From positions 1-43,994 of IMG/VR virus record IMGVR_UViG_3300042561_001754: a stretch of DNA of 43,994 nucleotides. One strand, written 5' to 3'. The stretch comes from a virus. Under the pieces are notes generated by a model that saw only the letters and a program-made list of their open reading frames with translations, did no database searches and was not told the DNA's origin. Shown here in pieces: positions 1 to 43,994 of this stretch. Within the stretch, counting starts at the first letter, position 1; every line of letters begins with the position of its first letter. The translations under genes were made by a program, and so were the position numbers.

Positions 1-143
1 TCGTTAATACTTTTTGCCAATCTTGTTCTAGCAAGTCCCTTGATGTTTAACTTTTCAACAGCTACTACATCATATTTTTTCAGTAGATTGTTTGCAGTTT
101 TAAAATGAAAATCTTTGCGGGTATCTGGCTTCTGTCGGTTAAG
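1..143 (-). pseudogene. tnpB: 5'-truncated tnpB fragment, runs off left edge
   Basis: The minus strand encodes about 47 residues including [17 protein letters not shown] and then [12 protein letters not shown]. This is the TnpB block around RuvC-II, where the E of VAVEKL is the expected catalytic glutamate. TnpB is the RNA-guided nuclease of IS200/IS605 and IS607 elements. The frame is closed upstream by a TAG at 144-146 and the tail gene starts at 155, so the N-terminal half is missing. The C-terminal half lies outside the window. It is an insertion-sequence relic next to a phage tail gene. Confidence 0.75.
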
Positions 144-154
144 CTAAAAATAAA

Positions 155-832
155 ATGCCAATAATCAGCAATCTCCTATCCCTCAATCCCGACTCACCCA
201 TTGAGTTATTCGAGATATCTAATTACAACTTGACCGCACCAACAGAAACCCTGTACATCTGCAATTATCCCGGCGTGTCCTTCGAGGGGCAGGAATACGC
301 CGCCATTGGCTGTGAATCTGAAGGTTTTGATCTTATCGGACAAGGACCAATTCCCACGCCACAACTAACAGTTTCCAATATCGGGCGTGTCGTCTCGACT
401 TGGCTAACTCAATGCAAAACCTCACCCAATTACCGACTAGAAGGAACGACGGTAAAGCGCCGCCTTACTCAACGGCAATTTTTAGATGGTGGTGAGAATG
501 AAGGCGCGGCAATCAAAGAACTGCCACAGCAAATATTCGTGATTGAGCAGTTAGTGTCAGAAACTTATCTCGCTGTACAATTCCGACTCGGATCGTCGTT
601 TGACGTTGAGGGCGTGACATTGCCAGCCCGTCCGTTACTGCGGTCATGCTCATGGCGGTATCGTTCCGCCGAGTGTGGGTATTTGGGGGGCGGGTTCACC
701 TTAAATAATGTGGCCACAGATAATCCGGCGTTGGATGTGTGCGCCAAAACTTTGATAGCGTGTGAAACTCGGTTTGGTTCTTACGCGAACTTGCCGTTTG
801 GGGGTGCGCCTGGGTTGAATACTTATAGTTAA
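155..832 (+). CDS. Phage minor tail protein L-like (tail-tip, Fe-S)
   Basis: 225 aa. It resembles lambda gpL, a tail-tip protein of long-tailed phages that coordinates an iron-sulfur cluster through four C-terminal cysteines. Visible here are C165, C174, C196 and C203, with spacing close to the lambda protein, and the local motif SCSWRYRSAECGYLGG. The N-terminal part, with segments such as PTPQLTVSNIG, fits the beta-rich half of the family. Length is close to gpL (about 230 aa). No other tail-tip gene (gpK, gpI, gpJ) is visible downstream, so the tail cluster is split or lies upstream of the window. Confidence 0.8.
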   Translation: MPIISNLLSLNPDSPIELFEISNYNLTAPTETLYICNYPGVSFEGQEYAAIGCESEGFDLIGQGPIPTPQLTVSNIGRVVSTWLTQCKTSPNYRLEGTTVKRRLTQRQFLDGGENEGAAIKELPQQIFVIEQLVSETYLAVQFRLGSSFDVEGVTLPARPLLRSCSWRYRSAECGYLGGGFTLNNVATDNPALDVCAKTLIACETRFGSYANLPFGGAPGLNTYS

Positions 833-855
833 TTTCCTCAATCGCATGACAACCA

Positions 856-896
856 TTGACAAAATCATCTGCTATAGTTAATGGTGTACAACTATA
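856..896 (+). promoter_or_regulatory. Promoter with 7-bp inverted-repeat operator for the first RHH-like gene
   Basis: A perfect -35 TTGACA lies at 856-861, with a weak -10 (TAATGG) 17 bases on. Overlapping it is TATAGTT (873-879), 10 bases, then AACTATA (890-896), a perfect 7-bp inverted repeat. The same promoter block recurs at 2896 upstream of the paralogous gene, and its core ATGGTGTACAACTATA recurs at 3162. Autoregulation by the encoded small protein is inferred. Confidence 0.6.
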
Positions 897-908
897 AAGG
901 ATAAAGCC

Positions 909-1124
909 ATGCGTCCATCACTTAACCGCACAACAGAGATAAAAGCCAGATGTACCAAGGAAGTCAAGGAACAGCTAACCAGAAAATTGATATCTGTCGG
1001 GTACAAACGTACTAAGGACGGTAACATAAACCCAAACTTTGTAGACTTCCTAGAAGCCTTAGCGGATAAGCCTTTGGGTTGGTTTGAAAAAAACTTTGAA
1101 AAAAATCTTGACAATCAAAAATAG
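909..1124 (+). CDS. Small ribbon-helix-helix-like regulator, copy 1
   Basis: 71 aa. The N-terminus (TTEIKARCTKEVKEQLTRKL) resembles the strand plus helix-turn-helix of CopG/Arc/MetJ repressors, and the C-terminus ends in an amphipathic segment. It is closely similar to the product at 2946-3161: the first 14 residues are identical and LADKPL..WF is shared. Upstream is an inverted-repeat operator, and a second promoter overlaps its stop codon, a layout shared by all three such genes in the window. It probably represses its own and the following transcript. The fold is inferred from pattern only. Confidence 0.6.
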   Translation: MRPSLNRTTEIKARCTKEVKEQLTRKLISVGYKRTKDGNINPNFVDFLEALADKPLGWFEKNFEKNLDNQK

Positions 1125-1136
1125 TTGGGGTATAAC
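1108..1136 (+). promoter_or_regulatory. Promoter overlapping the 3' end of the first RHH-like gene
   Basis: TTGACA (1108-1113), 17 bases, TATAAC (1131-1136). The -35 lies inside the coding end of the regulator gene. The flanking ATAGTT...AACTA (1121-1137) is a half-preserved version of the upstream operator. It would drive the gene at 1190 under control of the regulator. Confidence 0.6.
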
Positions 1137-1189
1137 TAAAGTATGGAGAGAGGGGGAAGACAAGCACCACTCACAAGCCCCTGGTTAAG

Positions 1190-2251
1190 TTGATGAAAAA
1201 TTTACAGGCTAGACAACAAACATTAATCAACTTAATCACCCGTGTGGGTGGCAAGCAAAACATCCAGAAATGGATGGATGAATTATTAAAAATTGATTGG
1301 AAACTTGAATCCACAGAGGTAAAACAAATGGAAACTACTTACAAAGGATATGAATTAGTAGAAATTGATTCTGATAGAGAACCCGGTGTTTATAAGAACG
1401 GAAGCCTTCTAACCGAAGGAAAATATTTTGAGGTTGAATCCTCTTATGATTCAGAAGGTGTCATCCTTCTGGACAAAGATGGAAAGGAATTTCCCTTTAA
1501 TATTGAACTGCCAGCGCTAACGGCAGCGCAAAAAACTGAGTATGCAACTCGGCTAGAAACTCAGAAAGCAATCGAATTTTCTATTGCTGCTGGTGAATGG
1601 AAGCAAGTCTTCCAAGAAGTATTTGTAGCTCAAACAGGTACAACAACAAAAGTAATTTCTTTTTGGAGACACCCTGTATATAGCGAACGGGAAGCATTAA
1701 AACTTCTAGGTGTTGAGATCGCTGACAACTGGAAAGCTTCTCAACAATTGATCAACCGCGATCAAAAAGTGTTCCAAAATTGGGTAGAACACTGGGAATT
1801 GAAAGCTACTAAAGCAGTACCTAAACACCCACTAGCTTCTAAAAAAGCGGCATATCCTGACCTAAAAGAATATTTCTATAGCTTGTATCCTGAGCTACGG
1901 GAATATGAAAGCTACATCAATATCTGTATGTGGCCAGTAGCCAATGCAGTTTTTGAATGTCGGAAGGGTGCAGTATCCTACGAGCAACTATCAGATGGTG
2001 TAGATAAATATATCTACAAATTTGACGAAGATAAGAAGGTAGACGCGATTGTTATATCTACACAAGAAGCTCTTGAAAGAGCAAAAGCTTTTAAGACCTA
2101 CGCTGATGCTAAAAGTGCAGAAGGACTAGCCAGAGAGGAAGCTAAAAAAGCACAGCAGCAAAAAGAGCGAGATTACGAGACTTACAAAAAGACTCAACAA
2201 GCCAAAAAAGGTATTATTAAGCCTTTCGAGAAATGGCTGGCAACAGTCTAG
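1190..2251 (+). CDS. Hypothetical protein with C-terminal coiled coil
   Basis: 353 aa from the ATG at 1190. An internal in-frame ATG at 1328 has a much better ribosome site (AGAGGT seven bases upstream) and would give 307 aa, so the first 46 residues may be absent. The middle contains a beta-rich stretch with KNGSLLTEGKYFEVES. The last 60 residues are highly charged and helical (EEAKKAQQQKERDYETYKK). No family recognised. It is transcribed from the promoter at 1108, and a hammerhead ribozyme begins at the base after its stop codon. Confidence 0.7.
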   Translation: MMKNLQARQQTLINLITRVGGKQNIQKWMDELLKIDWKLESTEVKQMETTYKGYELVEIDSDREPGVYKNGSLLTEGKYFEVESSYDSEGVILLDKDGKEFPFNIELPALTAAQKTEYATRLETQKAIEFSIAAGEWKQVFQEVFVAQTGTTTKVISFWRHPVYSEREALKLLGVEIADNWKASQQLINRDQKVFQNWVEHWELKATKAVPKHPLASKKAAYPDLKEYFYSLYPELREYESYINICMWPVANAVFECRKGAVSYEQLSDGVDKYIYKFDEDKKVDAIVISTQEALERAKAFKTYADAKSAEGLAREEAKKAQQQKERDYETYKKTQQAKKGIIKPFEKWLATV

Positions 2252-2308
2252 CCCACCTGATGATGGACGGCTGGCTACCGTCCGAAACTACCACCTGGTA
2301 GTCGTGGG
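2252..2308 (+). ncRNA. Type I hammerhead ribozyme candidate
   Basis: All hammerhead parts are present in order. Stem I 5' strand is CCCAC (2252-2256). The core CTGATGA is at 2257-2263. Stem II is GGACGG (2265-2270) with CCGTCC (2278-2283) and a 7-base loop. GAAA is at 2284-2287. Stem III is ACTACC (2287-2292) with GGTAGT (2297-2302) and a 4-base loop. The cleavage-site residue is C2303 (GTC). Stem I 3' strand is GTGGG (2304-2308), pairing perfectly with CCCAC. One extra base (T2264) sits between the core and stem II, a deviation from consensus. Stem I is open, so this is type I. Predicted cleavage follows C2303, 32 bases before the next ATG. CCCAC at 2322-2326 could compete for GTGGG. Confidence 0.82.
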
Positions 2309-2335
2309 AAGCTGTCACATACCCACCAAGAAACA

Positions 2336-2638
2336 ATGGGAAACAAGGCATTAGAAAGACCGCAAGAGTGGCATAGAAATAAATTCCGATCTCTGCAAGA
2401 GACATTACTTAAATGCTATCTGGTATTTGACTCAAAAGAAGACGGTGATGAGTATAACCGCTATTTCCCCTTCACAAAAGAAGGATTGAGAGATGCCCAA
2501 TCACTAGCCAAAAAGTGTGGTGAAAAAGTCCGCGCCACTGAGGAGAAGTTAAAATATCTCCTGCCTTACAGACTGCAAGATAGTATGCAGTCTCAGGAGT
2601 TCCAAGACTGGTGTAAAAAATGGAAAGTAGATGTCTAA
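2336..2638 (+). CDS. Hypothetical protein downstream of the hammerhead ribozyme
   Basis: 100 aa, charged and mostly helical, with a tryptophan-rich end (WCKKWKVDV). No family recognised. It is the first gene after the ribozyme, so its mRNA would begin at G2304 after self-cleavage, with a 32-base leader. No strong Shine-Dalgarno is seen (only AAGAAAC ahead of the ATG), so the leader structure may matter for translation. Confidence 0.6.
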   Translation: MGNKALERPQEWHRNKFRSLQETLLKCYLVFDSKEDGDEYNRYFPFTKEGLRDAQSLAKKCGEKVRATEEKLKYLLPYRLQDSMQSQEFQDWCKKWKVDV

Positions 2639-2644
2639 AGGTAT

Positions 2645-2697
2645 CCTGTGGGGTGTAATTCAAGCACCAGTCATTATTACCCCACGCTATCCACAGG
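2645..2697 (+). other. Mutually exclusive RNA hairpins
   Basis: Seven bases after the gene stop, CCTGTGG (2645-2651) can pair with CCACAGG (2691-2697), or the overlapping GTGGGGT (2648-2654) can pair with ACCCCAC (2679-2685). Both pairings are perfect but exclusive because they share GTGG. No known RNA class recognised. It could be an attenuator or a structured 3' end. Confidence 0.4.
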
Positions 2698-2739
2698 GGA
2701 TGCTAGGATATTCATAATTCAAGTTTTTACAAGTAAACG

Positions 2740-2776
2740 AAACACCTTCCCGGAGTGCATTTGGGGAGGTGTTTTA
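2740..2776 (+). terminator. Rho-independent terminator
   Basis: AAACACCTTCC (2740-2750) pairs with GGGAGGTGTTT (2764-2774), followed by a T-rich tract. It closes the 1190-2638 transcription unit. The rest of 2777-2895 holds nothing recognisable. Confidence 0.7.
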
Positions 2777-2895
2777 ATTTTAACACAAGCTTTTAACTAT
2801 AGCCATAGAGAATCAATAGATAGTTGCAGTGATTGATACTCCAAGTCCTGATTCTATGGGGATTCTTGGATATTTCCTCATTCGCACAGCAGCCA

Positions 2896-2935
2896 TTGAC
2901 AAAATCATCTGCTATGGTTAATGGTGTCCAACTAA
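2896..2935 (+). promoter_or_regulatory. Promoter/operator of the second RHH-like gene
   Basis: This is a near copy of the block at 856: the same TTGACA (2896-2901), then identical bases through ATCATCTGCTATGGTTAATGG apart from one change. The operator is degenerate (GGTGTCCAACTAAT), so repression may be weaker or differ in specificity. Confidence 0.5.
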
Positions 2936-2945
2936 TAGATAAAAT

Positions 2946-3161
2946 ATGCGTCCATCATTAAATAGAACAACAGAGATAAAAGCTAGATGCACTGAGACTT
3001 GTAAAGAGAGTCTATCCAGAAAACTAATATCTGTAGGGTATGCCCGCAGTTACGGGAAAACTGTAAACCCTGATTTAGTCAATTTTGTAGAAGTATTGGC
3101 AGACAAGCCATTGGAGTGGTTTCAAGAGAATTTTGCAAAAGTAGTTGACATCTCAGAATAG
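2946..3161 (+). CDS. Small ribbon-helix-helix-like regulator, copy 2
   Basis: 71 aa paralogue of the product of 909-1124, with an identical N-terminus (MRPSLNRTTEIKARCT), then a divergent middle and conserved LADKPLEWFQ. The DNA upstream is duplicated too, so promoter and gene were copied together. As with copy 1, a promoter overlaps its 3' end and drives the next gene. DNA binding is inferred. Confidence 0.6.
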   Translation: MRPSLNRTTEIKARCTETCKESLSRKLISVGYARSYGKTVNPDLVNFVEVLADKPLEWFQENFAKVVDISE

Positions 3162-3177
3162 ATGGTGTACAACTATA
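3145..3177 (+). promoter_or_regulatory. Promoter plus operator overlapping the end of RHH copy 2
   Basis: TTGACA (3145-3150), 17 bases, TACAAC (3168-3173). The operator core ATGGTGTACAACTATA (3162-3177), identical to the one upstream of copy 1, overlaps the -10. This is the same layout as at 1108 and 12432. Confidence 0.5.
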
Positions 3178-3215
3178 GATATGGAAAACAAGCAACTCAC
3201 AAATCCAAAAAAACA

Positions 3216-3467
3216 ATGAAAACAGCAAACGAAGTTCGCACAGCAAACGAAGTTCGCTCTAACGCCGCAAAGTATAACTCTGATCTGTCCCTGAAAGATG
3301 GATTTGAGTTGTGGGGAACTGCAACTGGCTCTATCCCCTACCATCGCCAATGGTGGATTTTGAAAGGGGATGAAATTATTGGTCATCTTGACCAAGGATG
3401 TTACGAAAATGCTGGGCAAGCTGGTCTTGAGCGCACCAACTGGGCAAAAAGACTAGGGTGTAGATGA
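3216..3467 (+). CDS. Hypothetical small protein
   Basis: 83 aa from the ATG at 3216. The open frame extends to 3162 but that part lies in the operator. A 12-codon leader ORF (3181-3219) starts next to the expected transcription start and ends in an ATGA overlap with this start, suggesting coupled translation. An internal ANEVR repeat is followed by a compact domain with WGTATGSIPYHRQWWILKGD. No family recognised. Confidence 0.55.
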   Translation: MKTANEVRTANEVRSNAAKYNSDLSLKDGFELWGTATGSIPYHRQWWILKGDEIIGHLDQGCYENAGQAGLERTNWAKRLGCR

Positions 3468-3475
3468 TCGCTCAC

Positions 3476-3510
3476 CGGAACTCCTTAGTTCCGCGATCGC
3501 TAAAGTGCAA
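3476..3510 (+). repeat. 35-bp direct repeat, copy 1 (contains HIP1)
   Basis: Identical to 3799-3833. It contains the palindrome GGAACTCCTTAGTTCC and GCGATCGC. Its 3' half (CGCTAAAGTGCAA, 3498-3510) can also fold on TTGTACTTTAGCG at 3525-3537. The two copies bracket a single small gene, like a cassette. Confidence 0.8.
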
Positions 3511-3582
3511 GCAGTGAAAATTACTTGTACTTTAGCGGTTGATGACAGCATCGGCGTATACAAAAAAGGAAAAACAGAAAAC

Positions 3583-3789
3583 ATGAAAGTAATTAGAGTT
3601 AAGGTAGAAAATGCTGAAAAAGTGTTGGCAGCCATTCCCGGCGCAACACTGACACAAGCACCGGACTATGACTGGAATTGCGGATTGTCCGATGACATGA
3701 CCGCACCTGCGGTCAACATGGTCGGAGTCCAGTTGCCAGACGGTATGTCTGGCAATCAGGCGCATAAAATTATTCAGGCGATCGCCTAA
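3583..3789 (+). CDS. Hypothetical small protein inside a direct-repeat cassette
   Basis: 68 aa from the ATG at 3583 (an upstream ATG at 3505 is in frame but lies at the edge of the direct repeat). Starts MKVIRVKVENAEKVLAAIPG, resembling a small alpha/beta fold. No family recognised. It is flanked by identical 35-bp repeats at 3476 and 3799. Confidence 0.5.
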   Translation: MKVIRVKVENAEKVLAAIPGATLTQAPDYDWNCGLSDDMTAPAVNMVGVQLPDGMSGNQAHKIIQAIA

Positions 3790-3798
3790 GTACAATGT

Positions 3799-3833
3799 CG
3801 GAACTCCTTAGTTCCGCGATCGCTAAAGTGCAA
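3799..3833 (+). repeat. 35-bp direct repeat, copy 2
   Basis: Exact copy of 3476-3510, 323 bp downstream. Recombination between the copies would delete the enclosed gene cleanly. Confidence 0.8.
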
Positions 3834-3866
3834 TAAGCAAGCTAACAGAAAGTAGTAGGGTCATTT

Positions 3867-4055
3867 ATGGAATATCAAGACGTTGTCAAAAAAGTCCTAG
3901 AAAATATAAAAATCAATTTTCCTGAAATCTCCGTAGAGCAGGTAATTAATATGATATGGAATGAAGCCATATCTGAAAATCTGCATCATCCAGTTCGATG
4001 GAAGGGTAAAAGTAAATTAGAAAAAACAGTTAGAGAAAATTGGGAAACAATTTAA
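3867..4055 (+). CDS. Hypothetical small helical protein
   Basis: 62 aa, beginning MEYQDVVKKVLENIKINFPE. Amphipathic helices with a basic C-terminal patch (RWKGKSKLEK). A GGG element lies upstream of the start and a terminator follows its stop at 4072. Family unknown. Confidence 0.5.
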   Translation: MEYQDVVKKVLENIKINFPEISVEQVINMIWNEAISENLHHPVRWKGKSKLEKTVRENWETI

Positions 4056-4071
4056 TAAATTAAAACTATTT

Positions 4072-4097
4072 AACCCGTCAGTAATGGCGGGTTTTTT
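4072..4097 (+). terminator. Rho-independent terminator
   Basis: AACCCG...CGGGTT hairpin followed by TTTTT. It ends the plus-strand group and faces the convergent gene at 4103. Confidence 0.75.
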
Positions 4098-4102
4098 GTT
4101 GT

Positions 4103-4495
4103 CTATTTTGGTAACGTAATCGCAATTTGCCCAACCTTCTCAGACGCGATCGCTCCCATAGCCGCATCTATTTCCAACTCTATTTCCTGAATTTCTGGAT
4201 TCGTGGTGAGCGCTTCTAATTCTGCCTTCAATTCAGCGATACGGGAAGAGTTAGACTTTTGCAGATTTTCCCTGACAAATTCCAAGCGCTCCATCATTAT
4301 TTGAATTTCGTTTGTCGGCTTGGGTTTGACTGCCACCAATTTAAAAACAACTTTTGCACCATCAATTGTGTCTAACTGTCCAGTCTTACCGAAAGACATG
4401 GCATCTTCAATAGCCATTTTTTGAACCGACTTGATTTTCTCCGCGAGTTCTTTTTCTTGCTTCTTTAGTTGGATCAACAGTCTAAATGAGTCCAT
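4103..4495 (-). CDS. Coiled-coil hypothetical protein
   Basis: 130 aa with long charged helices at both ends (LKKQEKELAEKIKSVQ; ELKAELEALTTNPEIQEIELE) and a short beta-like middle (IDGAKVVFKLVAVKPKP). This resembles small phage-borne coiled-coil proteins near recombination genes, but no family is assigned. Confidence 0.6.
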   Translation of the reverse strand: MDSFRLLIQLKKQEKELAEKIKSVQKMAIEDAMSFGKTGQLDTIDGAKVVFKLVAVKPKPTNEIQIMMERLEFVRENLQKSNSSRIAELKAELEALTTNPEIQEIELEIDAAMGAIASEKVGQIAITLPK

Positions 4496-4648
4496 ATTAC
4501 CCCTGTTTAGTAAATCAATTGAATCGTGCCGATCGCGTGTCCCTGGTTTAAATGCTTGTTGGTTGGGAGTTTTAAGCGATCGCTATCCGCTCTTACCCCA
4601 AATAACGGCATACTTCCCCAACTGTAGAATCAATACTAGGCATAAATG

Positions 4649-4685
4649 AACCCACTAAATTGCATTAATTTTAGTGGGTTTTTAT
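4649..4685 (+). terminator. Strong hairpin terminator
   Basis: AACCCACTAAA (4649-4659) pairs with TTTAGTGGGTT (4670-4680), then TTTATTTATT. The T-run favours the plus strand, but the stem also lies just past the stop of the minus gene at 4708. Nothing else is recognised in 4496-4648. Confidence 0.7.
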
Positions 4686-4707
4686 TTATTGGCGCAATTC
4701 ACGAAAG

Positions 4708-5220
4708 TCACGCTATTCGCAAAAATGTATCTAACGTTTCTACCGGAACAGGCAGATGAGTTGAGAACTTCAGATTGTGCTTTTTTGCCCAACGTCTGAG
4801 AGTTTTAATTGTTGGAGACTTGCCGATTTGACGACTCAACCATGTGGGTACTTCCGAACCTTTAATGCCATCAATAATTACAGCATCACCTAATGCCTTA
4901 TCAAGTTCAGTTTTTAAAACAGGACTTGAGTTTAACCGTCTGATAATTTGTTGGATGGTCACACCAGTTTTGCATCCCATTGGTCTTTTAGTCCCGTTTT
5001 CCCGCTTTTGCTCAAACCGGATATAAGCCAACATCATCAACCACTGGCAATGAGTTTTGCTGATAACCGGTTCTTCTCCTTTTTTAAGCTTGCGAAAATC
5101 AGGGACTTGGCATATATCCTTGTACTTTCTCCAAGTGCGATCGCTTATCGGGTCGCCGTAGATGTGAGCGCAAGCAGCCCACACCCATCTTTGGGGATAT
5201 CCTTCAGGTTGGCTAGTCAT
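4708..5220 (-). CDS. Hypothetical protein with two HTH-like segments
   Basis: 170 aa. One segment (RTWRKYKDICQVPDFRKLKKGE) and another near the C-terminus (PTIKTLRRWAKKHNLKFST) look like helix-turn-helix-type DNA contacts. The N-terminus, QPEGYPQRWVWA, closely matches a 25-codon ORF upstream (5963-6040), evidence of local duplication. It is the last gene of a minus-strand operon and overlaps its upstream neighbour by 8 bases. Function unknown. Confidence 0.55.
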   Translation of the reverse strand: MTSQPEGYPQRWVWAACAHIYGDPISDRTWRKYKDICQVPDFRKLKKGEEPVISKTHCQWLMMLAYIRFEQKRENGTKRPMGCKTGVTIQQIIRRLNSSPVLKTELDKALGDAVIIDGIKGSEVPTWLSRQIGKSPTIKTLRRWAKKHNLKFSTHLPVPVETLDTFLRIA

Positions 5221-5452
5221 AATCCCTCACGTATTCAATTAAATCCAGTAGAAGTTTGTCGGAATAGGAGTCATCAGCGATCGCCACTATTACCTCGTCA
5301 ATATGCTCATTGACTAAATTTGAATGGCTGATTGATTTCATCCCTTTAAAAATTCTGATGAACTCAGGATTAGGGATATCATTTGCATCATTTGATCGTA
5401 GATGCTCTAATACCGTGCAAATAGTTGATTTCCAATTTGAATTATTTACCAT
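5213..5452 (-). CDS. Hypothetical small protein
   Basis: 79 aa from the ATG at 5452 (MVNNSNWKSTICTVLEHL), chosen because GGAGG/GGAGAA precede it. Acidic C-terminus (LLDLIEYVRDYD). It overlaps the HAD gene by 11 bases and the next gene by 8, so the operon is translationally coupled. Family unknown. Confidence 0.55.
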   Translation of the reverse strand: MVNNSNWKSTICTVLEHLRSNDANDIPNPEFIRIFKGMKSISHSNLVNEHIDEVIVAIADDSYSDKLLLDLIEYVRDYD

Positions 5453-5963
5453 TTCTCCAGTCCTCCGCCCACATAAATGGAATATTCGCATTAGCAGCAC
5501 ATTCTTGATCTTCGGATCTATCTCCCACCATCAAAACTTCCTCCGGGTTTTCCCTGGAATAAGAATATTTCATTCCAAAAACAATCATTCCTGGATTGGG
5601 TTTTCTGAAGTTCCCGTATTTTTTTGCATTACATAGTATTGCCATCCCGTGCATTTTTAATCCTTGCTGTGAGAGTCGAAACATAGTATCACCTCCATCT
5701 GTGCAGAATAACAGCAAACTCATTTGAGGTAACAATTTCAGGGTTTGACGTTGCTCCTCAAAGCAATTCTCTAGTGATTTATACCCAGCGATTACGCCAC
5801 CCTGATTTGTGACTCCAACTATCTTCCATCCCTGATAACGGGCGATCGCATCTTCCACCCCATCAATCAATTCTTGGTCATAGGGGTCATTGATGAAAGT
5901 TGCGCCAGATTTAGTCCTTCTGCAAGTTCCGTCAAGATCAAGAAATAGAATTTTATTGCTCAT
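5442..5963 (-). CDS. HAD-superfamily (HAD-IIIA/PNKP-like) phosphatase
   Basis: 173 aa with all four HAD motifs: LDLDGT (nucleophile D9, D11), VTNQGG (T52), KPNPGM (lysine) and GDRSEDQ (acidic metal ligands). The layout fits HAD-IIIA enzymes such as polynucleotide 3'-phosphatase and histidinol-phosphate or heptose-bisphosphate phosphatases. In a phage setting, DNA/RNA 3'-end repair is plausible but unproven. Its ATG overlaps the stop of the preceding short ORF (TAATG). Confidence 0.8.
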   Translation of the reverse strand: MSNKILFLDLDGTCRRTKSGATFINDPYDQELIDGVEDAIARYQGWKIVGVTNQGGVIAGYKSLENCFEEQRQTLKLLPQMSLLLFCTDGGDTMFRLSQQGLKMHGMAILCNAKKYGNFRKPNPGMIVFGMKYSYSRENPEEVLMVGDRSEDQECAANANIPFMWAEDWRNGK

Positions 5964-6040
5964 TAGTTTCCTCCAGATTCAATCGTTTTTTCCTGCCACG
6001 CCCAACGCTCTGGATATCCTTGTGGTTGATCATTGTTCAC
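5963..6040 (-). CDS. 25-codon ORF related to the N-terminus of the 4708-5220 product
   Basis: GTG start at 6040 with GGAGG seven bases upstream, and a TAA overlapping the HAD start. It encodes DQPQGYPERWAW, matching QPEGYPQRWVWA at the start of the 170-aa protein. The DNA here also contains an imperfect copy (about 5971-6003) of 6043-6075. It could be a leader peptide coupling translation, or a decayed duplicate. Confidence 0.4.
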   Translation of the reverse strand: MNNDQPQGYPERWAWQEKTIESGGN

Positions 6041-6401
6041 TGCGTCCCTCCAGATTTAACCGTTTTTGTCTGCCACGCGCCTTAGAATGTCCGTAGCTTT
6101 TACGCCGAACTTCAGCCACCGAAATTCCAAGTTCTGTTGATTTTTCTAATTCGTGAAATTCAACCGCTTCTCTGTGTTCTTTCCATAGGAGTGCGATCGC
6201 CATTTGCAGCCCAGCGCTGTTGTCTATGCCATAGCAAGCCAGTATTCTTAGAAATTTCTGCTTTAATTCTGCTGGCAAACTGCCTCTGATCGCTCGGTGG
6301 GTGTCGTTAACAACTGGAATTCCGTTGACCTTGCCTCGTTCTGGGTGGTCTTGAATGTCTTGCTCTAATTCTTCTCTGGATTCTGGCTTGCGTTTGGTCA
6401 T
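6030..6401 (-). CDS. Hypothetical charged protein
   Basis: 123 aa with a charged N-terminus (KRKPESREELEQDIQDHPER), a hydrophobic helix (LQMAIALLWKEH) and a basic tail ending GRQKRLNLEGRSEQ. First gene of the minus operon, divergent from the XRE-like gene across an inverted-repeat region. Family unknown. Confidence 0.55.
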   Translation of the reverse strand: MTKRKPESREELEQDIQDHPERGKVNGIPVVNDTHRAIRGSLPAELKQKFLRILACYGIDNSAGLQMAIALLWKEHREAVEFHELEKSTELGISVAEVRRKSYGHSKARGRQKRLNLEGRSEQ

Positions 6402-6417
6402 AATCTTAAAATTATCT

Positions 6418-6450
6418 TTGACACTATTAGAGCATATATAGTGTTATCAT
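6418..6450. promoter_or_regulatory. Divergent control region with inverted repeat
   Basis: ACACTAT (6421-6427) and ATAGTGT (6438-6444) form a perfect 7-bp inverted repeat with a 10-bp centre, the same geometry as the operator at 873-896. TTGACA (6418-6423) overlaps it. It lies between divergent genes. A GCCCCC...GGGGGC hairpin (6468-6496) follows in the leader of the plus-strand gene. Confidence 0.5.
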
Positions 6451-6535
6451 GCTATATTAATTTTAAAGCCCCCAACCCGTACGACCGGAAAGGGGGCGTT
6501 GACCCAAACAGACGTTACCTGCTGGAGACACTTCA

Positions 6536-6754
6536 ATGATGACACCTAAAGATTTACGCGACAAGTGGAATTTAACAAATGTTCAGTTAGCCGTTGCACT
6601 GGGAAAATCCGAAAAAACGGTAAAAGCGTATATGTGCCAACAAAATACAAAAACCTATAGAAACCCACCGTTAACAATTAAATTCCTATGCTCCAAATTA
6701 GATAAAGAATGGAGTCAAGAGGGAAACGCAGTTATATCTTTTTCTATTGCATAG
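6536..6754 (+). CDS. XRE-like helix-turn-helix regulator
   Basis: 72 aa. LRDKWNLTNVQLAVALGKSE followed by KTVKAYM is a standard HTH (helix 2, turn, recognition helix). GGAG precedes the ATG. It probably controls the divergent operons around 6420. A terminator follows at 6782. Confidence 0.65.
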   Translation: MMTPKDLRDKWNLTNVQLAVALGKSEKTVKAYMCQQNTKTYRNPPLTIKFLCSKLDKEWSQEGNAVISFSIA

Positions 6755-6781
6755 TCCACAAAGTTACCCACAAAAAGCACT

Positions 6782-6808
6782 AGCCACCTCAAAAGGGTGG
6801 CTTTATAT
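6782..6808 (+). terminator. Rho-independent terminator
   Basis: AGCCACC pairs with GGTGGCT, followed by TTATATT. It separates the XRE-like gene from the next operon. Confidence 0.65.
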
Positions 6809-6841
6809 TGGGTACATACCAGACATGAGGCGGACATCGCA

Positions 6842-7069
6842 ATGGAAAAAACAAGAACAAAGCTTTTTCAAGAAATGCTGGAAGAGCTAGGAGTTTCACA
6901 TAAAACAGCGAGACAAGCAGCCGTAACAATCAACAATGATTTATGCGGAGAAAGAACAGAAAGGGGGCAAAGAAACGTTTGGAGAGCGTGGAATCAAAGC
7001 CAAGTTCAAAGTCAAGATCAAAGTCAAGATCAAAGTCAAGATCAAAGTCAAAGTCAGGAAAATGGCTAA
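6842..7069 (+). CDS. Small HTH-like protein with Gln-Ser-Gln-Asp repeats
   Basis: 75 aa. The N-terminal helices (LFQEMLEELGVSHKTARQAA) look DNA-binding. The C-terminus is built from repeats of QSQD encoded by a 12-base DNA repeat. Start chosen at the ATG at 6842, because upstream in-frame codons lie in the terminator. Its stop lies inside the start of the next gene. Confidence 0.5.
   Translation: MEKTRTKLFQEMLEELGVSHKTARQAAVTINNDLCGERTERGQRNVWRAWNQSQVQSQDQSQDQSQDQSQSQENG
6999..7056 (+). repeat. Short tandem repeats (12-base unit)
   Basis: About four copies of CAAAGTCAAGAT with one variant unit at each end. They encode the repeated tail of the overlapping gene. Copy-number change would be in frame. 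Confidence 0.8.
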
Positions 7070-7337
7070 CAGGAAGGATGTTGCGGAAAAGATTGGTGTA
7101 GGGGAAAGGCAACTCCAGCGATATTTAAAATTGGCATCCCAGCATTTGAATGTTTTTTCCGGTTTTATGAATTCAGAAACAGGCAAATTGACTGGGATGC
7201 CAATTGAGACTGATGAGCAAATTGAGCGATTGAAATTGGTGCGATCGCTTGTTTTGAGATACAGAAATTTTAAAGGCAAAGCGAAAATGATTCAACTCGA
7301 ACTAGAGAAATATAACCAAGGAGATAGCAATGTTTAA
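7062..7337 (+). CDS. HTH-type DNA-binding protein
   Basis: 91 aa. MANRKDVAEKIGVGERQLQR followed by YLK is a HTH head, and the rest is helical and basic. AGGA lies just before the ATG. It overlaps the end of the previous gene and the start of the next, so it sits in a translationally coupled string. Confidence 0.6.
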   Translation: MANRKDVAEKIGVGERQLQRYLKLASQHLNVFSGFMNSETGKLTGMPIETDEQIERLKLVRSLVLRYRNFKGKAKMIQLELEKYNQGDSNV

Positions 7338-7458
7338 ATCTAAGTTAGAAGCCGCAATCGTTGTCTTATTATTGTTTGCAATTCCACCACTTTCATTAGT
7401 GGCAGCGAATAACATTCACGCCACAAAAGCTGAGGTAGTTAATGCAGCAAAACAGTGA
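7330..7458 (+). CDS. Small single-pass membrane or exported protein
   Basis: 42 aa. A short basic start (MFKSK) is followed by one hydrophobic helix (AAIVVLLLFAIPPLSLVA). It overlaps the stop of the previous gene and runs into the start of the next. It fits a membrane complex with the later genes of this operon. Confidence 0.5.
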   Translation: MFKSKLEAAIVVLLLFAIPPLSLVAANNIHATKAEVVNAAKQ

Positions 7459-7594
7459 AACTGAAATTATTCTCACTATTAGACGACACGAACCAGACGG
7501 AAGCTACAGTGAATGGACGACAAAACCCGGACTACTCGCTTTTACCGCCGCCGTTAGAAAGGAAATCAAAAAATTATTATTGGGAGTTAAATAA
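7442..7594 (+). CDS. Hypothetical 50-aa protein
   Basis: MQQNSETEIILTIRRHEPDG then a basic C-terminal helix. Start at 7442 inside the previous gene and stop overlapping the next start (TAATG). The coupled overlaps at both ends argue that it is expressed. Family unknown. Confidence 0.5.
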   Translation: MQQNSETEIILTIRRHEPDGSYSEWTTKPGLLAFTAAVRKEIKKLLLGVK

Positions 7595-8136
7595 TGACAG
7601 TTGCAGATTTAGTCAAAAGTTTCATGAAAACAGAAATGTCCGTAGAGCAAGTTTGGGAGAAAACCCAAGCTATCTGCGCTCAATACGGCATTGACCCCGC
7701 TGCTTTAGATGATGCCAACGCCCAGTTTGTAGCAGGTGAAATTGATAAAGAAAATGCTGGTTTTGGTTTGACTACTGTTGAGAATAACGGACAACTGGCA
7801 ACAAACGAAGAACCTAAAGCGAAGAAAAACAAGAAAAATACCCCAGCGACAACCACCAGCAATCAAGGTATTGAAAACCTGAAAGTTGCTGTTCAAAATC
7901 TCAGGGCTACAGTTGCAAACGAATCTGATGCAATGTACGAAATATCAGATAGAAAATCAACTGAAGTTGAGAATGCAGCCGCAGCAAGAATCGTGAATCG
8001 CTACAAACAAATCAGTCCAAACATTGTTTCCAAAGTTTCCGCAGGACTTCAGGAGTACGCCGATGAATCCGCGTCTTTTCGTGGACAAATTGGATCAATC
8101 TTCGATGAGGCTTTTGCAGATATCGTCAATAATTAG
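7594..8136 (+). CDS. Hypothetical acidic/helical protein
   Basis: 180 aa. N-terminal helices (ADLVKSFMKTEMSVEQVWEK), a low-complexity lysine/threonine linker (KAKKNKKNTPATTT) and a C-terminal helical domain. Start fixed by the TAATG overlap. No family recognised; part of the small-protein operon leading to the ATPase at 9856. Confidence 0.6.
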   Translation: MTVADLVKSFMKTEMSVEQVWEKTQAICAQYGIDPAALDDANAQFVAGEIDKENAGFGLTTVENNGQLATNEEPKAKKNKKNTPATTTSNQGIENLKVAVQNLRATVANESDAMYEISDRKSTEVENAAAARIVNRYKQISPNIVSKVSAGLQEYADESASFRGQIGSIFDEAFADIVNN

Positions 8137-8149
8137 ACCGTCGAACTGG

Positions 8150-8290
8150 ATGATTCCCACTGTGTTAATTCTTTCTTTTCTATTTACAGGAGCTTTTGTT
8201 TATGCTATTTCCAGACCTCCCCGATATATGGGAGGAGGAGACAATTACCCAGCCCAACCCGATACAGTTTACCGCCAAACCGATTGGTGA
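8150..8290 (+). CDS. Possible small membrane protein overlapping the next gene
   Basis: 46 aa from the ATG at 8150 with one clear hydrophobic segment (VLILSFLFTGAFVYAI). Its end overlaps the gene at 8202 by 89 bases in another frame. No clear ribosome site. It may be real, given the compact operon of small membrane proteins, or a shadow. Confidence 0.35.
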   Translation: MIPTVLILSFLFTGAFVYAISRPPRYMGGGDNYPAQPDTVYRQTDW

Positions 8291-8603
8291 GCAACCAAAG
8301 CCGATAAAAGTTAGTGTCAAGCCAAGTGGAGAATTTAATTTTGAGGGCGTTGCTGATGACAACGTAATCAGACAGATAATAACAACTACTGACTATAATC
8401 GAGCCGCAAGCAGAAAACAGGAATTGGAAATACTAAAGCAAGCTAAAAACGTTGATATGATGACTCTCTGCGTTTTAGCTTCATCAATTTTAGTCAGTCT
8501 TTTATGTCTTTTTCTTTCATTCAATAAAAACCAACAAACGCAGGGGAGCGTGGCGAATAATGGAGAATTTTTTCGGGGGATTAGTTGCGGACAAGTCCGG
8601 TAA
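8202..8603 (+). CDS. Membrane-anchored hypothetical protein
   Basis: 133 aa from the ATG at 8202, preceded by AGGAG. A proline-rich soluble N-terminal part (ITQPNPIQFTAKPIGEQPKP) and one C-terminal transmembrane segment (TLCVLASSILVSLLCLFLSF). It overlaps the next gene by 44 bases. Family unknown. Confidence 0.6.
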   Translation: MLFPDLPDIWEEETITQPNPIQFTAKPIGEQPKPIKVSVKPSGEFNFEGVADDNVIRQIITTTDYNRAASRKQELEILKQAKNVDMMTLCVLASSILVSLLCLFLSFNKNQQTQGSVANNGEFFRGISCGQVR

Positions 8604-8991
8604 ATTAGCAGGTAGTGGGCAAAATCCAACTGCTATCGGCAACATGGGTAATTCAATGGCTAGAGTGAAAGCCAAGATGAAATTACCCACTGAAATATCA
8701 GCACAGCAAGTAGTTAATTTGGAGCATGAAATGGGACAGGTTGACGCAGAACTGGAATTAGGGAAAATGATAGTTTCTTCACAAGAAAAATTACTCAATA
8801 AAGCAGTAGACTTACACAACATAAATACTCAATGGGCTGCTGTAACAATGAAAGCAGATCAGAAATTACGAGAAATTGAATCTGGACACAATCAGACAGT
8901 TTCTAAGTATATGTTGGGTGCAGCCACAACCCAAGCTTATGACGATGGCTACACAGAAGCTTATAGAGTGAGCGCGGAGATATTTAGCTAA
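8560..8991 (+). CDS. Hypothetical helical protein
   Basis: 143 aa. Glycine-rich start (MENFFGGLVADKSGKLAGSG) then long helices (NLEHEMGQVDAELELGKM). No membrane segment. It ends one base into the following membrane gene. Likely part of one complex with its neighbours, by context only. Confidence 0.55.
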   Translation: MENFFGGLVADKSGKLAGSGQNPTAIGNMGNSMARVKAKMKLPTEISAQQVVNLEHEMGQVDAELELGKMIVSSQEKLLNKAVDLHNINTQWAAVTMKADQKLREIESGHNQTVSKYMLGAATTQAYDDGYTEAYRVSAEIFS

Positions 8992-9473
8992 TGTTCTTTA
9001 AAAGAAATGCTGAAGCAGATGGTAGTCTTAGCTCAATTTTTAATAAAGTAGGTTGGGCTATATTTTTCTACAACGGATTCACCTTATTTCCGTATTTTTG
9101 GAATTTAATGAAAGGCGTTGATCAGTGGCAAAAAACTTTTGCAACTTGTGTATCAATAGCTCTGATTTTAGGAGTTGAAAGCGCAACTATTACGGTGTTA
9201 TTTGACCCTAGAGTATTGATAAAAATTCTTGAAAAACCGAAGTCAGACAAAGAGGTTAAGCAGGTTGTAGATATAGTATCTTTCTTGGGAATAGGTGCTT
9301 TTTTGCTGATTTCTGCTTACACTTTTTGGTTTGATTATCAAGTCAATCTTATTCAACTTGGCAATCCCAAGTTATTGTTTCTTAAAGTGTTGTGCGGTGT
9401 ATTTGTGTTGGGATCAGAGGTAGCTTTTGGTTGTGCAAATGTTTTCTATATAGCAAGCAAACAGGGAGATTAA
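8991..9473 (+). CDS. Multi-pass membrane protein
   Basis: 160 aa with about four hydrophobic helices (around WAIFFYNGFTLFPYFWNL, VSIALILGVESATITVL, VSFLGIGAFLLISAYTF, LKVLCGVFVLGSEVAFG). A basic cytoplasmic loop (EKPKSDKEVK) lies in the middle. No family recognised. Its place before a TraD/HerA-like ATPase suggests a DNA-translocation or conjugation-like membrane platform. Confidence 0.6.
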   Translation: MFFKRNAEADGSLSSIFNKVGWAIFFYNGFTLFPYFWNLMKGVDQWQKTFATCVSIALILGVESATITVLFDPRVLIKILEKPKSDKEVKQVVDIVSFLGIGAFLLISAYTFWFDYQVNLIQLGNPKLLFLKVLCGVFVLGSEVAFGCANVFYIASKQGD

Positions 9474-9474
9474 A

Positions 9475-9570
9475 ATGATAGTTCCAGATGCAAAGGGTAT
9501 AATTATCATTCTATTAGTTGCATTATTTTTAGGCATGATCTTGTATCTTCAATGGGAAATGCGAAAATGA
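9475..9570 (+). CDS. 31-aa single-pass membrane protein
   Basis: MIVPDAKGIIIILLVALFLG, then a second hydrophobic stretch and a WEMRK end: one transmembrane helix. It starts two bases after the previous stop and shares ATGA with the next start. Confidence 0.5.
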   Translation: MIVPDAKGIIIILLVALFLGMILYLQWEMRK

Positions 9571-9854
9571 AAAATTTACTCTATTTTGGATACTTCTTAA
9601 CTGGCGCATCGTTCTTCCTTTTGTTGGGGCAAATTATTCGGGGATTCCCTGAATCCAAGAATGGCGCGATCGCCTTATACTTGTTCTCAATTTTGATATT
9701 TGTCGGGCTTGGTTTTTATAATTGGTGTGGGCTGTGGTACAAGTCCGCCGGGCATCTGAATAAAAATCAATCAATTGTAGGATTTGCCCCAACCTATGTT
9801 TTTGGAACTGCGGCTACAGTCGCGCTAATTATTGGAATCACAATAGGTGGATGA
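9567..9854 (+). CDS. Small membrane protein, three predicted helices
   Basis: 95 aa from the ATG at 9567 (ATGA overlap with the preceding stop; an in-frame ATG at 9552 is also possible). Hydrophobic helices around LLYFGYFLTGASFFLLLG, LYLFSILIFVGLGFYNW and TAATVALIIGITIGG. It ends within the start region of the ATPase gene. Confidence 0.55.
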   Translation: MKNLLYFGYFLTGASFFLLLGQIIRGFPESKNGAIALYLFSILIFVGLGFYNWCGLWYKSAGHLNKNQSIVGFAPTYVFGTAATVALIIGITIGG

Positions 9855-9855
9855 C

Positions 9856-11787
9856 ATGATGCAATCAACCAACCCGTTTGCACATCAAAAAAACTGTTTT
9901 GAACCCTTGATAACATCCGAGCGCATATTGTTGGGAGCGCTCGGAATTGCAGCCGCAGTTGGGACAGTTTTACCTATTTTGTGGCCAAATCAAATCAAGG
10001 AAGTCAAATTAATTGAAAATATCGCGGGGCTATCTTTTGCAACTTGTTTTACAGCAGAATGTTTCCGCCGCCAACGCAAAGAAAAAACTTATCAGAGTAT
10101 TGATGAAGCTAATTATCAGATAGTAAAGGAGGGGCTGCGGAACACATTTGTTTATGAAAAAGCAGCCCAAGAAATTAGCTCTAAACGGGAATTAGCGGCT
10201 TATGTTAACTCCCTGCCAGTGAAAGAACACGGTAGATGGATGCAACAGTATGGTCTCCAGGGATTGGTTGAACTGCCGCAAGTCCAACAAGCGGTAATTG
10301 AACAACCTCGACAATTACCAAGCGATCGCGGTATCCCTAGTCCTGAAGTAGCGGAATTTAATGAGGATGCGGTTCAGGCAATTATCAATCCTGGTGTGAT
10401 GGCTGTATTGGAAGAATTAGCCGCAGAATATCCCGAATACATCAGGATTGATGGTGATTGGCTAGATGAATTATGCGATAGTTCCGCAGTTCAGGATATG
10501 GGGAATAGGGCTAACCACCACTTTGGATTATGGGGTGAAACTCAGTCAGGTAAATCAACGTTGGCAGGGGTGATTATTAATAAAATTGCAGCACAGTCAC
10601 AGGGTGCAGCTTATGTGATTGGTTCAGATCCCAAAAACTTTGTTACTCGTTGGTTATGTAAGTTTTCCAAAAAGTTTGAGGGACTGGAATCATTGCCAGA
10701 ATGGATAACTTTCGCTACCAAGATAATTGATGAGAGGCAACAGCAATTTGAACACAATCAGAAAGGTACGGGTCTATCAGAAATATTCTTGATTCAGGAT
10801 GAAGTAAATGTTGTTTATGGTGGAGGGAAGGGACTACCAGGAACAGGCAAAAAACAAGTAACCAAAGAAACCGCACTTAACTTGCAGGGAATGTGGAATT
10901 ACATCATTAATTTCACAGCCGCAATGAAGATTCACGGCGTGTTCATGGGGCAAAATCCGTTAAGTGGATGCACAGGTTTTAGTCGTCCCAGTTACAAGAA
11001 TATTTGCTTTATTGCACTGGGTAAAGTATCAAGTTACATATTAAGTAACCCATCCGACTTTCTTAATGTTAAAGGTGATATTCTTGACTTATTGAAAGAA
11101 GTTTGTGAACTACTTGATAAGCAGGGTGTGAGATACGCTTTAGTAATTCCCACTAAAGGTAATCCTTATATTGCTCTAATTCCTGTTTTCAATATTGATG
11201 ATTTGGAGCAAACTGAAAAACCACAGGACACGCAACCAACTCATCAAGAGCCTGAAGCCGTAAACCCCTACCAAATAATAAAAGATTGGATTGGACAACT
11301 CGGTAGGAATCCCACTGATTCCGAATTAACTCAAGCATGGCAACAGGTAAAGGGTGAAACTTTAACTCCTGACGCTCTAAAACTTTTAAAAAATGCTTTG
11401 GAACTTACTGATGAAGTTGTCACCTGGTCCACAATTACGGCAAATATTGAATTGCCCGAAAAATGGCGGGAGGAAGATTTGCAGAAGGCGATCGCATCTC
11501 GACTCACTAAACACGGCTACAAGGCGCAAACAGAAGTTAAATGTAACGGCGGCTTCATTGATATTGCTACTGATTTTGATGGTGGAACTATTATCGAAGT
11601 CAAAAAGTACCTGACCAGAGACACCATTTACCAAGCGGCTGGACAATTACACCTGTATGGTATTGGTAATGAATATAAATTGCTTGTCATGGGTTTTCTT
11701 CCAAGCAATGAAGGCGATCAAGCGCAAGCGAAAACTACAGCCTCAATGGTGTCGCAGGGTGAGAGAATCAAAGTTTTGTTTATTTAG
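9856..11787 (+). CDS. TraD/HerA/FtsK-like ATPase fused to a PD-(D/E)XK nuclease domain
   Basis: 643 aa from the ATG at 9856 (a GTG nine bases upstream also reads in frame). Two hydrophobic segments lie in the first 75 residues. Walker A is GETQSGKST (about 227-235) and Walker B is IFLIQDE (about 310-316), with a sensor-like MKIHGVFMGQNP further on. The last ~110 residues form a PD-(D/E)XK nuclease-like domain: GGFIDIA..FDGGTIIEVKK, then a QAAGQL helix. The family pumps or threads DNA (conjugation coupling proteins, HerA, FtsK). A nuclease at the C-terminus is unusual and suggests processing of translocated DNA or a defence function. It ends an operon of small membrane proteins. Confidence 0.75.
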   Translation: MMQSTNPFAHQKNCFEPLITSERILLGALGIAAAVGTVLPILWPNQIKEVKLIENIAGLSFATCFTAECFRRQRKEKTYQSIDEANYQIVKEGLRNTFVYEKAAQEISSKRELAAYVNSLPVKEHGRWMQQYGLQGLVELPQVQQAVIEQPRQLPSDRGIPSPEVAEFNEDAVQAIINPGVMAVLEELAAEYPEYIRIDGDWLDELCDSSAVQDMGNRANHHFGLWGETQSGKSTLAGVIINKIAAQSQGAAYVIGSDPKNFVTRWLCKFSKKFEGLESLPEWITFATKIIDERQQQFEHNQKGTGLSEIFLIQDEVNVVYGGGKGLPGTGKKQVTKETALNLQGMWNYIINFTAAMKIHGVFMGQNPLSGCTGFSRPSYKNICFIALGKVSSYILSNPSDFLNVKGDILDLLKEVCELLDKQGVRYALVIPTKGNPYIALIPVFNIDDLEQTEKPQDTQPTHQEPEAVNPYQIIKDWIGQLGRNPTDSELTQAWQQVKGETLTPDALKLLKNALELTDEVVTWSTITANIELPEKWREEDLQKAIASRLTKHGYKAQTEVKCNGGFIDIATDFDGGTIIEVKKYLTRDTIYQAAGQLHLYGIGNEYKLLVMGFLPSNEGDQAQAKTTASMVSQGERIKVLFI

Positions 11788-11795
11788 GTGAAATC

Positions 11796-11954
11796 ATGTT
11801 GAATCAACAACAAATTAATCAATTAATTGATGAGCAAAACGCCGATGCAATCAATAGCATCTATTGGGAATTACCATCAAAAACTCAACGGCTAATTGAC
11901 AAAATGATTGCAAAATATTGGCGGTTTAATACTGGTACATTATCAGATTTTTGA
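11796..11954 (+). CDS. Hypothetical 52-aa protein
   Basis: MLNQQQINQLIDEQNADAIN then SIYWELPSKTQRLIDKMIAK. Start supported by AGGTGA five bases upstream. All-helical with no recognised family. It is the last gene of the ATPase operon. Confidence 0.5.
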   Translation: MLNQQQINQLIDEQNADAINSIYWELPSKTQRLIDKMIAKYWRFNTGTLSDF

Positions 11955-12042
11955 TATAATAAATATGCAGAGTCGTTTAAATGGTAAGACATCGGTGGGT
12001 ATTTTGTTATCTTCTATGGACGGTTCAACTCCTCCCTCTGCG
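11955..12042 (+). tRNA. Degenerate tRNA-Gln-like transcript with its own promoter
   Basis: A perfect -10 TATAAT (11955-11960) precedes a 77-base sequence (11966-12042). It has a 7-bp acceptor stem (TGCAGAG with CTCTGCG, one G-T pair at the end), a D arm (GTTT..GGTA..AGAC) resembling bacterial tRNA-Gln, and a T arm GGA(C)GG-TTCAACT-CCTCC with one bulged C. The anticodon arm is irregular: TTTTGT flanked by a weak GGGTA/TATCT stem, with TTG possible as anticodon. CCA is not encoded. A terminator follows at 12060. It is a decayed or specialised tRNA rather than a standard one. Confidence 0.45.
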
Positions 12043-12059
12043 GTTAAGATCTGGTTTAT

Positions 12060-12088
12060 ATCCCTGGCTAGTAAGCTGGGGATTTTTA
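12060..12088 (+). terminator. Terminator of the tRNA-like transcript
   Basis: ATCCCTGGCT and AGCTGGGGAT form a 10-bp stem with two G-T pairs and a 4-base loop, followed by TTTTT. With the TATAAT at 11955 it defines an RNA of about 120 bases. Confidence 0.65.
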
Positions 12089-12156
12089 CTTCCTGGAAGT
12101 GATGTTCTAGGAATCTTATTTGTTACTCGTATTTTAGCGATCGCACTACCACTACA

Positions 12157-12194
12157 AAAATCCCTGCTGGACTGAAGGCAGTGGGGATTTTTTG
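12157..12194 (+). terminator. Terminator upstream of the third RHH-like gene
   Basis: AAAATCCC (12157-12164) pairs with GGGGATTTT (12183-12191), followed by T residues. Confidence 0.55.
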
Positions 12195-12206
12195 TGATAT
12201 TCTCTA

Positions 12207-12222
12207 TTCTATGGACATAGAA
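12207..12222. promoter_or_regulatory. Palindromic operator TTCTATGGACATAGAA, copy 1
   Basis: 7-bp inverted arms around GA, ten bases before the ATG of the small regulator. An identical 16-mer lies at 12444-12459 inside the next promoter. This strongly suggests the encoded protein binds both. Confidence 0.7.
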
Positions 12223-12231
12223 AGGAGAGAT

Positions 12232-12435
12232 ATGGCACGAAGTCAGAAATATAGTGAAAAGAAGGTTTCTAAGCACATTAACCTCACTCCTACAGCGATC
12301 GCATTGTATGAGGAATATGCTGCTAATCTTAATTTAAAACTGAGTGAGCTACTAGAGCAAGTAGTTCGTATTCCTTCTGTAGCAAGGGGTTTGGCTGTTT
12401 TTATTGAGAACAAAAAATCTTCAAAAATAGCTTGA
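12232..12435 (+). CDS. Small ribbon-helix-helix-like regulator, third in window
   Basis: 67 aa from the ATG at 12232, chosen because AGGAGAG precedes it; an upstream in-frame ATG lies inside the operator. KKVSKHINLTPTAIALYEEY then AANLNLKLSELLEQ fits a CopG-type strand-helix-helix. It sits between two identical palindromic operators. The gene layout matches the regulators at 909 and 2946, but the sequence is not closely related. Confidence 0.6.
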   Translation: MARSQKYSEKKVSKHINLTPTAIALYEEYAANLNLKLSELLEQVVRIPSVARGLAVFIENKKSSKIA

Positions 12436-12460
12436 CAAATTTATTCTATGGACATAGAAT
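12432..12460 (+). promoter_or_regulatory. Operator-controlled promoter for the gene at 12557
   Basis: TTGACA (12432-12437), 17 bases, TAGAAT (12455-12460). The palindrome TTCTATGGACATAGAA (12444-12459) fills the spacer. The regulator's stop codon lies within the -35. Binding would block polymerase, so repression is expected. Confidence 0.7.
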
Positions 12461-12556
12461 TATTGTATAAGCAAAGCGATCGCCCCTCCGGCAAAGAAGA
12501 AAGCGATCGCCTTGATGTAAACCAACTGTGGAAATCCCACAAAGGATATTCTGATT

Positions 12557-13255
12557 ATGACACATCCAATTTATTCTGCAAGAATTTTATCTGCTAAAGG
12601 CATTGTTCGGTTAAGAAAAATAGCAAAAGAGCTAGGAGTAACCCCCAGTGATGGCAGAAGTATCCAGTCTCATGTTGATGCGATCGTTGCCCATCAAGCC
12701 TCCAAAGTCCAAAAAATTGAAGCGGTTGAACCTGTAGCCGCTCGGATTGAATACAGTGATGGCATTGAAGAATGCGAGCTAGAAAGCTATTCAGTAATTG
12801 TTGGCGAGAATGTCGTCTGCGGTGGGTTCAAATCCTACTCTCAAGCCGAAAACTGGATTACACGCAATGGCTATAAATTGGTAGATCCCCAAGAAATAGC
12901 CCAAGCAGAATTTGAACAGCATTTAGAAAATCTGCAATTAGAATCAGAAAAAGAAGTAATTGACGACTATTTGTTCCACGATGACATTGTTTTGGAGCGT
13001 GGCAGTGGTCGTGATAAAGAGCCTCAAGTCGGTGATGTATTTGTGGCTGGCAGTTTCATCCTCAAATGCGTTCAGATTTCAACCCCAGGCTGTGCAACTG
13101 TCTGGGATGTTTATCAAGGCAATCAGTTGATGGGTGAAATATCGTGCAATTATTCAGGGCTGTGGATAACCAGCCTCAGTATAAGTCTGCTAACTACGCC
13201 CTATGAAGCTGTGGCAGAATTAGTTGAAAATGCCTATGAGCTTGCAGGAAAGTAA
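12557..13255 (+). CDS. Hypothetical protein with N-terminal SAP-like motif
   Basis: 232 aa. The first 45 residues (SAKGIVRLRKIAKELGVTPS) resemble a SAP-type DNA-binding helix pair. The middle holds GGFKSYSQAENWITRNGYKL, and the C-terminus is a beta-rich domain. Its promoter carries the operator of the preceding regulator. Function unknown. Confidence 0.6.
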   Translation: MTHPIYSARILSAKGIVRLRKIAKELGVTPSDGRSIQSHVDAIVAHQASKVQKIEAVEPVAARIEYSDGIEECELESYSVIVGENVVCGGFKSYSQAENWITRNGYKLVDPQEIAQAEFEQHLENLQLESEKEVIDDYLFHDDIVLERGSGRDKEPQVGDVFVAGSFILKCVQISTPGCATVWDVYQGNQLMGEISCNYSGLWITSLSISLLTTPYEAVAELVENAYELAGK

Positions 13256-13315
13256 ACATCAATTGACCTGAGTAAGTCGTTAAACTGCTAATTAATTTAC
13301 CTAAAAGGATTCAAA

Positions 13316-14335
13316 ATGGTCAAATATTTGGTGACAACTCGTTTAGAAGTTTTAGAAAAAGCATCATCTGGATGCCAAGTTTTCATGGTTGATGGGACTG
13401 TTCCGGGATGGTTAATAAACTCAATGAAAGGGGAGGATTACCATTTTGATCATCATCGCCAAGATGGTGCAGACATTCAGATTGATGAAATGCCTAAAAG
13501 TAATGAGTTGATGATCAATTCTGATTTACAAGGGTTGATTGTGACTACTCAGGTTGATGCAGATGCTTGCGTAGCTGCTGCTTATCTTCAGATTAATAAT
13601 TTAAGCCAAGAAACATTGAACAAACTCCGGTCGATCGCTTACGACTGTGATCATCTTGGCGTTCCGTCCGAATTGTCGCACCTATCCAACTTTGCCGCTC
13701 AATGCGTAGCAGCAATGAAATCCGATTCAGATAGTTTAATTATTGAATTAGGTCTTCCGAAAGACCGTAAACAGTGGACAATTGAGCAAAAAGAAGAATA
13801 TGCTTCTCTAGCTTTCCAACGCGGTACAGAATCCCTAATAGCTGCTTGCAAGGGTGAACGTAAATTCCCTGGAGAATGTGGGGAAGCTAAGGAATATTGG
13901 GAGAAGGTTGAAAGTAATACGCAGCTACTACTTGATGAAAACCGTGTAACTTTCTACAAAGATACTTTGTTAATTGACTACAAAGGTTTACAAGGGCGGT
14001 ACATAGATCCGCGTTGCGCTCTAAAAGCCTACGATTTTATTCGGGAAAATCACGGTCACGACTGTGCAACACCGATTACTCTAGCGCAGCGAGAAGTATT
14101 CGTAGACAACGAATTTAAAGGATTTAGTTACACAATCGGTTGTATTCCGCTACACCCCAAACTCTCAACCCTAGACTACACACAAGGCACTTTTGAAGCC
14201 TTGACAGAAGCCGAACGCAAAATTAACCCTAATGCAGACGGTTGGGGAGGGCGTAAAACAGTTGGTGGAAGCGGTTGGAACACACCAAGTCGGTTAAATC
14301 CGCAAGAAATAATTGATATTGTTTTATCAATTTAA
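13316..14335 (+). CDS. DHH/DHHA1-like phosphoesterase candidate
   Basis: 339 aa. DHH-superfamily-like acidic/histidine motifs appear in order: D26 (VDG), D45-H46-H47 (FDHHRQ), D81-A-D83 (QVDADACVAA) and D110-C-D112-H113. A glycine-rich GWGGRKTVGGSGW near residue 310 is reminiscent of the DHHA1 substrate loop. DHH enzymes hydrolyse short oligonucleotides, cyclic dinucleotides or pyrophosphate with Mn/Mg. On a phage-like element it could degrade nanoRNA or a nucleotide second messenger; that part is speculation. Ribosome site AAAGGA precedes the ATG. Confidence 0.6.
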   Translation: MVKYLVTTRLEVLEKASSGCQVFMVDGTVPGWLINSMKGEDYHFDHHRQDGADIQIDEMPKSNELMINSDLQGLIVTTQVDADACVAAAYLQINNLSQETLNKLRSIAYDCDHLGVPSELSHLSNFAAQCVAAMKSDSDSLIIELGLPKDRKQWTIEQKEEYASLAFQRGTESLIAACKGERKFPGECGEAKEYWEKVESNTQLLLDENRVTFYKDTLLIDYKGLQGRYIDPRCALKAYDFIRENHGHDCATPITLAQREVFVDNEFKGFSYTIGCIPLHPKLSTLDYTQGTFEALTEAERKINPNADGWGGRKTVGGSGWNTPSRLNPQEIIDIVLSI

Positions 14336-14443
14336 TTAGTTAGCACGATCGCTTTAGTTAAAATATTTGAGCGATCGCGCAAACGATCAAAGACAGAAAG
14401 GATTTGTTGGAGAAGTTTTATTTAATTCAAAAGAGCAAATAGC

Positions 14444-14662
14444 ATGATGAAGATCGACACATCATTTGACTGCAATCAAAAAGAGTTTATTGAAGACCTT
14501 TGTTGGATCATCTACGGGTATCTAGGGTATGCAAAACGGCAAAATCCGGGCTATTTTTTTAATTCCCAGCATCCAACAGAAAAATCAATTCTTTGCGCGG
14601 CTGAAGAAATATTTCAGCTACTCACTGGCGATCGCCCTGACTATGAAGCTGATGAAGATTAA
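14444..14662 (+). CDS. Hypothetical small acidic protein
   Basis: 72 aa. Aromatic-rich helix (FIEDLCWIIYGYLGYAKRQN) and acidic end (DRPDYEADED). An unusually A-rich leader with HIP1 sites precedes it (14336-14443). Family unknown. Confidence 0.5.
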   Translation: MMKIDTSFDCNQKEFIEDLCWIIYGYLGYAKRQNPGYFFNSQHPTEKSILCAAEEIFQLLTGDRPDYEADED

Positions 14663-14680
14663 TCTTTTGGAGGAATTTAA

Positions 14681-14743
14681 GTGGTAGAGAAAGTCTATCT
14701 GGTAAAAGAAATTTATACGATTTTCTGCCATTTTAGAAATTAG
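14681..14743 (+). CDS. 20-codon ORF with strong ribosome site
   Basis: GTG start with GGAGG seven bases upstream; the product starts MVEKVYLVKEIYTIF. Its stop touches the terminator stem at 14742. It may be a small expressed peptide. No family. Confidence 0.3.
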   Translation: MVEKVYLVKEIYTIFCHFRN

Positions 14744-14770
14744 CCTCTGAGAAATCAGGGGCTTTTTTTT
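14742..14770 (+). terminator. Strong rho-independent terminator
   Basis: AGCCTCTGA gaaa TCAGGGGCT stem with eight T residues. It insulates the CRISPR region from the upstream operon. Confidence 0.85.
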
Positions 14771-14783
14771 GATCTTAAGTATG

Positions 14784-15022
14784 TATAATGTTATAGATTA
14801 ATACAATTATTAAAAACCGTGAACCAACTCAAAAATAAACTTCCCAAAGGCAAATATAACGGACAAACTATTGATGGAATTGAGGTAAAATTCCAAATAA
14901 CTTTACTCAATTGGAAATGGTTTTACTTCACCACGCTTTACGGCAACTTGATAATTCAATTCGCTTGCTTTAAATTCTGGGTTGATTGGCACTATGTAGT
15001 CGTCATGTCCGTACCAATCCAA
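14784..15022 (+). other. ORF-like stretch cut into by the CRISPR array
   Basis: TATAAT (14784-14789) and a GTG at 14819 open a frame with protein-like composition (KYNGQTIDGIEVKFQITLLN, then WKWFYFTTLYGN). The frame runs straight into the first repeat and stops just beyond it, so it may be a gene whose 3' end was replaced by the array. Alternatively it is array-flanking sequence. No family recognised. Confidence 0.35.
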
Positions 15023-16443
15023 GTTTCAATCCCTCAGAAGGGATTAGTCATCCTGCAAGATCAATAGGAGTATTTGCAGTGAAAGAATTAGCGCGTTTCA
15101 ATCCCTCAGAAGGGATTAGTCATCCTGCAAGTAATGTCATCTTTTGGGGGAATAGAATTAAGTCAAGTTTCAATCCCTCAGAAGGGATTAGTCATCCTGC
15201 AAGATGCAACCTCCAGTGTTTGAATATTTTGAATAACGGTTTCAATCCCTCAGAAGGGATTAGTCATCCTGCAAGTGAATGTGCCTAAGTTCTCCCAGTC
15301 CGAGCGCGGAGTTTCAATCCCTCAGAAGGGATTAGTCATCCTGCAAGTACAACGGGCTGCTATCAATCCCACAAAAGGATCTGTTTCAATCCCTCAGAAG
15401 GGATTAGTCATCCTGCAAGCAACTCCGATGCACTCGCCAAACTGGGAGACGGGAAACAGTTTCAATCCCTCAGAAGGGATTAGTCATCCTGCAAGGTACA
15501 AATTCTTGTGCTAATTCTTGCCTTTGGTGGTTTCAATCCCTCAGAAGGGATTAGTCATCCTGCAAGTGCAAGTTTGGACTTGACCTCCGCGCCCTCTTGG
15601 AAGTTGTTTCAATCCCTCAGAAGGGATTAGTCATCCTGCAAGAACATAGCAGAAAACCAACTGCTAGAACAAATGGTTAGTTTCAATCCCTCAGAAGGGA
15701 TTAGTCATCCTGCAAGCTCATTATTTCCAATAGCACAATGAAGGATACTGTCGTTTCAATCCCTCAGAAGGGATTAGTCATCCTGCAAGCACATTACACT
15801 ACATCTATTAATCAATATTCTGATAGTTTCAATCCCTCAGAAGGGATTAGTCATCCTGCAAGCTAGTCATCATCTCGCACTGTTCCTTAATTTCTGGCAA
15901 GGAGTTTCAATCCCTCAGAAGGGATTAGTCATCCTGCAAGAAGCCTGTTAAATTGTCCACTGTTCCCTGCTATCAAGTTTCAATCCCTCAGAAGGGATTA
16001 GTCATCCTGCAAGCAAGGGGTTAATAAAGAGCGATCGCAACAATCACCAAGTTTCAATCCCTCAGAAGGGATTAGTCATCCTGCAAGTCACTTGTCGAGA
16101 AATAATCGGTTTATTCCTTGTGATCGTTTCAATCCCTCAGAAGGGATTAGTCATCCTGCAAGTCATAAGTTCTATGAACCATGTTTAAAGAATGGTTTCA
16201 ATCCCTCAGAAGGGATTAGTCATCCTGCAAGTTTTTTCTCGAAATCTTGCGCCAGCGTTTCAAGTTTCAATCCCTCAGAAGGGATTAGTCATCCTGCAAG
16301 TTCTAATTCTTGCTGAAATTCCCTCTCCAGGCTGGTTTCAATCCCTCAGAAGGGATTAGTCATCCTGCAAGGTAAACAACCAAGAGAACGTGTTACCAGT
16401 ATCATTGTTTCAATCCCTCAGAAGGGATTAGTCATCCTGCAAG
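15023..16443 (-). CRISPR. CRISPR array, 20 identical 37-nt repeats, 19 spacers
   Basis: Plus-strand repeats start GTTTCAATCCC and end CATCCTGCAAG, with a central inverted pair AATCCC/GGGATT. Repeat starts: 15023, 15095, 15167, 15239, 15311, 15383, 15459, 15530, 15606, 15680, 15753, 15826, 15904, 15977, 16051, 16126, 16195, 16264, 16335, 16407. Spacers are 32-41 bases and all different; the spacer from 16014 contains a HIP1 site. Orientation is inferred as minus: the repeat then ends GGGATTGAAAC, as in many cyanobacterial arrays, and effector, anti-repeat RNA and array all run the same way. No degenerate terminal repeat is seen, so orientation is not certain. Confidence 0.97.
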
Positions 16444-16737
16444 GAATCCAAAAAGTCCATTGCAGCCGCTTAAATCCCTTTTGATATTCTGCAAAGATAG
16501 CTCTAATCCCTTCGCTTGTCTAGGTTCTGGATTTGCGCGCGGGTTTGTTTTAGCCACGCCGCTTCGATGATTGCAAAATGATTAATCCCTTCTGAGGATT
16601 GCCAGCCATAGTTCCGGCTGGTCTATGGGAGTAGTCACCATCTCCCTTACTTTTTGATCGTAAAATCATCAAGTCATAGACTGACAGAACCAGTCATCCC
16701 GTCCAAACTGCGGTAAATTGATAATAACTAAAACCAT
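16444..16737 (-). ncRNA. Candidate tracrRNA between effector and array
   Basis: 16571-16604 is an inverted, diverged copy of the repeat: TTGCA..ATGA.TAATCCCTTCTGAGG.ATTG on the plus strand, matching the repeat's reverse complement with three substitutions and one deletion. Two weaker anti-repeat segments lie at 16460-16493 and 16503-16513 (CTAATCCCTTC). Further structure: CCAGCC/GGCTGG (16602-16607 with 16616-16621) and GTCTATG/CATAGAC (16621-16627 with 16675-16681). The arrangement effector, tracrRNA, array is that of Cas12k loci. No promoter is assigned. Exact ends are unknown. Confidence 0.65.
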
Positions 16738-18606
16738 CTACTTTGTCAAGCGTTTCTTTTTAAATCTCTTGGGTTTTTGGTAAACCAATCTAGTGTTGTG
16801 ATATTTGACTTCTCCTAGTTCAAAACTACTATTATGTTTGTGATTCCTAGCCGCATTGGTGTCAGCTTGTTGCACCTGTTCAAATAACTCACATTCAGAG
16901 TTTTTGCAGACAAACTCATACTGTGATAATCGCTCACCTTTCTGATGACAACAATGGCATAGTTGAGAACTGTAGTTAGCAGGTGGTTCATGAAAACTAC
17001 CGCCTCTGTTCTCAACTTTTTGCTTAGTTTTAGCTTTTAAATCACCCAAGCATCTTTGTCTCATAATCCAATTTAAACCCCGTTTAGCAGACGCGCCGTT
17101 GTGAGCATATCCCACCCCTTCAGGCAATGCTTTAGCTTCTGTTTGTTTTAGGAGATTGGTTAACTGGGTATCCTCCCATGCTATATGCTCGTAAGTCCTG
17201 CTTAATCTAGTTGACATTTTATGATTAAAGGCATTAGAAGAATTAGCCCCACGTTCATGTAATCTGGTAATTTTATCTTGTATCTTAATCTCGTTTTTTG
17301 TCTTAGGTCTAGCACCTTTGCTTCCTGAATCTTTCCACTTTTTATCATTAATTAATTCAAGGTTATCAAGCCTTGATTGTAGTTCCTCTATATGGATTGA
17401 CACTCTTTCCCTGCTTAGATTTGGGAGGAATAACGCCCCGTGATCTGTCGCCACAATAGCCTGTACTCCAGGGTCAATCCCTACGCTTAAATTCTTTCCC
17501 ACTACGATTAACGAATCCTTGATTTGCTGTTCAATAAACTTGATTTTAGACTTAATATTTTCGTACTCTTGGCTGTCTTCTCCAAGCTCCTTTTTAACCT
17601 TGGGTAATTTCTTTGTTAAAACCGCTTTTTCTTCTTGCAATGGGTGAGCAAGGACAATATTGATATAGTAGCCAGATGCTTTTTTGGTTAGCATATACGC
17701 CCGAGGAAGACTGCTATCTAGGTTCAGTCTTTCCCCCCAACTTCTATCAGTAACGATTAAATTGCCAAATCCAGTAATTTCAACTGAATTATTCTTTATG
17801 TCTATCTTATTTGGTGGACATTGCTTATTAAATAAAGTGCTAATCTTATCAGCATCTTTTTTGAATTTTGGCTTCCTGCTGTTTATCCTTTTGGGGTCTA
17901 AAAATGCTAACCATGACTGTTTGAAAAACCCTAACAAGCCTCCGACGTAGTGAGATGAAACGGTTAAGTCTGGTAGGTTTTGCATCGCTCTTAACCCGTT
18001 TAACCCGTTCAAATTATCAAACTTCATTAAATCTATTAATTCCCTCCCCTCAAACTTACCACTGGGGAAAGTTTTGTATTTGTGGGGGATTATCTCTATC
18101 CGTTTCCAGGGGTAATCACCCTTAACTAATTTAGACCCTTTGACGTGAATAATCCCCTTTTTGGTTTTAATGGGAATATTAAAATTATCGTCCCGTTTCC
18201 AGTAACTTCCGCCTGTAGCAATCTGGCACGATAAGCCCTCGTAGCCACTGTTGCCAACTCGCAAAGGTACGGGAATAATATTTTCTAAGTCAAACGGCAA
18301 CCACCGGGAAAATATATCAAATTTGGCAACTAATTCCTGTTCTTTTTTGTTGAGTTTTGGCTTGTCTTTGCTGCGGTAGTAGTTCCTAACAAGCTGCTGT
18401 TGTTCCGGTTTTAGCTTCTCTAACTTTTCCGTCGCCTTAGCTAAATCTGCGCTCAACTTACCAGCCCAGTTGTACCAGGTGATGCAATGGTTATGCAATT
18501 GATTAGCCAATACCTGATTCCATAGCCATGTCAATTCTTCTAGGTAGCGATCGCATGATTGCGCCTGTTCAGCAAGAAGTTTGACCTTGATTTTAATAGT
18601 TTTCAT
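16738..18606 (-). CDS. Single-effector type V (V-U-like) Cas12/TnpB-family nuclease
   Basis: 622 aa from the ATG at 18606; a TTG five codons upstream is also in frame. The RuvC-like core is intact: SVGIDPGVQAIVATDHG (D about 378), EHIAWEDTQL (E about 478) and QADTNAARNH (D about 582). A zinc-ribbon-like segment (LCHCCHQKG ... CKNSECELF) lies between the last two. The N-terminal ~370 residues are not TnpB-like in length and would be the guide-binding lobes. It lies next to a CRISPR array and an anti-repeat RNA, with no Cas1/Cas2. Unlike Cas12k (V-K), the catalytic residues are present and no Tn7 genes are near. Size and host best fit V-U2 (c2c8), but the subtype is uncertain. It probably cleaves or binds DNA under crRNA guidance. 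Confidence 0.8.
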   Translation of the reverse strand: MKTIKIKVKLLAEQAQSCDRYLEELTWLWNQVLANQLHNHCITWYNWAGKLSADLAKATEKLEKLKPEQQQLVRNYYRSKDKPKLNKKEQELVAKFDIFSRWLPFDLENIIPVPLRVGNSGYEGLSCQIATGGSYWKRDDNFNIPIKTKKGIIHVKGSKLVKGDYPWKRIEIIPHKYKTFPSGKFEGRELIDLMKFDNLNGLNGLRAMQNLPDLTVSSHYVGGLLGFFKQSWLAFLDPKRINSRKPKFKKDADKISTLFNKQCPPNKIDIKNNSVEITGFGNLIVTDRSWGERLNLDSSLPRAYMLTKKASGYYINIVLAHPLQEEKAVLTKKLPKVKKELGEDSQEYENIKSKIKFIEQQIKDSLIVVGKNLSVGIDPGVQAIVATDHGALFLPNLSRERVSIHIEELQSRLDNLELINDKKWKDSGSKGARPKTKNEIKIQDKITRLHERGANSSNAFNHKMSTRLSRTYEHIAWEDTQLTNLLKQTEAKALPEGVGYAHNGASAKRGLNWIMRQRCLGDLKAKTKQKVENRGGSFHEPPANYSSQLCHCCHQKGERLSQYEFVCKNSECELFEQVQQADTNAARNHKHNSSFELGEVKYHNTRLVYQKPKRFKKKRLTK

Positions 18607-18713
18607 TGGGAATAATATCAATGTGGGTGTACAAGACCTACAGCCAGTGGTGAATCGGTGCTACCAACACCATCACGCGACTGGATAATATTGTATCCTA
18701 AGTTATTGAAAAA

Positions 18714-18788
18714 TTAATAAGACTATTGAAAACATGATATAATTATTTAAACCATACCACGCAGGAATATTTGCGGTATTCCGGTGGT
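18714..18788 (+). promoter_or_regulatory. Promoter and leader hairpin for the 18829 gene
   Basis: TTAATA (18714-18719), 18 bases, TATAAT (18738-18743). Downstream the leader folds into ACCAC-GGAATA ... TATTCC-GTGGT (18756-18788) with a 7-base loop and small internal bulges. It is divergent from the effector gene, so this 222-base gap probably holds both promoters. Confidence 0.55.
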
Positions 18789-18828
18789 TTCAATGGTTAG
18801 TCCACTTTACTTAACCACTTAGTGAACT

Positions 18829-19515
18829 ATGTCTAATGATACCTCAAAAGCTGTTGTTGCGACAGTTGATTTAGGATTTGCCAAGATTGATGGCTTGATG
18901 ATGCCCGACGGCAGTTATGTTGCCTCTATTCCCCAACTAGCCGACATAAAATTAATCCCATCAGGAAGAAGCATAAAACAGTTAGAATCCTTGTGTAGCA
19001 TAGCTTTCCAATCCCACCAAAAAGTTAAAAGCGACTTACACCCAAAAGCCGTCAACATAATCGTACTTTCCGATCTGTCTAAGCTTATACGGCAATTAGA
19101 CAAACAAGGTAACTTGGTTGCCAGGGCTTTTGTTGATGCCATTCTTGAAGAGGGACTGGAAAGACGATTTGATAAAGCGTTCGGCAAACAAGTTGAAGAG
19201 TCAGAACGTAATAAGCTTTTGGCATTACGGATGAAACGAATATTAGCCCGTAAGCTTTGGACTGACATTTTACGCGACCGTTCCACCGCTTTATTTGGCG
19301 TAACTCCCACGCCTAACAATTATCGAGATTGGACGGTCAAGGTAAATGAACGGCTGTTTAATAAGCGTCATTTCCAGTGCAATCGAGATAACATGAACCA
19401 ACTGGAACAGGAATCAATAGAACTATTTGAACGCATGGCGGAACGTAAAGCAAAACTACACGCGCAAGCCACGCCGGATCAATTAGTAGAAATGGCGTTA
19501 GCTTCATTTGAATAA
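18829..19515 (+). CDS. Hypothetical antirepressor-like protein
   Basis: 228 aa. The start (KAVVATVDLGFAKIDGLMMP then DGSYVASIPQLA) resembles a family of cyanobacterial mobile-element proteins sometimes likened to phage antirepressors. The middle has LSDLSKLIRQLDKQGNLVAR, and the rest is helical and basic. It is divergent from the type V effector, so a regulatory link is possible. No catalytic motif seen. Confidence 0.5.
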   Translation: MSNDTSKAVVATVDLGFAKIDGLMMPDGSYVASIPQLADIKLIPSGRSIKQLESLCSIAFQSHQKVKSDLHPKAVNIIVLSDLSKLIRQLDKQGNLVARAFVDAILEEGLERRFDKAFGKQVEESERNKLLALRMKRILARKLWTDILRDRSTALFGVTPTPNNYRDWTVKVNERLFNKRHFQCNRDNMNQLEQESIELFERMAERKAKLHAQATPDQLVEMALASFE

Positions 19516-19524
19516 TTAATTTAG

Positions 19525-19551
19525 GCGATCGCCCCAAAAGAGACGACCGCG
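19525..19551 (+). repeat. 27-bp perfect inverted repeat, left copy
   Basis: Starts GCGATCGCCCC and ends GACGACCGCG. The exact reverse complement occurs at 21339-21365. Together they bound an 1841-bp segment with five genes. No target-site duplication is evident. Confidence 0.9.
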
Positions 19552-19603
19552 CTTTCGTAAACATCGCAAATATTGAACAAATATTGAATAGGAAAGATTT
19601 ATT

Positions 19604-19831
19604 ATGTCTGAGCAAGAATTAAGAGAACTGAAACCACGCCACGTCCTTGCATGGCAGAATGAATACCCAGCGATCATAACTCAAATTGACTGGAGTAAAA
19701 ACAAGAGGAAAAATTCAAGATTTATCGAGATTCACCCGCAAGGCAGATCAGGTCTAAGAAGGCAATGGGTGAAACTAGATGATCTAAAAATTAACCCACA
19801 TTTTACCGACGTTAGAAATAATCTAGATTAG
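19604..19831 (+). CDS. Hypothetical small basic protein
   Basis: 75 aa. Contains HVLAWQNEYPAIITQIDWSK and an arginine-rich end (GRSGLRRQWVKLDDLK). A short beta-barrel-like pattern, but no family recognised. First gene inside the 27-bp inverted-repeat cassette; AGGA lies upstream. Confidence 0.55.
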   Translation: MSEQELRELKPRHVLAWQNEYPAIITQIDWSKNKRKNSRFIEIHPQGRSGLRRQWVKLDDLKINPHFTDVRNNLD

Positions 19832-19844
19832 TGCAATAAACCTA

Positions 19845-20450
19845 ATGAACCTAACAATCAAAAAACTCGCCAAAGTAACACTGAACAACGCCCAAAACCT
19901 ACCCGATTCACCCGGCATATATTTTGCCTGTGACGCGGCTTATCGTGTCTGGTATATCGGCACTTCATTTAGTCTAAAAGAAGAATTTATCCCCTGTCTT
20001 CAAGAGAGTGAATTTCGCGCTAACAATGTGCAATACATCTGCTATTTGCTATGGAATGATATGGATGATTTAGAAGAATGGGAACATGAATACATCCAAA
20101 AATTCAACCCACCGCTAAATAATAACGACGTTGACCCTGAATTACCTATTATTGATTTAGGGTACGATAAAAGCCAATATCTCGCACGGTATAAAGAGAT
20201 AAAGCTGATTCAGAAGGCACTAGAGCAGGAACTAGAAGAACTGAAGCCCAATCTAGTAACACTGATTGAAGGTAACGACGGGAAAATCAAAACCAATGAT
20301 TGTAGCGCATGGGTTAGCAGGCGTGTCACCTATCAATATTCTCGTAAATTGGAACACGACGAGAGGATGATTAAAGAGCGCAAAAAGCAGGAAGAATCCG
20401 AAGGTATTGCAATGGTTAAGTCAATTTCAATATACCCAGTGGTGAGGTAG
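19845..20450 (+). CDS. GIY-YIG nuclease-like protein
   Basis: 201 aa. PDSPGIYFACDAAYRVWYIG has the GIY (24-26) and YIG (37-39) signatures with typical spacing. A glutamate-bearing WEHEYIQKFNPPLNN matches the metal-binding segment of the domain. The usual arginine of the central helix is not obvious, so activity is uncertain. The C-terminal half is a helical basic extension (LIQKALEQELEELKPN). GIY-YIG proteins act as homing or repair nucleases. It lies in the inverted-repeat cassette. Confidence 0.65.
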   Translation: MNLTIKKLAKVTLNNAQNLPDSPGIYFACDAAYRVWYIGTSFSLKEEFIPCLQESEFRANNVQYICYLLWNDMDDLEEWEHEYIQKFNPPLNNNDVDPELPIIDLGYDKSQYLARYKEIKLIQKALEQELEELKPNLVTLIEGNDGKIKTNDCSAWVSRRVTYQYSRKLEHDERMIKERKKQEESEGIAMVKSISIYPVVR

Positions 20451-20469
20451 TTGTTGATAATTAATTACT

Positions 20470-20667
20470 ATGATCACTAGCAGTATTTCATGGAAAACTG
20501 AAGAAGGCAAAACAATAAAAACTCCATGCACACACGATAAAATACCTGGACTAGATACTGATTTTTGCGAAACTTGTAGAATTTACTGGGTGGATAATTA
20601 TGAAATCAAGCAATTCAAAGAAAGGAAAAAAGCGCAAGGGATGGGAAGTATTGAACAAACAAAATAG
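20470..20667 (+). CDS. Small Cys-containing protein
   Basis: 65 aa. Cysteines in PCTHDKIPGLDTDFCETCRI may form a zinc site (C, H, CxxC). The last 68 bases overlap the next gene in another frame. Family unknown. Confidence 0.4.
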   Translation: MITSSISWKTEEGKTIKTPCTHDKIPGLDTDFCETCRIYWVDNYEIKQFKERKKAQGMGSIEQTK

Positions 20668-21151
20668 TTTTGATGAATGCGAGATTCCCGAAGGGGAAGG
20701 AATAGTCAATAAATGGATTCTTGATAATTTACGAATTAATAACAAGAATGGTCTCCTTAGACCGTTCCCGTCAATAGGTATGGTGGGAATTATGGGTAAC
20801 TTACCTCAAGGGCTTCCGATGACTGATTCGGAGATTGTTGATGGCAGAGCAATTTTAGGCGGAGATTTTGAACACTACAAAGATTCGTGGCGTATTGTCT
20901 GCGTGAGAGTCATGTTAGGCAGCCTCGCAATAGTAATTTTAATTGACGGGACAGAAACAACGGAAATACGGCGTAGAAGCTACGAGAATGGATTCAATTG
21001 GAATAAATGGTTAGGGTTGCAATGGACAACTCGCAAAGGCAATATAGACGGTTATTATTTGATAGTTCACGAAAAAAGAAGAGGAATGTATTTAGGACAT
21101 ACATGGAGTGAATCGTTAATAAAACTAAACGGATTGTTCCGGTGGGACTAG
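20600..21151 (+). CDS. Hypothetical protein
   Basis: 183 aa. Very basic start (MKSSNSKKGKKRKGWEVLNK), then a glycine/proline stretch (PSIGMVGIMGNLPQGLPMTD) and a beta-rich end. No family recognised. Fourth gene in the inverted-repeat cassette. Confidence 0.55.
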   Translation: MKSSNSKKGKKRKGWEVLNKQNSFDECEIPEGEGIVNKWILDNLRINNKNGLLRPFPSIGMVGIMGNLPQGLPMTDSEIVDGRAILGGDFEHYKDSWRIVCVRVMLGSLAIVILIDGTETTEIRRRSYENGFNWNKWLGLQWTTRKGNIDGYYLIVHEKRRGMYLGHTWSESLIKLNGLFRWD

Positions 21152-21155
21152 CGTT

Positions 21156-21242
21156 ATGACGACATCGAAAGAGGCGAATAAGCGATTAAGAGAATTGAGT
21201 AAAGCCACTGAAAATATTAAATACATTTTTAGTGCAAAATAA
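21156..21242 (+). CDS. 28-codon ORF
   Basis: MTTSKEANKRLRELSKATEN then a short hydrophobic end. It starts four bases after the previous stop, so it could be cotranslated. A CCCCATCC/GGATGGGG hairpin follows immediately. Small basic helix; function unknown. Confidence 0.35.
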   Translation: MTTSKEANKRLRELSKATENIKYIFSAK

Positions 21243-21244
21243 AA

Positions 21245-21329
21245 CCCCATCCAAGGGGATGGGGCGAGAGACATCTAATACCAAGTGAGGGGAATAGCAG
21301 CGTTATAAAAGTTCAATATATGCGACTAT
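21245..21329 (+). repeat. Hairpin plus 36-base motif, direct repeat copy 1
   Basis: CCCCATCC aagg GGATGGGG (21245-21264), then about 30 bases, then a 36-base motif (21294-21329, starting ATAGCAGCG and ending GCGACTAT). The whole unit recurs at 22457-22534 with one mismatch in the 36-base motif. The hairpin may terminate transcription, but there is no T-run. Confidence 0.7.
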
Positions 21330-21338
21330 AGTACGTCA

Positions 21339-21365
21339 CGCGGTCGTCTCTTTTGGGGCGATCGC
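21339..21365 (-). repeat. 27-bp perfect inverted repeat, right copy
   Basis: Reverse complement of 19525-19551, again ending in HIP1 (GCGATCGC). Outward-facing HIP1 ends mark both cassette boundaries. Confidence 0.9.
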
Positions 21366-21398
21366 ACTTTCAACCTTATCCATACAATCAATAACAAA

Positions 21399-21590
21399 AT
21401 GATTACCAACAAGACATACTTGCGTGATTGGCAGAAACGGGCGTTGCCTGGATATTTAAGTAGAATAGATAATTTCTCAGAATTAACAGGTGCTTATCAA
21501 GGTTCTGGGAAAACATTATATACCGCGCTTTGTTATGTTTCATCCGTGCTTAAAAATAGCAACATCAAAGTAGTGATCAAGAATCATTAA
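21399..21590 (+). pseudogene. Truncated SF2-type helicase, N-terminal fragment
   Basis: 63 aa. LRDWQKRALPGYLSRIDN then GAYQGSGKTLYTALCY, which is the Q-motif region and Walker A of a superfamily 2 helicase. The frame stops soon after, before motif II, so nothing functional remains. A 30-codon stretch at about 22026-22123 (NEYIAPDSLDEVIDLVFGTA) may be the C-terminal end of the same gene, with the interior replaced. Confidence 0.6.
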
Positions 21591-21671
21591 GTATCTATCA
21601 ATTAAACCCTAAGTACAACAAGCAACGTCTTAAACTACCATCACGTATTACTAGAATTATCTAAATTAATC

Positions 21672-22022
21672 ATGAATGATCAAAGAACCAAAAACCAAAA
21701 AAGACTTGATGAGTGGTTATTCCACTTGCAACTTGATTCTAAATTACCTGTATTTGCTTGGCTGTACCTGATAGGCGATCACACCATCCAAATTCACCAC
21801 GATACCCAAGCAGGAGACATATTATCAACTGATTCTATATCTCACCAACAAGTAATAGAATTTACAAAAGCGGCTTACAGCGCAGAAATTATCACACACG
21901 ATATTGCTGACAAATTCCCATTAGGATTACTTCTGATTTGGGGGAATAGGAATTTAGCAGCTTGTAATATCAACCCAGAAAAGAACAGACTTATGCTATT
22001 TGTCGCACACCAAAACCAATGA
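21672..22022 (+). CDS. Hypothetical protein
   Basis: 116 aa. Basic start (MNDQRTKNQKRLDEWLFHLQ), aromatic core (LPVFAWLYLIGDHTIQIHHD), and a C-terminal beta segment (PLGLLLIWGNRNLAACN). It lies between two possible helicase remnants. No family recognised. Confidence 0.5.
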   Translation: MNDQRTKNQKRLDEWLFHLQLDSKLPVFAWLYLIGDHTIQIHHDTQAGDILSTDSISHQQVIEFTKAAYSAEIITHDIADKFPLGLLLIWGNRNLAACNINPEKNRLMLFVAHQNQ

Positions 22023-22190
22023 ACCTAACGTCACAGTACCAACGAATACATCGCGCCCGACTCACTGGATGAGGTGATTGATTTGGTATTCGGAACTGCT
22101 AGACAAAGATTAATTGGTGAGTAGGTAATTTAGTTGGTAGTGTTAATATTTTGCGTGTGGTATTTCACGAAGTAAAGAACAAAAACCAAG

Positions 22191-22484
22191 ATGAACCAAG
22201 ATTATCCTTATGGCGTTCGGCTTAAAACCAATGGCACTCACTATTCTGTTCGCGCAATAGCAGATGACGGAACAGTTGAGCTACAACAAACTTGTAACGA
22301 TCCTTCTGTTGACATAAATGGGAAAATAACCTTCCCTAATGCCATTAATTCTGTGCCAGATTCATATTTCAGAAATGAGTTTCAGTTGTTAAATTTAGAA
22401 CAATTTCTAGAGGAATTTCCGTCACTAAAAGATCGTTTCATCTGTAAACAACAAAACCCCATCCAAGGGGACGGGGAAACCTGA
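22191..22484 (+). CDS. Hypothetical protein
   Basis: 97 aa. Beta-rich start (YGVRLKTNGTHYSVRAIADD), then a helical end. Its last codons contain the hairpin of the second 21245-type repeat, so the repeat may have been inserted into the gene end. Family unknown. Confidence 0.5.
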   Translation: MNQDYPYGVRLKTNGTHYSVRAIADDGTVELQQTCNDPSVDINGKITFPNAINSVPDSYFRNEFQLLNLEQFLEEFPSLKDRFICKQQNPIQGDGET

Positions 22485-22534
22485 CAACCAAGACGAAGAT
22501 AGCAGTGTTATAAAAGTTCAATATATGCGACTAT
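22457..22534 (+). repeat. Hairpin plus 36-base motif, direct repeat copy 2
   Basis: Same unit as 21245-21329: CCCCATCC aagg GGACGGGG, then the motif at 22499-22534. The base between hairpin and motif differ freely, so only the two elements are conserved. Confidence 0.7.
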
Positions 22535-22545
22535 TATAACACAAA

Positions 22546-23030
22546 TCATTCTAACAACATCCCCAAAATAGATAATATTTGAGTTGGCAAAGATTCGTCT
22601 TTGACCAACTTTTTAATGACCTTTTCTGTGGCGAAACTTATCCGTTTGTTGCCAGTTTTAATATCATCTGCAAACGGCAATAAGTCCACAAAATCCATCG
22701 GCGCGTCGTCTTTACCCTTGAAGGCATTAAACAAGCCAGACCACCATATTTTTCACGCGCCAACAATGTCCGGGCGGGTATGGCTTTAGGTGTGACGGCA
22801 TAACCTGACAAATAAACGGTGTTAAAATCTACGCTTGGATGTTCCGGTTTAGCCGTGGTTCGCCCCTGCCGTAGCTGATCATAGCCTTGCATCCATGCCT
22901 TAATCTCCAGGGTGGTATTGACTGCAATCGGGTTTCCGGTTTCCGGGTCAACTTCATAGTCTCCACAAGTCGCTTCTATGGTTGGGAGCGTGGCGTAAAT
23001 GATGAAATTGGGGATGAATAGTTTGGACAT
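22546..23030 (-). pseudogene. Frameshifted copy of the phage connector gene at 29969-30367
   Basis: The first part (22638-23030 frame) starts MSKLFIPNFIIYATLPTIEA and shares DPETGNP, AWM and LxGYAVxPxxxP with the intact 132-aa protein. A missing base near 22740 breaks the frame. The rest continues in the other frame (GLFNAFKGKDDAPMDFVDLL ... GNKRISFATEKVIKKL), matching the C-terminal half. A decayed duplicate, or a sequencing error. It lies 18 bases downstream of csf1. Confidence 0.7.
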
Positions 23031-23048
23031 TTTTGATTTTATTTTTGC

Positions 23049-23801
23049 CTAAAACAAAGATAATTGCAGTGGCTTCTCAAGTGTTTTTGGTGAAACAGGC
23101 ATTACGGGAATTTGCACTACTTCCGTAATTGGCGGCGCGTCTTGCACTTGGGCAACATAGCTAATTAATTGCATTAATCTCGTTCCCCTAATACGCGCTA
23201 TCCGTTCCTCAAGTTCCCCATATTGATCAAAAACTTTCATTAGGCGATCGCTTCGATAATCTCCAGAATCAATTTCAGACTTACTAAAACCTAATCCCAT
23301 CAATTGTTCGTAAATTTCCAAATATTCTCTAAATCTATTGTCAATATAAATAGTGTCGAGTTCAAATTGCACAGGGAATAAATCTCTGTTTTGACCTTCT
23401 AACGCCCAAGGGATAATATGTTTTTGCCCCGATTCTGCTATGGCTATAGTAAAAGGCGGTTCAGGTGGATTTAACAAGTATTGCCTAATTCCCACCCTAG
23501 TCAGCAAGTTTTTAACTATTGAAAAAGTATCCTTGCCTTCTGTATATTCACCTTCAACGACAGGCGCAATTAGCTTATCACCCTGATAAACCCTGGACAA
23601 AGAACGTCCCCACAGCTTTGACCATTTATTTTTACCTTCATTCCAGTACCAAAGCTGCTTTTGATTACCGGAAATTGTAGAGTGACAGCGATCGCATAGC
23701 ACTTTAGACTCTGGACATTTAGCTGACGAGTGCATCGTGAATGTATTGGATAATTCCAAAGCATTAGATCCGGGTTTAGCGCAAAGGTAGCAATTAGACA
23801 T
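23049..23801 (-). CDS. csf1: Type IV CRISPR Csf1-like (Cas8-like) protein
   Basis: 250 aa from the ATG at 23801, with AGGT upstream; it overlaps the cysH-like stop by 8 bases. Zinc-finger cysteines C4, C7 (CYLC), C29, C36, C39 (CDRC) at the N-terminus match Csf1, the large-subunit-like protein of type IV effector complexes. The middle holds WGRSLSRVYQGDKLIAPVVE, and the C-terminus is helical and ends LQLSLF. Last gene of the operon. The assignment rests mainly on the Cys pattern plus context. Confidence 0.7.
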   Translation of the reverse strand: MSNCYLCAKPGSNALELSNTFTMHSSAKCPESKVLCDRCHSTISGNQKQLWYWNEGKNKWSKLWGRSLSRVYQGDKLIAPVVEGEYTEGKDTFSIVKNLLTRVGIRQYLLNPPEPPFTIAIAESGQKHIIPWALEGQNRDLFPVQFELDTIYIDNRFREYLEIYEQLMGLGFSKSEIDSGDYRSDRLMKVFDQYGELEERIARIRGTRLMQLISYVAQVQDAPPITEVVQIPVMPVSPKTLEKPLQLSLF

Positions 23802-24540
23802 AGGTTGATACCTGTGGAAATTTAGTAGCAAATTGATTATAAATATCTGGGTAATGCTTTCTTAACTCTGCTAATCTTCCCCAGTTAGCACCTGTTGTAC
23901 CGATTGGGCATCCATTCCTAACTGTCATTCTATCAACATCATAAATAGCAGGGTATTTTAACGAGTGCATATCAATATATTCCCAGATATTTTGAGTAGT
24001 CCAAAATGCCACGGGTGAGCAACAAATCAACCCGTTTTTGAGCGTATGCACTTCACCATATTTGTTGAGATAAAATGCGCGGTTTTTGCTTTCTTGCTTA
24101 CGTATTCCCCACGCATAACCCTTAACATTATTCAATTCTTGGTATTCATTAAGCGGGTCATAAATCAGTTTTTGATTTATCAATTTATCGGCTTTTGTGT
24201 CCATCGTCCCTTCAAGGGGAACGCCATAATCCAGATACAAATGCCATAAATCACGCACTGGACAAAGTTCAATAATATTCCACCCCTGAGTTTTCAAAAA
24301 CTCTAATAATTCAATGCAATCATCCCATTCAGCAAACATTCCCTGATTTACCCAGACCAATGGACAATCTGAGTAAACTTGCCTAATCAAATGTGACATC
24401 ACTAGGCTATCTTTACCACCTGACACACTAGCGTAAACCTGATAATCGCATTGCTCTAACCATGTTTTAATTAAGTCTTTTGCCCTGGTTATTTTCTTTT
24501 TTAACCAGGGATATTGAACGCCAGATCCGTTACTTAGCAT
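23794..24540 (-). CDS. CysH-like PP-loop protein of the type IV-B locus
   Basis: 248 aa. SVSGGKDSLVMSHL (38-51) is the PP-loop that binds ATP/PAPS. The C-terminal GCPIGTTGANWGRLAELRKH contains one cysteine, unlike typical sulfonucleotide reductases. CysH-like genes are the known ancillary gene of type IV-B CRISPR systems, and their role is not understood. It overlaps csf3 by 11 bases and csf1 by 8, so it is strictly part of the operon. Enzymatic PAPS reduction is unlikely to be its job here. Confidence 0.8.
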   Translation of the reverse strand: MLSNGSGVQYPWLKKKITRAKDLIKTWLEQCDYQVYASVSGGKDSLVMSHLIRQVYSDCPLVWVNQGMFAEWDDCIELLEFLKTQGWNIIELCPVRDLWHLYLDYGVPLEGTMDTKADKLINQKLIYDPLNEYQELNNVKGYAWGIRKQESKNRAFYLNKYGEVHTLKNGLICCSPVAFWTTQNIWEYIDMHSLKYPAIYDVDRMTVRNGCPIGTTGANWGRLAELRKHYPDIYNQFATKFPQVSTYV

Positions 24541-25219
24541 AAATCACGTTATCCTTTGGCATATAGCACAACTCCTTGTTTGCCGCTAACCAAGCGGGAC
24601 TTCTCCACCCCCAAACCATCTGAGGATTATCTATTTTTTGATCAAGTAATCTAACAGGGATAGGACGCATTAATTTACTATCACGCCACAGATGGTAATT
24701 ATCGTAAATCACCCCTATTTCCCATTCCCTGACTTCACCATTGCCGTAACTACGCTTTTTCTGAATGTGAGTAACAGACGACAAAAGATTTTTGATTGCC
24801 GTTTTATCGCCTACAGCAAACCAAGAAATAGAATTAATTAACCTTGTGTAAAGCGGTAAATCATAGGATTTTTCCGCCCCTTCACCTGTTAAAAATTTGG
24901 GCTTACGCTTACCCCAGTCTAAATTGTTTTCGTGATTATCCCATCGTTTTCTATATTTGTCTGTAGCTTCACCCTGCAAAACATAGCAAGGTGAACTCAC
25001 GCACCAATATTTCTCTGACTTAATGACACCTTGTTTTAGTGGTAAATTCTGCTCAATAAACTCTTTGGTTTCTGCTACTTGATCTGGCGTGGGATTAGGT
25101 GAAAGTAGATTATTTTGTTCTAAAAGCCTATAAACTAAAATCCCTTCTAGCGATGGACTCCAGTTGTCATAAGCACCCAAAGATGTCGCCAAATGTGCTG
25201 TAATTTTTAAGTTATCCAC
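24530..25219 (-). CDS. csf3: Type IV CRISPR Csf3 (Cas5-like)
   Basis: 229 aa, GTG start overlapping the csf2 stop (GTGGATAA). The start KITAHLATSLGAYDNWSPSL then EGILVYRLLE matches the Csf3/Cas5 N-terminal RRM-like domain. The C-terminal half has the glycine-rich GNGEVREWEIG, and RPIPVRLL near the end. Cas5 proteins cap the 5' handle of the crRNA in effector complexes. Confidence 0.78.
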   Translation of the reverse strand: MDNLKITAHLATSLGAYDNWSPSLEGILVYRLLEQNNLLSPNPTPDQVAETKEFIEQNLPLKQGVIKSEKYWCVSSPCYVLQGEATDKYRKRWDNHENNLDWGKRKPKFLTGEGAEKSYDLPLYTRLINSISWFAVGDKTAIKNLLSSVTHIQKKRSYGNGEVREWEIGVIYDNYHLWRDSKLMRPIPVRLLDQKIDNPQMVWGWRSPAWLAANKELCYMPKDNVIYAK

Positions 25220-26342
25220 CCAACAAACTCCTTAACTCAGTTGATGTTTTCGCCTCACTCAAAAACTGTTGATATTGATTGATATATTCTCTATATTTAG
25301 CGTGTGCCAGGTTAAATCTATCGCTCTCTACACCACTTTCAGAACTCCACAATAAACCACGTTCTGACTCAGAACTAAACCAGAAATTCATGCTGACTCG
25401 ACCATTTCCGCGATTGCCTTTACCACCTAAATACGGGAATTGTGCAAACTTCAATAAAGTATCAAAAATCCATCCCTGCTCAACTTGCGTACAGTTCAAA
25501 TCCCATCTTGAGTATAGTTTTGCTCCTGGCATAATTAATCTATCGGAAGCAATCATTTGATCCGATTTTTTCTCTTTAGCTGCACCATCTCCCTTGAGTT
25601 GCGCCTGTACTTCTGTTGGCAGAAATTTAATCAAATTAGGATCTAAAGTTGCATCTCTGCGGGTAGTTTGATCAACCGTTAAATATTCAGACCATGTTTT
25701 CATTACTTTTCTAATCAAAGGCAAGTAGTCATTTTTTGCTTGATTCCAATTATCCAAATCTTCAGTTTTTGTGGGAGTGAATGGGTCTGAAGATAATTTA
25801 TTTTTAGCCTCAATTAGCTTCTGAATAGCGGGTTGTATTTCCGGTGGTAATATTGCTGGTATCTGATTGTAGATGTACTCTGCTGACTCATAACAAGCCA
25901 AGTAAGCAGAACCTACATTAATCCTACCTTGCACCATTTGGGCATCTTTAGAACCAAACACTTTAGCAGGTTTAGCAGTTCCTAAGACCGACAACCAAGG
26001 CATTAGAACCCGGATCTTTTTATCAAGTTCCATATCTGAAGCTGTACCGGCATCAATCCTGCCACCTGCAAACATTGTATGGTGTGTATCAGGATTTACC
26101 TGTAATCCTAATTCAGTTAACGCCGCAGCTACACCTACACGCCGTAACAAACCATTTCTCAAGGCATTTCCAGAATAGGTGAAAACACTTCTGGGATTAC
26201 CTTCAAAATCCAGTAATTTTAATGTTTTTAAATTGCTCACATTTCCCGACACTTCCCCAATATGTGAAAGTGGCGTTTGTGTCGTAATTACACAATGCAA
26301 TGTCAATCTTTCACGGTCAAAAACATCGTAATTATCAAACAT
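25212..26342 (-). CDS. csf2: Type IV CRISPR Csf2 (Cas7-like backbone)
   Basis: 376 aa. CVITTQTPLSHIGE, then FTYSGNALRNGLLRR (54-68), is the conserved Cas7/Csf2 start and helix. MFAGGRIDAG and GKGNRGNGRVSM (glycine-rich loop) follow. Csf2 forms the repeated backbone of the type IV crRNA complex. It overlaps the cas11-like stop by 8 bases (ATGTTTGA). Confidence 0.85.
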   Translation of the reverse strand: MFDNYDVFDRERLTLHCVITTQTPLSHIGEVSGNVSNLKTLKLLDFEGNPRSVFTYSGNALRNGLLRRVGVAAALTELGLQVNPDTHHTMFAGGRIDAGTASDMELDKKIRVLMPWLSVLGTAKPAKVFGSKDAQMVQGRINVGSAYLACYESAEYIYNQIPAILPPEIQPAIQKLIEAKNKLSSDPFTPTKTEDLDNWNQAKNDYLPLIRKVMKTWSEYLTVDQTTRRDATLDPNLIKFLPTEVQAQLKGDGAAKEKKSDQMIASDRLIMPGAKLYSRWDLNCTQVEQGWIFDTLLKFAQFPYLGGKGNRGNGRVSMNFWFSSESERGLLWSSESGVESDRFNLAHAKYREYINQYQQFLSEAKTSTELRSLLGG

Positions 26343-26853
26343 TTGTCACCTCAACTTCTATAAACTCTTCTGGTTCATCTAACCCTAAACTGCGGTCTTC
26401 CTCAAACCGTAATCTACAAATTACTTGAATAATCCCTGCTTTGGTTCTCAGTAGTTCAAGTACATCCCACTCGGTAAATCCGTGTGGTTGAATGTCAGCA
26501 ATTAAATCCAACCATCCCATAAATACAAGATTTTGGTCAACGGGAAGTTCCTTGATTTCCGTCGCATCTTCATTTACTCTTAGTATCCGTTGTGTTGGCT
26601 GAATTATTTTTGTTAACTCGATTGGGCGTAATTGTGAACAAAGTTTATCACAAAGTCGCTGCAAATAATCTTCTAAATTAGTTGATATTTCAGCAGAGTT
26701 TCTAATACTTGATTCCAAGTAAGTCCAGGTTTTAGTACCCATCGCTGGACTACGTTTTCTGTCACGGCACTTGAAAGCCCAATAGGTAAGACAAGCGGCT
26801 ACGCCATAACATTTGTCTCGTGTTTGAGACATTCCATAATTATTATTGTTCAT
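26335..26853 (-). CDS. Cas11-like small subunit of the type IV-B complex
   Basis: 172 aa, mostly helical: KCYGVAACLTYWAFKCRDRK at the N-terminus and FTEWDVLELLRTKAGIIQVI near the end. Position, length and gene order fit the cas11 gene of type IV-B loci. Sequence similarity alone would not prove it. First of the five csf genes, 49 bases after the 26902-27780 gene. Confidence 0.6.
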   Translation of the reverse strand: MNNNNYGMSQTRDKCYGVAACLTYWAFKCRDRKRSPAMGTKTWTYLESSIRNSAEISTNLEDYLQRLCDKLCSQLRPIELTKIIQPTQRILRVNEDATEIKELPVDQNLVFMGWLDLIADIQPHGFTEWDVLELLRTKAGIIQVICRLRFEEDRSLGLDEPEEFIEVEVTNV

Positions 26854-26901
26854 CTTATTTTCAAGAATTAACTAACATTATTATCGGAGAAAATTGGACA
26901 T

Positions 26902-27780
26902 TTAAAACGGAACTTCTACTAATTCTCCCAGCGGCTCGACTACCATCTGAGTGACAATCTTTAACGCCTGTTTAGCAACAAATCCAGCCTTAATCACCAT
27001 CCGTTCCCACAATGCCCTAAACAGTCCTTTTCGTTTCTGCCACTGCCACACAATAACTTTAGTCGCTGGCAATGGCTCTATGCTCCCAATGACTATATCG
27101 GAACTCCCATAAGAACCCCCAAAAAACTCTGAGACACCAAAAAATAAGGCGTTGTAGAGTTCAACCATCACCATACCGCCATGATCCGGCATACAGTTAA
27201 ACGCGGTTACATCCTCAGAATTTTTAAGTTTTTCGTTAATTTTGGAGCGCCTAATTTGATCAAACATCTGATAAAAAATTAATATTCTGGCAACGTCAAC
27301 CCGTTCTAATACGGGCGGTGTAGCTATTCCTTGGTTGGGAGTGCCTGTGAATGCTCCCCACATAGCGCCCTTGGGACGGTTCTCAATATCAAAATAAAAT
27401 AGTCCCCATGATAACTGCTGTTTCCGGTAGGTTCTCACGGTTTTCTGGTCATGGAACGCGCCCGTCCAATAGGTTTTTAAATACTTGTCAGTCCAGTCAA
27501 TAGGGATTGTTATTTGTACCTCACCCTGAACCGAACAGGCTAATAAATTATTCCAGTTCTCAGGAATAATCCTTTCCACGCCGTCGTTATCCTTGCGTAT
27601 AGCCTGATAGTCAGTAGCAGCCCGCCATATCAATGAGTTTAATATCCCCATGTGGGTTAGAAGTTGGCGATCGCTCATCTTGTCCGCCGCACCAAACGCC
27701 ATTTCACGGGTGTCTAAAATTTGTTGGCGGGTGAGTACGGTTGTACCTTGCAATTCTGGGAGTTTTACGTTAAGATTCAT
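26902..27780 (-). CDS. Unknown protein at the head of the type IV-B operon
   Basis: 292 aa from the ATG at 27780. The frame is open to 27861, but that part overlaps the expected leader. Starts MNLNVKLPELQGTTVLTRQQ; holds QITIPIDWTDKYLKTYWTGA and a C-terminal stretch with KAGFVAKQALKIV. No motif recognised. It shares the promoter at 27886 and lies close upstream of the cas11-like gene, so it may be a new accessory of the system or a cargo gene. Confidence 0.6.
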   Translation of the reverse strand: MNLNVKLPELQGTTVLTRQQILDTREMAFGAADKMSDRQLLTHMGILNSLIWRAATDYQAIRKDNDGVERIIPENWNNLLACSVQGEVQITIPIDWTDKYLKTYWTGAFHDQKTVRTYRKQQLSWGLFYFDIENRPKGAMWGAFTGTPNQGIATPPVLERVDVARILIFYQMFDQIRRSKINEKLKNSEDVTAFNCMPDHGGMVMVELYNALFFGVSEFFGGSYGSSDIVIGSIEPLPATKVIVWQWQKRKGLFRALWERMVIKAGFVAKQALKIVTQMVVEPLGELVEVPF

Positions 27781-27885
27781 ATATATTTCTTGATCTGTGC
27801 GGGTGAAAAATGAGCAGATTGAGCGGACTGATAAAAAACGTCTTGGTGGGTTCAGAGCCACTGGGGCGTTTTGTCCGTTATGGGT

Positions 27886-27914
27886 ATTATAGGCTATTTC
27901 GATAAGATTATCAA
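27886..27914 (-). promoter_or_regulatory. Strong sigma-70-type promoter for the type IV-B operon
   Basis: On the minus strand: TTGATA (27914-27909), 17 bases, TATAAT (27891-27886). The leader to the ATG at 27780 is about 100 bases. No other good promoter is seen before csf1, so all six genes are probably one transcript. Confidence 0.75.
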
Positions 27915-27956
27915 TATTTCAATAACCCTTGCTGTGACTAGGTTCTGGATTTTCCA

Positions 27957-28090
27957 TACAGAATCTTTTTCTTCATGCCATATAACTTAAATGCGTTTAA
28001 TCAAAAAGAGGATTTTAGGGGAAACAGATCAATCAGAAGAAAAAATTAATTAAATTCTTCACTTTTGGCAACCATGAATAAGATTCTGTA
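27957..28090. repeat. Imperfect inverted repeat bounding about 134 bases
   Basis: 27957-27977 (TACAGAATCTT...TTCATG) and 28073-28090 (CATGAATAAGATTCTGTA) are inverted copies with a 3-base difference. The interior is AT-rich and non-coding. It could be a miniature element or a structured RNA. The rest of 27781-28211 holds the promoter and the terminator at 28158. Confidence 0.45.
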
Positions 28091-28157
28091 GGGAAAGCTG
28101 GGAACGTAGGCAGGGTAAGGGTTTTGGGATTAGCCAAATAGTGATAATTGGTGAAAT

Positions 28158-28196
28158 AAAACCACTTCTCAGACAAAATCAGGAGGTGGTTTTATT
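28158..28196 (-). terminator. Rho-independent terminator of the 28212-29066 gene
   Basis: On the minus strand AAAACCACCTCC pairs with GAAGTGGTTTT, followed by ATTTC. Confidence 0.7.
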
Positions 28197-28211
28197 ATGA
28201 GTTATTGGGTT

Positions 28212-29066
28212 TTAGTTGACAGTGGGTTGAGGTTTTATTTCACCCCCTAGTTCTCTGAGGATTTGGATAGCATTGCGGCAGGTTTCGATTACTCCAGCTA
28301 TAACGCCCATCTGATAGGTTAGTCCGCCCATCCCCTTCCATGATTCTTTTCCATAGCCCATGTCTTGATCCGTATATTTAGCCTCAATTGAATAAAACAC
28401 TACGGTGTTCAACTCGTCAAACATCCATTTAGTTGCTTTGCTTAAAAAGTCAGGTTCTGTTGAACAGACAGAAATATATTCCAGTTTATCCTGTAATAAG
28501 CTGGATAAATTCGCATCAAATCCGTTCCATGCTCGTTTGTCGTCAATATTACAGGCAGTGGCGAAACATTTTACAAATTCTGTTACGACTGGTCTAACTA
28601 CATCGTCGAAAAATTCGTTTAATCCTATTCTGATTAACACACTTTCAATCGGGTATGGGTGATAAATTTTGTTACCCCAAAACTCATTTTCGTACTCATC
28701 TTGATACACAGAACAAAATTTGTACTCTATTCCATCATGATCGTCAACACAATCTTCTATATCTATGGGGATTTCAAACCATTCACCTTTTACCCTGTAC
28801 CTATGAAATGTTTTGTGCATACACTGTTCTAGCGCGTAAGCATCTATAAACCATTCTTTGTAAACGAGTTCTAGATCAAACGGCATTTGAGGCGACGTTA
28901 GTGATGCTAAACGCTTTTCGGGATCTTTGCTAAAACCAATCTTTATCCTATTCGTTCCTACTGCACGGATTATATAAACAAACCCCTCTCTGCTGTGATC
29001 TACCTTAAATTTTTGAGCTTCTTTGTCGTAAACGATGAAGTCTTTTTGAGCTAAACTATTAACCAT
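28212..29066 (-). CDS. Mug113/T5orf172-type GIY-YIG domain protein
   Basis: 284 aa. Residues about 28-97 carry GFVYIIRAVGTNRIKIGFSK then LEQCMHKTFHRYRVKGEWFE, the layout of the T5orf172/Mug113 group of GIY-YIG nucleases (YI..KIG, conserved R and E). The C-terminal 180 residues are helical and of unknown function. Such proteins are common on phages; nuclease activity is not proven. Confidence 0.75.
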   Translation of the reverse strand: MVNSLAQKDFIVYDKEAQKFKVDHSREGFVYIIRAVGTNRIKIGFSKDPEKRLASLTSPQMPFDLELVYKEWFIDAYALEQCMHKTFHRYRVKGEWFEIPIDIEDCVDDHDGIEYKFCSVYQDEYENEFWGNKIYHPYPIESVLIRIGLNEFFDDVVRPVVTEFVKCFATACNIDDKRAWNGFDANLSSLLQDKLEYISVCSTEPDFLSKATKWMFDELNTVVFYSIEAKYTDQDMGYGKESWKGMGGLTYQMGVIAGVIETCRNAIQILRELGGEIKPQPTVN

Positions 29067-29098
29067 GATCGCTTGTTCCCTAAACTAAATGAGCGGTC

Positions 29099-29153
29099 GA
29101 ATACCCGATAATAAAAACGTGGCCACTTTGAATAGTCGCGTTTTTGGGTATTC
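29099..29153. terminator. Hairpin upstream of the 28212-29066 gene
   Basis: GAATACCC (29099-29106) and GGGTATTC (29146-29153), with inner AAAACG and CGTTTT arms. It lies between the connector genes and the GIY-YIG gene, so it may terminate the former. Nothing else recognised in 29154-29272. Confidence 0.5.
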
Positions 29154-29272
29154 ATAAATAATAACATGATTTAAACTTCAATAATTACCACCAATCCCGT
29201 TCGCCCGGACATTTTTTAACCTTGTCACATGGCAACGAATAACCCGAAATATGCCCCGCCCATTTACCTCAC

Positions 29273-29686
29273 CTATAAATAATTATTCAAAACTTCTAAC
29301 TCGCTCAATCTAAAAGTTGCAATTAAATTATCAGTTTCACTAAACGGCGATATTGACTCTCTACGACGGGGGAAATATCGCCGCATTTTGTCTATAGCGC
29401 TATTGAATTTAGAATACTCCAACGCCGTTCTATCGCCTGTTGTCTTAACAGAAACCACCCACTCATACCGTTGTTCTTGTTGATTATTCAGCATCAAAGA
29501 ACTGCTAGAAACATTTTTAAACCTAACAATACTCACCTCTAACCCACCACTGACCGCGCCTTTTGGTGCTGACGGAGGTTCTACCCAAACAGCAGGTTGA
29601 CCGTTGCCAAAAGTGCCGAGTTCCTGTGCTAGTAAGTCAACAATTACGGCTCTAAGTTCCGGCGCGGCGTGGATGTTTTTGATCAT
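29273..29686 (-). CDS. Phage tail terminator/completion-like protein
   Basis: 137 aa with the alpha/beta pattern of tail-terminator proteins: N-terminal helix (AAPELRAVIVDLLAQELG), beta strands (LEVSIVRFKNVS, EWVVSVKTTGD) and helix (NSAIDKMRRYFPRR). It follows the HK97 gp10-like gene with an ATGA overlap, as in phage neck clusters. Assignment rests on order and pattern, not strong motifs. Confidence 0.5.
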   Translation of the reverse strand: MIKNIHAAPELRAVIVDLLAQELGTFGNGQPAVWVEPPSAPKGAVSGGLEVSIVRFKNVSSSSLMLNNQQEQRYEWVVSVKTTGDRTALEYSKFNSAIDKMRRYFPRRRESISPFSETDNLIATFRLSELEVLNNYL

Positions 29687-29967
29687 GATAACTTCATGGA
29701 TTGTGACGCTTTTAATGTTCCGGTTCTTTGAGGCACTTCATCTAAAAATCGTTGATTCAAATAATATGCGGTTTGGATAAATGCCATGTCTAGAGTAGTT
29801 TGGTAGTTATTTTTAAAAACCGCAGTTAAATCACTACCAACTAACGCCCGATCAGTCCATCGGTTTCCTTGTCGTTCATGAACATCATAGGCGTAAGGTG
29901 CTGACCATTGGTAATCGGCAATGGTTACGGTTAATTGCGGTGGTGTCCAACTTCTCCAAATCGGCAT
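29683..29967 (-). CDS. HK97 gp10-like head-tail connector
   Basis: 94 aa from the ATG at 29967, one base after the previous stop. WSAPYAYDVHERQGNRWTDR resembles the APYAxxVHEG loop of HK97 gp10/minor tail proteins. QTAYYLNQRFLDEVPQRTGT fits its C-terminal helix and strand. Second gene of the neck cluster. Confidence 0.6.
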   Translation of the reverse strand: MPIWRSWTPPQLTVTIADYQWSAPYAYDVHERQGNRWTDRALVGSDLTAVFKNNYQTTLDMAFIQTAYYLNQRFLDEVPQRTGTLKASQSMKLS

Positions 29968-29968
29968 A

Positions 29969-30367
29969 TTACCCAAACTCAAAAGTACCTTGTAATTCCG
30001 CCCCCAAAGCACGGGCTAAAGCCTTGGTGACTCTGGGACGTTTACCGTCGAATTGCGGTTGTAAAGTAAACTTTCCCGTCTGCTCATTACCAGTGAGAGG
30101 ATCGGTATAAACTGCTGACGCTTCCGACTGTTTGCGGATCAACTCAGTTGGCAGTAGTCGAGGTTTTACAGCATAGCCGCGTAAATTAACCACATTTGGA
30201 TTTTGCCCTGGTTCGGGCTTGACTGCGGCGTTACCCTCCATCCATGCTTCGACAACTACATCGGTTGTGGTTTGCACTGGGTTTCCTGTTTCTGGATCAG
30301 TGACAAACACGCCAGGACTGGGTAATTTAAAGGTAATTACTAAATTTGGAATAAATGGACGCGGCAT
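29969..30367 (-). CDS. Phage connector/structural protein
   Basis: 132 aa, beta-rich (PNLVITFKLPSPGVFVTDPE, VVVEAWMEG, KFTLQPQFDGKRPRV). It precedes the HK97 gp10-like gene, a slot used by head-closure or neck proteins. A frameshifted paralogue lies at 22546-23030. Its ATG (30367) lies inside the start of the divergent sigma factor gene, so the two coding regions overlap by 13 bases. Confidence 0.55.
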   Translation of the reverse strand: MPRPFIPNLVITFKLPSPGVFVTDPETGNPVQTTTDVVVEAWMEGNAAVKPEPGQNPNVVNLRGYAVKPRLLPTELIRKQSEASAVYTDPLTGNEQTGKFTLQPQFDGKRPRVTKALARALGAELQGTFEFG

Positions 30368-31473
30368 ACTTAGACAACCAGCAACTTTTAATTAATTTTC
30401 ACCAAACCAGGGACATCCGACTGAGAAATAAAATAGTTGAGATGAATATGGGACTGGTCGGTCATGTCGCAGGGAAAATGACCGCTTGCTGCACAGTCCC
30501 AAGAGAAGATCTGATACAAATTGGTGCGGAGGGGTTGATCAAAGCGGTGGAGAGGTTTGACCCTGCCAAGAAAATCAAGCTGTCCAGTTACGCTGTTCCC
30601 TTTATCTATGGTGCAATGGCGCAATTTGTCAGGGATAAAGCGCGGATAGTAAAAGTCCCGCGTCAGTTACAAGAAACTCACCAAAAACTAAAGCGATACG
30701 CCCAAAAGCACGGCGTAACTTATGAACAGGCTGCTTTAGAACTTGAGATATCCTTGCAAGTCGCCAAAGAGGCGGCGATGGCTTGCAATCAGAATAATCC
30801 TGAGTTGCCTAAACAACTGACGGCAGAACAACAAGAGGAATTAGATTCAATTCTCCCCCTACTTGACAAACTGCCAGAACTTCACGCCACAATTATCCGA
30901 GATTTATACATTGACCATATTCCCGTCAAAATGCTGTGCCAAATTCACAATATTAAATTGAGGGAGTTACGCCGCATTGAGTCTGACGCTTTACGAAAAC
31001 TAAAGTTGATGGCACTTGGGCGGGTTCAATGTCCAAATTGCAAAGATTATCAAACTATTAAAAATGGTAAACGTGACGGTAAACAGGGCTATTTGTGCAA
31101 GTCCTGCCAGACTCAATTCAGGGACAACCCCGCGCCAATTGGGAGGCGTGGCTATTCTAAGGAATTGAAGATTAGGGCAATTGATGCGATCGCTAACGGC
31201 AAAAGTTCCTACTGGTGCGAAACCTATTTAGGAATTGACCACAGCACCGCTTCCCTGTGGGCTAAGAATTATGTTATCAATGATTCAATAAATCTATCGA
31301 GAAAACGAATGACGATAGTACAACAACAATGGCAAGTTACCAGCAAGTTTACCGGGCTTGCTGACTGGGTGATGAAAACCTGTGGTGATTCTACTCATGT
31401 TGAAGCGGCGTTAAAATCGCTGCATGAAGCAATGATTCACTCACAAAAAGCGGTAGAGGTTGTTAAAAAATGA
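30355..31473 (+). CDS. Sigma factor fused to InsA-like zinc ribbon and HTH
   Basis: 372 aa. Residues 10-100 are sigma region 2 (EDLIQIGAEGLIKAVERFDP, then LSSYAVPFIYGAMAQFVRDK) and 165-220 a region 4-like HTH. Residues 226-251 are a CPNC..CKSC zinc ribbon resembling the IS1 InsA N-terminus (IKNGKRDGKQGYLC), followed by an HTH (YSKELKIRAIDAIA, STASLWAKNYV). Probably a phage late-gene sigma factor with an extra DNA-binding domain taken from a transposase. It is divergent from the connector genes and heads the packaging-side operon. Confidence 0.8.
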   Translation: MDAAYLDNQQLLINFHQTRDIRLRNKIVEMNMGLVGHVAGKMTACCTVPREDLIQIGAEGLIKAVERFDPAKKIKLSSYAVPFIYGAMAQFVRDKARIVKVPRQLQETHQKLKRYAQKHGVTYEQAALELEISLQVAKEAAMACNQNNPELPKQLTAEQQEELDSILPLLDKLPELHATIIRDLYIDHIPVKMLCQIHNIKLRELRRIESDALRKLKLMALGRVQCPNCKDYQTIKNGKRDGKQGYLCKSCQTQFRDNPAPIGRRGYSKELKIRAIDAIANGKSSYWCETYLGIDHSTASLWAKNYVINDSINLSRKRMTIVQQQWQVTSKFTGLADWVMKTCGDSTHVEAALKSLHEAMIHSQKAVEVVKK

Positions 31474-32447
31474 GTGAAGTTTTACGCCTTCCAACATCCG
31501 GCGTGTTGGCAAAGTTTCACCCTGAGAATCCCCGCGAACATTCAGAAGAGAATGATTTGCCTTGGATTCGTGACTCACTCCTAGACTTCGGGTGGTTAAT
31601 TTACCCTACAATTCAACGGAATTTAGACGGTAGTTTTGGCTATCTCATCTCTGGACATGGACGGGTTCAGGGTGCGGACTGGCTAAGTCAACAGGATGAA
31701 GACTTTTTCTTGAAAGAGTGGGAGCGGTGGATCAAAGGTACAGGGAGGGACAAAGTTTCTCACAAGCACCAAGAGCGGTTTTGCGCTGAATATTGGGCAA
31801 CTATTCCAATTGTCCCCGTAACACTCGATGAACTTAGCCAAAAATCGGCTTTGCTTCGACTTAACAACACATCCCATGATGGACGTGATGACCCCGGCAA
31901 AATAGCCGCTATCCTTGCACAAATGCCTAAGAAGCAGCTAAAAAGTGCGGGTTGGGATTCTGGCACTGCTAACTCGTTTATGCAAGCGTTTCTGGTACGG
32001 AAGACGGAAGAACCCGAAGAGTTAGAGGAACAGGAAGAAACGGGCAACTACGATTTTGATGATGATAAATATTCTGATCAAAATTCCAATAACACCACGA
32101 TTGACGTAACACCCAGTAGAAGTGATTACACGCCTCCACCACCTGCGGAAAAAGTCACAGTTGAGACTGAAAACGTGGCGGATGTTGCCAGCGTCCAAAG
32201 TATCAACTACACCGGAAAGGGCGAACAAACACAGTTTTATATCTTTCTCGATAAATCCGACTTAGCACCATTTAGATCCAAACTTGACCAACTCGCGCCC
32301 CAAGTTGGCATCTCAACTGATGGTATGGTTCAACAATACCGGAGTCAGGTAATTCTAAAGATAGTAGACATGATGATTACTGAATTAGGAGTGGCAGTAA
32401 ATGACAGCGCAGCCGAACCAATCACAGCCGAAAACATTGGATTCTGA
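31470..32447 (+). CDS. ParB/IbrB-like protein
   Basis: 325 aa. LISGHGRVQGADWL (59-72) is the ParB/Srx GHxR motif, in a 130-residue N-terminal domain. An acidic linker (EEPEELEEQEETG) and a C-terminal helical part follow. It starts in an ATGA overlap with the sigma gene. With the CysH-like gene at 33333 it resembles phage IbrB/IbrA pairs, whose molecular function is unclear. Confidence 0.7.
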   Translation: MSEVLRLPTSGVLAKFHPENPREHSEENDLPWIRDSLLDFGWLIYPTIQRNLDGSFGYLISGHGRVQGADWLSQQDEDFFLKEWERWIKGTGRDKVSHKHQERFCAEYWATIPIVPVTLDELSQKSALLRLNNTSHDGRDDPGKIAAILAQMPKKQLKSAGWDSGTANSFMQAFLVRKTEEPEELEEQEETGNYDFDDDKYSDQNSNNTTIDVTPSRSDYTPPPPAEKVTVETENVADVASVQSINYTGKGEQTQFYIFLDKSDLAPFRSKLDQLAPQVGISTDGMVQQYRSQVILKIVDMMITELGVAVNDSAAEPITAENIGF

Positions 32448-32703
32448 CAAGTTTATGGAACTGTTCAAGGCTAAAAAATACCCGCCAAAAAAGTACAAGC
32501 GAAATCTATCACCTGAATACATTGAAGATTGTCGGCGGCGATGCTTGGCAAATAAACCTTGGGAGAAGTCCACCGGACCACGCGATAAATCTAAATGTGG
32601 AAAGAACAATATCAGGCATGGCCGCCGTTCTAAAGCAATGCAAGAAGTAAACAAGGTGATCACCCAAGTAGTTTGGTTAATTCGTAATGCCAAAGAAGAA
32701 TGA
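32401..32703 (+). CDS. Small basic protein with HGRRS motif
   Basis: 100 aa. CRRRCLANKPWEKSTGPRDK, then KNNIRHGRRSKAM, a pattern common in short phage-borne proteins near terminase genes. It overlaps both neighbours (47 and 17 bases). DNA binding by its basic core is plausible. Confidence 0.5.
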   Translation: MTAQPNQSQPKTLDSDKFMELFKAKKYPPKKYKRNLSPEYIEDCRRRCLANKPWEKSTGPRDKSKCGKNNIRHGRRSKAMQEVNKVITQVVWLIRNAKEE

Positions 32704-33397
32704 CGGACTCTACGGGAAAAGGTTGTCTGGGAAATGGCGCGACGCTTTCACGGATGCGGAGGATCATGACTTTGAAACTATTGTCCGTGAAAGTTTCTAT
32801 GTTGCTCATGGTCGGATTCTTAGCCAAATTGAAGGCGCTGGTAAATTCTCCAAAGAGGGTAAAACTTTACTCCAAGCGTGTGAAATTTTAGTTGAACAAG
32901 GGGAGCTAACTTTTGAGTTTGTCGAAGAGTTAAAACTGCGGCTTTTGGGGCTTGATCTAACCGGAATGTTAGCAGCATTTCAGGGAACTTTAGCTTTAGC
33001 AGATGGCGCGGTTCGCCTATCAAAAATGGGTGATGTCCGCCGTCAGTTGGATATTTGCAAGGCGTTTATTGTTGCTGTTCTTAAAAACTCACAAGACAGA
33101 ATGGCGCGAGAATTGGCGTTAGCTTGTATTCAACAATTAAAACTAGATGCCGATTTACCCTTAGAAGAATTGGAGAAATTGATCCATGATGCACAAGAAG
33201 AAAGCGACGACAACCAAGAAGAAGATGACAGCAAAGAAACCCAAGAAGAAAACCAGCACACGGAAGAAGATGTGTTGAATTGGGGAAATTATGATGTGCC
33301 TGAAAATATTTTAGAAGGGGATATTTGGGGAGATGGAAATATCGAAAGCACTGCCACAGAAGAAATATCTGGAAGCAGCGAAACGGGCGAAAACTGA
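32687..33397 (+). CDS. Hypothetical protein with acidic tail
   Basis: 236 aa. The first 165 residues are helical (VRESFYVAHGRILSQIEGAG, MGDVRRQLDICKAFIVAVLK). The last 60 are strongly acidic low-complexity (DDNQEEDDSKETQEENQHTE). The helical part could be a small-terminase-like subunit, but no HTH is seen. It overlaps the CysH-like start by 65 bases. Confidence 0.5.
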   Translation: MPKKNDGLYGKRLSGKWRDAFTDAEDHDFETIVRESFYVAHGRILSQIEGAGKFSKEGKTLLQACEILVEQGELTFEFVEELKLRLLGLDLTGMLAAFQGTLALADGAVRLSKMGDVRRQLDICKAFIVAVLKNSQDRMARELALACIQQLKLDADLPLEELEKLIHDAQEESDDNQEEDDSKETQEENQHTEEDVLNWGNYDVPENILEGDIWGDGNIESTATEEISGSSETGEN

Positions 33398-34223
33398 TGA
33401 ATTTCAGGCACTCAAAAACAAAACCATTGAGCGTGTGCAGTCTTGGTATGACAACCCTAAAGTTAATCAGGATGTCATACCGGGTCTATGGTTTGGGTAT
33501 GGTAAAGATTCAATGGCAACTGCGATAATTTTAGAATTGGCAGAGGTTGATTATTGTAATTTAATTATTGACTGTGGGGCGGAACTCCCACAACATTATG
33601 ACGTTTTGCCAGAGTGGGAGGATTATATAAACTCATTTGGTAACGGGTTTTATTATGAAGAATATCTAACTGATGACCCGTTTCCACTAATAGTTAAAAA
33701 GTATATTGATTGGGGTAATTCCTACGGTCTGAAGGGTGAAGGTGGACAACGGTTAAACTTTTGGGATTGGGGCGATGTTGGCACGTCAATTAGTTATGAA
33801 AGTATCTACCAATTTCATCATTTGTATGGTGACGGAACCCCCAACGTAATGTATATGTGGGGTGCGCGTGGTGCTGAGGGTATGGATAGACAGTTTGAAA
33901 TTGCCCGTGCTGGAATGCTGCAATTTCATGATCAGGATAAAAAAGATTTACTGCCGTGGGTTCGCGCCTTACCGTTGGGTGATTGGCTGGATATGGATGT
34001 TTGGGCGTTACTTGTTGAGAATGAATCGCCTGTTAGTCCTATCTACTCAATGCACCAAATACCGCAGAAAAAAGGTAAGCCATTTCCTCGGACTCTGTGG
34101 TACTGCACACCGGAAACTCTATGTAGTACCTACTATAAATGGATGGCGCGTTATGCTCCGGTTCAGTTAAAAGAATTGTGTGATCTGTTCCCGGAAATCA
34201 CAGCAAGGATGACGGCTAAATAG
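33333..34223 (+). CDS. Phage CysH/IbrA-like PP-loop protein
   Basis: 296 aa. WFGYGKDSMATAI (53-65) is a variant PP-loop with YGKDS in place of SGGKDS. DCGAELPQHYDVLPEWEDYI follows. The family includes PAPS reductases, DndC and phage IbrA. It is not closely related to the CysH-like protein of the type IV-B operon (23794). Paired with a ParB-like gene, it may act in DNA modification or regulation; no product is known. Confidence 0.75.
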   Translation: MEISKALPQKKYLEAAKRAKTDEFQALKNKTIERVQSWYDNPKVNQDVIPGLWFGYGKDSMATAIILELAEVDYCNLIIDCGAELPQHYDVLPEWEDYINSFGNGFYYEEYLTDDPFPLIVKKYIDWGNSYGLKGEGGQRLNFWDWGDVGTSISYESIYQFHHLYGDGTPNVMYMWGARGAEGMDRQFEIARAGMLQFHDQDKKDLLPWVRALPLGDWLDMDVWALLVENESPVSPIYSMHQIPQKKGKPFPRTLWYCTPETLCSTYYKWMARYAPVQLKELCDLFPEITARMTAK

Positions 34224-34545
34224 GTTTGTGCATCCATCCATCCCCTTGATGAAATGGCGTACCCTCCACAAATCCCAGCCGCTTATACCATTCCGCTAAA
34301 TTGCCCTGACTTAACCCATTGCTAAAAGCCCCGCATTGTAAACAGAGTATTTTGTTTGGGTGATTGTCGAAAATTATCTGCATGAGCGATCGCCCGTGTC
34401 CCTGATTTTGAAATTCTCTGTTTACAAATAAATCAACTATCTCGATATATTGGCGGTGATTAACAGCAAACACGCCGCCAATAATCTCGCTCTCATCAGT
34501 CAGTAACTCGTAGTGAATCGCGCGGGTTTTTACTAATACCGTCAT
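34216..34545 (-). CDS. GNAT-family acetyltransferase
   Basis: 109 aa. NREFQNQGHGRSLM is the acetyl-CoA-binding QxxGxG/A motif, followed by AEWYKRLGFVE, the typical GNAT end. Substrate unknown. It converges with the CysH-like gene, overlapping its stop by 8 bases. Confidence 0.85.
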   Translation of the reverse strand: MTVLVKTRAIHYELLTDESEIIGGVFAVNHRQYIEIVDLFVNREFQNQGHGRSLMQIIFDNHPNKILCLQCGAFSNGLSQGNLAEWYKRLGFVEGTPFHQGDGWMHKPI

Positions 34546-34592
34546 TGGGAAAACTAAAAATAAACATATTTACAAAATTAGGATTGACTATT

Positions 34593-34913
34593 ATGGCTAG
34601 AGGTGGACGAGGTAGACGAACTGCTGCTGGCGGCACTCAGAATAGAGGCGGTGGAGGCGGAGGTCTAGCAACTCGCGGCGGTGCATTAGCCCGTGGCGGA
34701 ACTTCTGGACTCAAAAGAACCAGCAACGATCCTTATCGTGGTTCTGGCGCGGCTAGAACTGGGGCAGCAAGATCTGGGGGTGCTAGAACTGCATCCGGGG
34801 GCGGTGGCGTATCTTCCCGCCGTGCCAATGCAATTCGTAATTTAGCCCAACGTGGTGCAACTCCAGGAGAAAGAGCCGCAGCGCGTGCCGCAGCACAAAG
34901 ATTAGGACTTTAA
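34593..34913 (+). CDS. Gly/Arg/Ala-rich (RGG-like) protein
   Basis: 106 aa from the ATG at 34593, with AGGA upstream. Dense RG and RGG repeats (MARGGRGRRTAAGG; RGGGGGGLATRGG), then an alanine-rich basic helix (GERAAARAAAQRL). Likely binds nucleic acid. Phage genomes carry such proteins as DNA-condensing or virion proteins, but no specific role can be assigned. Confidence 0.6.
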   Translation: MARGGRGRRTAAGGTQNRGGGGGGLATRGGALARGGTSGLKRTSNDPYRGSGAARTGAARSGGARTASGGGGVSSRRANAIRNLAQRGATPGERAAARAAAQRLGL

Positions 34914-35443
34914 TACCCCACAGCAGCCGCAATATCAACACTCCCAGCATCTAAAGCCCGTTCAAATGCCACCACTTGAAACGGGCTTTGTGCTTCCCAG
35001 AAGTCGCCGTGTACATATTCTGAACCCACGCCCATAATTGGCAGGTTTAAATAATGTTGTTCCTCTAAAACTAATCCGTAAACTTGTTGACCTTGCCAAC
35101 CTTCAGCAGCAAGAAACTGGTTTAAATCAAATCCGTGTCCGTGAAGTTTCCCGTCAATTGCAAATTTTGCCGCGTCGTAGGTTTTCACGTCTGCAATTTT
35201 CGCCCAGCCAATAATTGAATTAGTTGGCACTTCTTCAGGCGAAAACCCTAACTGTGCGATCGCTTTAAATCCGGCGTTTTCCTGTTCCGTTGTGTCGTAG
35301 CTGCAAGCGTGAAACAGGATTTTCCGCTTTGATTCTGCCTGAGTTGTTAAAATAATTCTGATTTCCCCAATTGCCAGTTTTAAGGCTTCTTCGGGGCGCA
35401 TTGAGTAGGCTATGGGTTTCATGGTTGCATCCAAATAACCCAT
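34910..35443 (-). CDS. ASCH-like domain protein
   Basis: 177 aa. MRPEEALKLAIGEIRIILTT then KILFHACSYDT is a divergent version of the ASCH start (SIRPxxAxxIxxGxKTxExR...LxIHAS). IIGWAKIADVKTYDAAKF fits the second strand pair. ASCH domains bind RNA or modified nucleosides. Unlike the next ASCH gene it contains many CpG sites. Stops overlap those of the RGG-like gene. Confidence 0.55.
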   Translation of the reverse strand: MGYLDATMKPIAYSMRPEEALKLAIGEIRIILTTQAESKRKILFHACSYDTTEQENAGFKAIAQLGFSPEEVPTNSIIGWAKIADVKTYDAAKFAIDGKLHGHGFDLNQFLAAEGWQGQQVYGLVLEEQHYLNLPIMGVGSEYVHGDFWEAQSPFQVVAFERALDAGSVDIAAAVGY

Positions 35444-35497
35444 ATTATAGCCTGTTGTATGTTGCCAAAAACAAGGGGGATTTCTCCCCCAGATTGC

Positions 35498-36034
35498 CTA
35501 TCCTCTCACTTTCAGGTCAATTCCCATCTGTTCTAATGCTTGGTTAAATGCCTTGATTTTTTGGGGATCTTTACAATGTCCCCAAAAGATTGCCTGACAC
35601 CCCTTGACACCCAAAATAGGGGCAGGAAACAGCATTGATCTTGTCATCCTGTAGGCATACCCCCCATGTTGAGTTATGGCACTTTCACCACCTATACAGT
35701 CAGTTATGAAACTTGCCCCAATTATTGCCCCTCTAGCAGCTATTTTTTTGTCAATCCCATAGTCCTCAAAAAATGAGTCACTTGCCTTGCTAGAACTGCT
35801 GTGAATCAATACCCAACCTCTTTTTTTGGTGGGTGAGTTTCTGTATTCATAAGGTTTTTTACCCATGCAGATGGCATAGGCATGGGGGGCATGGATGGAA
35901 ATTGCTTTGATTTTGTCAATCACTGATTTTTTAGGTTCTTGTGGTGTGGTGTGAGTTTTTTTAGTTGCCTTGGCTCTCACCTGTGGATCTGATTGTGGAT
36001 GCAAGTCAAAAATTGATAATTGTCTGTATTTCAT
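35498..36034 (-). CDS. ASCH-domain protein (CpG-free gene)
   Basis: 178 aa from the ATG at 36034, preceded by GAGG (an ATG six codons upstream is in frame). KAISIHAPHAYAICMGKKPY then EYRNSPTKKRGWVLIHSSSS is a good ASCH signature (first strand, GxKxYEYR, IH). ASCH folds, like EVE and YTH, bind RNA or modified bases. All arginines are AGA/AGG and no codon or codon junction creates CpG. Confidence 0.75.
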   Translation of the reverse strand: MKYRQLSIFDLHPQSDPQVRAKATKKTHTTPQEPKKSVIDKIKAISIHAPHAYAICMGKKPYEYRNSPTKKRGWVLIHSSSSKASDSFFEDYGIDKKIAARGAIIGASFITDCIGGESAITQHGGYAYRMTRSMLFPAPILGVKGCQAIFWGHCKDPQKIKAFNQALEQMGIDLKVRG

Positions 36035-36051
36035 TTTTACCTCAAAATGCA

Positions 36052-36084
36052 AAAAAGTTGATCACTGTGACAAGTGATCAACTG
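36052..36084 (-). terminator. Rho-independent terminator of the ParB-like gene
   Basis: On the minus strand AGTTGATCACT and AGTGATCAACT form an 11-bp stem with a 6-base loop, followed by TTTTT. Since the ASCH gene starts only 18 bases later, it may act as an attenuator for it. Confidence 0.75.
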
Positions 36085-36099
36085 GGTTAAAATTCTTGG

Positions 36100-37098
36100 T
36101 TATGCAGCAACTTTTTGATTAATCATTTTGGGGATGACTGTGATCAACTGACTAACACAGTCATCAACAATGGTTGTCATTGACTTGCCAGACTTTTTAG
36201 CATCAACACCACTATTCAAAATCTCACTCACTGGAGAATGTTGGTTTTTTAGTTGGTCAAATATTTGCAGGACATAATGGGTTAACTCACTAGCTGATAA
36301 GTTGCCAGCTTGATTGAGATTGTTACCAATTGACTCCAAGAATGAAGCATTGCCTTGATTTGAAACTAGATGTAGCAACTTTTTGGATCTTTGTAGCTTG
36401 ACTCTCACCTGTGCAACTAATTCCAGCTTGGTTAATTCATCATCTTGACTATCTTGATTGAACAGGTTAAAAAGTGATGTTTGCCCACTTGCAGGGTTAA
36501 GAATGTTTGAAATAATCTCATCTAGTGCTTTGCTGCTCACCTGCTTACCTTTGATTAGTTCCCATACTTCCAGCTGTTCTCTAGTCCCCACACTTCCTAA
36601 AATCACACCCTTATCAATGGGAATATCACCAATGGCAACTTTGTCAAACAAGAAACTAACCAAATTTGAGAGACTTAACCCATCTTGCACAATTTTTAAT
36701 TTTGGATTGATACCAAAGTTTTTTACTTGATTAATGCTGTAACTAGAATCTCTGAAAAATTTAGCTGCATCAACAGCAGTTCCCATGCCTTCTGCAATGT
36801 TAGCTAATGCACCTGTTAACCTAGCTTCTGTGTGATTTTGGGCATCTATGAACCTACATAAAATTTTCTCAACAGTTCCCAATTTTTTAGCTAGGTTAAC
36901 TCTGTTATGTCCATTGACTACATAAATTTTCCCATCTGTGGGATCTCCCCATACTAGAACAATCCCAGACAAGTAAACATTCCAAGAATCAATATTTGAT
37001 AATGAACCAGTAGCACCTGTTGAATTGTGGACTAGTTTGTATTGAAATCTTTTGGGGTCTAAATTTAGTTCTGTGGTGTTAATTTCTGCTACTCTCAT
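36100..37098 (-). CDS. ParB/Srx-like nuclease-domain protein (CpG-free gene)
   Basis: 332 aa from the ATG at 37098 (chosen for its position after the shared leader; AGGAAACAAAAA upstream). IYVVNGHNRVNLAKKLG is the ParB-like GHxR motif. LANIAEGMGTAVDAAKFFRD resembles the segment following it in phage ParB-like/methylase-associated proteins. The C-terminal half is helical. No HTH seen. Transcribed from the promoter at 37135. Confidence 0.7.
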   Translation of the reverse strand: MRVAEINTTELNLDPKRFQYKLVHNSTGATGSLSNIDSWNVYLSGIVLVWGDPTDGKIYVVNGHNRVNLAKKLGTVEKILCRFIDAQNHTEARLTGALANIAEGMGTAVDAAKFFRDSSYSINQVKNFGINPKLKIVQDGLSLSNLVSFLFDKVAIGDIPIDKGVILGSVGTREQLEVWELIKGKQVSSKALDEIISNILNPASGQTSLFNLFNQDSQDDELTKLELVAQVRVKLQRSKKLLHLVSNQGNASFLESIGNNLNQAGNLSASELTHYVLQIFDQLKNQHSPVSEILNSGVDAKKSGKSMTTIVDDCVSQLITVIPKMINQKVAA

Positions 37099-37134
37099 TT
37101 TTTGTTTCCTGTTGTTTTTTTCTCTCACTCTTAT

Positions 37135-37163
37135 ATAGTGACAGGATAACAAATATTTGTCAA
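37135..37163 (-). promoter_or_regulatory. Shared-design promoter 1 (ParB-like gene)
   Basis: TTGACA (37163-37158), 17 bases, CACTAT (37140-37135). The palindrome ACAAATATTTGT starts within the -35. The leader holds GAGTGAGAGAAAAAA and AGGAAAC before the ATG. Confidence 0.75.
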
Positions 37164-37201
37164 GGGGTTTTGGAAAGTTTTTTTGGAAATTTTTTTTGAC
37201 T

Positions 37202-37238
37202 AAAAAAATACCCTGGACTATCACTAATCCAGGGTATT
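37202..37238 (-). terminator. Terminator after the first 85-aa gene
   Basis: ATACCCTGGA and TCCAGGGTAT stem (minus strand), followed by seven T. A second copy lies at 37619-37655. Confidence 0.85.
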
Positions 37239-37255
37239 ATGCTTAGGTTTTATGT

Positions 37256-37513
37256 TTAGAAAACTACTGAATACTTCCTAGGTGGTCTTTTTATGGTAAG
37301 TTCTTGTCTGTAAGAGACTTTTAGAGGTCTCCAGTTTATTGGAGTTACTACTGCCCCTTTTTTCAGTTTTCTACTTCTTCCTTGATAATCTGTGTAGTCT
37401 GTATTCAATTGTTCACAGGCATATCTTGTTAATTGCTCATTATCCCAGCCACTTACTCCAGTGATGTCAATTGTGATTTGTTTAGATTCTATGGTTTCAA
37501 ATGTAACAAACAT
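37256..37513 (-). CDS. 85-aa hypothetical protein, copy 1 (CpG-free)
   Basis: MFVTFETIESKQITIDITGV, then a basic half (QGRSRKLKKGAVVTPINWRP). Looks like a compact beta/alpha protein; family unknown. Identical protein encoded by 37673-37930. Own promoter at 37552 and own terminator at 37202. Confidence 0.65.
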   Translation of the reverse strand: MFVTFETIESKQITIDITGVSGWDNEQLTRYACEQLNTDYTDYQGRSRKLKKGAVVTPINWRPLKVSYRQELTIKRPPRKYSVVF

Positions 37514-37551
37514 TGTTTTTGTTTCCTGTTGTTTTTTTCTCTCACTCTTAT

Positions 37552-37580
37552 ATAGTAACAGGATAACAAATATTTGTCAA
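37552..37580 (-). promoter_or_regulatory. Shared-design promoter 2 (85-aa gene copy 1)
   Basis: TTGACA (37580-37575), 17 bases, TACTAT (37557-37552), with the same palindrome and leader as promoter 1. Confidence 0.75.
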
Positions 37581-37618
37581 GGGGTTTTGGAAAGTTTTTT
37601 TGGAAATTTTTTTTGACT

Positions 37619-37655
37619 AAAAAAATACCCTGGACTATCACTAATCCAGGGTATT
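37619..37655 (-). terminator. Terminator after the second 85-aa gene
   Basis: Exact copy of the terminator at 37202-37238, 417 bp away. Confidence 0.85.
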
Positions 37656-37672
37656 ATGCTTAGGTTTTATGT

Positions 37673-37930
37673 TTAGAAAACTACTGAATACTTCCTAGGT
37701 GGTCTTTTTATGGTAAGTTCTTGTCTGTAAGAGACTTTTAGAGGTCTCCAGTTTATTGGAGTTACTACTGCCCCTTTTTTCAGTTTTCTACTTCTTCCTT
37801 GATAATCTGTGTAGTCTGTATTCAATTGTTCACAGGCATATCTTGTTAATTGCTCATTATCCCAGCCACTTACTCCAGTGATGTCAATTGTGATTTGTTT
37901 AGATTCTATGGTTTCAAATGTAACAAACAT
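37673..37930 (-). CDS. 85-aa hypothetical protein, copy 2 (CpG-free)
   Basis: Same protein as 37256-37513, also identical in DNA as far as read. Two copies with separate promoters should double the dose. Arginines use AGA/AGG only. Confidence 0.65.
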   Translation of the reverse strand: MFVTFETIESKQITIDITGVSGWDNEQLTRYACEQLNTDYTDYQGRSRKLKKGAVVTPINWRPLKVSYRQELTIKRPPRKYSVVF

Positions 37931-37968
37931 TGTTTTTGTTTCCTGTTGTTTTTTTCTCTCACTCTTAT

Positions 37969-37997
37969 ATAGTAACAGGATAACAAATATTTGTCAA
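37969..37997 (-). promoter_or_regulatory. Shared-design promoter 3 (85-aa gene copy 2)
   Basis: TTGACA (37997-37992), 17 bases, TACTAT (37974-37969). Same leader as promoters 1 and 2. Confidence 0.75.
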
Positions 37998-38035
37998 GGG
38001 GTTTTGGAAAGTTTTTTTGGAAATTTTTTTATCAT

Positions 38036-38060
38036 TAAAAACCCTCAAAATAGAGGGTTC
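38036..38060 (-). terminator. Terminator after the 68-aa gene
   Basis: On the minus strand AACCCTC and GAGGGTTTT stem with TTTTA following. It separates this CpG-rich gene from the CpG-free block. Confidence 0.7.
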
Positions 38061-38066
38061 ACCGCA

Positions 38067-38273
38067 TCATTCACCTTGTTTTTCTTCCTTCAACTTTGCC
38101 CGTTTCTGTCGCATAAATTCCCGCATATATTCCCGTTTATACTCCTTGCGTTCGCGGTCTAATTCCCGTTCACGTTCCCTGACTTCAGGCTTCTGGCGGT
38201 AACGCTTGCGTCGCGCCTTGCCTTTTTCGGATTTCTCGTAATTCTGTTGAGCTTTTTTTAAATTGTCGTCCAT
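38067..38273 (-). CDS. Highly charged coiled-coil protein
   Basis: 68 aa, almost entirely Arg/Lys/Glu (KARRKRYRQKPEVRERERELDRE). Single long helix, probably nucleic-acid or protein binding. AGGAG lies 11 bases before the ATG. Rich in CGN arginine codons, in sharp contrast to its CpG-free neighbours on both sides. Confidence 0.55.
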   Translation of the reverse strand: MDDNLKKAQQNYEKSEKGKARRKRYRQKPEVRERERELDRERKEYKREYMREFMRQKRAKLKEEKQGE

Positions 38274-38328
38274 CGTGCTATACTCCTAATATTCCTGTTG
38301 AACTCTCACAAATTTCGTAGGGATAAAG

Positions 38329-38354
38329 AAAGCACACCTCATGAGGTGTGCTTT
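38329..38354 (-). terminator. Palindromic terminator of the 77-aa gene
   Basis: AAAGCACACCTCAT/ATGAGGTGTGCTTT is a perfect palindrome, followed on the minus strand by CTTTATC. Confidence 0.65.
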
Positions 38355-38358
38355 TGGT

Positions 38359-38592
38359 TTATGTGTTTCTTAATCCCTTGCCCAACAATATCCCATTAGC
38401 ATCAAATACCTCCACATATTTCACTGTTTCTATTCTGTCAGATGGTCTCAGCCCAACATTAAATTTTTTCCCCATGTAATAATCAAGAATTTCCTCTAAA
38501 GTGCCATTGATCCTAGCTGTCCAGGTGTTGCCTGTTTCTGTCATGATTTTAGCTACTTTGCCAGAATCTTTCATGTTGATGTAGTAAGTCAT
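38359..38592 (-). CDS. 77-aa hypothetical protein (CpG-free)
   Basis: MTYYINMKDSGKVAKIMTET, then TLEEILDYYMGKKF and a beta end (YVEVFDANGILLGKGL). Resembles a small swapped-hairpin fold; family unknown. Promoter at 38636 has the same design as the three at 37-38 kb, so it belongs to the same regulon. Confidence 0.6.
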   Translation of the reverse strand: MTYYINMKDSGKVAKIMTETGNTWTARINGTLEEILDYYMGKKFNVGLRPSDRIETVKYVEVFDANGILLGKGLRNT

Positions 38593-38635
38593 TTTTTGTC
38601 CTGCTAGTTGCTAGTTGTTTTTCTCTCACTCCATG

Positions 38636-38664
38636 ATAGTAACAGTCTAACAAAATATTGTCAA
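38636..38664 (-). promoter_or_regulatory. Shared-design promoter 4 (77-aa gene)
   Basis: TTGACA (38664-38659), 17 bases, TACTAT (38641-38636), with AGTGAGAGAAAAACAAC in the leader. The palindrome is slightly changed (ACAATATTTTGT), otherwise as in promoters 1-3. Confidence 0.75.
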
Positions 38665-38727
38665 TAGGTTTTAGAAAATTTTTTCAAATTAGGGAAAGCT
38701 TACTGAAACAGAATCCTGGGTATCGGT

Positions 38728-39804
38728 ATGGGCAAAAGACTAAACGATTTTAAGGAAAAAATTTGCAAGAATGGTACACCTTGCGGGAATTCCTGCATTT
38801 CCAAGCTTAAAGATTGCTTGAAATCAAAAAAAACCGGGGATTCCGCTCAACCTGGTAAAATTACCGAGAAAGACACCGACAAACCTGGTAAAACTACCAA
38901 GAAAGACACCGACAAACCTGGTAAAACTACCAAGAAAGACACCGACAAACCTGGTAAAACTACGCCTACATCATATAAAGCTGACTCCGCGGATCACAGA
39001 GCTTTGATTGGCATAGGGAAGGAGTTTTCCGATCAAACTATGGGGAAAGCACTAAAGTCGCTAGACGATGCTCTGTCCGAAAAAAAGAGTGCCTTCTTAG
39101 AAATAATGGGAAAGAACAAGTTTAAAAAAAACGGAGATTTCTACAAACGAGATGAAAAACGTTTAAAAGAATTGGACGAGAAAACCTTACTGGCCCAAAA
39201 AGAATTTGAATCAGCCACAAGAGAAACGATGCGGAGAATAGCAGCCCATCATAAAATTGATAGAGAAGATGCAGAATTATGGGCTGATTCGGTAGATACT
39301 CGCGGACTCACAGGCGAAAACAAGAAAATAACTCTTGATGCTTTAGTGAATGTTTATGCGGTAACAGGTGGTAAGGGCGCGAAAAAGATAAACAAAGTAA
39401 CAAGTGAAGCAGACAGAGCCAGTGCAAATCCAAACGGAGAATTACAATTAGAAGAGAAAATTGATCGCCTCCAGGTCTTTCACGAATACGCGCATTATAT
39501 GGAATTTGAGAATCGCCAGTTAGCCGTCGCGTCAAGAAAATTCATTGAAGATCGGGCTACATCCGACAAGCCTATGAAATTAAAAGACATTACTGGAGAA
39601 AATTACAGAGATACTGAAATGGCATTCCCAGGTAATTTTATAGACCCTTACGTAGGGAAAATATATGGAAATGCTGGCACTCCTACCGAGGTTATTTCAA
39701 CGGGGGTTGAGCGTTTCCGCGATCCCGGACTGATGTCTCATTTTTACAAGCAAGATCCAGAACATTTTAATTTTGTTTTAGGAGCAATTTTACATGAAAA
39801 TTAA
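38728..39804 (+). CDS. HExxH metallopeptidase-like effector with repeat linker
   Basis: 358 aa. A Cys-rich head (GTPCGNSCISKLKDC) found in cyanobacterial mobile-element proteins, then four 11-residue repeats (DKPGKTTKKDT), a helical region, and HEYAH (H252, E253, H256), the zinc-peptidase HExxH motif, with E about 320 (PTEVISTG) as a possible third ligand. The build resembles a toxin or virion-delivered effector. It overlaps the next gene by 11 bases. Position next to terL also allows a head-morphogenesis role. Confidence 0.6.
   Translation: MGKRLNDFKEKICKNGTPCGNSCISKLKDCLKSKKTGDSAQPGKITEKDTDKPGKTTKKDTDKPGKTTKKDTDKPGKTTPTSYKADSADHRALIGIGKEFSDQTMGKALKSLDDALSEKKSAFLEIMGKNKFKKNGDFYKRDEKRLKELDEKTLLAQKEFESATRETMRRIAAHHKIDREDAELWADSVDTRGLTGENKKITLDALVNVYAVTGGKGAKKINKVTSEADRASANPNGELQLEEKIDRLQVFHEYAHYMEFENRQLAVASRKFIEDRATSDKPMKLKDITGENYRDTEMAFPGNFIDPYVGKIYGNAGTPTEVISTGVERFRDPGLMSHFYKQDPEHFNFVLGAILHEN
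38853..38966 (+). repeat. 33-base tandem repeats inside the HExxH gene
   Basis: Three to four copies encoding DKPGKTTKKDT, the last diverging into PTSYKAD. Near-identical DNA between copies points to recent expansion. Confidence 0.75.
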
Positions 39805-40201
39805 ACTCGAATGGTGTCCATTTGGTGACATAGGCGAAAAAGGAATAACTTGGGCAAGCGTTGAAGTTGAGACGGAGCATAATGATCCTTTTCTTCGCGT
39901 TAATCCTGTTGTGAAAGTTCAAAGCTACCAAGCAGCGAGTGACGAAAAAGACAAGCTAAAAGCCCTTGCGGAAAAAGCAAGTGCCAAAAAAGGCGTAGAA
40001 AGGATGGCTCTAAGTGCTTGGGACAGAGAGATTGAGGTTTCAACTGGATTTCAGGGACATGTCTATTCCACGGAAAATCCAAATAATCTAGATCTGTCAC
40101 ACGCCGTTTATAAGCTGCCTTCTTTTAAGGTTTTGAGCATAGAAGGCAATGAAGATTTTGGAAGTAAAATCCCGCCTATCCCGGAAGGATGTGTTTCATG
40201 A
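39794..40201 (+). CDS. Hypothetical partner of the HExxH protein
   Basis: 135 aa, starting MKIKLEWCPFGDIGEKGITW. Mixed beta and helix, with a lysine-rich middle (KALAEKASAKKGVERM). It starts inside the upstream gene and shares ATGA with terL. An immunity- or chaperone-like role for the metallopeptidase is possible from position alone. Confidence 0.5.
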   Translation: MKIKLEWCPFGDIGEKGITWASVEVETEHNDPFLRVNPVVKVQSYQAASDEKDKLKALAEKASAKKGVERMALSAWDREIEVSTGFQGHVYSTENPNNLDLSHAVYKLPSFKVLSIEGNEDFGSKIPPIPEGCVS

Positions 40202-41688
40202 GCGGGTGGGGAACGTTACTCAATCTTGAATCATCAACACAGCAAGCCTTGGCGGTAGAGTCACAAGGTGAGAGTAAGATCACGCTGTTTGAGGAATTTG
40301 AGCCGAACCCCGGAGGACAAGCGCGGTTTCTTGATATGATGGGGTGGCAGGACGTAGAACCCCTAACGCAGAGATGGGGAGCGGCTATTGGGGGAATAGG
40401 ATCAGGAAAATCTTTCTCCGGTGCAGTTTGGGCTTGTTCTCGCGCTTTGCTTGCGCCGGATGCTAGAGGTATGATATCGGCAAATAGCTACGGGCAGCTA
40501 TCGAGGGCATCCCTTCTGGCATTAGTCGAAGTTTGCCGGATGTTCAATATTCCCCTTGAACCTTGGCGTGAATCGGCAGAAGATCAGGCTTTAGCGATCG
40601 CCAACTGCCAACGCTGCTATATTGGACCAGATCGGGCGTTCGTTTACGTCCTGAGTGCGTCGGCTTTTGCTGGTTCAACTCAAGCGGGGCGTGGTCTACA
40701 AATCCGGTGGTTTTGGGGTGATGAGTTTGCATACACGCCGGAGAAGGCTTTCCTAACAATTGATGGAAGATTGGGGCGTGGTCCAGGTACGCTCAAGGGT
40801 CAAGGAATATTAACCACGTCACCAGCCGGATATAACTATCTGTGGGACAAATTTGGAGATCCGACACGCAGCGAGGAGTTAAAACGGATTTACCAAATTG
40901 TCTCGATGTCGTCACTGGAGAATAAAAAGCATTTAGGCGAGGATTATGTAGCATCCCTAGAGGCAAACTATAGCGATGAACTGTACCAGCAGGAGGTCAT
41001 GGGACAGTTCATCAACACGGTACAGGGTTTAATTTACAAATACTTCGACCGTACCAAACACGCCTTTCAGGATGAGGACGCGGAACTTTTGGAATATGAC
41101 CCAAATTTACCACTACTCCTAACCTTTGACTTTAACCACACGCCTATAGTTTGTCTAGCGGCTCAACAACGGGGCAATGAGGTTCATTTTTGTCGGGAAT
41201 GGTCAATCATGGACTCCGACATTTGGGAACTCACAGAAAGTATTGTGGACTGGGTAGAGAAATACGGCATACCCCCAGAAATCCAGATATTTGGGGATGC
41301 CACCGGACGCGCTCGAACTGCGGCTAGTCGGTTGTCATCGTGGGATATCGTTTTTCAGGGATTAGAGCCACTAGCAGCACTGGGAGGCAAAGGTTATTTG
41401 GTTCGCAAGTTTGCCGACGCTAACCCGTTTGTAGTGAATCGCGTTCACTCAGTTAATCAACTTTTCCGCCAAAACCGTTGTTACATCCATTTTGCCAACT
41501 GCCAAAACTTTATCAAGGATTTAGAGCAAGTGACGTGGAATGATGAGGGCATCAATAAAAGCGATAACCCGCTGCTATCACATTTAAGCGACGCAGCGGG
41601 TTATCTAATTCATTCAATCTATCCGTTCAAGAAAGAGACGCGAGAACGGAAGTTAGGGAAGAAACAGGTCAGGGGTTTGGCGGGTTAA
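40198..41688 (+). CDS. terL: Phage terminase large subunit
   Basis: 496 aa from the ATG at 40198 (ATGA overlap with the previous stop). ATPase: Walker A GGIGSGKS (about 65-72), Walker B WFWGDEF (D175, E176). Nuclease RuvC-like acids: D311 (LLTFDFNHTP), D367 (IFGDATGR), D465 (HLSDAAGYL). TerL cuts concatemers and powers DNA packaging into heads. Strong evidence that the element makes virions. Its stop overlaps the convergent gene by 4 bases. Confidence 0.93.
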   Translation: MSGWGTLLNLESSTQQALAVESQGESKITLFEEFEPNPGGQARFLDMMGWQDVEPLTQRWGAAIGGIGSGKSFSGAVWACSRALLAPDARGMISANSYGQLSRASLLALVEVCRMFNIPLEPWRESAEDQALAIANCQRCYIGPDRAFVYVLSASAFAGSTQAGRGLQIRWFWGDEFAYTPEKAFLTIDGRLGRGPGTLKGQGILTTSPAGYNYLWDKFGDPTRSEELKRIYQIVSMSSLENKKHLGEDYVASLEANYSDELYQQEVMGQFINTVQGLIYKYFDRTKHAFQDEDAELLEYDPNLPLLLTFDFNHTPIVCLAAQQRGNEVHFCREWSIMDSDIWELTESIVDWVEKYGIPPEIQIFGDATGRARTAASRLSSWDIVFQGLEPLAALGGKGYLVRKFADANPFVVNRVHSVNQLFRQNRCYIHFANCQNFIKDLEQVTWNDEGINKSDNPLLSHLSDAAGYLIHSIYPFKKETRERKLGKKQVRGLAG

Positions 41689-42014
41689 AATGGCAGACCC
41701 TTAGCTTTTACTTTACTAAATAAGAGTTTTATTCTGAAAACACATTTGCTCACTTCATTAATTAGCGTCGGCAAAATTCCTGATGGTTCTTTGAAGTCTT
41801 TGTAATGATCAAAAATATCTAAAACCTCAACATCATCGTCAATATTGTTCTGTTTTTTGTATTCTTCGCAAAATACGTCAAAAGCTGCGTATGGATGAAA
41901 AACAAAGCAATAACGTACATACCACCAGCCAAACTCAAGTCTACTAATTTTAGTCTTTGACAACCTGTATTGTCCTGGATCAGACAATCTACACCGCATA
42001 TTAAAATCAGGCAT
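41685..42014 (-). CDS. Hypothetical aromatic-rich protein
   Basis: 109 aa. FGWWYVRYCFVFHPYAAFDV, then an acidic helix (NNIDDDVEVLDIFDHYKDFK) and a basic hydrophobic end. It follows the ERF gene with overlapping stop/start (TAATG). Family unknown. Confidence 0.55.
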   Translation of the reverse strand: MPDFNMRCRLSDPGQYRLSKTKISRLEFGWWYVRYCFVFHPYAAFDVFCEEYKKQNNIDDDVEVLDIFDHYKDFKEPSGILPTLINEVSKCVFRIKLLFSKVKAKGLPF

Positions 42015-42667
42015 TATTGACCACCTCTAAACAAGACTTGTTGCCATTTTTGAACCGATGTTAAATCTGTTTTTTTAACATTATCCGTGTAACTTTCAAG
42101 GGCTGATGAATTTTCAGCCCCTTGGGAAATCGCCCAATCAATGCACATATCTTTAATGAGTTGATCGGCATTTTTTAAATCATTAATTGATGGAACTTGA
42201 TGACTGGACAACCAAGCTAGAACCCAGCTTTTATCAACTTTTAAAAATTCCCTGACTTGTTTAATGGTGTCGCCAATAGCCAGTGCTGATTGTTTGCCAT
42301 TGCCGTTAGTTTTTGTGCTATTTGCGTCGTCGTCTTCGTCGGCTGTAATACTCAATAAAGCACACACCGAATAACGACGGGCATAAGTGAGAGCCGCGCC
42401 CTTTTTCTGAGAGTCTTGAATATCAGGAAGTTCATATTCCGAAGTCAGAACTTCACCCGATTCATGGAATAATTGGGTTTTTAAAATGCCCCCCTTTTCC
42501 ATGATTTGAACTATTGCTAATCCGTTCTTACAAAGGTGTGGGGTAACTGCGTCCAAGACTGAATCTAGCGACGCATAGCTCATTTTAAAATGAGGATTAG
42601 TTTTGTCTTTTTCGATGGGCGGAAACTCCGCCCGCGCTTTGATCAACGCCTTAATTAGTTCAATCAT
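42014..42667 (-). CDS. ERF-family single-strand annealing protein
   Basis: 217 aa. KARAEFPPIEKDKTNPHFKM then SYASLDSVLDAVTPHLCKNG and GAALTYARRYSVCALLSI are the conserved ERF core motifs. ERF proteins catalyse annealing of complementary single strands in phage recombination and circularisation. The variable C-terminal third carries helices. It supports recombination-dependent replication of this element. Confidence 0.9.
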   Translation of the reverse strand: MIELIKALIKARAEFPPIEKDKTNPHFKMSYASLDSVLDAVTPHLCKNGLAIVQIMEKGGILKTQLFHESGEVLTSEYELPDIQDSQKKGAALTYARRYSVCALLSITADEDDDANSTKTNGNGKQSALAIGDTIKQVREFLKVDKSWVLAWLSSHQVPSINDLKNADQLIKDMCIDWAISQGAENSSALESYTDNVKKTDLTSVQKWQQVLFRGGQ

Positions 42668-42754
42668 TTTAACCTCTGAATAATTCTTCTAAACAATCTT
42701 TATCTTCCTCTAAAATGTTTTTGAATAGGGGCAATTACGCCCCAAGAAAATTAT

Positions 42755-42850
42755 CTAAGCTGCTAACAAATGTTCATATTCACGACGAGTCAATCTGATC
42801 AACTCTTTAGCTACGGGCTGCCAGTCTTGGCTAAAATCCTCACCATCCAT
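42755..42850 (-). CDS. 31-codon ORF upstream of ERF
   Basis: MDGEDFSQDWQPVAKELIRL, then a basic helix ending EYEHLLAA. A GGGGC/GCCCC hairpin follows (42728-42743). It has protein-like composition but no recognised family. Confidence 0.35.
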   Translation of the reverse strand: MDGEDFSQDWQPVAKELIRLTRREYEHLLAA

Positions 42851-42875
42851 ACTATTGATGTTTCAATAGTTTCAC

Positions 42876-43346
42876 CTAATGATTCGCATTTTCCAGCTTC
42901 TCAACCCGCCGCTCAATATTAGATTGACGTTTCAGCACTTCGGTATACTTTGAGTTTTGCGCGAGTGCTGCGGATAGCTGCTCAAAATCTCGCGCCATAC
43001 TGGATATTTCGGCGTTAATGCGGTTTTGCTCTTGAATTATCCCCGACAATAAGGACGTTTGCTGTTTAACAAATTCAAGATCCTTGTTTTGGGATCTATC
43101 CGTCGCTTCCTTGTCATGTTTAATATTCTCAATCAAAGAAATTAAATCTTTTTTTACATCTCTGATTGAACTTTGTTCAGCATCACTAACAGATTTGAGT
43201 CCCATCCACACCGACAAAACAAGCCCAAGTAATCCTATAAATATTCCTAATATTTCTACCCACGACAAACCAAGTTTTTTACTAATAACTAAAAAGGCAA
43301 AAGATAGAATAGAAATGGCGAATAAGATTATTGTTTTAGTTCTCAT
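42876..43346 (-). CDS. Membrane-anchored coiled-coil protein
   Basis: 156 aa. Two transmembrane helices (about 5-22 and 28-50), then a long coiled coil (RDVKKDLISLIENIKHDKEA and onwards) to the C-terminus. Such proteins act as scaffolds or spanin-like lysis factors; neither is proven. It starts five bases after the FHA gene stop. Confidence 0.6.
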   Translation of the reverse strand: MRTKTIILFAISILSFAFLVISKKLGLSWVEILGIFIGLLGLVLSVWMGLKSVSDAEQSSIRDVKKDLISLIENIKHDKEATDRSQNKDLEFVKQQTSLLSGIIQEQNRINAEISSMARDFEQLSAALAQNSKYTEVLKRQSNIERRVEKLENANH

Positions 43347-43351
43347 TGATT

Positions 43352-43702
43352 TTACACTCCGTCAATATTCCTCCCATCAGGAAATAATATTAAATGGGGA
43401 TAAATATAATCTTCAGAAAACGTTACTACATCCCGATTGTTGACCTTACGCCTTAGAAAAATTCTCTTATTATTAACCCAAGTGCCGCTATTAGACGGGC
43501 TTCCCTGGATTTCACCATCAAACAATAAATAATAAAAAACATCGTCGTAATATAAAATTAAAGTGCAATGCACCTTATCAACAATATCGCTAGGAATTAC
43601 GACATCACAGATAGGATCGCTACCTATTTTTATGCTGCTATTAGCCTCAAAGCTATATTCTTGTTTAATTCCGTTTGGTAATAGCAACAATAAAATTAGC
43701 AT
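43352..43702 (-). CDS. FHA-domain protein
   Basis: 116 aa. IKIGSDPICDVVIPSD, then VDKVHCTLILYYDD and NSGTWVNNKRI: the GxSxxxDxxI/H/NGxxxN strand pattern of forkhead-associated domains, which bind phosphothreonine peptides. AGGA precedes the ATG, which overlaps the previous stop (TAATG). An FHA protein on a phage suggests interaction with host Ser/Thr kinase signalling. Confidence 0.7.
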   Translation of the reverse strand: MLILLLLLPNGIKQEYSFEANSSIKIGSDPICDVVIPSDIVDKVHCTLILYYDDVFYYLLFDGEIQGSPSNSGTWVNNKRIFLRRKVNNRDVVTFSEDYIYPHLILFPDGRNIDGV

Positions 43703-43968
43703 TATCCTACTGATAGTCTTTGGGTGGCAGATGAATTAAATAGTATCCCGGTGTAAATATACAACCTTCTCCTAATAGCGGCTAAATTATTAGCTGGGCG
43801 TAATTGATAGCCGTCTTTATCTATTTTTGAAGGGTCTAGGCTAAGTTCTTCAAATTCTGCGAGAATCGCCTGAACCCTCTCAACTTGAGAGGGGAAAAGA
43901 TTGATTTGTTCTATTGATGATTGCAGTCTTTGCCGAATGGATTGCCCACTGCTAAATAAATCCGGCAT
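43702..43968 (-). CDS. Hypothetical helical protein
   Basis: 88 aa. FSSGQSIRQRLQSSIEQINL, then LAEFEELSLDPSKIDKDGYQ and a basic end. First visible gene of the FHA operon; it may not be the true first gene because the window ends 26 bases upstream. Family unknown. Confidence 0.5.
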   Translation of the reverse strand: MPDLFSSGQSIRQRLQSSIEQINLFPSQVERVQAILAEFEELSLDPSKIDKDGYQLRPANNLAAIRRRLYIYTGILFNSSATQRLSVG

Positions 43969-43994
43969 AAGGCGCGACTGACCACTACCACCGG

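Follow-up and report, generated by a model that had tools for sequence, protein, structure and literature searches.

The window analysed here, a 43,994-nucleotide (nt) stretch of viral DNA (IMG/VR record IMGVR_UViG_3300042561_001754), carries a complete type I hammerhead motif on its + strand (positions 2252–2308), placed flush behind the stop codon of one gene and shortly ahead of the start of another. The motif looks genuine and, judged from its sequence, is a variant form of a familiar ribozyme type. We consider it reasonably likely that this hammerhead cuts a polycistronic mRNA, and that the freed 5′ strand of the downstream product would then form a terminal hairpin with a complementary arm in its own leader. 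The parts of this reading differ in strength: activity in vivo is very probable, mRNA separation is the likely role of the ribozyme, and we give roughly even odds to the product hairpin being the finishing step. Hammerheads between phage genes are already known, and the leader arm is the most interesting part here.

Anatomy and gene context of the hammerhead

The 5′ strand of stem I (CCCAC, 2252–2256) abuts the upstream stop codon (TAG, 2249–2251) and pairs with the 3′ strand (GUGGG, 2304–2308), which is the predicted new 5′ end of the downstream mRNA. Between the two strands lie the catalytic core CUGAUGA (C3–A9, 2257–2263; placed by direct reading and by a covariance model), an extra U (T2264) between A9 and stem II, stem II itself (2265–2283; GGACGG at 2265–2270 with CCGUCC at 2278–2283, 6 bp, 7-nt loop CUGGCUA at 2271–2277), the core residues G12, A13 and A14 (GAA, 2284–2286, read directly), stem III (2287–2302; ACUACC with GGUAGU, 6 bp, 4-nt loop ACCU), and C17 (C2303). 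From the position of C17 in the hammerhead alignment, cleavage would fall between 2303 and 2304. Three helices surround the CUGANGA and GAA core elements, the A15.1–U16.1 pair (A2287–T2302) and an H at position 17 (C2303) are present, and stem I is open while stems II and III are loop-capped, as in type I. The core departs from the uninterrupted consensus, which is usual and not strictly required, by the insertion of T2264 after A9. The first-pass annotation had described this order of elements, with perfect helices beginning right after a stop codon, and its reading is correct base for base.

Tertiary contacts are also indicated by comparison. Across the phage set, loop II pairs with the leader just after stem I in one register only, with at least four of five Watson–Crick pairs in 32 of 66 cases (permutation mean 18, maximum 25 of 1,000) and in 8 of 12 cases in fresh data (4.5 expected). 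The corresponding pseudoknot strands in the window, UGGCU (2272–2276) and AGCUG (2310–2314), both assigned from covariation across phage hammerheads, form only three Watson–Crick pairs of five, the other two being G–U, which we count against our reading. We also considered an outer extension of stem I (ACAG at 2243–2246 with CUGU at 2312–2315, + strand), and set it aside because its 3′ side overlaps the pseudoknot strand in the leader and relatives do not generally share it.

Both flanking open reading frames (ORFs) and the ribozyme are on one strand (+). The upstream ORF (1193–2251) encodes 352 aa from an ATG (353 aa from a TTG at 1190), and the downstream ORF (2336–2638) encodes 100 aa from the ATG at 2336. 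The sequence bears out the earlier proposal that the ribozyme is placed to separate two mRNAs and to leave a 32-nt leader (2304–2335). Neither flanking gene matched a family in Pfam or PHROGs, no relatives of either protein were found among named phages, and no relatives of the ribozyme region were found among plasmids. Homologues of the upstream gene, judged by a shared C-terminus (EKWLxT), nonetheless precede a hammerhead in six other loci (L002, L026, L084, L134, L136, and L137), and homologues of the downstream gene in L026 and L137 start 31 nt after the cleavage site. This arrangement is common: among 90 clusters with enough flank, an ORF of at least 60 aa ends within −12 to +30 nt of the ribozyme in 79 (random, 10.7%), a downstream ORF of at least 40 aa with a Shine–Dalgarno-like site follows in 76 (random, 22.6%), and the two occur together in 66 (3.4% of random positions). 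The two-sided context fits the published suggestion that hammerheads divide long phage transcripts.

Other genes of the record include those for a tail tip protein L (Pfam PF05100; 155–832), for a portal protein, and for the large terminase. The octamer GCGATCGC, which we take to be HIP1, a mark of cyanobacterial DNA, occurs 30 times in the window against 0.2 expected; given this abundance, the host of the phage is probably a cyanobacterium. All 30 sites lie from position 3493 onward, and the first 3.5 kb (1–3492), which bears the ribozyme, has none. A repeated module (832–1124 and 2872–3161; 63 nt at 89% and 47 nt at 85% identity), each copy with a 71-aa ORF, brackets the ribozyme-bearing gene pair. 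Elsewhere in the window are an exact 35-nt repeat (3476–3510 and 3799–3833) with a short hairpin and GCGATCGC, and a TnpB-like transposase with a Cas12f1-like TNB domain (16738–18621, − strand).

Several other loci are unusual in their own right. Locus L130 (3,936 bases of phage DNA; e.g., 2806–2875 and 3609–3678) contains two Pistol ribozymes (found with Rfam) and five hammerheads (found with the descriptor), so that self-cleaving ribozymes separate several successive small genes. L137 carries tandemly duplicated gene–hammerhead units (4480–5480), with hammerheads at 4545, 5002, and 5348 separating related small genes. L154 (4896–4950) and L155 (3160–3215), which are MAGs named as different phyla, are nearly identical over the hammerhead, its leader, and the first part of the gene that follows (about 315 aa), a unit that looks like a mobile element. 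In L153, from Aneurinibacillus aneurinilyticus ATCC 12856, a hammerhead at 699–771 (47.1 bits with model R1, described below) lies upstream of a 217-aa ORF, and its presence in a culture-collection strain provides a handle for bench work.

Searches, covariation, and the extra nucleotide

A strict type I descriptor run on both strands of the window gave a single match, at 2252–2308. On 1,500 Markov-simulated windows, the same descriptor gave 41 matches with minimal stems and one with all stems of at least 5 bp. The Rfam hammerhead models, which the first-pass annotation had put forward as a check, failed here: no Rfam family reached the motif at its gathering score or, in a 271-base stretch, at E-values up to 10, and the search found nothing at 2252–2308 and a 14.4-bit match at 23717, below the cut-off. 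Relatives likewise fall below the curated cut-off. None of ten loci with descriptor hammerheads reached an Rfam gathering score, and RF00163 (Hammerhead_1) scored relatives at up to 26.9 bits against a cut-off of 34, with none of six records above it; it gave 26.9 bits in L125 and 24 bits in L026 (record G007), and left the window copy unreported. We attribute the missing match to the models and not to the fold; Rfam misses a common class of phage hammerheads.

We relied on a covariance model (R1) built from 35 aligned hammerheads of other phages, with the clade of the window left out. R1 recovered 2252–2308 at 62.2 bits (E = 5.4e-17) as its sole match in 43,994 bases, which supports the earlier identification of a type I hammerhead between two phage genes. 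The same model found 26 hammerheads in 11 related phage records, with at least one per record and up to five in one; by sequence comparison, the window hammerhead belongs to a common phage type. The hammerhead lists required stem lengths summing to at least 14, leaving second copies in L104, L122, and L125 (matches to R1) uncounted, and sequences more than 80% alike were reduced to one in cluster counts.

In the least biased covariation test, candidates were chosen by core and loop II only. Of 120 distinct stretches among the matches listed, the rest of the fold (stem III, the cleavage base, and stem I) is completed in 111, compared with 8 of 2,400 with shuffled flanks. In the alignment of descriptor-chosen rows, both sides change in 10 of 12 counted pairs; pairing there is 100% by construction, and the set chosen by core and loop II is the unbiased test. 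A lack of covariation among homologues, which the first-pass annotation had named as grounds for rejecting the motif, is thus not what was found. L002, the closest relative that differs in sequence, has stem III shortened by one base pair, with a base missing from each strand, and the helix is kept. Compared with shuffled sequences, the 95-nt stretch as a whole gave a weak folding signal (z = −0.99), and 2252–2303, the ribozyme part, in which stems II and III form, gave a good one (z = −2.70).

The extra base after the core, T2264, was remarked on in the first-pass annotation, and cluster comparison identifies it as a natural form. Across 86 phage clusters, the position after A9 has no insert in 46, a single U in 38, an A in one, and UU in one. 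The first stem I pair is C–G or U–A in 37 of the 39 clusters with one inserted base and A–U in 33 of the 46 without an insert, and the same split recurs in 25 fresh clusters (12/12 and 9/13). An insert at this place is found in 40 of the 86 clusters, whose hammerheads are complete in other respects, so we treat T2264 as a variant and not as a disqualifier; on these comparative grounds, the extra U recurs regularly and goes with the identity of the first stem I pair. A viroid hammerhead with an extra nucleotide in its core was reportedly described by De la Pena and Flores in JBC in 2001. That base reportedly likewise lies between A9 and G10.1, but is an A in one viroid, whereas the phages here have U in 38 of 86 clusters.

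The leader arm and the cleaved end

A second CCCAC (2322–2326, + strand) is the complement of the new 5′ end and defines a predicted product hairpin (2304–2308/2322–2326). The first-pass annotation had proposed that this arm could pair with GUGGG and switch stem I off; the pairing is conserved and covarying, while an off-switch acting before cleavage is less supported. To assess the pairing, we searched each leader between +9 and +45 for a stretch complementary to the 5′ end of its own product. At least four Watson–Crick pairs were found in 46 of 86 cases in a first set (permutation mean 21.75, maximum 32 of 300), and the excess was small when G–U pairs were allowed (66/86 versus 56.5, permutation maximum 67). 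In the fixed register pairing nt 1–4 with nt 9–12, the arm occurred in 25 of 98 cases versus 8.4 (none of 2,000 permutations as high), and in 7 of 35 clusters at 70% versus 2.6 expected (P = 0.005, with permutations that leave some relatedness). Fresh data gave the arm in 14 of 25 clusters versus 7.4 (P = 0.006); in the fixed register, the count was 6 versus 2.6 (P = 0.022). Pooled and permuted within insert class, a complement of at least 4 nt was present in 62 of 123 phage hammerheads versus 32.1 (maximum 45 of 300), the 4-nt arm being absent from the other 61. Control regions of the pooled hammerheads at +60, +120, −45, and −100 showed no significant complement excess. Among the pairing registers scanned, a 4-nt loop was clearest, with weaker signals elsewhere.

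The signal is also seen in the clade of the window, which was picked by its stem II/loop pattern and a product starting GTGGG or GCGGT (L124, L132, L138, and L151–L155 fall outside it). The full 5-nt complement is present in 19 of 21 distinct cases (0.9 expected), with a loop of 12–20 nt, and both copies in L135 lack the leader arm. GCGGT/ACCGC replaces GTGGG/CCCAC in two members, and in seven the ribozyme arm has a G–U pair but the leader arm is fully Watson–Crick. Product nt 1 and nt 12 lie outside the pseudoknot as tested; hence, the pseudoknot does not explain their covariation. Over its first 42 nt, the product shows no folding advantage over shuffled sequences (z = +0.57), 142 of 200 of which did as well. 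We accordingly do not take folding energy to prove the product hairpin, the case for which rests on comparison and not on stability.

A sequence of events consistent with these observations can be outlined. Stem I, stem II, and the pseudoknot between loop II and the leader would fold the core as the transcript emerges, and the cut would fall after C2303 in the intergenic gap of a co-transcribed gene pair. The upstream mRNA would end in the ribozyme with a 2′,3′-cyclic phosphate, and the downstream mRNA would start with a 5′-OH GUGGG. Being transcribed later than the cleavage strand, the leader arm (CCCAC) could then capture GUGGG in a 5′-terminal hairpin that would pull the products apart, block re-ligation, and shield the 5′-OH end from 5′-dependent decay. 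In glmS mRNA, the 5′-OH end produced by ribozyme cleavage is attacked by RNase J1 (PMC3997798), a fate that a hairpin at such an end would oppose. The product hairpin is estimated at −6.0 kcal/mol and is intramolecular; stem I is estimated at −6.8 kcal/mol, bimolecular at standard state. Since stem I would join two molecules after the cut, the hairpin should win at cellular concentrations.

The same pairing could instead act before cleavage, with the leader arm competing with stem I in the intact transcript and cutting conditional on slow transcription, a protein, or the absence of a ribosome at the upstream stop. By nearest-neighbour energies, the precursor could indeed adopt the hairpin in place of stem I, a point we count against the product hairpin: the ribozyme fold (−23.9 kcal/mol) and the leader-hairpin fold (−23.7 kcal/mol) are nearly equal when neither the pseudoknot nor the outer stem is included, and a conserved, covarying arm would be expected of a switch as well. 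The pseudoknot and the outer stem (−26.7 kcal/mol for the precursor ribozyme fold with the latter) would, however, favour the ribozyme, and no ligand-like domain lies between ribozyme and arm. Moreover, stem I is finished by the time transcription reaches the arm, and cleavage should therefore precede any pairing with it. An arm that is transcribed last, and that complements ends whose ribozyme arm has only G–U, fits a hairpin formed after cleavage better than a switch, and we regard the switch as unlikely.

Only slightly less probable is that the hammerhead separates the two mRNAs and nothing more, the arm persisting through shared ancestry or because it serves ribosome binding. The gene context suits this explanation, as do the proposal already published for prophages (Perreault et al. 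2011, PMC3088659) and the half of the set without an arm. Common descent or ribosome binding would not, however, account for product nt 1–2 covarying with nt 11–12, for the variable spacing of the arm, or for G–U pairs that appear in the ribozyme arm and not in the leader arm. Hammerheads might alternatively mark the boundaries of exchangeable gene cassettes, where shared sequence promotes recombination and an inserted gene brings a clean mRNA end. Tandem gene–hammerhead units in L137, the presence of several hammerheads per record in other phages, and the retention of the outer genes by the window, L026, and L137, with different numbers of units between them, all point this way; such boundaries would explain spread but not why the leader arm is conserved, and we consider this account improbable. 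That the motif is a chance or decayed one, as the missing Rfam match might suggest, is very hard to reconcile with the simulated windows, the shuffled flanks (8/2,400), the R1 E-value (5.4e-17), and the intact hammerhead of L002 with its paired loss in stem III.

Comparison with known ribozymes

Cleavage followed by a product hairpin remains our preferred reading for the window. Its extension to phages at large, in which hammerheads would widely serve as insulators with a strand swap, the cut separating mRNAs and the hairpin, in many cases four base pairs around a 4-nt loop, capping the 5′ end, is put forward tentatively, at a little under even odds. Bacterial and prophage hammerheads, including intergenic phage copies, clusters, and pseudoknots, have been known since 2011, and Perreault et al. 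proposed that long phage transcripts are processed by them (PMC3088659). The window hammerhead resembles those in its core, its three helices, and its intergenic position in a phage; several copies per locus are a shared feature of the two sets, and pseudoknots were reported there in all three hammerhead types (PMC3088659). The window hammerhead goes beyond what the consulted part of that paper describes in having an inserted base between A9 and stem II that goes with the identity of the first stem I pair, as well as a leader arm that could re-pair the cleaved 5′ end. Hammerheads have also been reported as enriched near Mu-like phage genes (PMC10085705), and their roles in bacteria and phages have been called an open question (PMC6155905). 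In a literature search by title or abstract, with subscription journals mostly outside it and hence weak as evidence of novelty, we found no product hairpin in phage hammerheads, and such a leader-arm hairpin appears undescribed so far.

If correct, a strand-swap insulator would give a concrete role to phage hammerheads, whose function a 2017 review leaves open. A conserved arm able to capture the freed 5′ end again offers a specific clue, predicting both product release and a capped 5′ end. The closest parallel is synthetic: RiboJ combines a hammerhead with a 23-nt hairpin, and the cut mRNA begins with a hairpin, which its users propose to be stabilising (PMC6206723). RiboJ was engineered from a satellite-virus ribozyme and its 23-nt hairpin is a separate addition (PMC6206723, PMC7536230), whereas in the window one arm of the hairpin, predicted here from comparison, is the ribozyme's own stem I strand. 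The window system may be a natural counterpart of this insulator, an evolved version of what RiboJ achieves by design.

Follow-up and report, generated by a model that had tools for sequence, protein, structure and literature searches.

Two CpG-free blocks in a phage contig

The window, i.e. the whole stretch of DNA analyzed here, is a 43,994-base phage contig of IMG/VR (IMGVR_UViG_3300042561_001754), itself a virus record. Two blocks of this contig, assigned to neither strand, contain 0 CG dinucleotides: block 1 at 35398-38062 (2665 bases) and block 2 at 38317-38723 (407 bases). Five ORFs, all on the minus strand and each with 0 CG, were located here. These encode an ASCH-like protein of 178 aa (35498-36034; PHROG 3193, E 6.9e-17), a ParB-like protein of 332 aa (36100-37098), an 85-aa protein in two tandem copies with a unit of 417 bases (first copy 37673-37930, second copy 37256-37513) and a 77-aa protein (38359-38592).

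A promoter block with the sequence TTGACA-17-TACTAT...GTGAGAG is present on the minus strand at 37539-37580 and 37956-37997. The 77-aa gene has its cassette promoter at 38623-38664, and the ParB-like gene carries a one-base variant (TTGACA-17-CACTAT...GTGAGAG) at 37122-37163. The promoters that an earlier note had described as common to most of the block genes were thus found for four of the five listed genes, the exception being the ASCH-like gene, which has no promoter of its own in the window. Terminator-like stems lie on the minus strand 3' of the ASCH-like gene (35475-35490) and the ParB-like gene (36056-36083), both CpG-free, and 3' of the second (37207-37238) and the first (37624-37655) 85-aa copy. 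The stem 3' of the 77-aa gene (38328-38355) is nearly symmetric; it is assigned to the minus strand, the scan giving plus.

The minus-strand 68-aa gene between the blocks (38067-38273) has no cassette promoter and serves as an internal control. It is CpG-rich, as the earlier note had stated, with 17 CG in 207 bases, and 12 of its 13 arginine codons are CGN. On the other side, the CpG-normal neighbor at 34910-35443 (minus strand, 26 CG) has its first 46 nt inside block 1, which thus extends into the 5' end of this gene.

Outside the two blocks, the window contains 1,511 CG dinucleotides. The longest CG-free run elsewhere measures 188 bases, and the DNA adjoining the blocks has a CG observed/expected ratio (O/E) of about 0.9-1.1. 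At the CG rate of the window, a CG-free run of 2665 bases has a chance of ~10^-40, and the 2.66 kb and 0.4 kb runs are real. When the proteins of the four distinct block genes were kept fixed and codons drawn according to window usage, 84.6 ± 7.2 CG were expected (minimum 60, 2000 draws). When synonymous codons were only rearranged within each of these four genes, the mean was still 29.3 CG and the minimum 16, so that codon junctions must avoid CG too. As none of the 5000 codon-preserving shuffles reached zero, the proposal that CG is avoided at the DNA level, junctions included, holds.

The host is probably a cyanobacterium, judging from the HIP1 sites in the window backbone and from plasmid matches in Calothrix and Microcystis. 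Among the genes of the phage is one for a zinc-ribbon sigma-70 factor. An Rfam scan of the window gave no match; its CRISPR spacers did not match the fetched relatives, and its CRISPR repeat pointed to no host.

Related phages carry CpG-free one-gene cassettes

Protein and promoter searches of IMG/VR identified 11 further contigs of one phage family in 10 metagenome datasets. These are strains of a single family and hence not fully independent, and all are virus records of uncertain completeness. Each contig carries one-gene cassettes with the near-consensus sigma-70 promoter TTGACA-N17-TACTAT-N6-GTGAGAG, and all matched cassette promoters lie inside CG-free runs. Across 43 cassette instances (17 gene clusters) 25 CG were seen, compared to 632 predicted by base composition; with one cassette per cluster the numbers were 10 and 256. 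Backbone genes are CpG-normal, and the 68-aa gene that separates the blocks is one of them. Sequencing error is ruled out as the source of the CpG-free composition, which is found again in the 11 further contigs and their 10 datasets. The earlier note had named CpG-normal forms in close relatives as evidence against real avoidance; the opposite was found, as the cassettes of G003, G006, G007 and other relatives are nearly CpG-free.

Besides the ParB-like and ASCH-like genes, the cassettes contain a gene for a DnaJ-domain protein and many genes for small unknown proteins. The 122-aa J-domain-like cassette of G004 has 5 CG, mostly in CGT arginine codons, and may be a recent capture in which the purge is incomplete. 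In G003, the cassette at 20638-21021 is CG-free despite a different sigma-70-type promoter, so that the cause does not lie in the promoter sequence.

The cassettes have the anatomy of phage morons

Two late genes adjoin directly in the window (29969-30012). At the same junction, G003 has two cassettes (37562-38363), inserted precisely between the stop codon of one flanking gene and the start codon of the other. This position between late genes, together with the empty site elsewhere, identifies the cassettes as morons by their anatomy, as far as sequence comparison can tell. Cassette genes have their own promoters by consensus matches, apart from the ASCH-like gene of the window, and 13 terminator-like stems were found 3' of cassette genes compared to 3.1 expected in shuffles. 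The base composition also differs from the phage backbone, with a GC content of.37/.35 in cassettes versus.41/.43 in the backbone and a CG O/E of 0 versus.87. The backbone gene beside the G003 cassette has 4 CG in its first 75 bases, compared to 2-6 in cassette-free orthologues; in this one comparable case the depletion has therefore not spread into the flank.

Like known phage morons, the cassettes are one-gene units with a sigma-70-type promoter and a terminator, lie between late genes and vary between relatives, in which empty sites exist. Unlike these, they have one promoter block common to the set and are purged of CpG. To our knowledge, a moron set of this kind of composition has not been reported, and no description or precedent of CpG-free morons was found in the open-access literature.

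CpG is removed by selection and the state is maintained

The ParB-ASCH cassettes of the window and G003 are 85.4% identical (236 differences), compared to 87-93% in backbone stretches. Of the synonymous changes, 1 of 115 touches CpG in the cassettes; for 14 backbone genes, the count is 220 of 826. CG differs between the two sets of cassettes at 1 place and is shared at none, while the reversed pair GC differs at 29; backbone differences affect CG and GC with about equal frequency. Cassettes have thus diverged like the backbone with a single change of CG, which indicates that the purge has been maintained since the phages diverged.

The earlier note had considered an origin in a CpG-methylating, deaminating host, in which case C-to-T-biased replacement and an excess of TG/CA would be expected. 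Neither was observed. At four-fold sites before G, the cassettes have A at.447, G at.138 and T at.412, compared to.334,.097 and.335 before non-G. All three bases rise before G, showing that C was replaced proportionally and without an excess of T. Arginine was kept, with 104 AGR and 5 CGN codons in cassettes compared to 78 and 172 in control genes. In the comparison of cassettes, TG opposite CA and its mirror pair, GT opposite AC, are about equally rare. By this substitution pattern, CpG has been purged by selection, and methylation plus deamination was rejected as the principal process. In favor of mutational decay in a host that methylates CpG, CA/TG is 1.19-1.28 fold higher in cassettes than in the backbone; however, CC and AG/CT are also raised, A was gained as much as T before G, and CG is almost absent and not just less frequent, so that we consider decay extremely improbable.

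Homologues outside the family are CpG-normal

The search for homologues with the same avoidance gave a divided answer: close relatives are nearly CpG-free, whereas distant homologues are CpG-normal. ParB-like homologues of ~40% identity in other phage contigs have a CG O/E of 0.82-1.0. Of the ASCH-like homologues, that of L042 has a value of 0.93 and that of a Calothrix plasmid 0.82, the Calothrix gene containing 14 CG. This difference between close and distant homologues indicates that the purged state is a property of the cassettes of this phage lineage, at least by the sequences compared. CpG-free homologues outside the family were not found in viral, phage or plasmid collections. DNA searches gave no match in plasmids and short matches only in phages, and a ParB protein scan of genome contigs gave none. 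In the first 50 kb each of the Nodularia 2AV2 and Aphanizomenon CL131 phages, the longest CpG-free runs are an unremarkable 305 and 266 bases, respectively.

Possible causes of CpG avoidance

Our preferred reading, to which we give slightly less than an even chance, is that the morons were purged of CpG as whole units by selection and that the responsible agent acts on the expression of these units. The purge spans promoter, leader, gene and terminator. An agent cutting DNA would meet the 1,511 other CGs, which suggests that the target would be expression and not survival of the DNA. The form thought most likely is a CpG-directed shut-off, either by an endoribonuclease cutting CpG-containing RNA or by a terminator halting RNA polymerase at CpG. 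Such a shut-off would be active while the morons must be expressed, e.g. in the lysogen, or when the host or a rival phage shuts expression down. Units without CpG would remain functional, as ACA-less genes do under MazF, and the CpG-normal late genes would be transcribed at a different time, possibly with the sigma factor that the phage encodes. A related and more specific proposal, which seems possible but doubtful to us, is a CpG-free expression channel, in which CpG-containing transcripts are silenced or destroyed by a factor of the phage or host and the recoded accessory genes alone are expressed while it acts. Sequence does not separate sensing of RNA from sensing of the template, since CG reads identically on both strands and the untranscribed parts are nearly all copied promoter. 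The annotated genes of the phage include no candidate for a CpG-directed RNase, terminator or silencer, and we know of no CpG-cutting RNase for which to search.

Engineered single-protein production with MazF and ACA-less genes demonstrates that such a scheme is workable. In both cases a sequence-specific RNase would degrade other messages, whereas genes without a short sequence could still be expressed; there, the system is engineered, the sequence is the triplet ACA and the RNase is known, whereas the scheme proposed here is natural, concerns CG and has a postulated agent. T4 Alc offers another parallel, namely phage-level discrimination of templates by their cytosine or CpG state during transcription. 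T4 is protected by modified cytosine, whereas here just a few genes would be protected, by having no CpG. An Alc homologue was not identified. Termination by Alc is inhibited by CpG methylation, a precedent for CpG-sensing termination (PMC8056088, PMC2988021).

The remaining explanations differ in where the selective agent is placed. The cassettes might evolve mostly in a hidden donor, a plasmid or phage in which CpG is lethal, e.g. by CpG-specific restriction, and be delivered repeatedly from there. Variable, interchangeable cassettes with near-identical promoters would fit such a pool, as would the 98-aa gene of G002 that occupies the place of the second 85-aa copy of the window and the CpG-free G003 cassette with the different promoter. 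However, the ParB-like and ASCH-like genes adjoin in the window, G003 and G007 and have diverged like the backbone, and the collections searched outside the family held no CpG-free homologues; we regard a donor pool as unlikely. Modification of the template, by which methylated or otherwise modified CpG cytosines would block or mark transcription and CpG-free units would stay readable or unmarked, strikes us as more unlikely still. It could draw on the Alc precedent of transcription control that senses cytosine modification (PMC8056088, PMC2988021) and on a C5 cytosine methyltransferase of the DrmMII type near the integrase of G007. Neither the window nor the G003 contig, both of them fragments, showed such a methyltransferase, and the C-to-T footprint expected from methylation is absent.

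Evasion by the phage of a CpG-specific DNA nuclease, as the earlier note had suggested, or of such a restriction system is a further proposal. In its favor, the complete loss of CG resembles restriction-site avoidance, and GGCC, the only other avoided motif found, is depleted genome-wide (O/E 0.17), backbone included. Restriction-site avoidance in phages and plasmids is likewise selection against a short palindrome, but normally affects the whole genome or leading region and thus all DNA exposed to the enzyme, whereas here only scattered expression units are affected. Nuclease escape is at odds with the 1,511 CGs present elsewhere in the contig, including those of the gene between the blocks, and would need sole exposure of the cassettes, e.g. 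at first entry, although in G003 and G007 they lie at several separate places; we judge it very improbable. Equally little probability is given to pausing and backtracking of RNA polymerase at CpG, which strongly transcribed units would avoid in cyanobacteria. Pausing at CpG with G-to-A errors has been described for the E. coli enzyme (PMC4457086) and Gre factors are absent from cyanobacteria (PMC7026648), but the cyanobacterial polymerase is reported to resist most pausing signals (PMC7026648), and the related pause motif G-N8/9-TG is not avoided in the cassettes. Genes behind consensus-like promoters at 12432 in the window and at 14915, 15795, 47308 and 47625 in G003 are CpG-normal. Strong sigma-70 transcription alone was rejected as the rule on this basis.

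The near-absolute and maintained avoidance of one dinucleotide in separate expression units of an otherwise normal genome suggests that cyanobacteria or their phages have a CpG-directed process not yet described. In vertebrate viruses, ZAP is the reason for CpG avoidance, and a bacterial counterpart of such avoidance would be new. CpG-free composition could also be used as a signature for finding morons and possible defence genes.

Predicted properties of the cassette proteins

The earlier note had regarded the ASCH-like and ParB-like proteins as plausible modified-base readers or nucleases. The ASCH label, which we take from motif resemblance only, found no counterpart in Pfam or PDB, and the structure model of this protein has a pLDDT of 33. 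PADLOC defence models matched none of five cassette proteins taken from the window and G003. The structure of the ParB-like protein, built with 10 homologues, was predicted with a pLDDT of 78 and a pTM of 0.60. In Foldseek searches this model matched ParB, Noc and KorB with E values of 6e-6 to 7e-4 and a TM score of up to 0.66 by target, and it has the fold of the ParB N-terminal and DNA-binding domains. By its predicted structure, the protein thus resembles ParB/Noc/KorB and not a known base reader. The GHNR motif is conserved, and CTP binding or hydrolysis and a DNA clamp activity are putative functions of this protein.

Two CRISPR-Cas types on one phage

The window phage carries two CRISPR-Cas types, represented by a Cas12u2/c2c8-like protein with an array and by a Type IV Cas7 (csf2). 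The array comprises 20 repeats (15022-16454; repeat GTTTCAATCCCTCAGAAGGGATTAGTCATCCTGCAAG) and is adjoined by the gene for the Cas12u2/c2c8-like protein (16738-18606, minus strand). None of its spacers matched any of the related phage contigs retrieved for comparison. The csf2 gene and its near neighbour, a CysH/PAPS-reductase-like gene, were located at 23794-26342 (minus strand).

Rearrangements and other genes in the phage family

The late-gene block lies in opposite orientation in the window (29975-34620) compared to the related contigs G003 (32930-37599) and G007 (25413-30019). As the inversion breakpoints are close to repeated cassettes (one-gene, CpG-free morons), recombination between cassette repeats is suggested as its cause. 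A sigma-70 factor with regions 2 and 4 is encoded at 30355-31473 (plus strand); towards its C-terminal side an InsA-type zinc ribbon was weakly matched.

The G003 terminase gene (484-3054 of sequence L027) contains an insert of ∼357 aa, overlapped by a 273-aa antisense ORF (791-1612), and this insert is intein-like or homing element-like.

In all contigs GGCC was strongly depleted, with an observed/expected ratio of 0.17 in the CpG-normal backbone and 0.37 in the cassettes; the depletion is an ordinary restriction-avoidance signal. G007 encodes a DrmMII-like C5 cytosine methyltransferase (2896-3927 of sequence L028, minus strand), near which an integrase-like gene was observed.
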